A DNA stretch of 64,000 nt from positions 5,872,001 to 5,936,000 of the forward strand of contig NZ_CP069396.1 of NCBI RefSeq assembly GCF_016887565.1. Direction: 5' to 3'. The notes under the pieces were generated by a model, which was given only the letters and a program-made list of their open reading frames with translations, was not told the origin of the DNA and searched no databases. The translations under genes were made by a program, and so were the position numbers. Source of the DNA: Archangium violaceum. Its GTDB lineage: Bacteria; Myxococcota; Myxococcia; Myxococcales; Myxococcaceae. This document shows, piece by piece, positions 1-64,000 of the stretch (position 1 is its first letter; each line of letters begins with the position of its first letter).

Positions 1-577
1 TGAACGGGCCGGAGGAGACGGTCATCGCGGGGAAGGCGGAGGCGGTGGAGGAGGTGGTGGAGAAGCTGAAGGGCCAGGGAGTGGAGTGCCGGCAGCTGAA
101 GACGACGCACGCGTTCCACTCGCCGCTGATGGGGCCGATGGAGGAGGCGTTCGAGAGGGCGGCGGGGAAGGTGAGGATGGGGAGGCCGGAGCTGGAGCTG
201 GTGACGAACGTGAGCGGGAGGGCGGCGAGCGGGGGAGAGGTGAGCCAGGCGGGGTACTGGAGGAAGCAGCTGAGGGAGCCGGTGAGGTACTGGGAGGGGC
301 TCGAGGGGCTGTACGAGAAGGGGTACCGGGTATTCGTGGAGGTGGGGCCGAAGCCGACGCTGGTGGGGGTGGGGAAGAGGTACCTGGGGAAGGAGGAGGC
401 GGAGTGGGTGGGGACGCTGAAGCAGGGAGGAAACGACTGGGAGCAGATGCTGGGGAGCCTGGCGAGGCTGTACGTGAGGGGAGTGGAGGTGGACTGGGAG
501 GGCTTCGACAAGCACTACGCCAGGCGGCGCACGCCGCTGCCGACCTATCCCTTCCAGCGTGAGCGCTTCTGGGTCGA
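1..577 (+). repeat. Copy A of a near-identical acyltransferase-coding repeat
   Basis: Bases 1-577 match 11,484-12,060 in the same orientation with only about eight differences by eye, and the match probably continues left of the window. It ends exactly at the AT closing motif (FWV), where the two genes go on into unrelated domains (DH here, methyltransferase there). The coding strand here is strikingly purine-rich (GAG, GGG, AAG, and AGG for Arg), unlike the adjoining DH and KR, which use CGC/CGG for Arg. Confidence 0.95.
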
Positions 578-3437
578 GCGCCCTCGTGGCCAGATGCGCG
601 CCGCCGTGTCCGGCGCTGGCGCCCATCGCCTGCTGGGACGGCGCATCTCGTCGCCGGTCCTCAAGGAGACGGTATTCGAGTCCTCGGTGAGCACTGGTGC
701 ACTGGCCTTCCTCGAGGATCACCAGGTGCATGGCGCGACGGTGCTGCCCTCCACCGTCTACATGGAGATGGTGCGGGCCGCGGCCGGCGAGCTCTTCGGC
801 GCCGGCCCTCATGCGGTGGAAGACCTGCTCATCCAGGAGGCGCTCGTCCTGCACGGTGACGAGGAGCGGAACCTCCAGCTCGTCCTCACGCCGCGAGGTG
901 GTGATGCGCTCGCCTTCCAGCTCTTCAGCGCGCGGGGTGACGTGGCTGGCGCTCAGCGGGAGGTGCCCTGGAAGCTGCACACGTCGGGTACGGTCCGCAA
1001 GGCGCGGCAGGGCGAAGTCGCGCCCGAGTCGCGATCGCTCGACGAGCTGCTGTCCCGGTGCTCCCAGGAGGTGCCGGCGGCGACGCTCTACGAGCACTTC
1101 CAGGCCCGGGGCATCACCTACGGGCCGGGCTTCAAGGGTGTCGAGCGCGTCCGCCTCGGCCGTGGAGAAGCACTGGGATGGATCCAGCTCCCGGAGGGCC
1201 TGGCCTCGGAGACGGCTGTCGCTCCGATCCATCCGGCGCTGCTCGATGCATGCCTCCAGGTCTGCGGCGCCGTGCGTCTCGAGGACGGCACGCGGTCACA
1301 AGAGGACGTGCTCTACCTGCCTGTCGGGCTGAAGCGGATCCAGGTCTGGCGCGCGCCGGGCACGGCTTGCTGGAGCCACGTCTCCATGCAGTCCCAGGAG
1401 CCCTCGTCGGAGGGGCTGTTGACCGGGAACGTGCGCCTCCTCGATGCGTCCGGCGCGGTGTGCGCCGAGGTCGAGGGCTTGAGGTTCCAACGGGTGAGCC
1501 GCTCGGCGCTGCGGCGGATCCTCGGGACGGGGCGTGACTGGACCTACGAGGTGCGGTGGGAGCAGCGGTCACGCGGCGGCGTCCCGGAGGGCAATGCCCT
1601 TCGCGGCACCTGGGTGCTGCTCGCCGATTCCGATGGTATCGCGGCCTCGCTCGCCGAGGCGCTGCGGGCACGCGGGGCGCGTTGCGTGCTGGCCCGTCCC
1701 GGATCCGCCTACGAGGCTCGGGCCGGAGGGACGTTCACCCTCGACCCGGCGCGCGTCGAGGACTTCGCGCGCATGCTCCAGGATGCACCGGGACCGGACG
1801 GTCTGCCCTGTCGGGGGATCGTGAACCTCTGGGGGCTCGATGAGGGTCGGGACCTTGGCTGCAAGAGCGTTCTCCACCTCGTCCAGGCCCTCGGAAAGAG
1901 TGGAGCCGCGGTACCCCCTCGTCTCTGGGTGGTGACGCGCGGCACGCAGCGCACGGGGCATGAGTCGTCTCCCCCGTCCTTGAATCACGCGGCGCTGTGG
2001 GGGCTCGGCCGTACCCTCGCGCTCGAGCACCCGGAGCTCTGGGGCGCGCTCCTGGACCTCGATACCGGCTCGCGTTCGAGCGACATCTCCCCGCTGCTCG
2101 AGGAGCTCCTCCATGAGCCGGACGGCGAGCAGGTCGCCTACCGGAACGGACGGCGGTATGTCGCCCGCCTCGCGCGTTGCACGGGTCGGGACGCGCGGTC
2201 TTCCTCGGCCTCCCGCATGCGGGAGGATGCGAGCTACCTGATCACGGGTGGACTGGGTGCCATCGGCCTTCATGTGGCCCGGTGGATGGTCGAGCGCGGG
2301 GCGCGGCACCTCGTGTTGATGGGGCGCAAGGAGGCCAGCGGCGCGGCGGAGGAAGCGCTGCGGTCGCTGCGAGAGGCCGGAGCCCGGATCCAGCTGGTTC
2401 AGGGCGATGTCTCCCGAGCCGACGACGTCGCGCGGGTGCTGGCCACCGTCGCGCGGAGCGGGCCTCCGTTGCGCGGCGTGATGCACGTCGCCGGTGTGGT
2501 GGAGGACGGCACGCTGCTGCAGCAGGACTGGTCCCGCTTCGAGCGTGTGCTCGCACCCAAGCAGCAGGGCGGTTGGAACCTGCACGAGCAGACGAAGGAG
2601 CTGGACTTCTTCGTGCTGTTCTCCTCCTCGGCCTCGCTGCTGGGCGCGGCGGGACAGGGCAACTACGCCGCGGCGAACGCGTTCATGGATGCGCTCGCGC
2701 ATCACCGGCGGGCGCTCGGGCTCCCGGCGGTGAGCATCAACTGGGGACCCTGGAGTGGCGGCGGAATGGCGGCCTCCCTCGGCGTGCCGGAGCAGCGGCG
2801 CTGGTTCGATTGGATCGAACCGGAGCAGGGCTTGGAGACGCTCGGTCGGGCCCTGGAGTCGGGACCGGCGCAGGTGGCGGTGCTGCCCGTCGAGTGGGCG
2901 AAGTACGTCCAGCGCTTCGATGGCGCGGGCTCGCCGAAGCTCCTGGAGAAGCTGCTCGACGAGGCGCGAGCGGGGATGCCCAGGGCGAAGGAGCCCACGC
3001 TGGTGGAGCGACTGAAGGGACTGTCGCGCAACAGGCAGCAGGAGACGTTGCTCGACTACATCCATCATCAGGTCGCCCAGGTGCTGGGCTTGGACCCGTC
3101 CAGGCCGCTCCCGGGCAATCAACGGTTGTTCGAGTCGGGTCTGGACTCGCTCATGGCCGTCGAGCTGAGGAACCGCATCCAGTCCAGCCTCGGCGTGGAG
3201 CGCCCCCTGGCGGCGACCCTGGTGTTCGAGCATCCCAGCATCGAATCCCTCGTCGACCACCTGGCCACGGAGGTGCTCTCCCTGGAGCCCCTCGTCTCCG
3301 CCCCCGAGCGGTCTCCCGGGAAGGAAGAGCCCGCGGGAGCGGTGCTGGCGGAGCTCGAGCAGCTCCCTCAAGACGAGCTGGGAGCGCTGCTCGACCAGAA
3401 GCTCGCGTCGCTCGAGAAGCTGATGGGTGGGGACTAG
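1..3437 (+). CDS. mtaD: Modular polyketide synthase, C-terminal part (AT-DH-KR-ACP), 5' end outside window
   Basis: Carboxy end of a type I PKS; the frame runs in from the left edge (first whole codon at base 3). Counting from there: remainder of an acyltransferase (HAFH at 36-39, a malonyl-CoA signature; closing YPFQRERFW from 182), dehydratase (His240 in an H-x3-G-x4-P block, DACLQ from 415), ketoreductase (GGLGAIG near 750, then FSSSASLLG and NYAAAN; VED where B-type reductases have LDD) and ACP (GLDSL, Ser1049), then about 80 charged residues that look like a docking tail. All key residues are present, so the module should leave a C=C bond. The next PKS gene starts 58 bases on. By position and domain set it corresponds to the PKS half of MtaD/MelD/CtaD; that equation is inferred from the whole gene row. 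The AT part differs in codon use from the rest and recurs in the third PKS gene. Confidence 0.92.
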   Translation, partial: NGPEETVIAGKAEAVEEVVEKLKGQGVECRQLKTTHAFHSPLMGPMEEAFERAAGKVRMGRPELELVTNVSGRAASGGEVSQAGYWRKQLREPVRYWEGLEGLYEKGYRVFVEVGPKPTLVGVGKRYLGKEEAEWVGTLKQGGNDWEQMLGSLARLYVRGVEVDWEGFDKHYARRRTPLPTYPFQRERFWVERPRGQMRAAVSGAGAHRLLGRRISSPVLKETVFESSVSTGALAFLEDHQVHGATVLPSTVYMEMVRAAAGELFGAGPHAVEDLLIQEALVLHGDEERNLQLVLTPRGGDALAFQLFSARGDVAGAQREVPWKLHTSGTVRKARQGEVAPESRSLDELLSRCSQEVPAATLYEHFQARGITYGPGFKGVERVRLGRGEALGWIQLPEGLASETAVAPIHPALLDACLQVCGAVRLEDGTRSQEDVLYLPVGLKRIQVWRAPGTACWSHVSMQSQEPSSEGLLTGNVRLLDASGAVCAEVEGLRFQRVSRSALRRILGTGRDWTYEVRWEQRSRGGVPEGNALRGTWVLLADSDGIAASLAEALRARGARCVLARPGSAYEARAGGTFTLDPARVEDFARMLQDAPGPDGLPCRGIVNLWGLDEGRDLGCKSVLHLVQALGKSGAAVPPRLWVVTRGTQRTGHESSPPSLNHAALWGLGRTLALEHPELWGALLDLDTGSRSSDISPLLEELLHEPDGEQVAYRNGRRYVARLARCTGRDARSSSASRMREDASYLITGGLGAIGLHVARWMVERGARHLVLMGRKEASGAAEEALRSLREAGARIQLVQGDVSRADDVARVLATVARSGPPLRGVMHVAGVVEDGTLLQQDWSRFERVLAPKQQGGWNLHEQTKELDFFVLFSSSASLLGAAGQGNYAAANAFMDALAHHRRALGLPAVSINWGPWSGGGMAASLGVPEQRRWFDWIEPEQGLETLGRALESGPAQVAVLPVEWAKYVQRFDGAGSPKLLEKLLDEARAGMPRAKEPTLVERLKGLSRNRQQETLLDYIHHQVAQVLGLDPSRPLPGNQRLFESGLDSLMAVELRNRIQSSLGVERPLAATLVFEHPSIESLVDHLATEVLSLEPLVSAPERSPGKEEPAGAVLAELEQLPQDELGALLDQKLASLEKLMGGD

Positions 3438-3495
3438 TGCCCGTCGCCCTGTCCGAATCCTTGCCCCCGAAATCGATGAGAGAGGCACAGAGAAG

Positions 3496-6400
3496 ATGAG
3501 CAGCCCCGTGGAACAGCACGATCACAGTGCCCGCCTGGCTCGCGCGCTGGTCGCGCTGGAGAAGATGCAGGCCAGGCTCGAGGCGAGCGAGCGCGAGAAG
3601 CGGGAGCCCATCGCCATCATCGGGATGGCGTGCCGCTTCCCGGGTGGCGGGAATGATCCGGCGGCGTTCTGGGAGCTCCTGCGCGAGGGCCGTGATGCCA
3701 TCAGCGAGGTGCCGCCCGATCGGTGGGACGTCGATGCCTATTACGACCCGGATCCCAACGCGCCGGGGAAGATGTACACGCGCTGGGGTGGCTTCCTGAA
3801 GGGGGTCCGGCTCGACGAGTTCGACGCCCGCTTCTACGGCATCGCACCGAGGGAAGTGGCGAGCATGGATCCCCAGCAGCGGTTGATGCTGGAGGTGACG
3901 TGGGAGGCGCTCGCCAACGCGGGGCAGGTCCAGGAGCGGATCGCCAACAGCCTCACCGGCGTGTTCGTCGGGGTCATGCTCAACGACTACGCCCAGCTCC
4001 AGGCGCAGCAGGCGGACCCCACGTTGATGGACGCCTACATGGCGTTCGGCAACGACTCCAGCTTCATGGCCGGCCGGATCTCCTACATCCTGGGAGCCCA
4101 GGGGCCGAGCATGGCGGTCAACACCGCGTGCTCCTCGTCGCTCGTGTCGGTGCACCTGGCCTGCCAGAGCCTGCGCGCCCGTGAGAGCAACATGGCCATC
4201 GCGGGCGGCGTGAGCGTGATCCTCGCGCCGGATGGGCACATCGTCTCGTCGCGGATCCGCTCGCAGTCGCCGACCGGGCGGTGCAAGACCTTCGATGCCG
4301 CCGCCGATGGCTATGTGCGTGGCGAGGGCTGCGGCGTCGTGGTGCTCAAGCGGCTCTCCGATGCCATCGCCGACGGAGACCCCGTGCTGGCCGTCATCCG
4401 CGGGGGCGCGGTCAACCACGATGGTCCCAGCGGAGGACTGACGGTCCCCAGCGGGCCGGCGCAGGAGGCGGTGATTCGCAGGGCGCTCGCCAGCGCCGGC
4501 GTGGAACCCTCCCAGGTGGGTTATGTCGAAGCCCACGGGACGGGCACGCCGCTGGGCGACCCCATCGAGGTTCGTGCGCTCCAGCGGGTGTTCGAGCCCG
4601 GGCGTTCCCGGAATCAGCCGCTCACCCTCGGCTCCGTCAAGACGAACGTCGGGCACCTCGAGGCGGCGGCCGGTATCGCCGGTCTGATCAAGGTCGTGCT
4701 GATGCTCCAGCACCGGGAGATCCCGCCCCACCTCCATCTGACGAAGCCCACGTCGGCCATCCCCTGGGGTGAGCTGCCGCTGACGGTTCCCACCCAGCTC
4801 CGGTCCTGGGCCGACGCGCCGGGCAAGCGCGTGGCGGGTATCAGCTCGTTCGGCCTGAGCGGCATCAACGCGCACCTCATCGTGGAAGAGGCGCCGGAGC
4901 AGGCTCGAAGGAGCCAGGACGACGCCCCCTCGCGGCCCGCCTACCTGCTGCCGTTGTCGGCACGTGGCGAGCAGGCGCTCCACCAGCTCGCGCGCTCCTA
5001 TCAGTCCTTCCTGTCCGAGGGCGGGCCCGGCGCCCACCTGCGGCTCGAGGACCTCTGCTACACGGCCAGCGCCCGGCGCGGCCATTACGAGCACCGCCTG
5101 ACCGTGGTGGGGAGCACCCGCGAGGCGCTCGTGGACCACCTGGGCGCCTTCCTCCGAGGAGAGCCCCGTCCCGCGATCTCGTACCGCGAAGCCGCGCCCC
5201 GCAGGCCCAAGGTGGTGTTCGTGTTCTCCGGGCAGGGCTCCCAGTGGCCCGCCATGGGACGGGAGCTGCTGCGCGTCTCGCCGGTGTTCCGCTCCACGCT
5301 GGAGGCGTGTGATCGCGCCATGCGGGCCCACGTGGACTGGTCCCTCCTGGAACAGCTCAACGCGGACGAGGCTTCGTCCCGGATGGGGGACATCGACGTC
5401 CTCCAGCCCACGCTGTTCGCCCTCGCGGTGGCGCTCGCGGCCCAATGGCGTGCCTGGGGCATCGAGCCGGACGCGGTGGTCGGGCACAGCATGGGCGAGG
5501 TGGCCGCCGCCTATGTGGCCGGCGTTCTCAGCCTGGACGATGCCGCGCGGGTGATCTGCCGCCGGAGCGCGCTGCTGCGGCGGATCCGCGGCAAGGGCGC
5601 GATGGCGCTCGTGGAGGTCTCCCTCTCCCAGGCCCGGGCCGTGCTGGCCGGCTACGAGGATCGCCTGTCCATCGCGGCGAGCAACAGCCCGACCTCCACG
5701 GTGCTGGCCGGCGATCCGGATGCGTTGCAGGAGGTCATGGCCCACCTGCAGCGGCAGAACGTCTTCTGTCGTGGCATCAAGGTGGATGTCGCCTCCCACT
5801 CGCCCCAGGTGGACCCCCTGCTCTCCGAGCTGCGCGGTGTGCTCGAGGGGGTTCATCCCAAGGCTGCGAGCCTGCCCGTGTACTCCACGGTCACGGGCGG
5901 TGCGACCGACGGGACGGACTGGGATGCCGCCTATTGGCAGCGCAACCTCCGCGAGCCGGTGCTGTTCTCGCCCGTCATCCAGAAGCTCCTGTCGAGCCAG
6001 CATCACGTCTTCCTGGAGCTCAGCCCGCACCCCATCCTGTTGCAGTCCATCGAGCGGATCTCCCGCGCCTCCGAGCAGGCGGGCCTCGTGCTGCCCTCGC
6101 TGAGGCGCGACGAGGGCGAGGTGGAGGTCCTGTTGCAGTCCCTCGGGGCCCTGCACACCGCGGGGCATCCCATCGACTGGCGGTCGCTCCATCCCGAGCC
6201 CGTCCAGTGCACGCCCCTGCCGGCCTATCCCTGGCAGCGCTCACGCTACTGGCTGGAGCCTCGGTCCGCAGCGCCCCGCCCCGCGGCGAGCCCGGTCACT
6301 TCCCATGACGAGCGCCGCGAGGAGACGGCGGCGTCCGCCCACTCCACGCACGCTGATGGAACGCCCTCGCGCTTCTACGACGACTCCGTGGAGCGGGAGC

Positions 6401-9324
6401 GGGTGCTCGCGCCGGATGAGGTCTACCTGACCTTCGGCATCCTGCGGGAGCGCGTGCCGGGCTTCTCCTGGCTCATGAGCGTCTACGGCCTCTCGGAGCG
6501 AGCGGAGCACACGGACGTGTTGCTCGAGGGGCAGCGCGGGCTGCGCTCGGTGCTGTTCCGGGGGATCCGCTGGTCCTCTGTGCGCAAGGTGCTCGACTTC
6601 GGATGCGGGTACGCCTCGGACCTCATCTCGCTGGCCAGGAAGTTCCCGCACCTGTCCCTGCACGGCTACACCATCTCCGCGGAGCAGGCGGCCATCGACG
6701 AGGAGCGGGTGCGGGCGCGGGGTCTCCAGGAGCGCGTCCGGGTCTTCGCGCGAGACAGTGCGAAGGACGCCTTCCCGGATCGCTACGACGTGGCCTTCGG
6801 CTTCGAGGTCGCCACCCACGTGGCTGACAAGACCGCGCTGTTCTCGAACCTCTCGCGCAGCGTCCAGAACGGCGGGTTCCTGCTGCTCGCGGACTTCATC
6901 GCCAACGGCGCGTCGGCGATCAACGTCCAGGAGACCGCCTCGTACAACATCAACGCGGAGGAGTGGGCGGAGCTGCTGGCGCGTCACCACTTCCGTCTGG
7001 TGGAGAGCGTCGACATCAGCCGCGAGGCCTCCCACTTCCTCGATGATCCCGGGTTCGATCGCCACCTGGAGACCGTCACCCAGCGCTTCGGGCTGAACGA
7101 GCTGGTGAGGCGGAACTTCGATGCCATGCGCAACTTCGGCAAGGCACTCGAGAAGGGCCTGATGAGCTACGCGCTGCTGGTGGCCCAGAAGGACGAGTAC
7201 GCGGGTGGGCCCTACCTCGCCCGTGTGAACCGCGCGAAGCTCGGAGCCCTGACGCCGCTCGCGGCGTTCGAGGACGGAGGCGCCTGGGCGGCGCCCTCCG
7301 AGGAACTCGAGAACCTCGCGCCGCTCGCGTCGCGCGAGTGGGTGTACGAGGTGTCGTGGCCGGAGAAGGCGCGTGCGCCACGGCGCGATGACGCGCGGAG
7401 CGGTGAGGCACCCGGCCGGTGGCTGATCCTCGCGGATCGCACGGGCGTGGGTGACGCGCTGGCCGAGCGGATGAAGGCGCGAGGCGAGCGCTGCACGGTG
7501 CTCCACGCGGGCCTTGGCGACGCCAGGCAGCGGGGCGTCAATCCGACGGACCCCGCGGACTGGCAGCGGGTGCTCGACCAGGTGGCGCGAGACGGAGGTG
7601 GCCCCTTCCGGGGCGTGGTGCACCTCTGGGGTCTGGACTTCGGCGCGGGCGCGGCTCCGAGCGGGTCGGCGCTGGACGAGTCACTGCGGCTGGGATGCGG
7701 AGGCCTGCTCTCGCTGGTTCAGCGGCTCGGCCGCGGGACGGGCTCGAACGCGCGGCTCTGGCTCGTGACGCGGGGCGCCCAGGCCGTTGGCGCGGGCGCG
7801 GTCTCCGTTGCGCAAGCGCCCCTTTGGGGAACGGGCCGCGTGCTCGCGCTGGAGCACCCGGAGTTGTGGGGCGGGCTCCTGGATCTCTCCCCGGAGGTGG
7901 AATCGGGCGAGGTCGAGGCGCTCTGGGAAGAGCTGAGTGCGCCCGACGGTGAGGACCAGATCGCGTACCGCGGGCGGAAGCGGCACGTGGCCCGGTTGGT
8001 GCGCGGCGACGCGCCCGTGAAGGGCGACGTGACCTGGCGGAGCGACGGTGCCTACCTCATCACCGGCGGACTGGGCGGGCTCGGCCTGCAGGTCGCGCGG
8101 TGGCTGGTGGCGGGGGGAGTTCGTCACCTGGTCCTGGCCGGCCGCACGGGGCTTCCCGATCCGAGCCAGTGGGACACGATCCCCGGCGACAGCGACTCCG
8201 GACGGCAGATCAAGGTGGTCCGGGAGCTCCAGGCCCGGGGCGCCTCGGTGCGGATCGTCCGGTGCGACGTCGGCGAGCCGGCACAGGTTCGCTCGATGAT
8301 CGAGGAGCTCCGCAACGGCCCGGTACCGCTCGCGGGCATCTTCCATGCGGCGGGCGTTTCGGCGCACCGCTCGGCCATGGAGACCGGCCCGGAGGTCCTC
8401 TCCTCGGTGTTCCATCCCAAGGCCATGGGCGCCTGGATGCTGCACGAGCTGACCCGGGACCTGCCGCTCCACTGCTTCGTCTTGTTCTCCTCGGCGTCGT
8501 CCGTGTGGGGCTCCCAGGGCATGGCCGCCTACGCGGCGGCGAACCACTTCCTCGACGCCCTCGCACACCATCGCCGGTCGTTGGGGCTCGCCGCGACGTG
8601 CATCAACTGGGGGCGCTGGAGCGAAGGGGGCATGGCTGGCTCGGAGGAGGCGCAGCGCTTCTTCTCGCAGGTGGGCCTCGAGGCGATGCCGACCGAAGCG
8701 GCGCTGTCGCTCCTGGGGCGCCTCGTCGGCGCGGGAGTCACCCAGAGGACCGTCGCCTCCGTGGACTGGAGCCGCTTCAAGCCCCTTCAGGAGGCGAGGC
8801 GGCGGCGGCCCTTCCTCGAGAACATCGCGACGGTGCAGGAGACTCCGAAGGCTCCCACCAGCGACTCCCGCCCGGAGTTGTTGCTGCGCCTGGAGGAGGC
8901 GCCCACTGGCAGGCGCCGTGCCCTCCTGCTGGAACTCGTCCGGGCCGAGGCGGCGCGCGTGCTGGGTGCCCAGCCCTCCGCGTTGGAGCCGCAGCAGGGG
9001 TTCTTCCAGATGGGCATGAACTCGCTCATGTCCGTCGAGTTGAAGAATCACCTCGAGAAGAGCTTGCGGCACAAGCTCCCGTCGACGCTCGCGTTCGAGT
9101 ACCCGAGCGTCGCGGCCCTGACCGATTATCTGGCGAAGGAAGTGCCCGCGCTGGCGGCGCTCATTCCATCGCACGCCGAGCCGTCACGGACCGAGGCCGC
9201 CGGGTTGGATCCGGCCCTGGATGACGGCGCCATTCTCGAACTGCTGGGAGAGGCAGAGCGGCTGTCCGAAGCCGAGCTGCGTGAGCTTTCCCATTCTTTC
9301 GCTGGTGAGGACGCAAATGAGTGA
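3496..9324 (+). CDS. mtaE: Polyketide synthase module KS-AT-MT(O-methyltransferase)-KR-ACP
   Basis: A 1942-residue single-module PKS. The ATG at 3496 gives a short coiled N-terminal docking stretch before the KS; an in-frame start at 3427 would overlap the previous gene and adds no recognisable domain. KS: Cys212 in TACSSS, EAHGTGT and NVGH present. AT: Ser665 in [10 protein letters not shown]-type specificity motif (leans to methylmalonyl-CoA, though this motif is ambiguous in myxobacteria). Methyltransferase: SAM loop [10 protein letters not shown] near 1033. KR: GGLGGLG near 1524, AYAAAN later, no LDD-type Asp. ACP: GMNSL with Ser1843, the usual Asp before Ser being Asn1842. The methyltransferase sits between AT and KR. 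In MtaE-type modules this domain methylates the newly made hydroxyl oxygen; a C-methyltransferase cannot be excluded by eye, but the downstream MtaG-like gene favours O-methylation. Confidence 0.93.
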
Positions 9325-12300
9325 TGTCATGGAGAAGCTGGTTCGTGGTCTGTCTCCCGAGAAGCGCGTGAGCCTCGCCAAGATGCTCCTGCGTTCCGCT
9401 GGCGAGCCGGTGCCGGAGAAGAAGGCGGTGGAGCCCGTCGCCATCATTGGAATGGGCTGTCGCTTCCCGGGCGGGGTGAAGGACGCGGAGTCGTTCTGGA
9501 AGTTGCTGAGCGAGGGCGTGGACGCCGTCCAGGAGGTGCCGCGCAGCCGCTGGAACGTGGACGAGTATTACGATGCGGATCCCGCCGTCCCGGGGAAGAT
9601 GTACACGCGGAACGGCGCGTTCCTCGAGGGGGCGGATCTCTTCGACCCGTACTTCTTCGGCATTCCTCCGCGCGCGGCGGCGAACCTGGATCCCCAGCAC
9701 CGCCTGCTGCTCGAGGTGGCCTGGGAGGCGTTGGAGAACGCGGGCCTCTCGCCCAAGAGCCTCGCGGGGAGCAAGACGGGCGTGTTCATCGGCGGTGGCT
9801 CGGGTAACTACACCGAGCTCCTGCAGACCAAGGGCGCCGACAGCATCGACGCCAGCTATCTCACCGGCAACCTGCTCACGTTCGCGACCGGCCGCCTGTC
9901 GCACTTCCTCGATCTGCAGGGCCCGAGCCTCGCGATCGACACCGCATGTTCCTCCTCGCTCGTGGCGATCCACCTCGCCTGTCAGAGCCTGAGCTCCGGG
10001 GAGAGCACGCTGGCGCTCGTCGGCGGCGTGAACCTGATCCTCACGCCCCAGGGGACGATCACGACCTGCAAGGCCCGCATGCTGGCCGTCGACGGCCGCT
10101 GCAAGACGTTCGACGCCGAGGCGGATGGTTACGGGCGAGGAGAAGGGTGCGGAGTGGTGGTGCTCAAGCGCCTCTCCGACGCGCTCGCGGACGGGGACAA
10201 CGTGCTGGCCGTCATCCGCGGCACGGCGACGAACCAGGACGGGCACAGCAGCGATCTGACGGTGCCCAACGGTCTGGCGCAGCAGGCGGTGATCCGTCAG
10301 GCCCTGGAGAACGCGGGGCTCGAGCCCGCGCAGGTGGACTACGTGGAGGCGCACGGTACCGGGACCTCGCTGGGCGATCCCATCGAGCTGAGGGCGCTGG
10401 GGGCCGTGTTCGCGCGCAAGCGGGAGGACGGGCAGCCCCTCCGGGTCGGCTCGGTGAAGACCAACATCGGTCACACCGAGTACGCAGCGGGCATCGCGGG
10501 TCTGATCAAGCTCGTGCTGTCCCTGCAGCACCGTGAGATCCCCGCCCATCTGCACTTCAAGCGGGGCAACCCCTACATCCCCTGGAACGAGCTGCCGGTG
10601 GAGATCCCCACGCAGCGCACCGCCTGGACGGCGCGAAACGGGAAGCGCGTTGGCGGCGTGAGCTCGTTCGGCGCCAGTGGCACGAACGCGCACGTGGTGG
10701 TGGAGGAGGCGCCGGAGCAGGTGCGGAAGAAGGAGGGGAAGGAGCGGCCGAAGCACGTGCTGGGCCTGTCGGCGAGGAACGAGAAGGCCCTGCGGGAACT
10801 GGCGGGGAAGTACGCACAGCACCTGGAGGGGAAGGAGCAGGAGGGGCTGGGAGACGCCTGCTACACGGCGAACGCGGGGCGTGGACAGTTCACGCACCGG
10901 CTAGCGGTGGTGGGCGAGACGGTGGAGGGGCTGAGGAAGGAGCTGGCCGAGTACGCGAAGGGCGGGAAGGTGGAGCAGGGCGCGGTGGGCCAGGCGCCGA
11001 AGGCGGGAGCGGCGGAAGTGGTGTTCCTGTTCACGGGACAGGGAGTGCAGCACGAGGGAATGGGAAGGGAGCTGTACGAGACGCAGCCGACATTCCGAGC
11101 GGTGCTGGAGAAGTGCGACGAGGTACTGAGGCCGGTGCTGGGCGAGTCGCTGCTGGAGGTGCTGTACGGAGGAAAGGGACACCTGCTGGAGAAGAGCGGC
11201 GTGACGCAGCCGGCGCTGTTCGCGCTGGAGTACGCGCTGGCGCAGGTGTGGAGGGAGTGGGGAGTGAAGCCGGCGGCGGTGATGGGGCACAGCCTGGGGG
11301 AGTACGTGGCGGCGTGCGTGGCGGGGGTGTTCAGCCTGGAGGAGGGGCTGAAGCTGGTGGCGGAGAGGGGGAGGTTGATGGAGGAGCTGCCGGAGGCGGG
11401 GAGGATGGTGGCGGTGCTGACGAGGCAGGAGAAGGTGGAGCAGGCGGTGAAGGGGTACGAGGGGAGGGTGGAGATAGCGGCGATGAACGGGCCGGAGGAG
11501 ACGGTCATCGCGGGGAAGGCGGAGGCGGTGGAGGAGGTGGTGGAGAAGCTGAAGGGGCAGGGAGTGGAGTGCCGGCAGCTGAAGACGACGCACGCGTTCC
11601 ACTCGCCGCTGATGGGGCCGATGGAAGAGGCGTTCGAGAGGGCGGCGGGGAAGGTGAGGATGGGGAGGCCGGAGCTGGAGCTGGTGACGAACGTGAGCGG
11701 GAGGGCGGCGAGCGGGGGAGAGGTGAGCCAGGCGGGGTACTGGAGGAGGCACCTGAGAGAGCCGGTGAAGTACTGGGAGGGGCTCAAGGGGCTGTACGAG
11801 AAGGGGTACCGGGTATTCGTGGAGGTGGGGCCGAAGCCGACGCTGGTGGGGGTGGGGAAGAGGTACCTGGGGAAGGAGGAGGCGGAGTGGGTGGGGACGC
11901 TGAAGCAGGGAGGAAACGACTGGGAGCAGATGCTGGGGAGCCTGGCGAGGCTGTACGTGAGGGGAGTGGAGGTGGACTGGGAGGGCTTCGACAAGCACTA
12001 CGCCAGGCGGCGCATGCCGCTGCCGACCTATCCCTTCCAGCGTGAGCGCTTCTGGGTCGACTCCCTCATCCCCAACACCGATGTCCTCGTGACCTTCTAC
12101 CGGACCATCGTCCAGCTGGCGGAGGTCAACACGTCGGTCGAGTTCCCCTCGCTGCGCTTCGCCACGCTGCGTGAGCCCGTCCCGGGCTTCTCGTGGATCG
12201 CGATGTACAGGCCCGAGCCCGAGAAGGAGGCGAGCTACCGGAAGTTCTACGACCTCGCCCTGCAATCGAACCAGGAGATGGCCCGGACCATCTACCGGGG

Positions 12301-13420
12301 GCTCGACTTCTCGTCCTTCTCGCGCGTGCTCGACATCGGGTGCGGCCATGCCGCCGATCTCATCGATCTCGGCAAGGAGCATCAGCACCTCGAGCTGCAC
12401 GGGTGCAACATCTCGCCCGACCAGATCGCGGCGGGGCGGCAGCGCATCCGCGCCCTGGGCCTCGACGGCCGGATCTCGCTCCACTACCAGGACAGCTCGA
12501 GGGATCCGTTCCCCTCGACCTATGACCTGGTCATCGCCTACCAGGTCATCCACCACATCCGGAACAAGGCGGATCTCTTCGCGAACATCAGCCGGAGCCT
12601 GCGCAACGGGGGCTACCTGGTCATGGCCGAGACCATCTCGAACATGAGCAGCCCCATCGAGCACCCCGAGTCCACCACGCTCTTCGTGCCCCAGAGCGAG
12701 TGGTCCGAGCTGCTGGCCCGCAATCAGCTCCGGATCGTCGAGTGCGTCGAGGCCAGCCAGGAGATCGCCAACTTCCTCTACGATCCCGACTTCGATCAGA
12801 ACTTCGCTCGGGTGACGCGAGACCTGGACGAGGTGACCCAGAAGCACCTGCACGGCATCCACATGCTGGGGGAGCTGCTCCGGCGCCGGCTGGCCGCCTA
12901 CATCCTGTTCACGGTGACGAAGGACGAGTCGCTGGATGTGGACACGCTCCGGCGCATCAACGCCGAGCGGCTGAGCGCGAGCGCACGCGTCTCCTACGGG
13001 GACGTCTACGCCTCGGTCCAGAAGGGCCCGTACGCGCTGCCCCCCGCTCCGGAGGCCGCGACGCTCGCGGGCTCCTCCGGGTCCACGAGCGCCTTCTCGA
13101 ACGTGTTGCTCTCCGCGGAGCCCGGCCAGCGCGGCCAGCTGCTCGACAGCTACCTGCGCGAGCTGGTCGGCAACCTGCTGAAGATGCCGGTCGCCAGACT
13201 GGATCCGCAGCAGCCCTTGAACACCCTCGGCATGGATTCGCTGCTGTCGCTCGAGCTCAAGCACAAGATCCACGCCGAGACGGGCGTGAACATGCCCCTC
13301 GATGAGGTGCTGCAGGGCGCGAGCATCTCGCACCTGTCGCTCCGGTTGGCGGAGCGGCTCGACGGGAGTGGCACGGGGTCCGCGGCGGAGAGCCAGGACT
13401 GGGAGGAAGGCGAGCTGTGA
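9317..13420 (+). CDS. mtaF: Polyketide synthase module KS-AT-MT(O-methyltransferase)-ACP, no reductase
   Basis: A 1367-residue PKS whose ATG at 9317 overlaps the previous stop by eight bases, suggesting translational coupling. KS: Cys211 in TACSSS, EAHGTGT, NIGH. AT: Ser659 in GHSLGE and HAFH at 759-762, a malonyl signature. Methyltransferase: LDIGCGHAAD from 1005, related to the one in the preceding gene. ACP: GMDSL, Ser1308. There is no KR, DH or ER, so the beta-keto group is left for methylation. This is the layout of MtaF, where O-methylation of the enol makes the beta-methoxyacrylate pharmacophore of cytochrome bc1 inhibitors. Residues about 465-900 are coded by the purine-rich AT segment, part of which recurs at the left edge. 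The alternative is C-methylation giving an alpha-methyl-beta-keto unit. Confidence 0.93.
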   Translation: MSDVMEKLVRGLSPEKRVSLAKMLLRSAGEPVPEKKAVEPVAIIGMGCRFPGGVKDAESFWKLLSEGVDAVQEVPRSRWNVDEYYDADPAVPGKMYTRNGAFLEGADLFDPYFFGIPPRAAANLDPQHRLLLEVAWEALENAGLSPKSLAGSKTGVFIGGGSGNYTELLQTKGADSIDASYLTGNLLTFATGRLSHFLDLQGPSLAIDTACSSSLVAIHLACQSLSSGESTLALVGGVNLILTPQGTITTCKARMLAVDGRCKTFDAEADGYGRGEGCGVVVLKRLSDALADGDNVLAVIRGTATNQDGHSSDLTVPNGLAQQAVIRQALENAGLEPAQVDYVEAHGTGTSLGDPIELRALGAVFARKREDGQPLRVGSVKTNIGHTEYAAGIAGLIKLVLSLQHREIPAHLHFKRGNPYIPWNELPVEIPTQRTAWTARNGKRVGGVSSFGASGTNAHVVVEEAPEQVRKKEGKERPKHVLGLSARNEKALRELAGKYAQHLEGKEQEGLGDACYTANAGRGQFTHRLAVVGETVEGLRKELAEYAKGGKVEQGAVGQAPKAGAAEVVFLFTGQGVQHEGMGRELYETQPTFRAVLEKCDEVLRPVLGESLLEVLYGGKGHLLEKSGVTQPALFALEYALAQVWREWGVKPAAVMGHSLGEYVAACVAGVFSLEEGLKLVAERGRLMEELPEAGRMVAVLTRQEKVEQAVKGYEGRVEIAAMNGPEETVIAGKAEAVEEVVEKLKGQGVECRQLKTTHAFHSPLMGPMEEAFERAAGKVRMGRPELELVTNVSGRAASGGEVSQAGYWRRHLREPVKYWEGLKGLYEKGYRVFVEVGPKPTLVGVGKRYLGKEEAEWVGTLKQGGNDWEQMLGSLARLYVRGVEVDWEGFDKHYARRRMPLPTYPFQRERFWVDSLIPNTDVLVTFYRTIVQLAEVNTSVEFPSLRFATLREPVPGFSWIAMYRPEPEKEASYRKFYDLALQSNQEMARTIYRGLDFSSFSRVLDIGCGHAADLIDLGKEHQHLELHGCNISPDQIAAGRQRIRALGLDGRISLHYQDSSRDPFPSTYDLVIAYQVIHHIRNKADLFANISRSLRNGGYLVMAETISNMSSPIEHPESTTLFVPQSEWSELLARNQLRIVECVEASQEIANFLYDPDFDQNFARVTRDLDEVTQKHLHGIHMLGELLRRRLAAYILFTVTKDESLDVDTLRRINAERLSASARVSYGDVYASVQKGPYALPPAPEAATLAGSSGSTSAFSNVLLSAEPGQRGQLLDSYLRELVGNLLKMPVARLDPQQPLNTLGMDSLLSLELKHKIHAETGVNMPLDEVLQGASISHLSLRLAERLDGSGTGSAAESQDWEEGEL
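11484..12060 (+). repeat. Copy B of the acyltransferase-coding repeat
   Basis: Direct counterpart of bases 1-577. The purine-rich, AGG-using tract of which it is part runs from about 10,715 to about 12,010 and therefore covers the whole AT plus the KS-AT linker; sequence on both sides returns to normal codon choice. Confidence 0.95.
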
Positions 13421-16400
13421 ACACCGACGAACTGGTCGCCGAGCTGTCCAGGCAGGGGGCGACGCTCTGGGTCGAGGGCGAACGGCTGAAATACCGGGCT
13501 CCCAAGGGCGCGCTGTCGCCGGAGACCCTGAACCTGCTGGCCACGCACAAGGTCGCGCTGCTCCAGCACTTGCGACGGCTCGCCGCGGATGGCGAGTCCG
13601 TCCATCCCCTCTCGCATGGGCAGCAGGCGCTCTGGTTCGTCTACCAGGTGGCACCCGACAGCGCCGCGTACAACACGGCGCTGTCCATCCGCATCGTCTC
13701 CGAGCTGGACATCCCCGCGCTGCGGCGCGCCTGCCAGGCGCTCGTCGACCGGCACGGAGCGCTGCGCACGACCTTCTCGACCCACCAGGGTCAGCCGATC
13801 CAGAAGGTCCGTCAACGGGGCGAGGTCCACTTCGAGCAGGTGGACGTCTCGGACCTCGACCCCGAGGCCCTGCGGACGCGGGTGACGCGGGCCTACGAGG
13901 CGCCGTTCGATCTGGAGCGAGGTCCGCTGATGCGCGTGTACCTGTTCTCCCGGGGACCCCGGGAGCACGTGCTGCTGATCGCGATCCACCACATCGTCTA
14001 TGACGGGTGGTCGCTGCTGGTGCTCGGCGACGAGCTCCTGCGGCACCTCTACGCGGCGGAGAAGGCCGGGACTCCGGCCGCTCTTCCCCCGCCGCGCGCG
14101 ACGTACGTGGACTACGTCCGCTGGCAGGCCGAGATGCTCTCGGGGCCCACGGGGCAGCGGCTCTGGGAGTTCTGGTCCAAGCAACTGGCGGGGCCCCTGC
14201 CGGTGCTGAACCTTCCCTTCGCGCGTCCCCGGCCCGCCGTGCAGAGCTACGCGGGTGCCTCGATCCCGGTCTCGCTGGGCGGGGCATTGACCCGGCGGCT
14301 GCGGGCGCTCTCCGAACAGGAGGGCGCCACGCTCTACACCACGCTCCTGGCCGCGTACATGGTGCTCCTGCACCGCTACTCGGGCCAGGATGACATCCTG
14401 GTCGGGACGCCGACGCTCGGCCGCACCCAGCCGCAGTTCGCCCAGGTCGTGGGCAACTTCATGAACATGATCGCGCTGCGGGGGAACCTCTCCGAGGATC
14501 CCTCGTTCCGCGGTTTTCTCGGGCGGCTCCGGCAGACGGTCGTCGGCTCGCTCGCGCATCAGGATTTCCCCTTCCACCTCCTCGTGGAGAAGCTGAACCC
14601 GGAGCGCCACTCCAATCGCTCGCCCATCTTCCAGGTGGCCTTCATGCTCCAGCCGACGCCCCGGGAGGACATCTACCAGGGTGACGAGGAGAACCCGGCG
14701 CTGCCCGGCGGGCTCGTGCTGCGGCCCTTCGACATCCCGCAGCAGGAGGGGCAGTTCGATCTGTCCCTGGAGCTGACGGAGACGGACTCCGCCCTGGGCG
14801 GCGTACTGAAATACAGCACGGACCTGTTCGATGCGGCCACCGCTCGCCGGATGGTGGGTCACCTGGAGACGTTGCTGGAGGGCCTTGTCGAGTCCCCGGA
14901 TCTGCGCCTGTCCGACCTGCCGCTCCTGCCGGCCGACGAGCGCCGCCTGGTGCTCGAGACCTGGAACGAGACCTCGACCCCACTGTCCCAGGCGGCGTGC
15001 ATTCACGAGCTGTTCGAGGCGCGGGTCCAGAAGGCCCCGGACGCCATCGCGGTGGTCTCGGGAGACCAGCGGCTGACCTACCGCGAGCTGAACGCGCGCG
15101 CGAATCGTCTGGCGCATCGCCTGCGGGCGCTCGGCGTCGGCCCGGAGGTGCGGGTGGGTCTGTGCGTCTCGCGCGGCCCGGACATGATCGTCGGCATGCT
15201 CGGCATCTTGAAGGCGGGTGGCGCCTACGTGCCGATGGATCCGACCTATCCGGCGGACAGGCTCGCCTTCATGCTCGCGGACTCCCAGGCGCCGGTGGTC
15301 CTGTCCGAGGAGCGATTGCGCTCGCTCCTGCCGGACACGGCCGCGAAGGTGGTGTGCCTGGATGCCAGGGATGACAGCGCTCCTGGTGAGCTGGACAATC
15401 CGAGGAGCGGCGTCCACGCCGAACACGTCGCCTACACCCTCTACACCTCGGGCTCCACGGGGCGGCCCAAGGGGGTCATGGTCTGCCACCGCAACGCCGA
15501 GAGGTTCTTCGCGGCGATGGACGACTCCATGGACAGCCGCGAGCGGGGCACCTGGCTCGCGACGACCAGCATGTCGTTCGACATCTCCATTCTGGAGATC
15601 CTGTATTCCCTCACCCGGGGCTTCCAGGTGGTGCTCCGCGGCGAGCAGCGGGCGGCGGCCCCCCGGCCGGTGGTTCGCGCCGGTGCGTCCGGCAAGGCGC
15701 TCGAGTTCAGCCTGTTCTACTTCGCCAGCGACGAGCGCGAGAACACGCACGGCAAGTACCGGCTGTTGCTCGAGGGGGCGCGGTTCGCGGATGAGCACGG
15801 CTTCACGGCGGTCTGGACCCCCGAGCGGCACTTCCATCCCTTTGGCGGCATCTTCCCGAACCCTTCCGTCGTGAGCGCCGCCCTCGCGGCGACCACCCGG
15901 AACATCCGGCTCAGGGCGGGCAGCATCGTGCTCCCGCTGCACAGCCCCATCCGGGTCGCGGAGGAGTGGTCCGTCGTGGACAACCTCTCCGGAGGCCGGG
16001 TGGATCTCTCCTTCGCGTCGGGGTGGCACCCGAACGACTTCGTGCTCGCGCCCGAGCGCTTCGCCGATGCGCGGCGCCTCATGATCGACCAGGTCACGAC
16101 CGTCAAGAAGCTCTGGCGGGGAGAGCAGGTCTCCTTCCGGAACGGGCAGGGCCAGGAGGTCGCGGTCCAATCCCTGCCCCGGCCGATCCAGTCCGATGTC
16201 GCGGTCTGGCTGACGGCCGCGGGCAACCCCGAGACGTTCCGCGCCGCCGGAGAGCTCGGCGCCAACGTGCTCACCCACCTGCTCGGCCAGAACCTCACGG
16301 AGCTGGCGAAGAAGATCCAGATCTACCGTGACGCCTGGAAGGCCAGTGGCCATGGCCCTGGAGGCGGCCACGTCACCCTCATGCTGCACACGTTCATGGG

Positions 16401-18669
16401 GGAGGACACCGACAGCATCCGCCAGAAGGTGAACGGGCCTCTTCGCCAGTACCTGAAGAGCTCCGTGGGCCTCCTGCGGTCCGTCATCGGGCCGTTGCCG
16501 CACGGCGCCGAGCTCGAGTCCCTCAGCGAGGCGGACATCGATCTGCTGCTCTCGCGGGCGATCGATCGGTACTTCGATCAGATGGGTCTGTTCGGGACGG
16601 TGGAGGACTGCCTGCCGATGATCGCCAGGCTTCGCGAGCTCGGGGTGGATGAGATCGCGTGCCTGATCGACTTCGGCGTGGACGTCGAGTCCACGCTGAC
16701 GGGGCTCCGGACGCTGAACGAGCTGCGGGAGCGGTGCACCCGGCGCGAGGAGCCCGAGGACATCCCGTCGCTCATCGCGCGGCACGAGGTCACCCATTTC
16801 CAGTGCACCCCGTCGATGCTGCGCATGCTGCTCATGGAGCCGGGCGGCACCGAGTCGCTCCGCGGGCTCAAGAGACTGCTCGTGGGCGGTGAGGCCTTCC
16901 CACCCGCACTGGGCCAACAGGTCCGTCCCCTGGTGGGGGGCGAGGTGCTCAACATGTACGGGCCGACCGAGACGACCATCTGGTCGTCCTTCGATCGGCT
17001 GGCGCATGGTGAGTCCACCATCTCCATCGGCCGCCCCATCGCGAACACCCGGATGTACCTGCTGGATGGGCGCCTGCGGCCCGTGCCGGTGGGGGTTCCC
17101 GGCGAGCTGTTCATCGGAGGGGAGGGTGTGGCTCGGGGCTACCTGGATCGCCCGGAGCTGACGGCGACGCGGTTCATCCCCGATCCGTTCGGACGGGAGC
17201 CCGGTGCTCGCCTGTACAGGACAGGAGACCTCGGGCGCTATCTGCCCGATGGCCGCATCGAGTTCCTGGGTCGTCTGGATCAACAGGTCAAGATCCGTGG
17301 TGTCCGCATCGAGCCGGGCGAGATCGAAGCGGTGCTGCGCCAGCACCCGGAGATCCGTCAGGCGGTGGTGGTGGCGCGAGCCGATGCCGCGGGAGAGGTG
17401 AGCCTCGTGGCCTATGTCGTGGCGGGCCCGGAGGCGAAGGTCGCGCCCTCGGAGCTGCGGCGCTTCCTCCAGGACAAGCTGCCGGCCTCGATGATCCCCT
17501 CCCAGTTCGTCCGTCTCGACGCGCTGCCGCTGACCCCGAACAAGAAGCTGGACGTCCGGGCCCTCCCGGCCCCCGACGCGCCTCCGCCGGAGCTCTCGGC
17601 CGTCTATGTCGCTCCGCGGGATGCGCTGGAGCTGGAGCTCGCCACCCTCTGGGAAGAGCTGTTCGACCTGCGCCCCATCGGGGTCACCAGCAGCTTCTTC
17701 CAACTGGGGGGCCACTCCCTGCTGGGCGTCCGGCTGATGTCCCGGCTGCGCGCGAGGTTTGGCCAGCAGCTCCCGGTCTCGCTCCTGTTCCAGGCCGACA
17801 CCATCCAGAGGATGGCGGCCCTGCTGCGCCAGGAGGGGGTCGGGCTCGCTCGTGAGTCGCTGGTGAGGATCCAGGAGACGGGCGACAAGCCGCCGCTCTT
17901 CTTCGTGCATCCGACGGGCGGAGACGTGCTCTGTTACGCGCCGCTGGCGAGGCAACTCGGCCCCCGGCAGCCCTTCTACGCGCTGCAATCCCTGGCGGAC
18001 CAGGAAGCCGGGTCGATCGAGGAGATGGCGGCGCGGTACCTGGAGGAAGTGCGCAAGGTCCGTCCGACGGGTCCCTACCGCCTCGGCGGCTGGTCCACGG
18101 GCGGAATCGTCGCGCAGGCCATGGCCCGGCGGCTGGAGGAAGCGGGAGAGCAGGTGGAGCTGCTCATGCTCCTGGAGACCTGGTCTCCGGAGATCTACCA
18201 GCGCTCCGACGAGCCCTCCGCGCTCATGGCGTGGTTCGCCACGGATGTGCTGGGCGGGGTGGAGGCGGCGAAGCTCGATCCGGCGCGGCTCGAGGCGCTC
18301 GATGAAGCGGGGCGGCTCGGTTACCTGGTCGAGCGCGCGAAGGAGGTCGGCGCGCTACCGGGTGTCGAGCTTCCGGAGCTGGAACAGCGGTTCCGGATCT
18401 TCGCGAGGAACGCTCGCGCCCTGGCCCGCCACCGGGCGGACTCCTACCGCGGCAGGGTCCTCTTCCTCCAGGCGGAGCAGGTGGCCACGCACCCGACGGA
18501 GACGCTTCCCGCGCCGGCGGAGAGCTGGGGCCAGCGCCTGGCGCAGGCGCTGGTGCAGAAGGTGCCGGGCAATCACTACACCTTGTTGCAGGCCCCCCAT
18601 GTTCGTGAGGTCGCGGACCGGATGACCTGCTATCTGGAGCAACTCGGCGCGCCTTCCGGGCCGCGGTGA
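13417..18669 (+). CDS. mtaG: NRPS with monooxygenase inserted in the adenylation domain: C-A(MOX)-PCP-TE
   Basis: A 1750-residue terminal NRPS; GTG start overlaps the preceding stop by four bases. Residues 1-55 look like a TubC-type docking domain. Condensation: HHIVYDG from 191. Adenylation: TSGSTGRPKG near 675, A4 with Asp722, A5 NMYGPTETT near 1179, NKKLDVRALP near 1375. Between A4 and A5 (about 760-1105) lies a flavin luciferase-like monooxygenase (SFASGWHPND and flanks). PCP: LGGHSL, Ser1434. Thioesterase: GWSTGG, Ser1560, and His1720. Aligning the pocket by eye gives D-I-L-Q-L-G-M-I-W, close to the glycine code. In MtaG/MelG this architecture loads glycine, hydroxylates its alpha carbon and cleaves it, leaving a terminal amide. 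Only this family is known to me to combine these features, so the assignment is strong; the exact product is inferred. Confidence 0.93.
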   Translation: MNTDELVAELSRQGATLWVEGERLKYRAPKGALSPETLNLLATHKVALLQHLRRLAADGESVHPLSHGQQALWFVYQVAPDSAAYNTALSIRIVSELDIPALRRACQALVDRHGALRTTFSTHQGQPIQKVRQRGEVHFEQVDVSDLDPEALRTRVTRAYEAPFDLERGPLMRVYLFSRGPREHVLLIAIHHIVYDGWSLLVLGDELLRHLYAAEKAGTPAALPPPRATYVDYVRWQAEMLSGPTGQRLWEFWSKQLAGPLPVLNLPFARPRPAVQSYAGASIPVSLGGALTRRLRALSEQEGATLYTTLLAAYMVLLHRYSGQDDILVGTPTLGRTQPQFAQVVGNFMNMIALRGNLSEDPSFRGFLGRLRQTVVGSLAHQDFPFHLLVEKLNPERHSNRSPIFQVAFMLQPTPREDIYQGDEENPALPGGLVLRPFDIPQQEGQFDLSLELTETDSALGGVLKYSTDLFDAATARRMVGHLETLLEGLVESPDLRLSDLPLLPADERRLVLETWNETSTPLSQAACIHELFEARVQKAPDAIAVVSGDQRLTYRELNARANRLAHRLRALGVGPEVRVGLCVSRGPDMIVGMLGILKAGGAYVPMDPTYPADRLAFMLADSQAPVVLSEERLRSLLPDTAAKVVCLDARDDSAPGELDNPRSGVHAEHVAYTLYTSGSTGRPKGVMVCHRNAERFFAAMDDSMDSRERGTWLATTSMSFDISILEILYSLTRGFQVVLRGEQRAAAPRPVVRAGASGKALEFSLFYFASDERENTHGKYRLLLEGARFADEHGFTAVWTPERHFHPFGGIFPNPSVVSAALAATTRNIRLRAGSIVLPLHSPIRVAEEWSVVDNLSGGRVDLSFASGWHPNDFVLAPERFADARRLMIDQVTTVKKLWRGEQVSFRNGQGQEVAVQSLPRPIQSDVAVWLTAAGNPETFRAAGELGANVLTHLLGQNLTELAKKIQIYRDAWKASGHGPGGGHVTLMLHTFMGEDTDSIRQKVNGPLRQYLKSSVGLLRSVIGPLPHGAELESLSEADIDLLLSRAIDRYFDQMGLFGTVEDCLPMIARLRELGVDEIACLIDFGVDVESTLTGLRTLNELRERCTRREEPEDIPSLIARHEVTHFQCTPSMLRMLLMEPGGTESLRGLKRLLVGGEAFPPALGQQVRPLVGGEVLNMYGPTETTIWSSFDRLAHGESTISIGRPIANTRMYLLDGRLRPVPVGVPGELFIGGEGVARGYLDRPELTATRFIPDPFGREPGARLYRTGDLGRYLPDGRIEFLGRLDQQVKIRGVRIEPGEIEAVLRQHPEIRQAVVVARADAAGEVSLVAYVVAGPEAKVAPSELRRFLQDKLPASMIPSQFVRLDALPLTPNKKLDVRALPAPDAPPPELSAVYVAPRDALELELATLWEELFDLRPIGVTSSFFQLGGHSLLGVRLMSRLRARFGQQLPVSLLFQADTIQRMAALLRQEGVGLARESLVRIQETGDKPPLFFVHPTGGDVLCYAPLARQLGPRQPFYALQSLADQEAGSIEEMAARYLEEVRKVRPTGPYRLGGWSTGGIVAQAMARRLEEAGEQVELLMLLETWSPEIYQRSDEPSALMAWFATDVLGGVEAAKLDPARLEALDEAGRLGYLVERAKEVGALPGVELPELEQRFRIFARNARALARHRADSYRGRVLFLQAEQVATHPTETLPAPAESWGQRLAQALVQKVPGNHYTLLQAPHVREVADRMTCYLEQLGAPSGPR

Positions 18670-18717
18670 GTCAGGGCTCCATTCGTATCAGTCGGGTCGT
18701 ACCAGGAGGTCTTCGTC

Positions 18718-19698
18718 GTGGGAATTCATGTCGCGAGGTTCAAGGTCGGAGAGGAGACCCGCTGGGGGCTGGTCCGCGAGGAACAGGTCATCCCCATTCC
18801 CGGGCAGTACTCCTCCCTGGCCGAGTTCCTGGGTGAGGGCGCGGCCCGTGCCCGGGCGCTGGCCATGGGAGGGCAGGGGGAGGCCATTCCCCTGGCCCGG
18901 GTCGAGCTGCTCGCGCCGGTCACCGCGCCCTGCAACGTGGTCTGCCAGGGCCAGAACTACCGGAGCCACATGTTGGAGGTGGGGCAGGATCCGGACGCCA
19001 AGGACTTCAACCAATTCTTCCGGAAGGCGTCCTCGTCGCTGGCCTCGAACCAGAGCAACATCCTCAAGCCCGCGCGGGTCCGGATGTTGGATTACGAGAT
19101 CGAGCTGGGCCTCATCATCGGCCGGAAGATCTCGGGGCCCGTGCGGGTGGAGCGGGAGCGGCTGCACGAGTTCATCGCGGGGCTCGTGATCTGCAATGAC
19201 ATCTCCGCCCGGGATCTCCAGCTTCTCGAAGGTCAGTGGTACAAGGGCAAGAGCTTCCGGACGTTCTGCCCCGTGGGTCCGTACGTGTACCTGATCGATC
19301 AGGAGGACATCGCGAGGCTGATGAATCTCAGGCTCGTGCTGTCCGTGAATGGCGAGGTCCGGCAGGACGCCAGTACGGCGGAGATGGTCTACCCGCCAGA
19401 GGAGACGCTCACGGAGCTGTCGGAGCTCATGGATCTGTATCCAGGAGATCTCCTGTTGACCGGGACGCCCAGCGGCGTGGCGGCCGGCCGCAACATGTCG
19501 AAGCTGGCCCGGAGCGTGGGGAAGCTGATCAGCGTGTTCCTGTCCGACAAGACGCTCGCGAAGATCATCTTGAAGAAGCAGTCGGGCGACAACAGCGCCT
19601 ACCTGAAGGACGGCGATGTCATCCGGGCCTCCATCTCCAGCCCGGATGGTGTCATCCACCTGGGGACCCAGGAGAACCGGATCGTTGATGGGCGATGA
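18718..19698 (+). CDS. Fumarylacetoacetate hydrolase family protein
   Basis: 326 residues with GTG start at 18,718 and a clear AGGAGGT ribosome site at 18,704-18,710. The C-terminal two thirds read as an FAH fold: CQGQNYRSH, DYEIELGLIIG, NDISARDLQ, and GDLLLTGTPSG, the acidic residues of which normally hold a divalent metal. Family members hydrolyse or decarboxylate C-C bonds of 2,4-dioxo or acylpyruvate substrates, or hydrate dienoates. It lies 48 bases after the terminal NRPS on the same strand, so it is probably co-transcribed. It is neither the nitrilase-like nor the methyltransferase gene that I recall following melG, so a tailoring, editing or by-product clearing role is only a guess. 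It may also be an unrelated catabolic gene. Confidence 0.85.
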   Translation: MGIHVARFKVGEETRWGLVREEQVIPIPGQYSSLAEFLGEGAARARALAMGGQGEAIPLARVELLAPVTAPCNVVCQGQNYRSHMLEVGQDPDAKDFNQFFRKASSSLASNQSNILKPARVRMLDYEIELGLIIGRKISGPVRVERERLHEFIAGLVICNDISARDLQLLEGQWYKGKSFRTFCPVGPYVYLIDQEDIARLMNLRLVLSVNGEVRQDASTAEMVYPPEETLTELSELMDLYPGDLLLTGTPSGVAAGRNMSKLARSVGKLISVFLSDKTLAKIILKKQSGDNSAYLKDGDVIRASISSPDGVIHLGTQENRIVDGR

Positions 19699-19827
19699 GG
19701 CAACCTGGCCTTCGCCTGCGGCTGCACGGACGAGCGCGACGCCTACGTGCTGCGCTTCCGCATCGACGAGGCGGGGTCAGCGGTGGCGGGTTGAAGCCAC
19801 GCAGGAGCCACCGAGCGAGGAACCCTG

Positions 19828-19990
19828 TCAGAAGAACGGGATGAGGTGGAGGTAGTTGACCCGGACCCGGAACGCCCAGCACGCCCGCGCGTGCAGGGTC
19901 CATTCCTCGCCAGGGAGCTCCCCCTTGGCCTGGAGGAAGAGCTCCACCGGGCCGTCACTCGCCAGTTGGGTGAGGTCCACTCCTCTTCCA
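19828..19990 (-). pseudogene. C-terminal fragment of an unidentified protein
   Basis: About 50 codons ending in a stop at 19,828-19,830 translate to a protein-like tail (DGPVELFLQAKGELPGEEW ... NYLHLIPFF). Upstream the frame loses protein character. I do not recognise the family; a real short gene is unlikely because no start or ribosome site fits. Confidence 0.35.
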
Positions 19991-20004
19991 AGACGGATTG
20001 GAGC

Positions 20005-20085
20005 AGGGGCCCGGAGGGAGCAGCTTCGGGTGGCGCTGGTCGGGTACACCAACGCGGGCAAGCCCAAAGCCGCGCAGCCCCTTGG
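20005..20085 (+). pseudogene. HflX-like GTPase P-loop fragment
   Basis: The + strand frame here reads LRVALVGYTNAGK, which is the hallmark G1 block of the HflX ribosome-splitting GTPase, but the following S-T of the P-loop is replaced (GKPKAAQ) and no other HflX motif follows. It looks like a small displaced piece of hflX rather than a gene. Chance resemblance is possible given only about 14 matching residues. Confidence 0.4.
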
Positions 20086-20183
20086 GGTAGACGCCTGCCC
20101 AGGCCGCCCTCCCATGAGGTGCGCGGCAGGGGCCTGGCTCTCTTCTCCTCCTCTCCTGCTTGAGGGCCGCGCGCTCGAATTTT

Positions 20184-20777
20184 TCAGCGGCGGGCCGGAG
20201 GGCGGCGTTCCCGCCTGACATCGCTGCTCCCTCGATTCGTCAGGATCGCGCTGGCAATAACACCGAAGAGATGATCCGCGCGTGGCGCGAGCGAGGGTTG
20301 GTCGCCGAGCCACGCGAGCGCCCCGATCAGCGCGAACAGGTCGGCGCCATCAATGTCGGTCCGCGCCATGCCTTCGGCTTGAGCGCGGGCGAGCAGCCGC
20401 GTGCCTGCCGCGCGCATTTTAACGCACGAAGCATGGAGTGCGGAATCGGGGTCTGCGATGGCGGCCACCATCGCAGCCACAACGCCGCGATAATTACGCG
20501 CGACCGCGACGGCTTCGCGTAGCCACGACACGAGAGCGTCGTCGGATGAGCCCGACGTTTCGAGTCCGCCTGCCCTTGCCGTCAGCTCGTCGAAGCTCGC
20601 GCGGAGCAAGGCCTCGAGCAACGCCTCTCGCGTCGGGAAGTGACGGTACAGCGTGCCGAGCCCGACGCCAGCTCTGCGGGCGACGTCGCGCAGCGATGCG
20701 TCGGCGCCTTGCTCGGTCACGACGTCGCGCGCGACTGCGAGTAGGTGGTCGTAGTTCTTCCTGGCGTCGGCTCTCAT
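20184..20777 (-). CDS. TetR/AcrR family transcriptional regulator
   Basis: 197 residues from the ATG at 20,777, chosen because it places the DNA-binding helix-turn-helix at the usual distance (DASLRDVARRAGVGLGTLYRHF, residues about 25-46). The longer open frame upstream runs through the divergent promoter and is unlikely to be translated. The C-terminal ligand domain is of ordinary length and unremarkable. The gene is divergent from an MDR oxidoreductase, with an operator-like repeat in the 89-bp gap, so it probably represses that neighbour and itself in response to a small molecule. Inducer unknown. Confidence 0.88.
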   Translation of the reverse strand: MRADARKNYDHLLAVARDVVTEQGADASLRDVARRAGVGLGTLYRHFPTREALLEALLRASFDELTARAGGLETSGSSDDALVSWLREAVAVARNYRGVVAAMVAAIADPDSALHASCVKMRAAGTRLLARAQAEGMARTDIDGADLFALIGALAWLGDQPSLAPRADHLFGVIASAILTNRGSSDVRRERRPPARR

Positions 20778-20786
20778 ATGTTCCAG

Positions 20787-20833
20787 TTGACAAACGGGGC
20801 ACTGCTCCGAATATGTGGAGCACCGCTCCGAAT
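20787..20833 (+). promoter_or_regulatory. Divergent promoter/operator between tetR and the oxidoreductase
   Basis: TTGACA at 20,787-20,792 is followed 17-18 bases on by an AATATG/TATGTG element, a plausible promoter for the + strand gene. Overlapping it is TGCTCC (20,803-20,808) mirrored by GGAGCA (20,817-20,822), and GCTCCGAAT is repeated at 20,804-20,812 and 20,825-20,833. Such symmetric and direct half-sites are typical TetR operators. Confidence 0.6.
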
Positions 20834-20866
20834 CCGATTGATACATCTGCCGTGAGGGACAAAGCA

Positions 20867-21877
20867 ATGTCGACAAACACGATGAAGGCGATCCGGCTGC
20901 ACGAATTCGGTGGCCCTGAGGTGCTGCACTACGAGGAGGTGCCGCTTCCCGAACTGAAGCCGGGTGAGGTGCTCGTTCGTGTTCACGCGGTCGGCATCAA
21001 TCCCCCCGATTGGTACTTGCGCGACGGGTACAAGATGCTTCCTCCCGAATGGAGGCCGCCGGTGCCCTTGCCCGTCATTCCGGGGTCGGACGTGTCGGGC
21101 GTCGTCGAGGCCGTTGCCGAGGATGTGCAGGGCTTCTCCGTCGGCGATGAGGTTTTCGGCATGATCCGCTTTCCCAGTTTCGGGGAGAGCGCTGCTTATG
21201 CCGAGTACGTCGCTGCGCCTGCGTCGGAACTGGCACGCAAGCCGGCCGGCATCGAGCACGTGCACGCCGCGGGGGCGCCGATGGCAGGGCTCACCGCGTG
21301 GCAGTTCCTGATCGAGCTGGGGCACAATGAACCGAATCCGTTTCAACCGGAGAGGCATCGACCGGTGCCGCTCAACGGTAAGACGGTGCTCGTCAATGGT
21401 GCCGGGGGCGGCGTGGGGCACTTCGCGGTGCAGCTTGCGAAATGGAAGGGTGCGCACGTCATCGCCGTGGCATCGGGCAAGCATGAGTCGTTCCTGCGCG
21501 AGTTCGGCGCCGACGAATTCATCGACTACACCAAGAGCCCTCCTGAGGACGTCGCGCATGACGTTGATCTCGTCCTCGATACCCTTGGCGGTCCCACCAC
21601 CGGTCGTTTCTTGCGCACGCTCAAGCGTGGCGGCGCGTTGTTCCCGGTGTTCTTGGGCTTCTCCGATGCCGAGGAGGCCGCGAAGCTGGGCGTCACGGTC
21701 TCGATGACCCAAGTACGCTCGAACGGCCCGCAGCTCGCGGAGCTCGGGCGCTTGCTCGATGCCGGGACGGTTCGCGTCGCCATCGACAGCACGTTTCCGC
21801 TTGCCGATGCGCGCAAGGCGCACGAACGGGCCGCCCGTGGGAACATCCAAGGCAAGATCGTGCTCATCGTCGCGTGA
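20867..21877 (+). CDS. Zinc-independent MDR oxidoreductase (quinone reductase/NADP alcohol dehydrogenase type)
   Basis: 336 residues. N-terminal GroES-like domain (RLHEFGGPEVL near 10, GINPPDWYLRDG near 45, PGSDVSGVVEAV near 75) and a C-terminal Rossmann domain with the NADPH loop NGAGGGVGHFAVQLAK near 185. The catalytic and structural zinc cysteines of alcohol dehydrogenases are absent, which places it with quinone oxidoreductase-like enzymes that reduce alpha,beta-unsaturated carbonyls or quinones. ATG at 20,867 follows GAGGG; MKAIRL at 20,882 is an alternative start. Divergent from tetR and probably controlled by it. A role in the polyketide pathway is not indicated; detoxification is more likely. 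Confidence 0.88.
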   Translation: MSTNTMKAIRLHEFGGPEVLHYEEVPLPELKPGEVLVRVHAVGINPPDWYLRDGYKMLPPEWRPPVPLPVIPGSDVSGVVEAVAEDVQGFSVGDEVFGMIRFPSFGESAAYAEYVAAPASELARKPAGIEHVHAAGAPMAGLTAWQFLIELGHNEPNPFQPERHRPVPLNGKTVLVNGAGGGVGHFAVQLAKWKGAHVIAVASGKHESFLREFGADEFIDYTKSPPEDVAHDVDLVLDTLGGPTTGRFLRTLKRGGALFPVFLGFSDAEEAAKLGVTVSMTQVRSNGPQLAELGRLLDAGTVRVAIDSTFPLADARKAHERAARGNIQGKIVLIVA

Positions 21878-21885
21878 GGACGAAA

Positions 21886-21940
21886 GCGTATAGGCGGGAG
21901 AGAGGCCATGGGGTTGGGGCGTATAGGCAGGAGAGAGGCC
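21886..21940 (+). repeat. Two-copy tandem repeat downstream of the oxidoreductase
   Basis: GCGTATAGGCGGGAGAGAGG and its near copy start at 21,886 and 21,919 (22-base unit, one mismatch, period 33). No coding or hairpin role is evident. It sits a few bases past the oxidoreductase stop, at the start of a gene-free stretch that leads into the 154-bp repeat. Confidence 0.7.
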
Positions 21941-22004
21941 GTGTTGAGGGGGAGGGCTGGAGCAGACGGGCCGAGGAGGGCCGCTGACGGGGGCCGCCTG
22001 AGCA

Positions 22005-22158
22005 GGAGTAGGCCCATGGCTCGGCCCCTTTGCGTGAGTCCCGCCATGCCCAGGCAACATCCAGGCGCCGCGGAGCTCAGGGGTTCGTGAACCCGATGAG
22101 CTGGTGACCCGCGACGACCCGGACGGTGTTGTCCGGCGGCGTCGGGTTCTTCGTGAGC
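22005..22158 (-). pseudogene. Truncated 3' copy of the lipoprotein gene at 26,541 (154-bp direct repeat, copy 1)
   Basis: Identical by eye to 26,469-26,622. On the - strand 22,077-22,158 encodes the last 27 residues of the lipoprotein at 26,541-27,743 (KNPTPPDNTVRVVAGHQLIG and on) with the same stop and the same downstream flank. At 22,158 it is cut off against the IS110 remnant, so this is a severed gene end. Confidence 0.9.
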
Positions 22159-22590
22159 TCAACGCGGGACGCACCGCACCGGCGAAGCCTCTTCCCAAGG
22201 TGCGCCATGCTTCTGGCCGTAACGAGCCGGCCTTCGATGCCCGCAGCGCGCTCTACACCTTGCTGGGGGCCGACCTCTCCCAGATTCACGGATTTGGTCC
22301 CTACACCGTGCTTCGCCTCATCGCCGAGTGCGGCGATGACATGCGCAAGTGGCCAACGGCCAAGCACTTCACCTCGTGGCTGTGCCTGGCGCCAAGCAAC
22401 AAGATTTCCGGGGGACGGCTGCTCAGCTCCCGGACGCGTCGCTCCTCCAACCGCGCGGCGACGCTGCTGCGGATAGCCGCCGTCAGCATCGGCCGTACTC
22501 AGACAGCCCTGGGGCCTTCTACCGGCGCCTGGCGGTGCGTACCGGGAAGGCCAAGGCTGTCACGGCCACTTCCCAGGCTCAACTCAAAGG
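22159..22590 (+). pseudogene. IS110-family transposase, C-terminal remnant with frameshift
   Basis: The + strand reads as the C-terminal half of an IS110/transposase_20 protein: DARSALYTLLGADLSQIHGF, GPYTVLRLIAECGDD, WPTAKHFTSWLCLAPSNKIS. Near 22,510 the homology jumps to another frame (GAFYRRLAVRTGKAKAVTAT), so there is a frameshift, and the N-terminal RuvC-like half with the DEDD residues is missing. Start and end of the element are not visible. It abuts the severed lipoprotein end, which suggests that the element, or recombination at it, carried the repeat. Confidence 0.85.
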
Positions 22591-22918
22591 GTGGCCCTTC
22601 TTCGTCCACATATTCTTCCAAGCCTGATGCGTCGAAGGCGCGTTTCTTCATCCAGGACGGATTGCCTGGGGCCAGGACCGCCCAGAGAGGCCACCGGTTC
22701 ATTGCGCACCTCCGGCCAAGTCCTCGGGCAGCTTAAACGCGGCGCGCAATTGCTTCGTCTCGTCCAGTATTTGAGCCTCCTCTAACTTGATGATTCTAGC
22801 GGGATTATCCTTGTATTTCTTGGACTTCCCGAGGCCACGGTGCCAGGAGCGAAGTCCAACTCATTTCATGGGGTGTCAGCTATGCTGGCGTGAATCACCG
22901 ATACAAGGGGGTAACCAG
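22591..22918. other. Non-coding stretch before the metalloprotease gene
   Basis: About 330 bases without a convincing gene. The first part is more IS110 decay. From about 22,780 the sequence becomes AT-richer and probably holds the promoter of the lipoprotein gene, but I cannot fix a -35/-10 pair. Confidence 0.5.
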
Positions 22919-25900
22919 TTGCTCATCGAACAGTTGCCTGGCCGTCGTTCTGGTAGACAGAGTCTTATCTCGGGTCGCCATCATGTCCTGTTGTTGCTGC
23001 TGAGTGGACTGGTGCTGGCGGGTTGTCAGACGGTCGAGGCAGAGCCAGAGAGTTCGGAGCCTGCCCAGATTGATGTCGCTCTCAGTAATCCCAGCGTTGT
23101 CCTACGCGCATATCGTGCCTACAGCCCCCCTACGCGCTGGGAAGACGCGGAACGGACATTCACCGAGCCCACGGAGTTCATCCTCCCAGCGGAGGTTCCC
23201 GTCACCTTCGGTAACAGCGGCAATCACAAGGTCGTACTCTCCTTCTTGGGTACCGGTAACGAGGTGGTGGAGTGCCAGTATCGCGGTGGAAGCAAGGAGC
23301 CCCACCCGACGACGGCTCTCGAGCTGGCGCGCGCACGTTCCTATCGCTTTGAGCGCTGTTCGAATGCGCTACAGGCGGGAGCGCGGGTGAGCACGACGTG
23401 GATCAAGCTGCATGTGCAGCTCGGCGATCAGAAGGATCCTGCGGAGCGCACCGAGGTGGAACTGCGACTGGGAGAGACCTTCCCCGAGCTTGCTCCGCCC
23501 ATCTCTCCAGAGGAGTCCGTTGCCATCCGAGAGGCCTTCTCCTGGCAACGGACCTCGGCTCTTCCCGAAACGAACGTCGAGGGACATCCGTCGCTCTACT
23601 ACTTCATCGTGTACTTGGAAGACCGGGAGCAGGCTGAGGCTCTGGATGAGATGCTCATCCATCACAGCCCCCTGCCGTTCTTCACTTCCGAGTTGGCACG
23701 GTGGGATGGCCAGCGAGGCTTGTTCAACCATCAAGGGGACGGCACGGGGCTTTTCGTTTTCGCCATCATGCCGGCGGTTACCTACAATCTGCTCAGGCAG
23801 GCCGCGCTCGATGGGGATGTCATGTATCGCGTCATCCAACCGCGTGACATCCCGGCGGAGGCCCGCGGCGCTGATGGCTCCATCTCCTACGAGGCATTAC
23901 GTCTCTCGGGGTTTCGTTACCTCGATCAGGATCCCCGCATGGATGACCTCGGGACACAGGAGAAGCCACTGTTTGGACGAATCATCCGCAAGGTGGTGGC
24001 GGCCGTGGTCGCCGTGGTCAAGGGGGTTGTCCGCGCCGTGCAGCAGGGAATCGGCCTCGTTGATCGATGGGTGACGGGCTCGGTGGACCTGGCGGTGGCA
24101 TTGGATCTCCGCAATACGGACCCCGCCTTTGGTGGAAGGATTGATCGCCTGGGAGGTGCTGGCTCGAGTACACCCATGCAACGGGCGTGGGGCGCCGGGG
24201 CAGGGCAACAGGTACGCCTGCCGGGGGTCCGCGTGACAGCGCGCCAGAGGGTATTGGGGGGGACGCTCCCCACCATGTTCACGGCTCATACCGGCGATGA
24301 TGGGGTCGCGCGGATGAAGATCGCCCGTGGCCGCGATACGTCCATCTGCCTCTCCACGGAGAATGACGCAGCGCAAATCACCCAGTTCGTCATCGAGATG
24401 GAGGTATGTGATTTCCGTGCCATTCCGGGCACGCAGCTCAGCACGAACACCACCTACAGGCTCTTCCTCCAGCACCGGCTTTTCAATGTCCTGGCACAGG
24501 CGACCGAGGGGCGTGCCTATCTCCGAGAGGTGGTGGGGAGCACACCACGCAAGGCGGAGATCCTGGTGGGGTTCTTTGCCGAGTTCTTCAGGGGATCCGC
24601 CGTGGCACCGGCGTTTGGATATCCAAACCTTGCCTATGACGCCACCCTGCTCAGCCTCATTGCGGTCGTCGGCACCAGAGTCCCATTCGCTGCCCCTCTC
24701 TTGGTCGCTGCATGGCCCACATATGCGGTGGATATCATCCTCCCAACAAGTGATGGGCCAGGATTTGATCATAACTTCGACTCACGCGGCCTCGTGACAC
24801 ATGAGTACGGTCATTTCGCAATGGCCAGCCTGCTGTATGCACAAGGCGTGCAGCATATTACTGGCGCTTATTTTGGTGCGGTGGTCCAACGAACCCGTGA
24901 GGAATTGGGAAATCCCTCCCCGGATGAAGTGCAGGCAGGCTACATCAATGAGGCGTTCGCTGACTTCTTTTCCTCTCAGGTAGCTGGGGGAACGAATTAC
25001 TATAGACCCAATTTTGAAAGCAGTCCCACGGCTCCTTCAACGAATCATTGTGGCATTGGCGTCATGGAGTACTGCCAAGCCCAAGGCACCACGGACTGCG
25101 TTGAGATCAACGAGCTGAACACCGGTGACTTCTTCGCTCGCGTCAACGGACTCGTCACGTTGTTCCATGACGCGTTCGATGGCTGGTCCAGTGGAGCCAA
25201 TAGGCCCGGTAATGGCCGAGCTTGGGGTCGTGCGGATGGAGGAACGGCTCGCCTAGCATGCGTCGTGCCGCCAGACTCCACGCTCGTATATACCCCAAGC
25301 CCTGTCAGAAATGGCGAAGACGAGGAGATCCATCTGGCGGGTGGGCAGATCCGGAACATGTTCCGATACTGGGATGCCCGGTCCAACCGTCTCTCGGAGG
25401 ATTCGGTGCTGGGTGCCCTGGCGGATACGATGCGGGAGTCGAACTACAACTGGTGCCAGCGATGCGCGCTTTTTGCTCTTCATGAGCCCGGTTACTCTCC
25501 CGGCATGTCGCAGGACCAGTTGAATAGTCTCTGTCAACAATCCCGGATCGCGAACTGGATAGGCCCCCCTCCTTCAGGTGGGTGTGGTGGTACCGCCACA
25601 CACGCCGGCATGACCTGGCGGGTATTGGATCAGAATGGCCCGTACATCCTGGTGGGGTCCGATACACAGACGGATCCCTATAATGGGGATACAAACCCCA
25701 CGGCATCCCTTCCTCTCCTGTGTCTCAATCAGGACGGGAGGCCAGCCCCTCCGGGAATTCCCTTCGACTTCTTCAATGGTTGGGCTGCCGGAGAAGTCAG
25801 GCTCACCCCTCCAATCCCCGGCTCTGTACTGACATCGCCAGCTGCCGCGAATGCCATCTGTGTCCGCGAATTTGGTGCGGGCTTCCGGATGGCGGAGTTC

Positions 25901-26008
25901 CACGATGGCGGCGGCGGTTGGCATTGGTGGGCCGAGGGGGCGCTGAGTACGACGGGCCGGTTCTGGGTGGCGATCAACGATCAGCCCGCCAATCCGTGGG
26001 ATCCCTAG
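22919..26008 (+). CDS. Secreted zinc metalloprotease-like lipoprotein (HEYGH)
   Basis: About 1029 residues from the TTG at 22,919, which follows AGGGGG at good spacing and gives a lipoprotein signal peptide (Arg-rich start, hydrophobic LLLLLSGLVLA, lipobox Cys near 37). ATG at 22,868 or 22,787 would only lengthen the N-terminus. Residues 628-632 are HEYGH, a gluzincin zinc motif, with NEAFAD (Glu678) about 45 residues on as the likely third ligand. An Ala/Val-rich segment near 350-375 is of unclear role. The last 120 residues form a Trp- and Gly-rich module (GMTWRVLD ... GGGGWHWWAEG). Codon use is less GC-biased than in core neighbours, suggesting transfer. Probably an exported predation or matrix protease; substrate unknown. 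Confidence 0.82.
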   Translation: MLIEQLPGRRSGRQSLISGRHHVLLLLLSGLVLAGCQTVEAEPESSEPAQIDVALSNPSVVLRAYRAYSPPTRWEDAERTFTEPTEFILPAEVPVTFGNSGNHKVVLSFLGTGNEVVECQYRGGSKEPHPTTALELARARSYRFERCSNALQAGARVSTTWIKLHVQLGDQKDPAERTEVELRLGETFPELAPPISPEESVAIREAFSWQRTSALPETNVEGHPSLYYFIVYLEDREQAEALDEMLIHHSPLPFFTSELARWDGQRGLFNHQGDGTGLFVFAIMPAVTYNLLRQAALDGDVMYRVIQPRDIPAEARGADGSISYEALRLSGFRYLDQDPRMDDLGTQEKPLFGRIIRKVVAAVVAVVKGVVRAVQQGIGLVDRWVTGSVDLAVALDLRNTDPAFGGRIDRLGGAGSSTPMQRAWGAGAGQQVRLPGVRVTARQRVLGGTLPTMFTAHTGDDGVARMKIARGRDTSICLSTENDAAQITQFVIEMEVCDFRAIPGTQLSTNTTYRLFLQHRLFNVLAQATEGRAYLREVVGSTPRKAEILVGFFAEFFRGSAVAPAFGYPNLAYDATLLSLIAVVGTRVPFAAPLLVAAWPTYAVDIILPTSDGPGFDHNFDSRGLVTHEYGHFAMASLLYAQGVQHITGAYFGAVVQRTREELGNPSPDEVQAGYINEAFADFFSSQVAGGTNYYRPNFESSPTAPSTNHCGIGVMEYCQAQGTTDCVEINELNTGDFFARVNGLVTLFHDAFDGWSSGANRPGNGRAWGRADGGTARLACVVPPDSTLVYTPSPVRNGEDEEIHLAGGQIRNMFRYWDARSNRLSEDSVLGALADTMRESNYNWCQRCALFALHEPGYSPGMSQDQLNSLCQQSRIANWIGPPPSGGCGGTATHAGMTWRVLDQNGPYILVGSDTQTDPYNGDTNPTASLPLLCLNQDGRPAPPGIPFDFFNGWAAGEVRLTPPIPGSVLTSPAAANAICVREFGAGFRMAEFHDGGGGWHWWAEGALSTTGRFWVAINDQPANPWDP

Positions 26009-26540
26009 AGGGCAACACGTGACGGAGATGGCCCCTGTCTTGGTCCGGACATGGGGCCAGTTCCTCCTTCTCCTTGGGGGAGCCATAGGCGCCGCCAGGG
26101 CGTCGCCGTGCCACGGGTGACGTAAGTCCGTTCTCCGTCCAGTGGCCCAGGTCTCGGCGTCTCCCTGCCCTCCTGCCAGGAGAGCCCAGCGTGAGCCTGC
26201 CCCTCCCCGGCCACACCTCGCCAGGGCACACGCTATCGCCAGGCTCCCACGAAACCCCGTCAGGCCCGCTCTGGGAGTGCCAAGCGGCGGGTTCGATTCC
26301 CGCCGCCTCCAATAGAGGTTGTCCGCCGCCTCGAGTCGACAGTTCGCGGGCGTCTTCAACGGCAAGACGTTCTGGGAGTTCCTACTGATCGCCGCTCACG
26401 TCGCGAGGTTCCAGTGATCACCAACCAGCCGGGCCGGAATGGGAACGGGCCATCACCCAGGCACGGCTGGAGTAGGCCCATGGCTCGGCCCCTTTGCGTG
26501 AGTCCCGCCATGCCCAGGCAACATCCAGGCGCCGCGGAGC
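26009..26540. other. Gap of about 530 bp with tRNA/tmRNA 3' end and scraps
   Basis: No full gene is seen. It contains the tRNA-like 3' end (26,284-26,311), a 30-codon protein-like + strand tail ending with TGA near 26,415 (GVFNGKTFWEFLLIAAHVA) of unknown family, and from 26,469 the flank that is part of the 154-bp repeat. The mix fits an old integration or rearrangement site. Confidence 0.6.
26284..26311 (+). other. 3' end of a tRNA or tmRNA (T arm plus acceptor strand), possible att remnant
   Basis: The bases fold as a perfect T arm (GCGGG, loop TTCGATT, CCCGC at 26,287-26,303) followed by the seven-base acceptor strand CGCCTCC and discriminator A. No matching 5' half (GGAGGCG or GGGGGCG) lies upstream, so it is not a gene. 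The sequence resembles the ssrA (tmRNA) 3' end; tRNA-Ser is the alternative. Integrases commonly use exactly this segment as attB, leaving such a copy at the far end of an island. Confidence 0.65.
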
Positions 26541-26622
26541 TCAGGGGTTCGTGAACCCGATGAGCTGGTGACCCGCGACGACCCGGACGGTGTTGTCCGG
26601 CGGCGTCGGGTTCTTCGTGAGC
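26469..26622 (-). repeat. 154-bp direct repeat, copy 2 (intact lipoprotein 3' end and flank)
   Basis: Matches 22,005-22,158 with no difference seen. It comprises the last 27 codons and stop of the lipoprotein gene plus 72 bases of downstream flank, which makes this the parental copy. Confidence 0.92.
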
Positions 26623-27743
26623 ACGGCGCCATTTCGCATCAGCGCGGTACGGATGCGGGTGATGGGGCTCGCGGCGTGGGCCCGGGCAAGCAGAGCGGAC
26701 GCTTCGGCGGGGATGTCCACGAAGCCGCTCACACCCGGCTGGATGCACGTGAGGACGACCTGCCGGCGCTTCGCTGGAGGCAGCACGAAGGGCGAGAGAC
26801 CCGCCGTCGGCCCATCGGTCGTCTGGAGCTGGATGATGGTGAACTCCGCGGTGCCGCAATGTCCTCCCTCGCCCGCACACCCGAGGCGGAAGGCGCGGCC
26901 GTCGAGGGGAACATGGTCGAGCAGTCCCAGGGTGGCCGTGTCCGGTGTGAAGGCCCCGCCAATGGCCGCCACGGTCGTCTCCGGGAAGTGGAAGGGCGAG
27001 TCGTTGCCGGGCGTGATGCGGACACGGACCTGATCGGTGTCGCGGAGTGGATCTCCAGGGGCCTCGTCCGCGGGAGTCCCTGGCACGGGCCCGGCGCCAG
27101 CGAGCACCTGGTAGGTGCCAGCAGAAGGAGCTGGGTTGGTGCCCGGCGCCTTGGCGACGCGCACCTCGGTGGCGCTCGTCACGGAGACGATGGGAAAGCT
27201 GCCGCTCGCCCCCGGTGCGCCTCGCAGATGCAGGTAGCGTCCCGAGTCGTCCGGCCCGAACGCAGCGCCGCCGATGGAGATCCGCGCGGTGTTGGGGGGC
27301 GCTCCCGTCCCCGCTGCCGCATGCTCCAGCACGACCTCTCCCTGACCCGTCGCGGTCGGACAGACGTACCCCGCGCCGTCCTGGAAGACGCAGCCGGGCC
27401 CCAGGTTCGCGCTCGTTCCCTCGATGGCCAGGGTGCCCACATCTCCGGCGGAGCGTGGCGGTGGGTCGGACTCGATGTCGTAGACCCAGACCTTGCAGCC
27501 GGTGATCCGCCCCGGCTCGTCGTCATGGTCGGGAGCGCGCGGTGCGGTGCTCATGTCGACGAGCACCGACACCCCGTGCCCGAGGTGGGAAGCGCCCAGG
27601 AGCCTGCGGTCCTGGATGGAGATGGTGCCTGTGTGGGTGGTAGCGGCAGTCCCCGCATCCGGGGGGACTTCGCCGGTGTCCTCCCGGGGACAACCCAACA
27701 GCGCCAGAAGGACGACGAGCCCTGGGATTCGCGATGCCCACAT
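26541..27743 (-). CDS. Hypothetical lipoprotein
   Basis: 400 residues starting MWASRIPGLVVLLALLGC: a short lipoprotein signal with Cys18 as the lipidated residue. The rest is Gly-, Pro- and Thr-rich and beta-like, with several Cys (for example in ITGCKVWVYD and TGPGCVFQDG-type stretches), as in outer-surface proteins, but I recognise no family. It is divergent from a TetR gene, with repeated operator-like half-sites in the gap, so it is probably repressed by that regulator. Its 3' end is duplicated at 22,005-22,158. Confidence 0.75.
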   Translation of the reverse strand: MWASRIPGLVVLLALLGCPREDTGEVPPDAGTAATTHTGTISIQDRRLLGASHLGHGVSVLVDMSTAPRAPDHDDEPGRITGCKVWVYDIESDPPPRSAGDVGTLAIEGTSANLGPGCVFQDGAGYVCPTATGQGEVVLEHAAAGTGAPPNTARISIGGAAFGPDDSGRYLHLRGAPGASGSFPIVSVTSATEVRVAKAPGTNPAPSAGTYQVLAGAGPVPGTPADEAPGDPLRDTDQVRVRITPGNDSPFHFPETTVAAIGGAFTPDTATLGLLDHVPLDGRAFRLGCAGEGGHCGTAEFTIIQLQTTDGPTAGLSPFVLPPAKRRQVVLTCIQPGVSGFVDIPAEASALLARAHAASPITRIRTALMRNGAVLTKNPTPPDNTVRVVAGHQLIGFTNP

Positions 27744-27767
27744 GGGACCTCCTCAACCGCGTTGTAA

Positions 27768-27843
27768 GTAATCAGTGATTACATCGGAATGGATAGACCG
27801 GAGCCCGGAGGCGCGCAATGAAATAAGCGCTGATTACATCGGA
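27768..27843 (+). promoter_or_regulatory. Operator-like repeats between lipoprotein and tetR
   Basis: GTAATCA-G-TGATTAC at 27,768-27,782 is a perfect palindrome around its central base. The half-site TGATTACATCGGA occurs at 27,776-27,788 and again at 27,831-27,843, 55 bases on. AT-rich blocks stand out from the high-GC surroundings. This is a good candidate for binding by the TetR protein encoded at 27,891. Confidence 0.7.
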
Positions 27844-27890
27844 GGCCTCGTGTTGCGGTGCCCGGAGGGGGGGCCTATGCTCGCCGCACC

Positions 27891-28529
27891 ATGTCCGCCG
27901 AGCGCCGACGGCCAATCGCCAAGAAACCTTCGTCCGCGTACCACCACGGTCGCCTGCGCGAGGCGCTGATCGCCGCCGCGCTCCGGCTCATTGGTAGCGG
28001 CGAGGACGTCAACCTTCGCGAGGCGGCACGGCTCGTGGGCGTGTCCCCGGGCGCCCCCTTCCGGCACTTCCGCGACAAGGCCGCGTTGCTAGCGGCCGTG
28101 GCCGAGGAGACGATGCTGCGCTTCCGCCGCGAGGTCACCACCGCGCTCGGCGCGGCGCCTACCGCTCCGGCCGCGCAGATCCACGCGATGGCCGTGGCGT
28201 ATCTGCGGTTCGCGCTCGGAGAGCCGGCCTACTTCCGGGCGTTCGCGCGTGCAGGTGAGCTGGGGTTCTTCGACAGCGACTTCTACAAGAAGGAGAACCA
28301 GGAGACCCTGGACGTGCTCGATGGGATGATCCGCGAAGGGCAGCAACTGGGCGAGGTGACGCCAGGCGACCAGCGAATCGTGCATCTGGCGGCGCGGGCC
28401 TTCGTCTACGGTCTGGGACGCATGTACGCGGAGGGTCACTTCGCGCGCATGGGGCTCGGCGGGGAGGATCCGCTCTCGGTGGCGGAGCAGGCGCTCGCTG
28501 TTTTCGAGCGAGGCCTCCTGCGCTCGTGA
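27891..28529 (+). CDS. TetR/AcrR family transcriptional regulator
   Basis: 212 residues from the ATG at 27,891; a longer frame starts at 27,858 but adds no domain. The helix-turn-helix is VNLREAARLVGVSPGAPFRH (residues about 38-57). The C-terminal half resembles the WHG-type TetR ligand domain (YLRFALGEPAYFRAFARAGE). It stands divergent from the lipoprotein at 26,541 across two operator-like half-sites, so autoregulation and control of that gene are likely. The ligand cannot be told. Confidence 0.88.
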   Translation: MSAERRRPIAKKPSSAYHHGRLREALIAAALRLIGSGEDVNLREAARLVGVSPGAPFRHFRDKAALLAAVAEETMLRFRREVTTALGAAPTAPAAQIHAMAVAYLRFALGEPAYFRAFARAGELGFFDSDFYKKENQETLDVLDGMIREGQQLGEVTPGDQRIVHLAARAFVYGLGRMYAEGHFARMGLGGEDPLSVAEQALAVFERGLLRS

Positions 28530-28608
28530 GGCCTGGCGGGGCGACCCCCAAACCCGTCGACCAGGTGGCGCGATGGGCATGTCACCGCGCTCATCCGGGT
28601 CTACCAAG

Positions 28609-29958
28609 TCAAGGCCGCATGGTCTTGTAAGTGGTGTAATAATGCACGGCATATCCCGCGTAACTGGGCGAAGCCGCATAATAAGCGTTCACCTTCGCCA
28701 GCTCCGCGTTCATGAATGCTTCGCCTTCCTGATAGAAGGTGACGTATTCCGGATTGCCGGGCACGTCGTAGGTCTCCACGCCGAGCACCACCTTCTTGCC
28801 GAGAGTCCTGCCGTAGGCGATTTCGTTGGCGCCGTTCTGGATGATGCCGTCCGCGCCTTCCGCGTAATCGCGATAGTCCATGAGCGTTACATAATCCATG
28901 GCGTCCAGGACATGTTTGTACAACTCCTTGGCGGCGCCAGCGTAGGTGATCGTCACCGTCTCGTACCAGAACGGGATGTCGCCCGAGTAGGTCATCGGCG
29001 AACCGCCACTGCGCAGCAGCCCGACGGACTTGCGCGCCAGCTCGACATAATCGAAGCCGAGCGACTGCTTGTTCGTTTCCCAGTCTGGCAGCGTATGCGG
29101 CTCGTTGTCGTGATGAATGCCGTCGAACCGCTCATTCGCCGCCGAAGCGTCGTTATAGCTCATCACCTGCCGAATGCGTTCGAGCGGGTAGCCATGATTC
29201 GCGCTGCGCACCCAGTCGGATTGACCGTCGAGCGCTTCGACGCGGATGCCGTTCGCATGAGCGAGCGCGATCAACGCGCGATAGCGGTCCGGATAGGTGA
29301 CCAGGGCGTTCCCCGTGTAGAGATAGAGCAGATTGACGCCCTTCGTCAGGCTGAAGTTGATCATCTCGCCGCGCTTCGCGGCGGTGGCTGTATCCGCCAG
29401 ATCCCATACCCACATCGCCTTCACGCCGTTGGGCAGGTCGTTCAATACGGACGACAAGGAGATATCGTCGGTATAGGCATACCCGCCGGCGTTCGGATTC
29501 TTGTAGATATAAATCTGGATCTTCGCGGTGCCAGGAACGGTCGTGAAGGCGAGAGACTTCTTCGTGTAACTTCCTCCGTTGAAGCGGAGTTCGAACTTGC
29601 CGTTCGGCAGTTTCGCGCCGTTCGCGTCCATCAGATCGACGCCGATGATCGCGATTTCGTTGCTGTTGCTTACCGCTCCACTTCCGCTCAATACGTAGCT
29701 TCCGTTCGGACCAACGCCTTCGACGATCTGGCCAGCGCCGCTTTCGCCGGGTCCCATGCGGGCGGCTTTCGCGCCGCCGCTGACCGGGCTCGTGACGACG
29801 CTCACGCCTCCCCAGTTCGACCATCCGCTCAGGTTCTGTTCGAAGCCGGGATTGATGGTGAGATTCGCTCCCGCCGCTCTCGTCTCCGTCGGCGTGAAGC
29901 CGACGATCCCGCCGACTAGAAAAACCAAGGTCATCATCGCTTCTGCACGTTTGAACAT
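28609..29958 (-). CDS. Secreted carbohydrate-binding (CBM4/9-like) and TIM-barrel glycosidase-like protein
   Basis: 449 residues with a signal peptide (MFKRAEAMMTLVFLVGGIVG, cleavage likely after TRA-A). Residues about 32-170 look like a galactose-binding/CBM4-9 jelly roll (NPGFEQNLSGWSNWGG, YTDDISLS). The remainder looks like a TIM barrel (GVKAMWVWDLADTA, GIRVEALDG, FDGIHHDNEPH, YVTLMDYRDYA), resembling uncharacterised glycosidase-like proteins of Bacillus/Paenibacillus. The Asp/Glu of DGIHHDNE are candidate catalytic residues. A GAGGTGAG ribosome site precedes the ATG. Base composition is visibly less GC-rich than the neighbours, and the gene interrupts an NTF2-like gene, so recent acquisition is likely. 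Confidence 0.75.
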   Translation of the reverse strand: MFKRAEAMMTLVFLVGGIVGFTPTETRAAGANLTINPGFEQNLSGWSNWGGVSVVTSPVSGGAKAARMGPGESGAGQIVEGVGPNGSYVLSGSGAVSNSNEIAIIGVDLMDANGAKLPNGKFELRFNGGSYTKKSLAFTTVPGTAKIQIYIYKNPNAGGYAYTDDISLSSVLNDLPNGVKAMWVWDLADTATAAKRGEMINFSLTKGVNLLYLYTGNALVTYPDRYRALIALAHANGIRVEALDGQSDWVRSANHGYPLERIRQVMSYNDASAANERFDGIHHDNEPHTLPDWETNKQSLGFDYVELARKSVGLLRSGGSPMTYSGDIPFWYETVTITYAGAAKELYKHVLDAMDYVTLMDYRDYAEGADGIIQNGANEIAYGRTLGKKVVLGVETYDVPGNPEYVTFYQEGEAFMNAELAKVNAYYAASPSYAGYAVHYYTTYKTMRP

Positions 29959-30266
29959 GATGCGCTCACCTCATGGACTATTACTCCTGGAGCAGCTTCA
30001 GCGTGGACCCGGGCCAGGAAGGCGACGGTGCGGCCCACGGGGAAGAGCTTCAGCTCCTGGAGCTCGATCTTCGAGAAGAGACCCACGAGCTTCTGGACGC
30101 CCTGGCGGATCGCCTCTTGCCCCACCATGGAGGGGGCGAGCGGGTCGCTCAGGAAGGCGTCCGGGGTGAAGCAGGACACGTAGCCCTCCACATCCCTGCT
30201 CGCCAGCGCCCGCTGGGACTTCTCCACCACCGCTGCCGCGCGCTGCGCCACGTTCTCCTCACTCAT
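29934..30266 (-). CDS. NTF2/SnoaL-like protein, C-terminally truncated
   Basis: 110-residue frame from the ATG at 30,266 (AGGAG upstream). It reads as the first two thirds of a SnoaL/ketosteroid-isomerase-like domain: VEKSQRALASRDVEGYVSCF, GQEAIRQGVQKLV, PGVIVHEV. Family members are usually 125-150 residues; here homology stops near 29,975 and the last dozen residues (SASCSNVQKR) come from the start region of the glycosidase-like gene, which it overlaps by 25 bases. The cone-shaped fold would lack its final strands, so this is probably a broken gene. Confidence 0.65.
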   Translation of the reverse strand: MSEENVAQRAAAVVEKSQRALASRDVEGYVSCFTPDAFLSDPLAPSMVGQEAIRQGVQKLVGLFSKIELQELKLFPVGRTVAFLARVHAEAAPGVIVHEVSASCSNVQKR

Positions 30267-30379
30267 TCACCCTGCTCCTGGAAAGGAAATGGGAGGAACC
30301 CACCATAACCGGTTACCCATGAAAACGTGCTATACACCCGGTGCTGGCCGTGGCGGCTCCGGGTAGTACTAGCGTGGCT

Positions 30380-32503
30380 TCAGCGGCCCCCGGCTTCCAC
30401 GGGAAGGCGCAGCGTGAACCGCGCCCCGCTGCCGAGCTCACTCTCCACCTCGAGCGTCCCGCCGTGGCGCTCGGCAATCTGACGGCTGATGTGCAAGCCG
30501 AGGCCGAGCCCGGTGATGCTCCGGTTGGCCACGGCCCGCTCGAAGCGCTGGAAGATGCGCTGCAGATCTCGTGGCGCAATCCCAGGGCCCTGGTCGCTGA
30601 CCGAAAGCTCCACCCGGTCTCCGCGCCGGCCCACGTCGATGCGCACGGGCTTCCCCTCGCCATACTTCAGGGCGTTGGCGAGGAGGTTGTCGAGCACCTG
30701 CGCCAGCCGGGCCCGGTCCCCGTGGACCCGCGCATCTTCGGAGACCTCCACCGTGAGGCCGACGCCTGCTGACTGGAAGACCTCGCTCGCCTGATGCACC
30801 GTCTCGGTCACCAGCTCCCGGACCGACAGGGGCGCCATGTCCATGGTCAGCATCCCGGTGGCAATCCGTGACACGTCGAGCATGTCGTCGATGAGCCGCT
30901 CCACGCGCCGCAGCTGGCGAGTGGCCACCCCGAGGCGGGTGTTCAACGCCTCGGCGGGGAGCCCGGCCGAGACCGGCTTCTGCAACGAGCGGCATGCCAG
31001 CTCGAGCTGAAGCTTCAGCGAGGTGAGAGGCGTCTTGAGCTCGTGGGAGCAGATGCTGAGGAACTCGTCGCGGGCGGAGATCGCCTCGGTGGCTCGCTCA
31101 TAGAGCCGCGAGTTCTCCACTGCCTGCGCGGCCTTCCCGGCGAGCTGCTTCGCGTAGGAGAAGTCCCGCTCCGTGTAGCTGCGCCGGGATGCGGCGAGGA
31201 GCAGGGACAGGACTCCGAGCACCCTGCCGCGCGCCATGAGCGGCACGCAGATCATCGAGTGCACCTCCGCCTCGATGATGACCTGGGCGTGCTCGCCGCT
31301 GAGGGCCATCTGCCCGATCTTCTCGCGCTCGAGGACCGGGATGAGCAGGGGCGTCGCCTCGAAAAGCGCCCGGGCAGGAGGGCTCTCCGGACGGTCCCTG
31401 CTGATGGTGAAGCGAGCGGCCTTCGCCTTGACGGGCTCGTGTCGCGGGTCCGCGATGACGACCTCCGCACGGCGGACCGAGCCGTCGTCCTCGAGCAGGT
31501 CGATGAGGCACCAGTCTCCGAGCGTGGGCACCGCGAGCCGTGCCAGCGCGGAGAGCGTCTCGCGAGGGTCCAGCGACGAGGCCAGGACGTCTCCTGCGTT
31601 GGAGATGAACCGGCGCATCTCCTCCTCTCGCCGCTGCTCACGGATGTCGCGCACGATGGCGACGTAACCGAAGACCTCTCCGCCGGCCGAGCGCACCACC
31701 GAGGACAGAGTGCTCGTGAGGATGAGCTCACCGCTGCGGTGGCGGTAGCTCACCTCGCGAGCCTCCGCTCCGGGCGCGTGCTCCGGCTCCGTCCCCTCGG
31801 CTTCGAGGATGGACGCGGGCCGTCCGATGAGTTCATCCGGCGCATAGCCGAAGAGCGCGTTCGCCGCCGGGTTCACGAGCACGATGATGCGCTCGGGTGA
31901 GGTCATGATCACCGGCTCCGGGAGGTGCTGGTAGACGGCCTCGAACTCCGCGCTCTTGCGGAGGATGAGCTCCTGCGCCTCTCGCCGATCGGTGACGTCC
32001 TCGTGGATGAGGACCAGTTGCCGGACCTCGCCGGCCGCGTCCTTCACGGGATAGAGGTTCCCCTCGACCCACCGCGCCCGGCCTGCGAGCTGGAGCTCGG
32101 CCGCGTCGTAGCGGATGGCCGGGATGCGGCTGTTCTCGCCTCGCAGGGCCCGTTGGAAGTACGGGAGGATGCCGTGCTTCTCCAGCTGGGGGTCCGTCAG
32201 GACGTTGTAGCCGCGGAGGACGAAGTTCTCGACCACGTCCGGCGGGATGCGCCAGAGCGCGCGCCATGCCGCGTTGACCTGCAGCGTCCGGCCCGAGACG
32301 TCGATCAGCTGGATGCTCAGCGGCGCGTTCTCGAAGAGTGTGCGCAGGCGCTCCTGCGTCTCGGCGAGCAGCTGCTCCTGGCTTTTGACCTTCGCTTCGA
32401 GCAACTCGTTGAGCTGCTCGAGCTGAAGGACCGTCCGGCCGTGGCCGGTGTCGTCATGCATGAAGGCAGTCTCGTCTGTTGTGACTCCCAACGCATAGCG
32501 CAC
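30380..32503 (-). CDS. PAS-PAS-GAF sensor histidine kinase
   Basis: 707 residues without membrane segments, so a cytoplasmic sensor. Order: short coiled lead (residues 25-55), PAS 1 (about 57-175), PAS 2 (about 185-295), GAF (about 310-470), HisKA with phospho-acceptor in [13 protein letters not shown] (about 490), and a GHKL ATPase with N box [18 protein letters not shown] and [11 protein letters not shown]. No receiver domain and no response-regulator gene are adjacent, so the partner is elsewhere. The start could also be the Met at residue 15 (MHDDTGHG). Signal unknown; PAS and GAF suggest small ligands, haem/flavin or cyclic nucleotides. Confidence 0.9.
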
Positions 32504-32509
32504 GAGCGG

Positions 32510-32600
32510 GCCTCAGGCTGGGGCGGCTTGTAGCCGAGGTTGAGCAGCGCCGAGACGAGCCGGTGGGACAGCTGGGACAAGCCGGCACCTGACGGTAGGT
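32510..32600 (-). pseudogene. Possible RuvA domain III fragment
   Basis: Upstream of the kinase start the - strand reads [20 protein letters not shown], similar to the C-terminal RuvA domain (ALxNLGYK). It has no surrounding RuvA sequence. The match is short and may be coincidence. Confidence 0.3.
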
Positions 32601-32689
32601 AGGCAACGACTCGCACCGAGAGGGAGCCCCCCGGCCGGGTCTTTCTGTTGGAACGCGTACAGTCGCGGCCTTTATTTCAACAATAGCCT

Positions 32690-32832
32690 GCGCGACGGCC
32701 GTGTTGACCAGCACGGCGGCGACCCCCAGTTCCATGGCCTGCGCGACCTGGGAAGGAGAGCCGAGCCCCCCTTCGATGATCACCGGCACCGAGACCGCGT
32801 CGAGCACCTGCGCCGCCCTCGCATGCGAAGTG
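32690..32832 (-). pseudogene. thiG: Thiazole synthase (thiG) fragment
   Basis: The - strand encodes [20 protein letters not shown] followed by [20 protein letters not shown], the conserved phosphate-binding part of ThiG, about 45 residues out of some 255. Both ends are severed: on the right it runs into the stop of the monooxygenase gene, on the left the frame drifts into unrelated sequence. No other thi gene is near. This is a displaced relic, not a working gene. Confidence 0.75.
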
Positions 32833-32833
32833 A

Positions 32834-34405
32834 TCAGGCTGCCTCGTACGTCGTCGCCCCGCGCTGGGGTTGCTGGGCCGCCGCCGGCTTCGGCGCGCGT
32901 GAGAACTCCATCGTTCCGTCGTCGACCTTGCCGAAGCGCAGCGTGAACAGATCGAGCGCGTAGTTCTGGTAGAGCCGCCACGGTCGCTTCGAGCCCTGCT
33001 TCGGCATCTGGTCGAACGCCCGCTGGACGTAGCCCGACGAGAAGTCGAGGAATGGCAGCTCCTCGACCGTGGGATCGTGGCGCGGCGTGCAGGTCGTGTC
33101 GCCGTGCTTCGCCATGTGATTGAGCAGCCGGCAGACATAGCCCGAGGTGAGGTCCACCTTCAGCGTCCACGACGCGTTGGTGTAGCCGAACGCGTAGGCG
33201 AGGTTCGGCACGTCGCTGAACATCATGCCCTTGTAGCAGAGGGTCTTCGCCAGGTCGCGCCGCTCACCGTCGATGCTGAATTCGATGTCGCTCAGCAGTT
33301 GCAGCTTGAGACCCGTGGCGGTCACGACGATGTCCGCCTCGAGCTCCTTGCCCGAGCGGAGCTCGAGCCCCTTCTCGGTGAACGTCCCGATCTGATCGGT
33401 GACGACCGAGGCGTGGCCCTGCTTGACCGCATCGAACAGGTCGGCGTCGGGGACGAGACAGACGCGCTGGTCCCACGGGTTGTAGCTCGGCGTGAAGTGG
33501 GTCGCGACGTCATAGCCAGGACCGAGATGCTCGCGCACCAGGCCGATGATGTACTCCTTCACCCGCGCGGGCCTCTTCCGCGACAGGATGTAGAAGAGCA
33601 TGCTGAGGAGCACGTTCTTCCACCGCGTGATTCCATAGGCGAGCTTCGCCGGCAGGACGCGGCGCAATGCGTTGGCAATGGGATCCTCGGCCGGGCGCGA
33701 GAGGACATACGTCGGCGAGCGCTGCAGCATGGTGACGTGCGCGGCCTTCTTGGCCATCTCGGGCACGAGGGTGACGGCGGTCGCGCCGCTGCCGATCACG
33801 ACGACGCGCTTGCCCTGGTAGTCCAGGTCCTCCGGCCAGAACTGCGGGTGGACGATGGTGCCCTGGAAGCGCGCCTCACCGGGGAACTCGGGCCGGTAGC
33901 CCTCGGTGTAGTTGTAGTACCCGCTGCACATGAGCAGGAAGTTGCAGGTGAAGCGCACCAGCTCCTTCTCGGGCCCGCGCTCGGCCTCGACCGTCCAGCG
34001 CGCTTCCGCGGAGGACCAGGAGGCTCGTTTGACGTGGTGGCGGAAGCGGATGTGCTGGTCGATCCCATACTCGCGCGCCGTCTCCCGCACGTAGCGCAGG
34101 ATGGACGGCCCGTCGGCGATCGCCTTCGGAGCGGTCCATGGCCGGAACGAGTAGCCCAGCGTGTACATGTCCGAGTCCGAGCGGATGCCCGGATAGCGGA
34201 ACAGATCCCACGTCCCGCCGATGGCCTCGCGGCCCTCGAGGATCGCGTAGGTCCTCGTCGGGCAGTTCGTCCGCAGGTGGTACGCCGCGCCGATGCCCGA
34301 CAGGCCCGCGCCGACGATGAGCACGTCGAAGTGCTCCACCGGTGTTTCCGCCCTCACCGCCAAGGCGTCAGACGCCTGTTCGACGGGTCCCTTCCCGTAA
34401 ACCAT
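32834..34405 (-). CDS. Flavin-containing Baeyer-Villiger-type monooxygenase
   Basis: 523 residues from the ATG at 34,405 with GGGAGAG just upstream; the longer frame would cross the operator. FAD loop GAGLSGIG near 33, the Baeyer-Villiger fingerprint [12 protein letters not shown] near 170 (F-x-G-x3-H-x3-W-P), the NADPH loop GSGATAV near 195, and ATGLKLQ near 345. Such enzymes insert oxygen next to ketones or oxidise N/S atoms using NADPH and O2. Divergent from a tetR gene over a perfect palindrome, so it is probably induced by its substrate or a related compound. Whether it serves the polyketide cluster 14 kb away is unknown; a catabolic role is as likely. Confidence 0.9.
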
Positions 34406-34443
34406 GGAACTCTCCCGTGCTCCGGAGTAAGTGACACTACACA

Positions 34444-34464
34444 TTGTCAGTTTGGAACTGACAA
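34444..34464 (+). promoter_or_regulatory. 21-bp perfect palindromic operator between monooxygenase and tetR
   Basis: TTGTCAGTT (34,444-34,452), three bases, then its exact complement AACTGACAA (34,456-34,464). It lies centrally in the 82-bp gap between two divergent starts, where it would block both promoters. Size and symmetry fit a TetR dimer site. Confidence 0.8.
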
Positions 34465-34487
34465 CGGATGATTTCAATAGGAGTCGC

Positions 34488-35105
34488 ATGACTTCCTCCT
34501 CCGTGGCCAACCGACGCTATCGAGGCTCCTCGGCCGAGGAGCGTCGCGCTCATCGGCGTGAGCAGTTCCTCGGAGCGGCCATCCGGGTCTATGGCGAGCA
34601 GGGCTATCGCAACGCGACGGTGAAGGCCGTCTGCGAGGCCGCCGGGCTGACCGAGCGCTACTTCTACGAGTCGTTCTCCAACAGCGAGGAGCTGCTCGTC
34701 GCCTCGTTCCAGGCCGTGATGCGGGTCCTCCTGGCTGAGCTGGAGAAGGCCAGCGCCGAGGCTTCGGGTGGCCCCGTCGAGCGGGCTCGCGCGATGCTCG
34801 GCGCCTATTACGAGGCGCTCCAGCGCAGTCCCCAATCGGCGCGGGTGTTCCTCGTGGAGATCTCCGGTGTGAGCCCCGCGGTCGACCAGGCCCTCGAAGC
34901 GTCCCTCCGGGCCTTGGGTGAGCTGCTCGCGCGGACGCTCGATCCGGATGGGAAGTGCCGCGCGGCGGGCGAACCGCTGCTGCGCGCGGGCGTGGTCGGC
35001 GGCGTCATCCACATCGCCTTGAGTTGGATCGCGAGCGGCTACTCGCAGCCGATTCCCGAGGTCGTCGACGCCGCCGTGCGCCTCTGTCTCGTTCTCAGAG
35101 GGTGA
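34488..35105 (+). CDS. TetR/AcrR family transcriptional regulator
   Basis: 205 residues from the ATG at 34,488, preceded by TAGGAG. Helix-turn-helix NATVKAVCEAAGLTERYFYE (residues about 42-61). The C-terminal part resembles the ligand domain of TetR proteins that control lipid or fatty-acid genes (YYEALQRSPQSARVFLVEIS). Divergent from the monooxygenase, with a 21-bp palindrome between, so it most likely represses both. It ends 30 bases before the DNA polymerase gene but probably is not in an operon with it. Confidence 0.9.
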   Translation: MTSSSVANRRYRGSSAEERRAHRREQFLGAAIRVYGEQGYRNATVKAVCEAAGLTERYFYESFSNSEELLVASFQAVMRVLLAELEKASAEASGGPVERARAMLGAYYEALQRSPQSARVFLVEISGVSPAVDQALEASLRALGELLARTLDPDGKCRAAGEPLLRAGVVGGVIHIALSWIASGYSQPIPEVVDAAVRLCLVLRG

Positions 35106-35135
35106 GGGTTTCCCCTCCTCCTCGTCGCCCGTGAT

Positions 35136-37580
35136 ATGGCCCACCCGATGGAGGACGAATGGCTCTGGGGATGGGATCCCACGCCGGGGATCGTCTCGGT
35201 GTGGGCGGAGCCCGATGGCCGCGCGTTCGTCTGGCGGCGGCTCCCCGGGACCGGCGCGCTCGTGCGGGACGACGTGCGCTTCCGGCCCTGGCTGCTCCTG
35301 GCCTCGCTGGATGACCTGACGCACCTGGGCGCCAGGCTTCGACCCGAGTCCGAGGGGCCCGTGCCGCGCGGTGTGAACTACCAGGAGCTCGAGGGGCCCG
35401 GTGCGCTTCGTTACGTGGTCCGCGCGGACGATGGGCGCGCGCTGGCAGCGGCCGTGCTCCATGGCGCCGCACGGCGACTCGGCCGCCAGCTCGGGCACGT
35501 GCGTGAGCTGGGCGAGAGCGCGGTGCTCTCGCTTCCCCCGGAGGAGCAGTACCTCATCGCCTCGGGGCGTACGTATTTTCGCGATCTCGGGTTCGACGAC
35601 CTGCGCCGCATGCAGTTCGACCTCGAGACCACCGGGCTCGATCCCGGCCGCGACCGGATCTTCCTCGTGGCGCTCCGCGAGCCCGATGGCCGGACCGATG
35701 TCATCGAGGCGCATGGCGATGGCGATGCCGCGGAGGCCGATCTCCTCCGGCGCCTGGTCGCGCGTGTCCGTGCCATCGATCCGGATGTGATCGAGAACCA
35801 CAACCTGCACGGCTTCGACCTGCCGTTCATCGCCCGCCGTGCACGGGTGCTCAACGTGCCGCTCGCGTTGGGGCGTGCCGGCCTGCCGGGACTTCGGCAG
35901 CGTCCCGCCTCGCGAGGGGCCTCGCTCGGAAGTGGCTCGATGGGGCGCACTCCCGACCCCATGCGCCGCATGCGGTACACGCTTCCCGGACGCGAGCTGA
36001 TCGACACCCTGGACGCCGTGCTGCGGCACGATTTCTCGGCGAGGGATCTGCCGGGCCACGGGCTCAAGGCCGTCGCGCGGCACTTCGGTCTCGCGGGTCC
36101 GGAGCGCGAGCACATTCCGGGTGCCCGGGTGTACGAGGTCTACGGCCGGGACCCCGAGCGCGTGCGGCGCTACGCTCGCGATGACGTGACGGAAGCCGCT
36201 GGCCTCGCGCGCCTGCTCGGCGGGGCGGCCTTCGCGCTCGCCCGCATGGCACCGCGCCGCTACGAGCGCCTCGCCGACGCGGGTCCCGCTACCGGCGTGC
36301 TCGATCCGCTCCTCGTGCGTGCCTACCTCCGGGCCGGGGCCGCGCTGCCCGCTCACGAATCAGGGGACGGCACGCCTCACAGTGGCGCGGCGCTCCACCT
36401 GTTCGCCACGGGTGTGGCGCGGCACATCGTGAAAGCCGACGTCGCGAGCCTGTATCCCTCGCTGATGCGCGAGTACCGGATCGGGCCTCGGCGGGATCGG
36501 CTGGGGGTGTTGCTCGCCCTGGTGGACCGGCTCGTGGAGCATCGGCTGGCGGCCAAGGCGCGGGCGCGTTCCGCTGCGCCCGGGTCGCCGGAGCGGCACA
36601 CGAACGAGGCGCTCTCCGCGGCGATGAAGATCGTCGTCAACTCGGCCTACGGGTACCTCGGCGCGGTGGGGCTCACGCGCTTCGCGGACGTGCACGCCGC
36701 CAACGAGGTGACGCGGCGCGGGCGGGAGGTGCTGGGGCTGCTCTGCCGCGAGCTGGCTCGGCGCGGTGTCACGCTGCTGGAGGCCGACACGGACGGCGTG
36801 TACTTCGCCGTCCCGGACGACTGGCGCGAGGCCGACGAGCGCCGGGTGGTCTCCGAGGTCGCGGCGTTGCTGCCACCCAGGGTCCACCTCGAGTTCGACG
36901 GACGTTACGCGGCGATGCTGTCGCACGAGCCGAAGAACTACGTGCTGCAGTCCTACGAGGGAGAGCTCATCCTGCGTGGCGTGGCGTTCCGCTCCAGCCG
37001 GGCGGAGCCCTTCGGTGAGGACTTCCTGCGCCGAGCGCTGCGCTGCCTTCTCGCGGGGGACATTCCAGGCGTTCGGGAGACCTATGTCGCGACGGTGACC
37101 GCGCTGCGCCGGCGGACCATCCCGACTCTCGACGTGGCGGCGAATGTCCGGTTGAAGAAGACCCCGTCGGAGTACCTCGCTGTGCGCGAGCGCAGGCGCG
37201 AGCTGTCCTACGAGGCCGTGCTGGCGAGCGGGCGCAAGCACTGGGCTGCTGGCGAGCACGTCCGCGTCTATCGCGCGGTGAGGGGGAGGGCGGGGCTGCT
37301 GCCCGATCCGGACGCCGAGGACGATGGCAGCGCCCGGCACGATTCGCGCGATGACGGCGGGGGCGGCGCCGCGGGCGAGCCGCTGGACTACGACGTCGAT
37401 TACTACGTCCGGCTGCTGCGCGAGACGTTCGCGGCCCGCCTGGTGCGCGCGCTGGCGCCCGAGGATTTCGCGGCGGTGTTCGCCGATCCCGAACAGCCCT
37501 CCCTGTTCGCTCCCTCGCTGGCGAATGCGCGCCCGATCCTCACCGTGTTGGCCGAGCCGTCTTCCGAACTTGGCGAATGA
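35136..37580 (+). CDS. Family B DNA polymerase with 3'-5' exonuclease domain
   Basis: 814 residues. An N-terminal domain (1-150) precedes the exonuclease (Exo I FDLETTGLD with Asp162 and Glu164; DPDVIENHNLHGFDLPFI as Exo II; YARDDVTEA as Exo III) and the polymerase (motif A KADVASLYPSL near 435, motif B KIVVNSAYGYLG near 500, motif C EADTDGVYF with Asp551 and Asp553). All catalytic acids are present, so it should be an active, proofreading polymerase related to Pol II (PolB) and to archaeal/viral enzymes, probably for repair or translesion work. An alternative Met lies four codons in. No LexA-like box is obvious upstream. The last 60 residues carry an Asp/Gly-rich linker. Confidence 0.9.
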   Translation: MAHPMEDEWLWGWDPTPGIVSVWAEPDGRAFVWRRLPGTGALVRDDVRFRPWLLLASLDDLTHLGARLRPESEGPVPRGVNYQELEGPGALRYVVRADDGRALAAAVLHGAARRLGRQLGHVRELGESAVLSLPPEEQYLIASGRTYFRDLGFDDLRRMQFDLETTGLDPGRDRIFLVALREPDGRTDVIEAHGDGDAAEADLLRRLVARVRAIDPDVIENHNLHGFDLPFIARRARVLNVPLALGRAGLPGLRQRPASRGASLGSGSMGRTPDPMRRMRYTLPGRELIDTLDAVLRHDFSARDLPGHGLKAVARHFGLAGPEREHIPGARVYEVYGRDPERVRRYARDDVTEAAGLARLLGGAAFALARMAPRRYERLADAGPATGVLDPLLVRAYLRAGAALPAHESGDGTPHSGAALHLFATGVARHIVKADVASLYPSLMREYRIGPRRDRLGVLLALVDRLVEHRLAAKARARSAAPGSPERHTNEALSAAMKIVVNSAYGYLGAVGLTRFADVHAANEVTRRGREVLGLLCRELARRGVTLLEADTDGVYFAVPDDWREADERRVVSEVAALLPPRVHLEFDGRYAAMLSHEPKNYVLQSYEGELILRGVAFRSSRAEPFGEDFLRRALRCLLAGDIPGVRETYVATVTALRRRTIPTLDVAANVRLKKTPSEYLAVRERRRELSYEAVLASGRKHWAAGEHVRVYRAVRGRAGLLPDPDAEDDGSARHDSRDDGGGGAAGEPLDYDVDYYVRLLRETFAARLVRALAPEDFAAVFADPEQPSLFAPSLANARPILTVLAEPSSELGE

Positions 37581-37663
37581 GGCTGTCCGGGCCCCTTTCC
37601 CTTGCCCGCGCGGGAGTGGCTGTGACACGCTCGCGCGCCCCTCGCACCGCCGGATTCCCTCGG

Positions 37664-38938
37664 ATGACGACGCCTGCCTCCCTGCTCGACGCCGACGTCC
37701 CGCGCCCCGTTCTGGACGTCATCGCCCGCCTCCGTGAGCTGGGCCATGCCGCCTACCTCGTGGGCGGCTGCGTCCGTGACAGCCTCCGGGGTGTGCACCC
37801 CAAGGACTTCGACGTCGCCACCAGCGCCCTCCCCGAGGAGGTCCAGCGCGCCTTCCGCAAGGTCATCCCCACCGGCATCCAGCACGGCACCGTCACCGTG
37901 CTCGCGGGGAGCACCCACGTCGAGGTCACCACCTTCCGCAGCGAAGGCGACTACCACGATGGTCGCCGCCCCAGCGCCGTCTCCTTCGAGAAGGACATCG
38001 TCAAGGATCTCTCTCGCCGCGACTTCACCATGAACGCCATGGCCTGGAATCCCGTCGGCCATGAGCTCGTGGATCCGTTCGGCGGCCAGGAGGACCTGAA
38101 GGCCCGGCTGGTGCGGTGCGTGGGCTCGGCCATCGAGCGCTTCTCCGAGGACGGTCTGCGCCCCCTGCGCGCCGTGCGCTTCGCCGCGGTGCTCGACTTC
38201 ACGCTCGACCCCGACACCCAGGCCGCCATTCCCGCCACGCTCCCCGTGTTCCGCAAGGTGGCCCACGAGCGCGTCCGCGAGGAGTTCGTCAAGCTGCTCC
38301 TCTCCAAGCGCGCCTCCTTCGGGCTCGAGCTGCTGGCCGACACCGGGCTCCTGGACGTGTTCCTGCCCGAGCTCGCCCGCGCCGACGCCGAGGCCGCCCG
38401 TCTGGCTCGGACCGCCGCTGCCTCCGCCCCCGCGGATGTGGAGATCCGTCTCGCGGCCCTGCTGGCGGATCTCGTCGAGCCCCAGGGCGCCGAGGAGATC
38501 GGTGTCCGGCTCAAGTTCCCTACCAAGGTCATCGAGCGCGTGCGTCTGCTCGTGGGGCTCGCTCGGCTCGAGGCGCATGTCGGGGACCCGGATCCCTCGC
38601 TCCGCCGACTGCTGGCGAAGGCGGGACTCGCGAACATCGAGGCGCTCACCGCGGTTGCCCGGGCCCGTGTTCAGGCTCGGAGTCCGGAGCGCCTGGCGGA
38701 GGTGGAGGTGCTCATCGGCCGTCTGCTGGCCCTGGCCGCATCGAAGCCTCCGCTGACGAGCAAGGACCTGGCGCTCAATGGCGGGGCGATCATGGCCGCG
38801 CTGGGGGTGGGTCCCTCGCCCATCGTGGGGGAGGCCACCCGCTTCCTCGTCGAGCAGGTCCTGGATGAGCCTTCGCTCAATGCGCCGGAGAAGTTGAAGG
38901 AGCTTCTCGGGAGCTGGATGAAGGCTCGCGGCTCCTGA
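37664..38938 (+). CDS. cca: CCA tRNA nucleotidyltransferase / poly(A) polymerase family protein
   Basis: 424 residues from the ATG at 37,664; an upstream in-frame start at 37,577 overlaps the polymerase stop and adds a low-complexity leader. Class II nucleotidyltransferase head: LVGGCVRDSLRG (about 26-37) and DFDVATSA with the metal-binding D-x-D, then the RRDFTMNAMAWN block and the EDGLRPLRAVRFA region. The C-terminal half is helical and has no HD domain. It adds or repairs the 3' CCA of tRNA; a poly(A) polymerase (PcnB-like) role is possible, since the two cannot be separated safely by eye. Confidence 0.88.
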   Translation: MTTPASLLDADVPRPVLDVIARLRELGHAAYLVGGCVRDSLRGVHPKDFDVATSALPEEVQRAFRKVIPTGIQHGTVTVLAGSTHVEVTTFRSEGDYHDGRRPSAVSFEKDIVKDLSRRDFTMNAMAWNPVGHELVDPFGGQEDLKARLVRCVGSAIERFSEDGLRPLRAVRFAAVLDFTLDPDTQAAIPATLPVFRKVAHERVREEFVKLLLSKRASFGLELLADTGLLDVFLPELARADAEAARLARTAAASAPADVEIRLAALLADLVEPQGAEEIGVRLKFPTKVIERVRLLVGLARLEAHVGDPDPSLRRLLAKAGLANIEALTAVARARVQARSPERLAEVEVLIGRLLALAASKPPLTSKDLALNGGAIMAALGVGPSPIVGEATRFLVEQVLDEPSLNAPEKLKELLGSWMKARGS

Positions 38939-39009
38939 CCTGAGCCCGCCTCGAGGGGATCCGTATCAAAAAGGCGCGAGTCGAATTTGGCGACTTCCAG
39001 ACCCCGGCG

Positions 39010-40401
39010 GTGCTTGCCGAGCGGGTCGTGGCACGGCTGAGCGCGCTGGGTGAAAAGCCAGACTCAGTCCTGGAGCCGACGTGTGGGGTTGGGAGTCTCC
39101 TCGTGGCCGCGCTCGAGGGATTCCGTCAGCTCGAGGTGGCGGTCGGTGTCGAGCTCAATGTCGATTACGCCGCCCGTGCGCGTGACGCGCTCGCGAGGGT
39201 TCCCACGGGGGCCAGGGCGAGCGTTATGGAAGGTGATTTCTTCTCGTTCCCCTGGCGGGAATTGCTGCGTGACCTGCCGGGCTCCATCCTGGTGATCGGG
39301 AACCCCCCGTGGGTTACCAACGCGGGGATTTCGCTCGTGGGGGGATCGAATCTGCCAGCGAAGGTCAACTTCCAGGGACGCAGCGGCATCCAGGCGATCA
39401 CGGGCAAGAGTAATTTCGATATCTCCGAATGGATGCTGATGAAGCTGTTCGAGCTGCTTTCGGAGCGCCGTGGAAGCCTGGCGATGTTGTGCAAGACTTC
39501 CGTGGCCAGGAAGGTCTTGTTACACGCGTGGTCGACGAAGCTGGGGGTGTCGAAGGCTTCCGTCTTCCGCCTGGATGCTCAGCGTTTCTTCGGCGTCAGT
39601 GTGGATGCGTGTCTGCTTCACTGCCGATTCGATGGGGCCGCTTCCCCTGTCTGTGCTGAATTCGATTCCCTGGATGCGGAGGCTCCATCCTCCTCATTCG
39701 GAGTTCGCGGAGAGACCCTCGTCTCCGATACGTCGAAATATGACCGTTGGGTGGAGTTGGAGCGCAGGTCCCGTGGGCCCCTCTGGCGCTCGGGATTGAA
39801 GCATGACTGCGCCAGGGTCATGGAACTGCGCGAGTCCGATGGCACGCTCGTCAATGGCTTGGGGGAGGCGGTGAGGATCGAGCGGGATTACTTGTATCCT
39901 CTCTTCAAGAGTTCGCACGTCGCTTCCGCGAAGACCGAAGCCCCTCGCACCTGGGTGATCGTTCCTCAACGCAGGGTGGGGGAGGAGACTGACTCCATCG
40001 CGCGGATTGCCCCAAGGACCTGGCAGTATCTGTGCGAACACGGCGAGCTGCTGGATGCCCGGTCCAGCAGCATCTACCGGAACAAGCCTCGGTTCTCCGT
40101 GTTCGGGGTGGGCGAGTACACCTTCATGCCCTGGAAGGTCGCCATCTCTGGCCTCTACAAGAAGCTGAATTTCCGCGTCGTTCCTCCCATCGGCGACAAG
40201 CCTGTCGTTTTCGATGACACCGTTTACTTCGTGGGCTGTGAGTCGGAGGGGCAGGCCATGCTCTTGAAGCGTCTGCTGGACTCGGAGCCCGCACGCGAGT
40301 TCTTCGAGTCGCTGATCTTCTGGGACTCCAAGCGGCCCATCACCGCGGAGATCTTGAACAGGCTGGATCTGGGGCTGGTCGAGCGCAGCCTCGTTCCTTG
40401 A
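39010..40401 (+). CDS. Orphan SAM-dependent DNA (adenine-N6) methyltransferase
   Basis: 463 residues from GTG 39,010, the first ordinary start in frame. SAM motif LEPTCGVGSLLVAAL (about 21-35), acidic loop VGVELN (near 45), and catalytic NPPW (near 97), the N6-adenine type. The C-terminal half (VPQRRVG ... YTFMPWKVAISG ... FDDTVYFVG) resembles TaqI/Eco57I-type target recognition. The conserved lead-in FGDFQTP is encoded in frame just before this GTG, back to a stop at 38,941, so translation probably begins earlier, at a rare ATC (38,959 or 38,965, after GAGGGG). No restriction gene is adjacent: neighbours are cca and mnmA. It may protect DNA, act as an epigenetic mark, or be what is left of a restriction system. 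Confidence 0.82.
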   Translation: MLAERVVARLSALGEKPDSVLEPTCGVGSLLVAALEGFRQLEVAVGVELNVDYAARARDALARVPTGARASVMEGDFFSFPWRELLRDLPGSILVIGNPPWVTNAGISLVGGSNLPAKVNFQGRSGIQAITGKSNFDISEWMLMKLFELLSERRGSLAMLCKTSVARKVLLHAWSTKLGVSKASVFRLDAQRFFGVSVDACLLHCRFDGAASPVCAEFDSLDAEAPSSSFGVRGETLVSDTSKYDRWVELERRSRGPLWRSGLKHDCARVMELRESDGTLVNGLGEAVRIERDYLYPLFKSSHVASAKTEAPRTWVIVPQRRVGEETDSIARIAPRTWQYLCEHGELLDARSSSIYRNKPRFSVFGVGEYTFMPWKVAISGLYKKLNFRVVPPIGDKPVVFDDTVYFVGCESEGQAMLLKRLLDSEPAREFFESLIFWDSKRPITAEILNRLDLGLVERSLVP

Positions 40402-40543
40402 GGCGTGGAGCGGATGTCCTTCGGGCTGCCTGCCCGCTCGGCTGGGCGCGGACCTGGCGGTGCCACGGTGGTTCGGGCGTGTGGGCCGGGATTCTCTTGG
40501 GTTTACGGGTACTTACGACAGTGTCGATATACCCTCACCCCGT

Positions 40544-40565
40544 CCCTCTCCCAGAGGGAGAGGGG
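40544..40565. repeat. Extragenic palindrome (REP-like)
   Basis: CCCTCTCC, a short loop, then GGAGAGGG forms a strong hairpin in the 237-bp gap after the methyltransferase gene, preceded by CCCTCACCCCGTC. This wording is a common intergenic palindrome in large GC-rich genomes. With no T-run, it is a REP-type element or weak terminator. Confidence 0.65.
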
Positions 40566-40638
40566 ATTTGTCCGAAGTGGAGAATGGGGTCGTCGGTGAT
40601 GTCGCACCCGGACGGGCCGGCGTGTAGATAGGGACATC

Positions 40639-41685
40639 ATGCGAGTCGTCGTTGCCATGAGCGGTGGAGTTGACTCCTCCGCCGCCGCCGCCCTCCTCAA
40701 GGAGCAGGGTCACGAAGTCATCGGTATCACCCTCCGGGTCTGGTCCTACGAGGGCAAGGCCCAGTGCGGCAGCTGCTGCAGCCCCGATGACATCGATGAC
40801 GCCCGCGCCGTCGCCCAGACGCTCGGCATCCCCTTCTACGTCGCCAACGCCGAGGAGATCTTCAAGGACCGGGTCATCAACCCCTTCGTCCAGTCGTACC
40901 TCGGCGGCCGCACTCCCATCCCCTGTGTGGCCTGCAACCGCGACGTGAAGTTCAACTTCCTCCTCAAGCGCGCTCGCGCCCTCGGCGCCCGTCTCGCCAC
41001 CGGCCACTATGCCCGCGTCGAGCAGCAGGACGGTCGCTATGTCCTCCGCCGCGCCGTCGACTCCGCCAAGGACCAGAGCTACTTCCTCTTCACCCTCGGG
41101 CAGCAGGAGCTCGCCGACATCGTCTTCCCCGTCGGCGGCATGACCAAGCCCGAGGTCCGCGCCGTCGCCGAGCGCCATGCGCTCCCCACCAGCCACAAGC
41201 CCGAAAGCATGGAGATCTGCTTCGTGCCCGATGGCGACTACGCCGGCTTCGTGGAGAAGGTCGCCGGTCCCCAGCCCGGTGGTGAAATCGTCGACTCCGA
41301 GGGTCATGTGCTCGGCACCCATGCCGGTGTGCACCGCTACACCGTGGGCCAGCGCCGCGGGCTCAACCTCGGGGGAGGGGAGGTCCGCTACGTCCAGCGC
41401 ATCGAGCCCGAGACCCGCCGCGTCGTCGTCGGCCCCGCCGATGAGGCCTCGCGTGACTCCTTCGGTCTCCTCCAGCCCCACTGGGTGGATGGGCCTCCTC
41501 CTTCCGACAAGTCCGTGCTGATCCGCATCCGCCACCGCCACCCCGGCGCTCCCGGCCGCGTCGAGGTCTCTCCCCATGGGCTCGTGTCCATCCGGCTCGA
41601 TGACCCCGCACGCGCCGTGACGCCCGGTCAGGCCGCCGTGGTGTACGACGGCGATCGCGTGCTCGGTGGCGGGTGGATTGTTTGA
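40639..41685 (+). CDS. mnmA: tRNA 2-thiouridine(34) synthase
   Basis: 348 residues. PP-loop SGGVDSS (8-14) activates U34 of tRNA Glu, Gln and Lys with ATP. Cys99 in PCVACNRD and Cys194 in SMEICF are the nucleophile and persulfide cysteines; GHYAR and the C-terminal beta domain (YTVGQRRGL) are in place. Length is normal. The extra CGSCC near 43-47 occurs in many bacterial homologues. The gene stands alone, 237 bp after the methyltransferase and 154 bp before the SPOR gene. Function is housekeeping: accurate decoding of two-fold codons. Confidence 0.97.
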
Positions 41686-41839
41686 GCCGTGCCGCAACGA
41701 TCCCGGCGTGACGCTTCGCACGCCCTGAATTTGACCGACCTGTAGGCGGGGCGTACCTTCCGACGCACCTCGACGCTACAGGCCGCGACACACTCGTGTG
41801 GCCGCGCCGGGGTGTCGTACACGCGAGGAACACCACGCC

Positions 41840-42742
41840 ATGCGCGATGCCCACCGGATGAAAGAGAAGTTCGACGTCTCGCTCGACAACCGGCAGATCG
41901 TCAGCCTGTTGATCGCGGGGATCATCGTGATGGGAGCCGTGTTCGTGCTCGGCGTCGTGGTGGGCAAGCAGCTCGCCGGCAACGCCCAGGCCGCCGCCGC
42001 ACCGGATCTCCTGTCCGCGCTCGACGCCAACGCTCAGGCCCTTCAGCAGGCCCGCGAGGCCGAGTCCCCGCTCACCTTCCAGGACGAGCTCACCAAGAGG
42101 AGCGGCTCCGAGCCCGCGCCCTCCAACTCCAAGCCCGGCACCGTCACGGTCGCCATCCCTCCGCCGGCTCCCAAGCCCAAGCCCGCCGAGGAGCCGAAGG
42201 TGGCCGACGCCAGTCCCGCCGGGGCCGTCGACCCCTCGGACGCCTCCGAGCCCGCCCCCAGCCCCACGGATGACGACTACGCGCCCGCGCCTGGCACCGC
42301 CACCGCGAAGCCCGAGGCGCCCAAGGCCGCCGAGCCCAAGCCGGCCACTCCCAAGCCCGCCGAGACCAAGGTGGCCGACAGCAAGCCCGCTCCCTCTCCT
42401 GGCAAGGTGGAGCCCGCTCCCGTGCCGACCCGCACCACGGCCCCGGGCAGCGGCTTGAAGGAGGCCATCGCCCGCGCCGCCCAGAAGCCCACCGAGGCCG
42501 TCCCGGGCGGTGCCTTCACCCTGCAGATCTCCGCCTTCCAGAACCGTCCGGAGGCCGAGCGTTTCGCCGCGAAGCTGCGTGATCGGGGTTACGCGCCGTA
42601 CATCGTCTCCGCCGAGGTCCCCAACAAGGGCACCTGGTACCGCGTCCGCATGGGCAGCTTCCCCTCCAAGGATGCCGCGTCCCGCTATCTGGCCGACTTC
42701 AAGCGCGAGACCCAGCTCCAGGCGTTCGTGGCCGGCAACTAG
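41840..42742 (+). CDS. Membrane-anchored SPOR-domain protein
   Basis: 300 residues from the ATG at 41,840. One membrane segment near the N-terminus (about 19-43, IVSLLIAGIIVMGAVFVLGV) with a positively charged cytoplasmic start, then about 170 residues rich in Pro, Lys and Ala (a flexible periplasmic spacer), then a C-terminal SPOR domain (about 225-298: FTLQISAFQNRPEAERFAAK ... WYRVRMGSF). SPOR domains bind denuded peptidoglycan at the division septum, so this is probably a cell-division or cell-pole protein of the FtsN/DedD kind. The longer frame from 41,798 lacks a ribosome site. Confidence 0.9.
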   Translation: MRDAHRMKEKFDVSLDNRQIVSLLIAGIIVMGAVFVLGVVVGKQLAGNAQAAAAPDLLSALDANAQALQQAREAESPLTFQDELTKRSGSEPAPSNSKPGTVTVAIPPPAPKPKPAEEPKVADASPAGAVDPSDASEPAPSPTDDDYAPAPGTATAKPEAPKAAEPKPATPKPAETKVADSKPAPSPGKVEPAPVPTRTTAPGSGLKEAIARAAQKPTEAVPGGAFTLQISAFQNRPEAERFAAKLRDRGYAPYIVSAEVPNKGTWYRVRMGSFPSKDAASRYLADFKRETQLQAFVAGN

Positions 42743-42792
42743 ACGGTGCGTCGGTGGCGAGGGGGCGTCCGGAGTGCTATGGGCGCCCCTGA

Positions 42793-43992
42793 ATGGATCT
42801 CCTCGACAACGTCATCCAGCCGTACGCCTGGGGTTCTCGGACCGCCATCGCCGAGCTGCTCGGGCAGCCCTCTCCCTCCGCCTCCTGTCAGGCCGAGCTG
42901 TGGATGGGCGCCCACCCCGGAGCCCCGTCGCGCGTGCGCCGGGGGTCGGACGTGCGGACGCTGCTGGAGGCCATCCGGTCCGCGCCGGAGCGCGAACTCG
43001 GTGAGGCCGTGGCCCGCCGGTTCGGGCAGGACCTGCCCTTCCTGCTCAAGGTGCTCGCCGCGGAGACCCCGCTGTCCCTGCAGACCCACCCGAGCCTCGC
43101 CCAGGCGCGCGAGGGTTATGCGCGGGAGAACGCGCTCGGCGTGCCGCTGAGCGCCCCGCACCGCAACTACAAGGACGCCAACCACAAGCCCGAGCTCATC
43201 TGCGCGCTGACGCCGTTCGATGCACTCTGTGGGTTCCGCCGCGCGGACGAGACGCTCGCGCTGCTCGACATGCTCGGCGTGGGGGCCCTCGAGCCGCTGC
43301 TCGCTCCGCTGCGTGCCTCGCCCGACGCGCGGGGGATCGCGCGCATGTTCGAGACGTTGATGACGCTCCCTCGCGAGCAGCGCGGGCCCCTGGTGGACGC
43401 GGTGGTCGCGGCCTGCGCGGTGCGCGCGGAGCAGGGGAGCCGTTTCGCCGAGGAGCTGCGCTGGGCCGTCCGGCTCGGCGAACTCTACCCGGGCGATCCC
43501 GGCGTCATCGGCGCGCTGCTGCTCAACCTGGTGCGGCTGCGACCGGGCGAGGCCATCTATCTGTCCGCCGGCAACCTCCACGCGTACCTGCGGGGCGTCG
43601 GCGTGGAGATCATGGCCAACTCGGACAACGTGCTGCGGGGCGGGTGCACGCCCAAGCACGTGGACGTCCCGGAGTTGCTCCGCGTGCTGGATTTCCGGTG
43701 TGGCCCCATCGCCCTCGTCCCCGAGTCCTCCACGGATGGGGTGGAGTTCGTCTATCCCACGCCCACCGAGGAGTTCCGCCTCTCGCGCATCCAGCTCCAC
43801 CCCGGGGTGTCCTCGCGGCCGGAGCGGCGGGGGCCGGAGATCCTCCTGTGCACCAGCGGCGCCGCCCGGCTGTCGGTGGGCGGCCAGGCGCTCGCGCTGC
43901 CCCGGGGCGCGTCAGTGTTCGTGAGCGCGGCGGATGGCGCCTACACGCTCGAGGGCGACGGGGTCGTCTTCCGCGCGACCTCCGGCGTCTGA
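42793..43992 (+). CDS. manA: Mannose-6-phosphate isomerase, class I
   Basis: 399 residues. Zinc ligands are visible: Gln97 and His99 (LQTHPS), Glu134 (HKPEL) and His263 (AGNLHAYLRG); the catalytic Arg/Lys blocks YKDANHKP and RGGCTPKHVD are present. It interconverts fructose-6-P and mannose-6-P, feeding GDP-mannose for exopolysaccharide, O-antigen and fruiting-body matrix. It ends four bases before the converging lipoprotein gene. The 50-bp gap after the SPOR gene suggests possible read-through from it. Confidence 0.95.
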   Translation: MDLLDNVIQPYAWGSRTAIAELLGQPSPSASCQAELWMGAHPGAPSRVRRGSDVRTLLEAIRSAPERELGEAVARRFGQDLPFLLKVLAAETPLSLQTHPSLAQAREGYARENALGVPLSAPHRNYKDANHKPELICALTPFDALCGFRRADETLALLDMLGVGALEPLLAPLRASPDARGIARMFETLMTLPREQRGPLVDAVVAACAVRAEQGSRFAEELRWAVRLGELYPGDPGVIGALLLNLVRLRPGEAIYLSAGNLHAYLRGVGVEIMANSDNVLRGGCTPKHVDVPELLRVLDFRCGPIALVPESSTDGVEFVYPTPTEEFRLSRIQLHPGVSSRPERRGPEILLCTSGAARLSVGGQALALPRGASVFVSAADGAYTLEGDGVVFRATSGV

Positions 43993-43995
43993 GCC

Positions 43996-44616
43996 TCACT
44001 CCGTCTGGGAGTTACGGCTCCACTTGTCCACGTTGCCGTCGCCGTCCAGGTCCTCGCCGATGCGATCCACCTGGTCCTTCTCCCAGTACTCCCAGTAGTC
44101 CACGCGGCCGTCGCTGTTGGAGTCCCGCTCCTTGCGCGCCAGCTTGCCCCGCTCGTAGTACGCCCACTCGTCCGTCCGGCCATCCCCGTTCAGATCCCGC
44201 TCCTTCCGGACGTTGACGCCCTTCTCGTAGTAGGCGACCGAGTCCACCTTCCCGTCGAAGTCCAGGTCCATCGCCTCGCGCTCGCGCTCCCCGCGGGCGT
44301 CGTAGTACGTGGTGAGGTCCACCCGGTCGTCCCAGTTGATGTCCAGCTCCTTGCGGACCATCCGCGCGTGGCTCTGCCCCTCCGCCCCGCGCTCCTCCAC
44401 CGAGTAGACCCACACGTCCGCCTTGCCGTCGGCGTTGGTGTCCCGCTCCGACACCTTCTCGTTGGACGCCGGCTTGGGGCGGATGGGCTCCGGGGCCGGC
44501 TGCCCGGCCTCCTTCTTCTCCACCTCTGGCTGCTTCGCTCCCTTGTCGGACGCGCACCCACAGAGGCCCACCAGTGCGAGCCCCACCACCCACTTGCTCA
44601 TCGAGGACATCACCAC
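43996..44616 (-). CDS. Lipoprotein with six EF-hand-like calcium loops
   Basis: 206 residues. Lipoprotein signal with lipobox LCGC (Cys near 21), a Lys/Glu/Pro linker, then six repeats of about 22-30 residues, each carrying a D-x-N/D-x-D-G-x-x-D loop: [54 protein letters not shown], mostly followed by an aromatic residue. This resembles the dockerin/FG-GAP-like or EF-hand calcium loops of secreted proteins, and calcium binding is likely. It faces manA tail to tail. A second Met two codons in (44,610) is an equally good start. Role unknown; a calcium-dependent cell-surface adhesin is one possibility. Confidence 0.85.
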
Positions 44617-44668
44617 TCCTGGCGCCAGTTCGCCGGCCGGTTCACGGGCCCCGAAAACAGCGCTTCAA

Positions 44669-44709
44669 TGGCCATGTAAGTCCATATATTTTCACATATC
44701 GCCATGGCC
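44669..44709 (+). promoter_or_regulatory. AT-rich promoter and inverted repeat before the RHH gene
   Basis: GGCCATG at 44,670-44,676 mirrors CATGGCC at 44,703-44,709 around an AT-rich centre containing TATATT (44,685-44,690), a possible -10. The start codon lies about 14 bases after it with no clear ribosome site, so a very short or absent leader is possible. It may be the operator of the RHH protein. Confidence 0.35.
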
Positions 44710-44885
44710 CGAAAGAAGATCAGCACGACCATCTACATCACGCCGGAGCAGAACGATCTGCTCAAGGCGTTGAATCAGAAGACCAAGGTCCCGGTGGCCG
44801 AGTACATCCGGCAGGGGATCGATCTCGTGCTGGAGAAGTACAAGGCGCAGCTGCCCGGGCAGGCCTCTTTCGACGAGCTCGAGCC

Positions 44886-44889
<4 letters not shown>
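44704..44889 (+). CDS. Small ribbon-helix-helix DNA-binding protein
   Basis: 61 residues, [20 protein letters not shown] and on: a beta strand (STTIYI) followed by two helices with [11 protein letters not shown], the RHH fold of Arc/MetJ/CopG-type repressors and antitoxins. There is no toxin gene next to it; instead its stop overlaps the start of the UDP-glucuronate decarboxylase-like gene (ATGA), so the two are translationally coupled. It may autoregulate this sugar operon through the inverted repeat over its own start. Confidence 0.85.
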
Positions 44890-45863
<974 letters not shown>

Positions 45864-45915
45864 CTTCCCGGCGGTTTTCTCACGGTCGCCACTGTTGAGT
45901 GGCAGGAGTGTCGCG

Positions 45916-46842
45916 GTGAAAGTCCTCGTGACTGGTGGGGCGGGTTTCATCGGCTCGCACGTGTGTGACGCGTTCGTGCGCGCGGGCCATGAGGTCATCG
46001 CGCTGGACAACCTGTCGAGCGGGAAGAAGGAGAACCTGGACCCCAGGGTGCGCCTGGAGGTCATGGACATCCGCAGCCCGGAGGCCGCGGGCCTCATCCG
46101 GGCCGAGCGCCCGCAGGTGCTCTGCCACCTGGCGGCGCAGATGGACGTGCGCCGCAGCGTGGAGGATCCGCGCTTCGACGCGGACGCCAACATCCTCGGG
46201 TTCCTCAACCTGCTGGAGGCCTCGCGCGTCTCGGGTGTTCAGAAGGTGGTGTTCAGCTCGACCGGTGGGGCCATCTACGGCGAGCAGGACGTCTTCCCCG
46301 CCCCGGAGAACCACCCGACGCGGCCCGTGTCGCCCTATGGCGTCTCCAAGGCCGCTGGCGAAATCTACCTCGGCTACTACAAGGCCCAGTACGGGATGAA
46401 GTACGCCGCCCTGCGTTACGCCAATGTGTACGGCCCGCGGCAGAACCCGCACGGCGAGGCCGGCGTGGTGTCCATCTTCTGCCAGCGCCTGCTGGGCGGG
46501 AAGGACTGCACCATCTACGGCGAGGGCAAGCAGACGCGCGACTTCGTCTACGTGGAGGACGTGGCCCGCGCCAACCTGCTGGCGGTGGAGAAGGACGTGG
46601 TGGGCCCGGTGAACATCGGCACCGGCGTGGAGACGGACATCAACCGGCTCTACACCCTGCTGGCCCAGGCGGCGGGCGTGGACAAGCCGGCCGTGCTCGC
46701 TCCCGGCAGGCCGGGCGAGCAGATGCGCTCCTGTGTGGACAACTCCCTGGCGCGCCGGGTGCTGGGCTGGCAGCCGTCCGTGGAGCTCCCCGAGGGCCTC
46801 CGTCGCACCCTGGCCTTCTTCCGCGAGCACACCACCCGCTAG
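45916..46842 (+). CDS. NAD-dependent nucleotide-sugar epimerase (UDP-glucose 4-epimerase type)
   Basis: 308 residues from the GTG at 45,916 with GGAG upstream; longer frames extend into the previous gene. NAD loop GGAGFIGSHV (7-16), SSTGGAIYGE with the catalytic Ser/Thr, and YGVSKAAGE with Tyr-x3-Lys. The QMDVRRSVEDP and RYANVYGPRQNP blocks are typical of short GalE-like epimerases acting on UDP-glucose/galactose or N-acetyl forms. With its neighbour it forms a small nucleotide-sugar operon, closed by a hairpin at 46,851. Confidence 0.9.
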   Translation: MKVLVTGGAGFIGSHVCDAFVRAGHEVIALDNLSSGKKENLDPRVRLEVMDIRSPEAAGLIRAERPQVLCHLAAQMDVRRSVEDPRFDADANILGFLNLLEASRVSGVQKVVFSSTGGAIYGEQDVFPAPENHPTRPVSPYGVSKAAGEIYLGYYKAQYGMKYAALRYANVYGPRQNPHGEAGVVSIFCQRLLGGKDCTIYGEGKQTRDFVYVEDVARANLLAVEKDVVGPVNIGTGVETDINRLYTLLAQAAGVDKPAVLAPGRPGEQMRSCVDNSLARRVLGWQPSVELPEGLRRTLAFFREHTTR

Positions 46843-46850
46843 CCGTCCCG

Positions 46851-46867
46851 CCCACCCCCCGGGTGGG
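46851..46867 (+). terminator. Hairpin after the epimerase gene
   Basis: CCCACCC, a three-base loop and GGGTGGG, nine bases after the epimerase stop. No T-run follows, so its strength as an intrinsic terminator is uncertain. Confidence 0.5.
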
Positions 46868-46978
46868 TGACGCATCCCGGCGGCAACCCGCTTGCCCGCC
46901 GGGCTCTCGGATGCATGGATTTTGGTGGGCTTCGGTGTTAGTCAAGCCGGCTTCGACGTAGCAAGAGGCCCCCCTACC

Positions 46979-48790
46979 ATGCCGGCCGACAACGCTCACA
47001 TCCGCAACTTCTCGATCATCGCGCACATCGACCATGGGAAGTCCACCCTGGCCGACCGCCTGCTGGACGCCACCGGTACGGTGACCAAGCGTGAAGCGCA
47101 GGACCAGTTCCTCGACAACATGGAGCTGGAGCGCGAACGGGGCATCACCATCAAGGCCCAGTCGGTGCGGATGAACTACACCGCCAACGACGGCCAGAAG
47201 TATGTCCTCAACCTCATCGACACCCCGGGACACGTCGACTTCGCCTACGAGGTGAGCCGCTCGCTCGCTGCGTGCGAGGGCGCTCTCCTGGTGGTCGACG
47301 CCTCCCAGGGCGTCGAGGCCCAGACGCTCGCCAACGTCTACATGGCGTTGGATCACAACCTGGAGATCATCCCGGTCATCAACAAGATCGACCTGCCGAG
47401 CGCCGACGTGGAGCGCACGCGCCAGGAGATCGAGGACGTGATCGGCATCGATGGCTCCAGCGCCGTGCCGGCCTCCGCCAAGGAGGGCATCGGCATCAAG
47501 GACATCCTCGAGGCGGTGGTGAAGAACGTCCCGCCCCCCGCGGGTGATCCCCAGGCGCCGCTCCGGGCCCTCATCTTCGACAGCTGGTACGACAACTACC
47601 GCGGCGTCGTGACGCTGGTGCGCGTGCTCGAGGGCACGCTCAAGCTCAAGCAGAAGATCAAGCTGTGGAGCAACAACAAGGTCTTCGAGGTCCAGGAGCT
47701 GGGCGTCTTCAGTCCGTTCTCCCGCCCCGTGCAGCAGCTCATGGCTGGCGAGGTGGGCGTGCTGGTGGCCAACGTCAAGGAGCTCCAGGACGCCAAGGTG
47801 GGTGACACCGTGACGGAGGAGGCTCGCCCCACGGACGCTCCCTTCCCGGGCTTCAAGGAAGTGAAGCCCATGGTGTTCTCCGGCATCTTCCCGGTGGACT
47901 CCGAGCAGTACGAGGGCCTGCGCGACGCGCTCGCCAAGCTCAAGCTCAACGACGCGGCCTTCACCTACGAGCCCGAGTCCTCCACGGCGCTCGGCTTCGG
48001 CTTCCGCTGCGGCTACCTGGGCCTCCTGCACATGGAGATCGTCCAGGAGCGCCTGGAGCGCGAGTACAACCTCTCGCTCATCACCACGGCGCCCTCGGTG
48101 GTGTACCGCATCACCGACTCCCAGGGCACGGTGCTGCACGTGGACAACCCGGCCAAGCTGCCGCCGGTGCAGAAGATCGCCAAGTTCGAGGAGCCCGTCC
48201 TCACCTGCCACATCCACGTGCCCAACGACTACCTGGGTGCGGTGCTCAAGCTGTGCCAGGACCGGCGCGGCGTTCAGAAGGACATGAAGTACCTGGGCAC
48301 CAGCGGCACGCGCGTGCAGGTGACGTACGAGATGCCGCTCGCCGAGGTCGTCTTCGACTTCTTCGACAAGCTCAAGAGCGTCACGCGCGGCTACGCCAGC
48401 CTCGACTACGAGCTGGCCGGCTACGTGGAGGCGGACCTCGTGCGTCTGGACATCCTCATCAACGGCGATCCGGTGGACGCGCTCAGCGTCATCGTCCACA
48501 AGGAGCGCGCCTACCAGCGCGGCCGCGAGGTGTGCCAGAAGCTCAAGGAGGTCATCCCGAAGCAGATGTACGAGGTGGCCATCCAGGGCGCCATCGGCGC
48601 GAAGATCATCTCGCGCGAGACGATCTCCGCCATCCGCAAGAACGTGCTCGCCAAGTGCTACGGCGGTGACATCAGCCGCAAGCGCAAGCTCCTCGAGAAG
48701 CAGAAGGAGGGCAAGAAGCGCATGAAGCAGGTGGGCTCGGTGGAAATCCCGCAGGAAGCGTTCCTCGCGGTCCTGAAGACGGAGGAGTAG
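46979..48790 (+). CDS. lepA: Elongation factor 4 (LepA)
   Basis: 603 residues from the ATG at 46,979, which gives the standard N-terminus ([20 protein letters not shown]). GTPase motifs: AHIDHGKST (G1), GITIKAQ (G2), DTPGHVDF (G3), NKIDLPSA (G4). EF-G-like domains and the LepA-specific C-terminal domain ([13 protein letters not shown]-type, [17 protein letters not shown]) are complete. It remodels or back-translocates ribosomes under stress. It is followed five bases on by lepB, the classical lepA-lepB pairing. Confidence 0.98.
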
Positions 48791-48795
48791 GGCAC

Positions 48796-50043
48796 ATGTC
48801 CACCACCGCGACCACGACTCCGCCGGGAGGCCTCGAGGCCAGCATGGCCGCCCGCCGGACGCCGGAGCAGCTCAAGGCCAGCCGCGCCCTGTTGTGGCGC
48901 GAGCTGCTCACCAGCCTGTGGGCGCCCCTGGTCATCCTGGGGCTGGCCTTCGTCCCCTACATCATCCTCATCGAGTTCGTCCCGGCCGCCGCCGCGTGGG
49001 CCCAGCCGCTCATGCAGTACCTGGCCCTGGCGATGCTCGTGTACTTCCTGGGGCTGATCGGCTGGCGCCTGGTGTCTCCCAAGGAGCGGCAGCTGCGCCA
49101 CCTGCGGCACGAGGCGCGCGAGCTCATCGGGGAGATCGCCCGCATCCACAAGCGGGTGCCCGGGAAGATCCCCGCCGAGGCGTCCAGCAAGCTGGCCGAG
49201 CAGGCCATGCAGGTGGAGGCCGCCTCGCTGGCCGGAGACGTCTCGCGGCTGGAGAAGGAGACGGCGGCGCTCGACGCGCTGGCCACCCAGCAGCTGGGGG
49301 CGTACCGCAAGCAGAGCGCCTGGGACTTCTTCTCCGGCTTCGCCAAGGCGCTGGCCATCGCGGTCATCATCCGCGTCTTCATCATCGAGCCGTACCGGAT
49401 TCCGTCCGGCTCCATGCTGCCCACGCTGGAGATCGGCGATCAGGTCTTCATCAACAAGTTCATCTACGGGGTGCGGCTGCCCTTCACCAACTACGTGCCA
49501 TTCCAGATCGTCCGCCCGCCGGCACGTGGCGATGTGATCGTCTTCAACAACCCCGTGCGCCCCGAGCTGGACTTCATCAAGCGCGTCATCGGCGTCCCCG
49601 GGGACAAGGTGGAGCTGATCGACAACGTCGTCTACATCAACGGCGTGGCCCAGCAGCGCACGCTGGCGAAGGAGGACCTGCTCGTCCACAACAAGGGCGA
49701 CAACGGTCCCTGGTTCCCCCAGCGCATGTTCCTGTTCCATGAAAACCTGGATGGGAGGGTGCACTCGGTGCTGCAGGACGGGCCCACGCCCCGCACGCAC
49801 ACCGAGGGACCCTACGTCGTCCCCGCGGGCCAGGTCTTCGTGATGGGCGACAACCGGGACAACAGCCTGGACAGCCGCTACGGCCTGGGTGAGCCCGGCC
49901 GGGGCGTGGAGTTCGTCCCCTACGGCCACATCAAGGGCAAGGCCATGGTCATCTGGCTGGCGCTCGGGTACGGGGGTTGGTTCAGCAACTTCTTCGAGGG
50001 GACCGGGCTGCGCACCGACCGCCTCTTCGAGCCCGTGCGTTGA
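48796..50043 (+). CDS. lepB: Signal peptidase I
   Basis: 415 residues, longer than usual because of about 180 extra N-terminal residues holding two hydrophobic segments (about 40-60 and 70-88) and a coiled helical stretch (98-165). Catalytic Ser206 in PSGSMLPTL and Lys262 in DFIKRVIGVPGD, with GDNRDNSLDSR as box E. It removes signal peptides from exported proteins at the periplasmic face of the inner membrane. GGAGGAG at the end of lepA serves as ribosome site. A short membrane protein gene follows. Confidence 0.97.
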   Translation: MSTTATTTPPGGLEASMAARRTPEQLKASRALLWRELLTSLWAPLVILGLAFVPYIILIEFVPAAAAWAQPLMQYLALAMLVYFLGLIGWRLVSPKERQLRHLRHEARELIGEIARIHKRVPGKIPAEASSKLAEQAMQVEAASLAGDVSRLEKETAALDALATQQLGAYRKQSAWDFFSGFAKALAIAVIIRVFIIEPYRIPSGSMLPTLEIGDQVFINKFIYGVRLPFTNYVPFQIVRPPARGDVIVFNNPVRPELDFIKRVIGVPGDKVELIDNVVYINGVAQQRTLAKEDLLVHNKGDNGPWFPQRMFLFHENLDGRVHSVLQDGPTPRTHTEGPYVVPAGQVFVMGDNRDNSLDSRYGLGEPGRGVEFVPYGHIKGKAMVIWLALGYGGWFSNFFEGTGLRTDRLFEPVR

Positions 50044-50096
50044 GCGCGGTCCGGGTGCTTGACGCGCCGCGCGCGCCGCTGCTACGCCCAGGGGTC

Positions 50097-50513
50097 ATGC
50101 GTCATCCTTCTGGGAAGGTCAGCCTCGGTGCCCTGTTCGCTCTGGCCGTCGTCGCGGGGGTGATCTACGCGGGCGTGATGTTCGTGCCCTTCTATGTGGA
50201 CCACCTCGACGTGAAGGAAGCCGTCGCGGTGGCCCACAACCTGTCGGGCAGGAACTACAACGACGCCATGTTGCGCAACGTCATCCGTGAGCGCACGGGC
50301 CAGCTGGGCTCGCACTGGGAGCGGGATCAGTTCGATCGCGACGTCCTCATGCCCGGCCTGGGGTTGAATGACGAGCAGATCCTCATCGAGCGCAGCGACG
50401 TCACCCAGAATGTCCGCATCGAGGTGAGCTATGAACGGACGGTCCGGCTCAAGCCGACCAACGCCGTCCGCACGCTGCATTTCAGCGCGGTGAAGGAAGG
50501 CATCCCGGAGTAA
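50097..50513 (+). CDS. Small membrane protein downstream of lepB (DUF4845-like)
   Basis: 138 residues with one N-terminal membrane helix (about 9-31, [20 protein letters not shown]) and a periplasmic part of about 105 residues. Place and layout match the small DUF4845-type proteins found after lepB in many proteobacteria, but I assign the family only from layout. Function unknown; possibly linked to signal peptidase. The upstream frame (from 49,977) is a shadow of lepB. Confidence 0.75.
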
Positions 50514-50523
50514 TAGGGAGCGT

Positions 50524-51417
50524 ATGAGACACCTGCTGGGAATCGAGGGCCTGCGGCGCGCCGACATCGAGGCGCTGCTGGATCGGGCCGAGGCGCACCT
50601 TCAGGGTGGGCCGGATGCCTCGCACGTCCTGCGGGGCAGGGTGGTGGCCAACCTCTTCTTCGAGGACTCCACGCGCACCCGCACCTCCTTCGAGATGGCG
50701 GCGCACGCGCTCGGGGCCCGGGTGCTCAACTGGACGGCCGCCGGCTCCTCCGTGTCCAAGGGCGAGACGCTGCTGGACACCGTGCGCAACATCGAGGCCA
50801 CCGGCCCGGTGGTGCTCGTCATCCGGCACCGCTCCTCGGGAGCGCCGCACCTGGTGGCCAAGCACGTGCGCTGCGCCGTCGTCAACGCCGGGGATGGTAC
50901 CCACGAGCACCCCTCGCAGGCCCTGCTGGACGCCTTCACCCTGCGCCGCCGCTGGGGCCGCCTGGATGGCCGCACGGTGGTCATCGTCGGCGACATCCTC
51001 CACAGCCGCGTGGCCCGCTCCAACCTGCACTGCCTCACCGCGCTGGGCGCCAGGGTGGTGCTGTGCGGCCCGCCCACGCTGCTGCCGCCCGGGCTGGAGT
51101 CGCTCGGCGCCGAGGTGTCCACGAGCCTCGACGCGGTGCTGCCCCGCGCGGACGCCGTCATGTGCCTGCGCGTGCAGACGGAGCGGCAGACCGAGAACTT
51201 CTTCCCCTCGGCGCGCGAGTTCTCCCGCCTGTTCGGGCTCAACGCCGCCCGCGCCGAGCGGCTCAAGCCGGAGGCGCTCGTCCTGCACCCCGGCCCCATG
51301 AATCGCGGGGTGGAGATCGCCCCGGCCGTGGCCGATGGTCCCCGCAGCGTCATCCTGGAGCAGGTGGCGCATGGGGTGGCCGTCCGCCGCGCCATCCTCG
51401 AGGAGGTGTGCCGGTGA
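50524..51417 (+). CDS. pyrB: Aspartate carbamoyltransferase, catalytic chain
   Basis: 297 residues. Carbamoyl-phosphate loop STRTRTS (49-55), [17 protein letters not shown] and [11 protein letters not shown] are all present. It makes N-carbamoyl-aspartate, step two of pyrimidine synthesis. No pyrI regulatory chain follows; instead pyrC overlaps by four bases. Ten bases separate it from the membrane-protein gene before it, so lepA to carA probably form one transcript. Confidence 0.97.
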
Positions 51418-52721
51418 GCTCGACGATCCTCTTCCGCCGCGGACGGGTGATCGATCCCCGCAACGGCGTGGACGGTGTGCGTGACGTGCTGGTGCGTGAC
51501 GGCCGTGTCACGGACGTCTCCGAGGCCCCCCTGTCGGTGAACGAGCCGGACGTCCAGGTGGTGGAAGCCGCTGGCAAGCTGGTGCTGCCGGGCTTCATCG
51601 ACCTGCACGTGCACCTGCGCGAGCCGGGCGAGGAGGGCAAGGAGACAGTCCTCACCGGCTGCATGGCGGCGGTGGCGGGCGGCTTCACCGGGGTGGTGGC
51701 CATGCCCAACACCAAGCCCGTCAACGACAGCGTGCTCGTCACCGAGTACGTGAAGGCCAAGGCCCGCGAGGCGCGGCTGTGCCACGTGTACCTGGCGGGC
51801 GCCATCACCAAGGGCCTCCAGGGCGAGGAGATGGCGGAGATGGGAGCGCTCGTCTCGGCCGGCTGCGTCTGCATCACCGACGACGGCCGCCCGGTGATGA
51901 ATGCCGGCCTCATGCGCCGCGCCCTCCAGTACGCCCAGCTCTTCGACCTGCCCGTCATGGTGCACGAGGAGGACCTGACCCTCTCCGGCAAGGGCGTGAT
52001 GAACGAGGGCCGCACCTCCACACGGCTGGGACTCGTTGGCATCCCACCCTCCGCCGAGGTGGCCATGGTGGCGCGCGACCTGGTGCTCCTGGAGGAGACG
52101 AAGGGGCGGCTGCACGTCGCCCACGTGTCCTGCGAGGGCAGCGTGCGCCTCATCCGCGAGGCGAAGCGCCAGGGCCTGCGCGTGACGGCCGAGGCCGCCC
52201 CCCATCATTTCACGCTGGATGACGAGGCCGTGGGGGCCTATGACACGCACGCCCGAATGAACCCGCCCCTGCGTACCCGCCGCGACGTGGAAGCCCTGCG
52301 CGAGGCCCTGGCCGATGGCACCATCGATGCCATCGCCACGGACCACGCGCCCCACGGCGTGCTGGAGAAGCAGGTCGAGTTCGACAAGGCGTGGAACGGG
52401 GTGGTGGGGCTGGAGACGGCCCTGGGCCTCACCCTGGCGCTGGTGCGCGAGGGCGTGCTGAGCCTTCAGCGGGCGGTCGCCCTGCTGACGGACGGGCCTG
52501 CGAAGGCATTCGGGCTGCCAGGCGGTCATCTGGCGGCTGGAGCCCCGGCGGACATCGTAGTCGTGGAGCCGAACGCGGAGTGGACGGTGGACTCGGCGAG
52601 GTTCTTCTCGCGCAGTCGGAACACCCCCTTCCACGGTCGGCGATTGACGGGTCGGGTCGCCCAGACTTGGGTCTCCGGGCGGCTCGTCTTCGAGGACGGT
52701 CACATCAAGGAGCACAGGTGA
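51414..52721 (+). CDS. pyrC: Dihydroorotase, multifunctional complex type
   Basis: 435 residues; GTG start overlaps pyrB by four bases, with GAGGAGG upstream. Zinc ligands [10 protein letters not shown] (His65, His67), the carbamylated-Lys region near [23 protein letters not shown] and ATDHAPH. It closes carbamoyl-aspartate to dihydroorotate. The long type-I form with HLREPG usually works in a complex with the transcarbamoylase encoded next to it. Its last base is the first base of carA. Confidence 0.97.
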
Positions 52722-53839
52722 TGAAGCGGGCAGTGCTCGCGCTGGCGGATGGCACCACCTTCGAGGGTCGCGCTCTCGGGGCGGCCGGTGAAACGGTCGG
52801 AGAGGTGGTCTTCAACACGTCGATGATGGGCTACCAGGAGATCCTCACGGATCCCTCCTACGTCGGCCAGATCGTCACCATGTCGTATCCCGAGATGGGG
52901 AACGTCGGGGCCAACCCCGGTGACGAGGAAGCGCCGAAGCCCCACGCCGTGGGCATGGTGGTGCGCAACGCCACGGCCCAGCAGTCCAACTGGCGCGCCC
53001 AGGAGTCGCTCGACGCGTACCTGAAGCGCCATGGGATTACGGGCATCGAGGGCATCGACACCCGCCGCCTGGTGCGCCACGTGCGCACCCACGGCGCGCA
53101 GATGGGGGTCATCTCCAGCGAGGGCCACACTCCGGCCTCGCTGGTGGAGCGCGCCCGCGCCGCCCGGGGCATGGAGGGGCAGGATCTCGCCACCGGCGTG
53201 TCCACGAAGGAGTCCTACCTCTTCACCACGCCCACGCCCAACCTGCTCGGCGAGGCCCCGCGCCCCGCGCCCGAGCTGCGCTTCGACGTGGTGGCCTACG
53301 ACTACGGCCTCAAGCGCTCCATGCTCCACTTCCTGGTGGACGTGGGCTGCCGCGTGAAGGTGGTCCCCGCCGGGACGACGGCCGAAGAGGTGCTGGCCAA
53401 CAAGCCCCACGGCGTGTTCCTCGCCAACGGCCCGGGAGACCCCGCGGCGGTGAAGGGCGCGGACAAGGTGGTGGCCTCGCTGCTGGGCAAGGTGCCGGTG
53501 TTCGGCATCTGCCTGGGACACCAGATCCTCGCACTGGCGCTGGGCGGCCGGACGTACAAGATGAAGTTCGGCCACCGGGGCGCCAACCAGCCGGTCAAGG
53601 ACCTGACCACCGGCAAGGTGGAGATCACCTCGCAGAACCACGGCTTCGCGGTGGATGATGCGAGCGTGAAGGGCAAGGCCGTGGTGAGCCACATCAACCT
53701 CAATGACGGCACCGTGGAGGGCCTGGTCGTCCCCGACGCCCGCGCCTTCAGTGTGCAGTACCACCCGGAAGCCTCGCCCGGGCCGCATGACGCCCGGTAC
53801 CTCTTCGCGCGTTTCGCGAAGCTGATGGCCGGAGAGTAG
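52721..53839 (+). CDS. carA: Carbamoyl-phosphate synthase, small (glutaminase) chain
   Basis: 372 residues, starting on the last base of the pyrC stop (TGATG). N-terminal small-subunit domain ([30 protein letters not shown]) and C-terminal class I amidotransferase with Cys264 in FGICLGHQ and the late His-Glu pair in YHPEASPGP. It supplies ammonia from glutamine to CarB, the gene for which is not in the window. Confidence 0.97.
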
Positions 53840-53853
53840 GATCTCGTAGCCCC

Positions 53854-54537
53854 ATGGAATCCCCTCTTTCGCCGTTGTCGTACCAGCCCTACCTGGATCA
53901 GCTGATCGCCTTCGGGAGCCAGGAGTCGCGCAAGCCGGACCTGCTCGACGCCAAGGCGGAGTACCTGCGTCTCACGGGCGAGGTCTTCGAGGACGACCAG
54001 ATCTTCGAGCTGCGGATGGCGTCCTTCCTGGACTACTACCTGTTCGACCGCGTCTCGCCGATCTCCAAGCTGACGCCAGCGGCGGAGCTGTACCAGCTGC
54101 GGCAGCAGGGGGCCTCGCCCGAGGAGGCCAACGCCTTCCGCTGCTTCACGGAGACCGTCCACGGCCTCTTCGAGGTGCGCAAGCTGGGCAAGGGCATGGT
54201 GCGCCTGCGCGAGCTCTTCTCCGGCAAGGACTTCGACGTCACCGAGCGCCGCACCGTGGCGGGCCTGGAGACGGGGGACGTGCTGGAGGCCCGGCTCATT
54301 CCCTTCGCCGGGCACCTGCTGTTCTCCTCCGCCTTCTGCTTCCACCCGCGCGTGGCCGTGAAGTCCATCAAGGCCGAGGTGAAGCGGCGCAAGAAGAAGG
54401 AGCCGGATCGTCCTCCCGTGGAGCTCGTCTGGGAGTGCGCCCGGCGCGCCGTGAAGGTCGAGCGTTACAAGCAGATCGCCATCGAGCGCATCTACGACTT
54501 CTCGCAGACGACGCCCTGGTTGGCGTCCGCGAGCTAG
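53854..54537 (+). CDS. Conserved hypothetical protein
   Basis: 227 residues, soluble, rich in Leu, Glu and Arg, with no signal peptide or membrane segment. Stretches such as FEDDQIFELRMASFLDYYLF and ARLIPFAGHLLFSSAFCFHP are protein-like and probably conserved, and a Lys/Arg-rich block (KAEVKRRKKKEPDR) lies near 175. I do not recognise the family. It follows carA by 14 bases and is closed by a hairpin, so it is probably the last gene of the lepA-carA run. Confidence 0.8.
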   Translation: MESPLSPLSYQPYLDQLIAFGSQESRKPDLLDAKAEYLRLTGEVFEDDQIFELRMASFLDYYLFDRVSPISKLTPAAELYQLRQQGASPEEANAFRCFTETVHGLFEVRKLGKGMVRLRELFSGKDFDVTERRTVAGLETGDVLEARLIPFAGHLLFSSAFCFHPRVAVKSIKAEVKRRKKKEPDRPPVELVWECARRAVKVERYKQIAIERIYDFSQTTPWLASAS

Positions 54538-54545
54538 GCAGGGCA

Positions 54546-54574
54546 GGGAGGGAGGCGATTCACCGCCCCCTCCC
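54546..54574 (+). terminator. Strong hairpin ending the lepA-carA run
   Basis: GGGAGGG-A-GGCG, a six-base loop, then CGCC-CCCTCCC: an 11-bp stem with one bulged A, eight bases after the previous stop. No U-tract follows. The remaining 200 bp up to 54,770 contain only a protein-like scrap (CVTPDGYFHLEGKLLLVVYA, 54,630-54,700, +) without a start. Confidence 0.6.
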
Positions 54575-54770
54575 ATCCGCCAGCCGTCTCCCCTCAGCGG
54601 TGAGTATCGACTTCCTGTTGCTGATAAGTGCGTCACGCCGGACGGCTACTTCCACCTCGAGGGCAAGCTGCTGCTCGTCGTCTACGCCGAGTACTCGGTG
54701 AGGGCGAGCTCTACCCAGCCTCCCCAGAGCAACTGGCGGCTCTACTCCTCCTCCATCTGGAAAGAGTCTC

Positions 54771-56057
54771 ATGCCAACCCGTCTGGGCGTCGCGGTCCTG
54801 CTCATCGCCCTGCTCAATGCGTGCGCCACCCCTGGTGTCATACGCCTCGACACGGGGCAGGGCGCGCCCCTGGAGTACAAGCCCTCCTCCTCGAACAAGT
54901 CCGTGAAGGTGGCCGCGGAAGCGTTCGAGGAGGCGCTGACGCAACTGGTGCTGAATGAGACCCTGACGCTCCAGTCTCCTCGGCGAAGCCAGCTGGTGCG
55001 TGCATCCTACCCCAGCAACGACGCGGAGAATCGATGGCAGCGTCTCATGGGCAAGAGCTTCGGCGGCATCTGCCAGCCGGGCCAGCGCAGAGGAGACTGC
55101 CTGTCGCTACTCGACGACATGATGGCTCTGAGCGAGTGGGACAAGCTGGGCGTGGCCCTGGGCCTGTCGCTGGAGCCTCTCAATGAGAGCATCGCCAGGG
55201 CGGTGGAGAAGACCCTGGCCCCTCAGCTCTTCTACACCGTCATTGCCACGGGCCTCATCACCTGGGCTGTACTGGCGGCGAATCCCGAGCCCGTGTTCAC
55301 CAAGGCAGCGGCCATCGTCTCAGCGGTCCTGCTGATCTACCTGGGAGTGGAGACCTTCCTGGAGGTGGTGGACGCGAGCCGGGAGCTGAAATGGGCCACC
55401 GACCGGGCCACGACGTGGGCGGAGTTGGAGCAGGCTGGCCAGCGCTTCGCCAACCGGGTGGGGCCGGAGGTTGCGCGCGTCTTCGTCCTCGCGGTCACCG
55501 TGGGGGTGAGTCATGGAATGACCGGGGGGGCTGCGTTTTTGGCCTCGCGGCTGTCGATGCTGCCCAACTTCACGGAGGCAGCGGTGGCGGGGGCCTCGCG
55601 GGTAGGCATCCACCTGGCGAGCGTGGGACAAGTGAGTGAGGTGGCCGTTATAGGAAACACGGTCATCATCTCCCTGCCAGCCATGGCGGTCGCCGTCGTG
55701 TCCCAGGGCCTGGGAGGAACCGCAGCAGGAGTCGGTCCTGTCGGTTTCAGGTCTTGGGGCTCGTTCAACGGCCTCAAGAGTGCCTTGGGTTCGGCGGGCA
55801 AGGGGAAGCAGTGGCACCACATCGTCGAACAGACGAAGGGCAACACGCAGCAGTTCGGTCCCCATGCCCTTCATAACACCGAGAACGTGATCGCCATTGA
55901 TGAAGAGATTCATCGGCAGATCAGCTCGTACTACTCGTCTAGAGATCCTCTCTTCTCAGGTGGACAAACCGTGCGGCAGTGGCTGAGTGGCCAATCCTTC
56001 CAGGCCCAACGCGAGTTCGGTTTGAAGATCCTCCGGGACTACGGAGCCATTCCATGA
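54771..56057 (+). CDS. Lipoprotein polymorphic toxin (SitA-type) with C-terminal HNH-like nuclease domain
   Basis: 428 residues. Lipoprotein signal MPTRLGVAVLLIALLNAC (lipidated Cys18), then GVIRLDTGQGAPL, a lead-in I associate with SitA toxins of Myxococcus. The middle (about 140-330) is helical with several hydrophobic, Gly/Ala-rich segments. The tail (about 344-428) carries QWHHIVEQ and LHNTENVIAIDEEIHRQIS, an HNH-like nuclease signature. SitA proteins pass between sibling cells by TraAB outer-membrane exchange and kill recipients lacking the immunity partner. The next gene overlaps by four bases and encodes a DUF2019-like protein, as expected for immunity. Exact Sit subfamily and nuclease target are inferred. 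Confidence 0.82.
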   Translation: MPTRLGVAVLLIALLNACATPGVIRLDTGQGAPLEYKPSSSNKSVKVAAEAFEEALTQLVLNETLTLQSPRRSQLVRASYPSNDAENRWQRLMGKSFGGICQPGQRRGDCLSLLDDMMALSEWDKLGVALGLSLEPLNESIARAVEKTLAPQLFYTVIATGLITWAVLAANPEPVFTKAAAIVSAVLLIYLGVETFLEVVDASRELKWATDRATTWAELEQAGQRFANRVGPEVARVFVLAVTVGVSHGMTGGAAFLASRLSMLPNFTEAAVAGASRVGIHLASVGQVSEVAVIGNTVIISLPAMAVAVVSQGLGGTAAGVGPVGFRSWGSFNGLKSALGSAGKGKQWHHIVEQTKGNTQQFGPHALHNTENVIAIDEEIHRQISSYYSSRDPLFSGGQTVRQWLSGQSFQAQREFGLKILRDYGAIP

Positions 56058-56416
56058 ACGTGCGCAACATTCAAAAGGCGAGCATCGAGGAGATCGTCCA
56101 AGAGTACGAGCAGGCGGCGCTTGCTTACGGACAGGCGCTGACCGCTGCGGATCATCGCGCTGCCAATCGCGCCCATGACAGGATTGCAAGTGCCTACCGT
56201 GAGATCCGGAGTCGAGCGGCGGCCTCCCAGCTCCTCCCTCTGTTGAGGAGGGAGGACGAGAACGTCCGTGCTTGTGTGGCGGCACACGCGCTTGAGTTCG
56301 CTCCAGAGCAGGGGGAACCTGTTCTGCTGGAGCTTGCTGCCTGCCCAGGACGTATCCGGACACGAGCGGAGTACACGCTCAAGATGTGGCGCGAGGGCAC
56401 GCTCGAGTTCCCATGA
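56054..56416 (+). CDS. DUF2019-like protein, probable immunity protein
   Basis: 120 residues, all helical, HEAT-like: IEEIVQEYEQAALAYGQAL, ANRAHDRIASAYREIRSR, LLPLLRREDENVRACVAAHA and LEFAPEQGEPVLLELA, ending WREGTLEFP. This is the DUF2019 pattern. The ATG overlaps the toxin stop (ATGA), so the two are made together, as toxin-immunity pairs are. It should bind and block the nuclease domain in the cytoplasm of the producing cell. Function inferred from family and position. Confidence 0.85.
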   Translation: MNVRNIQKASIEEIVQEYEQAALAYGQALTAADHRAANRAHDRIASAYREIRSRAAASQLLPLLRREDENVRACVAAHALEFAPEQGEPVLLELAACPGRIRTRAEYTLKMWREGTLEFP

Positions 56417-56529
56417 GCAGGGACAAGTCCTTGCCCGGGCGCAAGCGCACTCTGCCTTTTCTTCGCTCCACGGACACGACCTCCCGTGAGCCGACTTATC
56501 AGGTGTGTTCACAAAATCGGGGCAGGCTC

Positions 56530-56854
56530 ACTACCTGGCCGTCGTCATGGACCTCTTCTCGCGCAAGGTGGTGGGCTGGTCCATGAGCGAGCACATCGAC
56601 CGGCACCTGGTGCTCAACGCGCTGGACATGGCGCTCAAGGGACGTCAGCCACCGCGAGGACTGCTGCACCACTCGGACCGGGGCAGCCAGTACGCCAGCA
56701 CCGACTACCAGCAGGCGCTGGCCGCTCGGGGCATCCAGTCCTCTTCGAGTACATCGAGGTCTTCTACAACCGCCAGCGGCGGCACTCTTCACTGGGCTAC
56801 GTCAGTCCAGTGGATTTTGAGCTTGCGGCCTTACCGCAGAAGTTGGCATCTTAA
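56530..56854 (+). pseudogene. IS3-family transposase (orfB, rve domain) remnant
   Basis: The + strand encodes an integrase-core piece (YLAVVMDLFSRKVVGWSMSE ... LLHHSDRGSQYAST), then loses about 60 residues and shifts frame before the typical end (LFEYIEVFYNRQRRHSSLGY, VSPVDFE). The first catalytic Asp region is cut and the DDE glutamate is deleted, so it is inactive. It sits directly before the truncated P450 gene. Confidence 0.88.
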
Positions 56855-56884
56855 CCCTACTGTCCACGTAACCGGGGCAAGCTC

Positions 56885-57960
56885 AGTTCGCCAATGACCG
56901 CCGGAACGTCCCCGGTGGCTCCTCCCTGGACCGGTGGTGGATGCCGACCATCCTGAGGCTGCTCGTTTCCAGCATGGTGCTCAAGGATCCGCCGGATCAC
57001 CGCCGCCTGCGCAACCTCGTCCAGAAGGCGTTCACCCCCGTCATGGTCGAGAACCTGAACGGGCGGGTGGCGCAGATCACCGAAGACCTGCTGGACGCCG
57101 CCGCCCGGAAGCCGGTCGTGGACCTCATGGAGGACTTCGCGCTGCCCCTGCCGCTGACGGTCATCGCGGAGATGCTCGGCGTCCCCCAGTCCGACCGCAT
57201 CAGCTTCCGCGGGCTGATCGCCAAGGTCCTGGACTCCTCGGCGGTGACCCCCATTTCGTTCATTCGCAACTACCCCAACATGCTCCGGCTGAACAGGTTC
57301 CTCCGGAAGCTGGTGAAACTGCGCCGCGAGCAGCCGGGGGATGATCTGGTGACGGCGCTGGTGCAGGCCGAGGAAGGCGGGGACCGGCTCAGTGAGGACG
57401 AGCTCATCTCCATGGTCTTCCTCCTGCTCTTCGCCGGGCACGAGACGACGGTGAACCTCATCGGGAACGGCGTGCTGGAGCTGGTGCGGCACCCCGGCCA
57501 GCTCCAGAAGTTGCGCGAGCAGCCCGACCTCATCGACAGCGCCATCGAGGAGATGCTGCGCTTCACCAACCCGGTGGGGGTCGTGGCGCCGCGCTTCGCC
57601 AGGGAGGATGTGGAGATCGCGGGCGTCCCCATTCCCAAGGGCAGCACGATCACCCTGCTGATCGCCTCGGCGAACCTGGACGAGACGGCGTTCCCCGACG
57701 CGGACAAGCTGGACATCACCCGCAGCCCGAATCGGCACGTGTCCTTCGGGTACGGAATCCATTACTGCCTGGGCGCTCCGCTTGCCCGGCTGGAGGCCCG
57801 GGTCGCCATCCCCGCGCTGCTGCGGCGCTTCCCGCGCCTCGACCTGGCGGTGCCGGCGGAGAAGCTGCGCTGGCGTCCCAACATCGGCTTGCGCGGCTTG
57901 GAGGCGCTGCCCCTCTCCGTGTCCCTGGACGGCTCGGCGGCTGGACGGTCCGCCGCGTAG
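56885..57960 (+). pseudogene. Cytochrome P450, 5'-truncated
   Basis: About 358 residues of P450: NDRRNVPGG, ppDHRRLRNLVQKAF, I-helix FAGHETT, EEMLRF (E-x2-R), and haem loop FGYGIHYCLGAPLARLEA with the Cys ligand. P450s of this class have about 400-420 residues. Homology begins abruptly near 56,885, at the IS3 remnant, so roughly the first 65-70 residues (A helix, first beta sheet) are gone. The frame is otherwise open and an ATG lies at 56,941, so it might be translated, but a correct fold is doubtful. Probably a former secondary-metabolite or lipid hydroxylase. Confidence 0.82.
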
Positions 57961-58388
57961 AACCGGCGCAGTGTCTGACGAGAGGGGACGCGCACGGTGC
58001 TCCAGGCGCGCGTCCGGCTCAATCCCTCTCCCGCCTGGGGTGGCTGTCTGCGCAGCCACCCCAGACGGTGCACGGCTCAGCTCACTGAATGACGGTGAGG
58101 ATCTGCGTCTCGCACGTGGTGGAGTTGATGAAGGAGTTGGCCGCGTCGATCGTACAGACGGCGCCGCCGTAGGTGCTCCCCCAAGCAGGTGCGGAGGAGA
58201 GGAGCGTGACGCGCCCCCAGGTAGGAGCAGAGGAGGCGAACCTGCCGCCAGAGGCATCCGGCGAGAACCCTCGAGAGCGTCGAGGGCGGTTTTCATAGGA
58301 CTTCCGGCCGTTTGCGCCGCCCCCGCCCCATCCCGAGCATGGCGGCTCCTCCTGGCGATGTCCCGTCAGCCTTTCCTCTGCGTCCTCG
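57961..58388. other. Gap of about 430 bp
   Basis: Between the P450 relic and the TPR gene. On the - strand 58,082-58,250 reads as a possible C-terminal protein tail (LLSSAPAWGSTYGGAVCTID ... CETQILTVIQ) without a start; I do not recognise it. The GC-rich palindrome GGTGGCTGTC/GCAGCCACC near 58,040-58,062 may act as a terminator for the P450 frame. Nothing else is seen. Confidence 0.45.
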
Positions 58389-60689
58389 TCACAGCGAAAT
58401 CTCCCACTCCTCCGCCACCGTGCGCTGCGCCTCCGCCTGCTGTTGCCTCCCCATCTTCTCCAGCAGCGTGGGCCACAGCAGTGGATACGGCAGCCCCTCC
58501 GTACACCGGTGCAGGCTCGCCTCCACCTCACCCAGGTCCACGCCCGGCGGTACGGCCAGCAACGCGAAGAACCCGGGAACCTCCTCCCCCTCCGGGGTCA
58601 TCAGCCGGTACGTGTCCGCGGTGCGCACCGACAGGCGCGCTCCATACGCCGCCATCGCCTCGTGCATCCGCTCGATGACCTCGTCGCCCGGGCCCGCGCC
58701 GTCCAGCGCGAAGACGCTGTATCCGCCCGGCCGGAGCACCTCCACGACGGGGTACAGCCACGAGTGCTCCTCTTCCTCTCCCTCCGCGGGGCCCTCGTTG
58801 AGCGGCGTGGCGTCGAATGCCACGATGTCCCCCATGTGCTGGGGGGCATCGGGCATGGCGATGGAGTGCACCCGTGCGGTGACGGGGCCGGTGCGCCGCG
58901 CCCACACCTCCGTGAAGGTGCCGTCCGGCTCGGTGTAGCGCAGCTGGCACGCCTCCCACTCCTCCTCCACCGGGCCGGAGTCCCCGGGCAGTTTGAACTC
59001 GAGCCGTGCGGCGGACGCGCGCACCACGTCCCAACGCCCGAGCAGGGTGGCCACGAGCATCCGGTCCCAGTCGTGCGGCCCCGGCTCCGGCCAGCGGGCC
59101 ACGGCGGCGTCCAGCCGCGCCAGGGCCTGCTCCCGCTCACCCGTGTCGCGCTCCAGGGCCGCGAGAGTCAGGGTGGTACCGCGCAGCTCCGGGTCGAGCT
59201 CCAGCATCTCGCGCATCGCGGCCTTGGCCGCGGCCTTCTCGCCCGTCTCGAGCGCGGCCCGGGCCCGCAGCCGGTACGCCTCCACGCGCAGGGGCGTGTC
59301 ACCGGACGCGGCCAGCACCGAGTCGATGAGGGCGTGCAGCTCCGTGAAGCGCCGCCGCTCGAGCAGGTTCATGCCGAGCTCCCGCACGACATCGGGGGTG
59401 GGGTGCGCGTCCGCGTCCAGCAGCGAGCGCAGCGCCACCTCCGCTTCCTCGCCGCGGCCCAGCTGCTCCAGTGCCTTCGCCTGGGCGTGCACGAGCGTCG
59501 CCCGTTCCCCGGGCCAGCGCGTCCGTGCCGCGTCGAGCAGCTGGAGCACGTCCTCGGGGGCCTCCGCCGCCTTCTCGAGCAGCGCCGCGGCCGACTCGGG
59601 CAGCTCGGGCGGACGCGCGGGGGTGAGGGCCTCCGCGCGCGCCCGCAGACGGCGCAGCGTTTCGTCCGCGCCCAGGGGCTTGCGCAGCCGGGGCAGGAGC
59701 GCCTCGAGCTTCGCGCACGCGTGCAGGGCGGAGCGCTGCTGGCCCCGCTCCAGTGCGGCCTCGGCACGCCGCACCTCCAGGCGGAACGCCTGGCGGATGG
59801 CCCCCGTGCTCGCGAGCCGCTCGGCGAACTCCAGCAGTGTGCGCTCCAGGTTGGCGTCGTTTCGGACGGCCCCGGCCTTCATCAGCTGCACGAGGGCGTC
59901 CGCCCAGTCGCCATAGTGGCTGGGCGTGGCGCGCACCGCGGACAGGGAGGGCAGGGCCTCGAGGGCCTCGGAGGTGCGCCCCAGACGCGCGAGCACCCGC
60001 GCCCGCAGGATGCGCCCCTCCATCCGGGTGGAGTCCGACGTCGATTCCGCCTCGGCCTCCTCCGCCACCGCGAGCGCCTCTGGCAACCGGCCCAGCGCGA
60101 GGAGCACGTTGGCGCGCTCGCTCAGGAGGTACTTGCGCTTGTGGGCCTGTCCGGCGGCCACCAGGGCGGCGTCCTGCTTCTCCAGCCACGCCAGCGCCTC
60201 CTCGGGGCGCTCCTCGTCCATCAGGCCCAGGAAGTACTCGGTGGACAGGCACGTGAAGCACGGCCAGGTGGGGTCGATGCGCGCGAGCGTCTCGAGGACG
60301 ACCGCCTTGCGCTCGGCCGCCCAGCCCGGGCCGTCCGCGCGCCCATAGCAGCCGGCCACGTCCTGGGTGACGCAGACGCTCTGGGGGCACTCGCGCGTGT
60401 CCTCGCGGTGGGCGAGCTCCAGGAGCGAGATCGACTCGGAGAGCCACTCCCCCGGCTCGGAGCGGTGGAAGATGCGGCTCTGCAGGTTCCAGTGCCGGAA
60501 GAAGACCTCCAGCCACGGGCTCTTCGTCTGGCGGGCGAGCGCGAGCGCCTCGGGGATGAGGGCGTCCACCTGCACGTGGGCGTCATTCGTGACGAGGGTG
60601 GGCAGCCGATCGATGAGCTCGGCGAGGCGCTCGTTCCCCGTGCGGCGTGCTTCGGCTTCGGCTTCGTTCACCCACTTCCAGATGTCCAT
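58389..60689 (-). CDS. Large tetratricopeptide-repeat (TPR) protein, partner of the HSP90-like gene
   Basis: 766 residues from the ATG at 60,689 (MDIWKWVNEAEAEARRTG); longer frames run into the HSP90 gene. Residues about 1-560 are helical with TPR-like pairs, rich in Ala, Leu, Arg and Glu (for example EALAWLEKQDAALVAAGQAH, EALAVAEEAEAES, TTLTLAALERDTGEREQALA). The last 170 residues form a different, mixed domain (YTEPDGTFTEVWARRTG, FDATPLNEGPAEGEEEEHSW, RPGGYSVFALDGAGPGDEVI). It lies 37 bases after the HSP90-family gene and is surely in the same operon. TPR proteins are the classic HSP90 co-chaperones in eukaryotes; a matching role here is inferred. Confidence 0.85.
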   Translation of the reverse strand: MDIWKWVNEAEAEARRTGNERLAELIDRLPTLVTNDAHVQVDALIPEALALARQTKSPWLEVFFRHWNLQSRIFHRSEPGEWLSESISLLELAHREDTRECPQSVCVTQDVAGCYGRADGPGWAAERKAVVLETLARIDPTWPCFTCLSTEYFLGLMDEERPEEALAWLEKQDAALVAAGQAHKRKYLLSERANVLLALGRLPEALAVAEEAEAESTSDSTRMEGRILRARVLARLGRTSEALEALPSLSAVRATPSHYGDWADALVQLMKAGAVRNDANLERTLLEFAERLASTGAIRQAFRLEVRRAEAALERGQQRSALHACAKLEALLPRLRKPLGADETLRRLRARAEALTPARPPELPESAAALLEKAAEAPEDVLQLLDAARTRWPGERATLVHAQAKALEQLGRGEEAEVALRSLLDADAHPTPDVVRELGMNLLERRRFTELHALIDSVLAASGDTPLRVEAYRLRARAALETGEKAAAKAAMREMLELDPELRGTTLTLAALERDTGEREQALARLDAAVARWPEPGPHDWDRMLVATLLGRWDVVRASAARLEFKLPGDSGPVEEEWEACQLRYTEPDGTFTEVWARRTGPVTARVHSIAMPDAPQHMGDIVAFDATPLNEGPAEGEEEEHSWLYPVVEVLRPGGYSVFALDGAGPGDEVIERMHEAMAAYGARLSVRTADTYRLMTPEGEEVPGFFALLAVPPGVDLGEVEASLHRCTEGLPYPLLWPTLLEKMGRQQQAEAQRTVAEEWEISL

Positions 60690-60726
60690 GACGGGCGTGT
60701 TTCCTCGAAAAAGGTCGGGGGATGGA

Positions 60727-62544
60727 TCAGACGGAGGGAGGGAGCAGCGCGCACAGGGCCGCGGAAATGCCTTCCAGGGCGGAGGCCACGCCGGGTGCGC
60801 CGGCGCGCTCGTCGCGGTGGGAGAGGAGCGTGCACAGGCCGGAGAGGAGCCGCCCGGCGGAGCGTGCCCGGTCCTCGGGGGCCGCGAGCAGCGCCTGCAG
60901 CGTGGGGGCGTCCATATTGAGGTAGAGGCGAGCCTGGGCGCGGGAGGTGATGGTGGCGGTGAAGCCGCGCGCCAGCGACAGCACCGCGGCCCCGATGCGC
61001 TTGTCCGCCGCATCCGCCTCGAGCCGGGCCTTCAGCTCGGCCTCCCGGTCCGGCACCAGCACCAGGGGCAGGGCGGAAGGGGAGAAGCGGCTCGGCACCA
61101 GCTCCACGCCTTCCTGCGCGAAGAGGGCGCGCAGCCGCTCCTCCTGCGCGGGCTCCAGTTGGACGCGGGGGAAGAGGGCCGCGTTGCCCTCGCGCGTGCC
61201 CAGTTGCAGCACGGGCAGCCCCTGGCGCTCGGCCCACCTCCGGGTGAAGGGCAGCGCGGCGTAGCGGCCCGAGTCCACCACCGGGACGCCGAGCGCGCGG
61301 CAGAGCACCTCCTCGGGCCCTCCGCTCTCTCCCGTGGAGGCATGCAGCCGCCCCCCGCTGCGACGATGCACCGCGGGCAGGGTGAGGTCGCCCTCGGTGG
61401 TGGGCACCTTGAGCGCGTCCGCGAGCAGGGTGAAGAGCCGCTCGTCACACAGGGCCGCCCCGAGCAGGGCCTCGTTGTGCCGCTGCAGCAGCCGCCGCCA
61501 GGTGGGCTCGTCCTCGCGGGCCAGCCGGGACAGCCCGTCGATGAGGCACTCGCGCACCTGCTCCGCCGTCACGTCGAAGGCCGCGTCGCGCTGGACGTCC
61601 TCACGGCTCGCCGTGGGGGTGAGCGTGTCCGCTTCGAGCACGCCGCCCACGAAGCCGGCCCACTCCGGGAGCAGCTCGCGTGCGTCGCGGCTCACCAGCA
61701 TGCCGCGCACGAAGACGGACAGGTTGCGGTTGTCGGAGGTGCCGTACGTGGCGCCGTCATGCAGCCACAGCAGGCCGCGCGCACCGCCCCCGTTGCCAGG
61801 GGTGACGGGCAGCGTGCACAGCGGCTCGAAACGTCGCTCGAAGCGCGCGGCGAAGGCGCGCTCGAGCGAACGTCGGCGCAGGGGCGAGTGCGCTTCCGCC
61901 TCGCGCCAGGGTGGCGGGGGGCGGTTGATGGCGGGCCGCTCCGGGCTGCTCACGTGGATGGCCAGGGGCAGCAGGCAGCAGTAGCGCTGCAGCAGGGCCT
62001 CCAACGTGGGAGCGTCACACAGGGGCCGGAAGCGCTCGGAGAGCTGGAGCACCACGCGCGTGCCCACGTTCTGCGCGGCGTGCGGGGTCACTGTGTAGCG
62101 CTCGCCACCGGCGCTGGAGAAGTGCCACCCCTCCTGCGGCGTCTGGAAGGAGGTGGTGTAGAGGTCCACCCGCGTGCTGACCACGTAGGCGGAGAGGAAT
62201 CCGATGCCGAACTGGCCGATGAGCCCCGCGTCCGCGCCCGCGGCCCGGAGGCGCCCGGTGTAACCCGCGCCCACGGTGGCCAGGTAGCGGTCGATCTCCT
62301 CGCGGGTGAGCCCCGCCCCGTTGTCCACGATGGACAGCGTGCCAGCGGCCGCGTCCGGCACCACGAGGATGCGGGCCTCCGGGGCGGATGCGTCCTCCAG
62401 CCGCCGGCGCGTGCAGCTGTCGTGCGCGTTCTGCACGAGCTCGCGGACCACCACCTCGGGGGTGGAGTACATGTTGTTGGCCAGCACCCGCATCAACCCA
62501 CCCAGGTCCACCTGGGTGCGCACCAACTCGGCAACAGGACTCAC
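60727..62544 (-). CDS. HSP90-family molecular chaperone ATPase (HtpG-like)
   Basis: 605 residues from the GTG at 62,544 (GGAGAG six bases upstream), which places the GHKL ATPase as in HtpG: ELVQNAHDS with Glu35 and Asn39, DNGAGLT, and GQFGIGFLSAYVV. The middle domain (about 230-440: WLHDGATYGTSDNRNLSVFV, TPTASREDVQRD with the likely catalytic Arg region) and a shorter dimerisation part follow. It is clearly diverged from housekeeping HtpG and lacks a C-terminal MEEVD. The TPR gene follows after 37 bases. This represents a second, specialised HSP90 system; its client is unknown. Confidence 0.9.
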   Translation of the reverse strand: MSPVAELVRTQVDLGGLMRVLANNMYSTPEVVVRELVQNAHDSCTRRRLEDASAPEARILVVPDAAAGTLSIVDNGAGLTREEIDRYLATVGAGYTGRLRAAGADAGLIGQFGIGFLSAYVVSTRVDLYTTSFQTPQEGWHFSSAGGERYTVTPHAAQNVGTRVVLQLSERFRPLCDAPTLEALLQRYCCLLPLAIHVSSPERPAINRPPPPWREAEAHSPLRRRSLERAFAARFERRFEPLCTLPVTPGNGGGARGLLWLHDGATYGTSDNRNLSVFVRGMLVSRDARELLPEWAGFVGGVLEADTLTPTASREDVQRDAAFDVTAEQVRECLIDGLSRLAREDEPTWRRLLQRHNEALLGAALCDERLFTLLADALKVPTTEGDLTLPAVHRRSGGRLHASTGESGGPEEVLCRALGVPVVDSGRYAALPFTRRWAERQGLPVLQLGTREGNAALFPRVQLEPAQEERLRALFAQEGVELVPSRFSPSALPLVLVPDREAELKARLEADAADKRIGAAVLSLARGFTATITSRAQARLYLNMDAPTLQALLAAPEDRARSAGRLLSGLCTLLSHRDERAGAPGVASALEGISAALCALLPPSV

Positions 62545-62695
62545 GCGCTCTCCGACAAGGAACAGGACCCGCAGACTATGCGAGCCCGGTGGGGGAGGGG
62601 AACGCGGCGGAATGCGACCCGGCACGCGCTCCGCCCCGATGGACGCGGCGGGTCGGCCTTCCTGACCGATGCACCCGAGCCTGTGCCTTCTCCCC

Positions 62696-64000
62696 TCAGT
62701 GTGAGTAGGGCGACAGGGAGTAGGGCCGGCTGTCCGGCCGGGTTGCCCACTTCTTGTTCGGCTTGGACTGCATCACGAAGCGCAGCTCACCACCAGCCAG
62801 GAGCTCCTCGTGGCGCACGTAGCTGCGCTCCAGGGGCTTGCCGTTGAGTGTCACCTTGCCGATGTAGGGGTTGCCGTCCCCGAGGTTCTCCGTCACCACC
62901 GTGAAGCGCTTGCCGTTGGGCAGGGTCATCGCGGCGCGCTCCACGAAGGGCCGGCCGATCACGTACTCATTGCTGCCCGGCGTCACCGGATAGAAGCCAA
63001 GCGCGGTGAACACCAGCCAGGCCGACATCTGGCCGCAGTCGTCGTTGCCGGCCAGCCCGTCCGTCGTCGCCTTGTACTGGCTGTCAATGATCTGCTTCAG
63101 CCGCTCCTGCGTGCGCCAGGGCTGCCCCGTGTGGTTGTACAGGTAGGCGACGTGGTGGCTCGGCTCGTTGCCGTGCGCGTAGTAGCCGATCAGCCCGGAG
63201 ATGTCCTCGACGTGCGCGAAGGCCTCGGGTGACACCCGGGTGTCGAACACCGCGTCCAGCTTCGCCGTCAGCTTCGCGTCCCCACCGAGCAGCTTGATCA
63301 ACCCGGCCGTGTCCTGCGGCACGTACCAGGAGTACTGCCAGGCGTTCCCCTCGGTGTAGTCGCTGCCGTAGCCGACCGCCGCTGGATCGAACGGCTCGCG
63401 GTAGCCGCCGTCGCTCTTGCGCGCGCGCACGAAGCCCGTCTTCGTGTCGAACACGTTGCGGTAGTTCCTCGCGCGCTGCTCGAAGCTCTTGGCCACGTCC
63501 TCGCGCCCCAGCTCGCGCGCCATTCGCGCGATCGTCCAGTCATCGAAGGCGTACTCGAGCGTCTTGGAGGCCGCCTCCGGCTCCTTGTCGATCGGCACGT
63601 AGCCGAGCTTCATGTAGTGCTCGAGCCCCCCGTAGGGCCCGTAGGTCGCGCTGGCCACCATGGCGTCGAACGCCTGGTCCACCGGATAGCCGCGGATGCC
63701 CTTCATGAAGGCATCGGCGATCACCGGCACCGCGTGGTAGCCGATCATGCACCACGTCTCCTGGCCATGGAATTGCCAGACGGGCAGGACGCCGTGGGGG
63801 CTCGTCCGCTGCGAGGCGAGCAGCGAGTGGATGAGGTCGTTGTTGCGCTGCTCCGGTTGGATGAGTGTCAGCAGGGGGTGCTCGGCGCGGTAGGTGTCCC
63901 AGAGCGAGAACGTCGAGTAGAACTCGAACCCCTGGGCCTGATGGACCTGGTTGTCGGGGCCCCGGTAGCGGCCGTCCGCGTCGGTGAACAGGCTGGGCGC
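62696..64000 (-). CDS. GH92 alpha-mannosidase, C-terminal part, 5' end outside window
   Basis: At least 434 residues; the frame is open to the right edge, so the true start is beyond base 64,000. Family signatures: FYSTFSLWDTYRAEHPLLTL, LPVWQFHGQETWCMIGYHAV, GNEPSHHVAYLYN with the probable acid Glu, and GNDDCGQMSAW with the probable base Asp. GH92 enzymes are calcium-dependent exo-alpha-mannosidases, usually secreted, cutting alpha-1,2 and other mannose links of fungal and glycoprotein mannans, which suits a predatory soil bacterium. It ends 150 bp before the HSP90-like gene on the same strand. Confidence 0.93.
   Translation of the reverse strand, partial: APSLFTDADGRYRGPDNQVHQAQGFEFYSTFSLWDTYRAEHPLLTLIQPEQRNNDLIHSLLASQRTSPHGVLPVWQFHGQETWCMIGYHAVPVIADAFMKGIRGYPVDQAFDAMVASATYGPYGGLEHYMKLGYVPIDKEPEAASKTLEYAFDDWTIARMARELGREDVAKSFEQRARNYRNVFDTKTGFVRARKSDGGYREPFDPAAVGYGSDYTEGNAWQYSWYVPQDTAGLIKLLGGDAKLTAKLDAVFDTRVSPEAFAHVEDISGLIGYYAHGNEPSHHVAYLYNHTGQPWRTQERLKQIIDSQYKATTDGLAGNDDCGQMSAWLVFTALGFYPVTPGSNEYVIGRPFVERAAMTLPNGKRFTVVTENLGDGNPYIGKVTLNGKPLERSYVRHEELLAGGELRFVMQSKPNKKWATRPDSRPYSLSPYSH

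Follow-up and report, generated by a model that had tools for sequence, protein, structure and literature searches.

Myxothiazol is an antifungal compound. Myxothiazol A is made by the products of mtaBCDEFG, in which MtaB, MtaE and MtaF are polyketide synthases (PKSs), MtaC and MtaG are nonribosomal peptide synthetases (NRPSs) and MtaD is a hybrid of the two; when these genes were transferred into Pseudomonas putida, myxothiazol A was obtained (PMC4495716). The flavin monooxygenase of the myxothiazol and melithiazol clusters, located between the a4 and a5 motifs of the adenylation (A) domain, is described as hydroxylating the glycyl residue, and the cleavage that follows yields a C-terminal amide and a glyoxyl thioester, the latter being hydrolyzed by the thioesterase (TE) (PMC10204066). 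Much the same account of glycine cleavage driven by the monooxygenase (MOX) is given in PMC11342130.

The protein described here is encoded in a window of 64,000 nucleotides, i.e., the whole stretch of DNA that was analyzed, which corresponds to positions 5872001-5936000 of a single-contig genome of 13,213,980 bases; negative coordinates denote positions upstream of the window. The mtaG-like gene at 13417-18669 (forward strand, GTG start) encodes a terminal NRPS of 1750 aa with the architecture TubC_N-C-A(MOX)-PCP-TE, as read from its open reading frame (ORF), Pfam, NCBIfam and motifs. Pfam places TubC_N at residues 4-53, Condensation at 62-510, AMP-binding in two stretches, Bac_luciferase at 769-1079 (1.5e-47), AMP-binding_C at 1302-1377, PP-binding at 1408-1470 and Thioesterase at 1493-1734. 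The C-domain motif HHIVYDG lies at residue 191, A3 (YTSGSTGRPKG) at 676, A7 (YRTGD) at 1267, A8 at 1285, A10 at 1371, the PCP motif LGGHS at 1430 and the TE motif GWSTGG at 1558, and all other core motifs searched are present. Bracketed by an intact A4 (FDIS, 721) and A5 (YGPTE, 1181) is the luciferase-like flavin monooxygenase (residues 764-1104; 15706-16728, forward strand), identified by profile and motifs. It covers the whole of TIGR04020 (positions 1-341), the NCBIfam profile of the MupA/Atu3671 family of FMN-dependent luciferase-like monooxygenases, at 531.5 bits against a curated cut-off of 244.45. A first-pass annotation of this DNA had proposed the order C-A(MOX)-PCP-TE with an insert of about 345 residues between A4 and A5; both the order and the position hold, with 341 residues by the profile and the TubC_N docking domain in addition. 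MelG of the melithiazol pathway likewise has its MOX between A4 and A5 of a terminal glycine module (PMC10204066).

The predicted structure of the A(MOX)-PCP stretch (mean pLDDT 82, pTM 0.54) is to be read domain by domain and not for relative placement. With TM scores normalized by target length, Foldseek matched parts of the model to NRPS A domains, e.g., 4d56 (TM 0.78), and to the PuwE oxygenase domain in 6ket (TM 0.88, with 51% identity); the latter is also the closest solved structure to the insert by sequence (E 5.3e-120). PuwE shares the flavin monooxygenase family with the insert; its oxygenase lies between PKS and NRPS modules, next to an aminotransferase, and the 2-hydroxy group of a beta-amino acyl chain is attributed to it (PMC4219810). 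Because counterparts of the insert in ten other genomes are 79-91% identical, and the whole mtaG-like proteins 76-89%, the presence of a MOX inside this A domain is not a matter of chance.

With specificity positions anchored on motifs, the code of the A domain reads DILQLGMIWK. This equals the code shared by four MOX-bearing glycine domains (PMC12283262), and glycine, the substrate named in the first-pass annotation, is accordingly the predicted one. In an alignment of the window's domain with 44 others hand-picked from 54 usable references, DI[LV]Q[LM]GM[IV]W was found in all 45 complete A(MOX) domains. The references came from 60 screened loci (29 by genome searches and 31 among the best 80 named loci), from which two loci with stops and four without YGPTE were left out, so that the count of glycine codes applies to complete A domains. 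Nine code positions were compared across the other domains; the anchor of position 517 is one residue off, and the window's A domain has a Lys at both possible places. A terminal C-A-PCP-TE module with a MOX between A4 and A5 and a glycine code is thus common to this locus and mta.

Judged from gene order and types, which fit mtaBCDEFG, the genes upstream complete an mtaB-G-like operon whose members overlap or nearly touch. The mtaB-like starter PKS (from -22513; 4035 aa) has two KS, three AT, two DH, two KR and three ACP domains, one ACP being N-terminal, and so has the loading part and two extension modules of MtaB that go with the heptadienyl side chain. It is followed by an mtaC-like NRPS of 1353 aa (upstream of the window, L024:591-4652), in which Condensation, A, PCP and Nitroreductase domains give the order Cy-A-PCP-Ox, and by an mtaD-like NRPS/PKS hybrid of 3425 aa (L024:4160-14437, by Pfam) with the order Cy-A(Ox)-PCP-KS-AT-DH-KR-ACP. 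The latter starts near -6.3 to -6.8 kb, and its 3' part occupies 1-3437 on the forward strand; its Nitroreductase lies ahead of the AMP-binding_C part, and its true start is probably about 160 codons later, because the docking domain begins at residue 168. An mtaE-like PKS (3427-9324) and an mtaF-like PKS (9221-13420), both on the forward strand and read from Pfam and motifs, have the orders KS-AT(VASH)-MT-KR-ACP and KS-AT(HAFH, malonyl type)-MT-ACP, respectively. Directly 3' of the mtaG-like gene is a gene of the fumarylacetoacetate (FAA) hydrolase family (18718-19698, forward strand, PF01557).

Pfam names the N-terminal domains of the mtaC- and mtaD-like proteins Condensation; from their DxxxxD motifs, DAITVD and DLLVAD, both are predicted to be heterocyclization (Cy) domains. 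The A4/A5 residues of the two Cy-A modules fit the Cys code printed in PMC12283262. Two Cys heterocyclization modules with nitroreductase-type Ox domains, the mta feature that stands for the thiazoles, are therefore found upstream of base 1, where the first-pass annotation had expected them. PF08242 occurs in both 3427-9324 and 9221-13420, so that two MT-bearing PKS modules precede the terminal NRPS as in mta. A table in PMC2613160 gives one PF08242 each for mtaE and mtaF, in a column read as O-methyltransferase, and O-methyltransferase domains for melE and melF, and by analogy the MT domains of the present proteins are putative O-methyltransferases.

Eleven clusters of this type were recognized in the family. 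A search for the MOX domain in 96 genomes of the Myxococcaceae gave matches at E<=1e-100 in 61, and, among the matches listed, identity was at least 79% in only eleven genomes, this one included, the next best being 63%; in the same search, none of five other genomes of this genus had a match of at least 79%. A better match of the insert to another NRPS family, which would have spoken against the earlier reading, was thus not seen among the matches listed. The mtaF-like protein is 73-78% identical to its orthologues in nine genomes, the mtaE-like protein 72-78% in nine and the mtaD-like protein 63-74% in nine at full or near-full length. The FAA hydrolase is 72-89% identical in all ten other genomes and has the same place after mtaG in all eleven clusters. 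The nearest relative found is the cluster of Pyxidicoccus fallax DSM 14698 (L025; G056, contig C114), with the closest MOX counterpart (91%, among the matches listed) and 89% identity in both the mtaG-like protein and the FAA hydrolase. Its 4016-aa ORF shares 84% identity with the mtaB-like protein across the 2836 aa used in the search, its mtaD counterpart is 86% identical over the 1261 aa searched and its mtaF counterpart 86% over 543 aa. This cluster is spread over at least two contigs, in which an mtaE-like counterpart was not located, and its host stands elsewhere in the RpoB tree.

The most informative comparison is with genome G037, which we take to be Stigmatella aurantiaca DW4/3-1. 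Between the two, all six genes B-G share 71-80% identity, as does the FAA hydrolase, with 75% over 4019 aa for the mtaB-like protein, and the clusters agree in gene order, domains, the C-A(MOX)-PCP-TE terminus, the glycine code and the FAA hydrolase after mtaG. In both genomes alike, the short motif patterns failed to pick up the DH sites of the mtaB-like protein and two of its three ATs; its middle AT, read by eye, agrees with G037, its loading AT reads GYSVG and its DH domains rest on Pfam. In a comparison that covered all but the loading AT, the AT motifs are equal in the two genomes, namely YAFH and YASH in the extender ATs of B, HAFH in D, VASH in E and HAFH in F. The clusters differ in the level of protein identity and in the host genus. 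Myxothiazol is listed as conserved in Stigmatella (PMC12766979). The divergence of 20-30% from G037 leaves room for another congener. A degenerate cluster was also considered and was dismissed, as the reading frames of B-G are open and their domains present.

Whether such a cluster belongs to the amide or the ester branch can be read from other genes. In G060, G069, G071 and G072, an LCM-family methyltransferase and a CN_hydrolase, the ester-forming enzymes named MelJ and MelK, adjoin the FAA hydrolase. Counterparts of the two at 79-85% were found only in G060, G069 and G072 among ten genomes searched; weaker LCM matches are one in G056 (37%) and a second one in G072 (32%). The mtaB-like protein is full length in this genome, G035-G038 and G058, and shorter in three of the four ester-type relatives (1878-1939 aa in G069, presumably M. 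stipitatus DSM 14675, and in G071 and G072), with 3111 aa in G060. The G060 cluster, at about 458.7-477.7 kb (L156, L157), has the ester-type genes together with this 3111-aa protein and one A3 motif in the mta genes before E, as compared to two in the other nine full clusters; it apparently has one thiazole module and possibly specifies a one-thiazole congener.

A melithiazol- or cystothiazole-type cluster, with a methyl ester and a short side chain as its product, has in its favor that the ester-type clusters share C-G with the present one at 63-77% (C of G060 over 995 aa only) and that a review table credits Archangium gephyra with melithiazols and not with myxothiazol (PMC8401837). However, the present mtaB-like protein is full length at 4035 aa, with two extension modules as compared to the 1878-1939 aa of G069, G071 and G072, and neither the LCM methyltransferase nor the CN_hydrolase of the four ester-type clusters finds a match in this genome at E<=1e-20. 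As the cluster lacks the short mtaB and the genome, at that threshold, the ester-type genes, a melithiazol-type product was rejected, and we regard it as quite unlikely. A full-length mtaB without ester-type genes points instead to myxothiazol A, a primary amide. An altogether unrelated pathway that happens to end in C-A(MOX)-PCP-TE, e.g., that of another lipopeptide, was weighed as well, as the same architecture does occur elsewhere. Homologues of the whole protein in Cylindrospermum (L027), Corallococcus terminator (L042) and Streptomyces sp. SAJ15 (L072) share 43-45% identity with it across 1724-1793 columns; in the flanking DNA covered, up to 10 kb on either side, nothing matches the methyltransferase portion of the mtaE- or mtaF-like protein. 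A MOx is likewise described within the glycine A domain of corallorazine-like (crz-like) NRPSs of Serratia and Pseudomonas, which are alike by description but serve a lipodipeptide pathway (PMC11342130). Against this stand the identity of the insert, 79-91% to the mta/mel group versus 63% or less to the rest of the family among the matches listed, and the complete B-F set that precedes the gene and has counterparts in other genomes. On these upstream genes an unrelated pathway was rejected, and its probability seems to us negligible.

The myxothiazol-type reading is therefore carried by the neighbors and not by the insert. The first-pass annotation had known the A(MOX) architecture only from MtaG, MelG and CtaG and had taken it to identify a beta-methoxyacrylate pathway. 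The pathway itself is upheld by the neighboring genes B-F and is narrowed to the myxothiazol amide branch, but the insert alone is not diagnostic, and the architecture is not confined to those three proteins. Seven TIGR04020 matches exceed the cut-off in this genome, six of them in large ORFs, the window's included; the MOX of L015 sits in an internal module, within a complete A domain of the glycine type, and that of L014 in a protein whose end comes shortly after the PCP. When the best 80 named loci were classed by short, strict patterns, 48 had a complete A(MOX)-PCP, 11 a degenerate A domain, 3 were stand-alone or short, and 18 fell elsewhere, 13 of these with A4 and A5 present and no match to the PCP pattern. 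A PCP-TE ending was recognized by pattern in four of the 80, from P. fallax, Cylindrospermum, Corallococcus terminator and a Streptomyces. In the Streptomyces locus L072 (808-1845 and 10001-11029), the C-A(MOX)-PCP-TE stretch is preceded at a distance of about 6 kb by another MOX-like stretch, which shares 45% identity with the present MOX.

Taken together, the protein at 13417-18669 is very probably the MtaG-like last module of a complete PKS/NRPS line of the myxothiazol type, the most likely product of which is myxothiazol A. By analogy with the published system, its A domain would load glycine and its C domain would couple this residue to the bithiazole-methoxyacrylate chain delivered by the mtaF-like protein. 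The flavin monooxygenase in the A domain would then hydroxylate the alpha carbon of the PCP-bound glycyl residue, and the resulting carbinolamide would break apart, so that the chain would depart as a primary amide while glyoxylate would stay on the PCP, to be removed by the TE. Nothing in the sequence contradicts this chemistry. The MOX could also be active without cleavage of the carbinolamide, in which case the chain would leave as the alpha-hydroxyglycine acid; solanimycin B does retain alpha-hydroxyglycine after a glycine module that bears a flavin monooxygenase. However, the solanimycin enzyme has its monooxygenase between a8 and a9 and is followed by chain extension, whereas here the insert lies between A4 and A5 of a terminal module with a TE, as in MtaG (PMC10204066). 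We consider the uncleaved product very improbable and retain release of the primary amide as the expected outcome.

Three further MOX domains of this genome (L016-L018 set), found by TIGR04020 and patterns at genome positions 7137781-7138800 (reverse strand), 2372684-2373703 (forward) and 10277638-10278660 (forward), lie in relic A domains. Their A3, A4, A5 and A8 patterns are gone, and no AMP-binding_C or PP-binding precedes the next C domain, which gives the order C-A*(MOX)-C; at two of the three loci (L218, L219) the ORF starts with KS-AT. Eleven of the best 80 named loci are of this relic-A type as classed by patterns. A literature search, with most subscription papers beyond its reach, found no description of a MOX in relic A domains. 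A TIGR04020 protein in its own 382-aa frame (L019; 7179447-7180448, reverse strand) directly follows a frame with a carrier-like stretch at its end and lies about 41 kb away from the L016 relic-A MOX. We tentatively suggest, as a possibility that we hold to be somewhat doubtful, that A(MOX) is a portable cassette with two fates: it would cut chains to form amides in complete glycine A domains well beyond the beta-methoxyacrylates, and in relic A domains it would serve as an oxygenase scaffold that hydroxylates a chain on another carrier domain.

As for the genomic setting, the nearest genome by RpoB (G004, 99.0%) has no such cluster. It is colinear with this genome at window positions 32834-54552 (94%) and at -59999 to -57295 (93%), and between these flanks it has 26.4 kb of other DNA versus about 90 kb here. 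In the codon-bias-filtered ORF list of those 26.4 kb, no ORF exceeds 813 aa, and hence there is no megasynthase. That an empty site proves a recent insertion was rejected, because gain in this genome and loss in G004 fit equally well. The stretch from the cluster to the conserved right flank (19699-32833) shows weaker codon bias over much of its length, and blastn gave no match of at least 250 bases in the G004 region compared; it contains genes for a zinc ADH (20438-21877), a TetR-like protein and a PAS/GAF histidine kinase, besides an IS110-type transposase fragment (22104-22736). An 814-aa protein with matches to family B DNA polymerase and RNase_H_2/exonuclease (35136-37580, forward strand) stands just before PolyA_pol. 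The PolyA_pol, tRNA_Me_trans and SPOR-domain genes, located at 37.6-42.7 kb of the window, follow in the same order directly after the cluster of G037; the roughly 18 kb of other DNA with the IS110-type fragment between the FAA hydrolase and PolyA_pol sets this genome apart from G037. Farther upstream, at about -55.8 to -34.4 kb (L022:3275-12835, L023:2832-13142, L023:13152-14564), a second NRPS locus encodes two proteins that both have three A domains, the second one also a TE; an Asp/Asn beta-hydroxylase-like gene comes next.

In the midpoint-rooted tree of the mtaG-like proteins, the present sequence groups with four g7 (Stigmatella-type) sequences (98/99) and P. fallax comes next, whereas the RpoB tree places P. 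fallax among Myxococcus-group genomes. The mtaG-like protein is 89% identical to that of P. fallax at an RpoB identity of 94%, and 80% identical to that of G037 at an RpoB identity of 96%. As the former is closer to P. fallax and RpoB is closer to G037, the cluster was likely transferred horizontally between the lineages of this genome and P. fallax, in either direction given the midpoint root.

The cluster is a further copy of a characterized assembly line and essentially ordinary for myxobacteria, and it opens no long-standing question directly. It does add a complete myxothiazol-type cluster to the genus of Archangium lansinium, for which the conserved clusters listed in PMC12766979 include none for myxothiazol. 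For the family, two marker genes, those of the LCM methyltransferase and the CN_hydrolase, separate the ester branch from the amide branch, and the spread of the architecture is a warning that a MOX inside an A domain alone does not mark a bc1-inhibitor pathway. If the two fates suggested for the cassette are true, the protein described here would be a well-understood anchor for the A(MOX) family.
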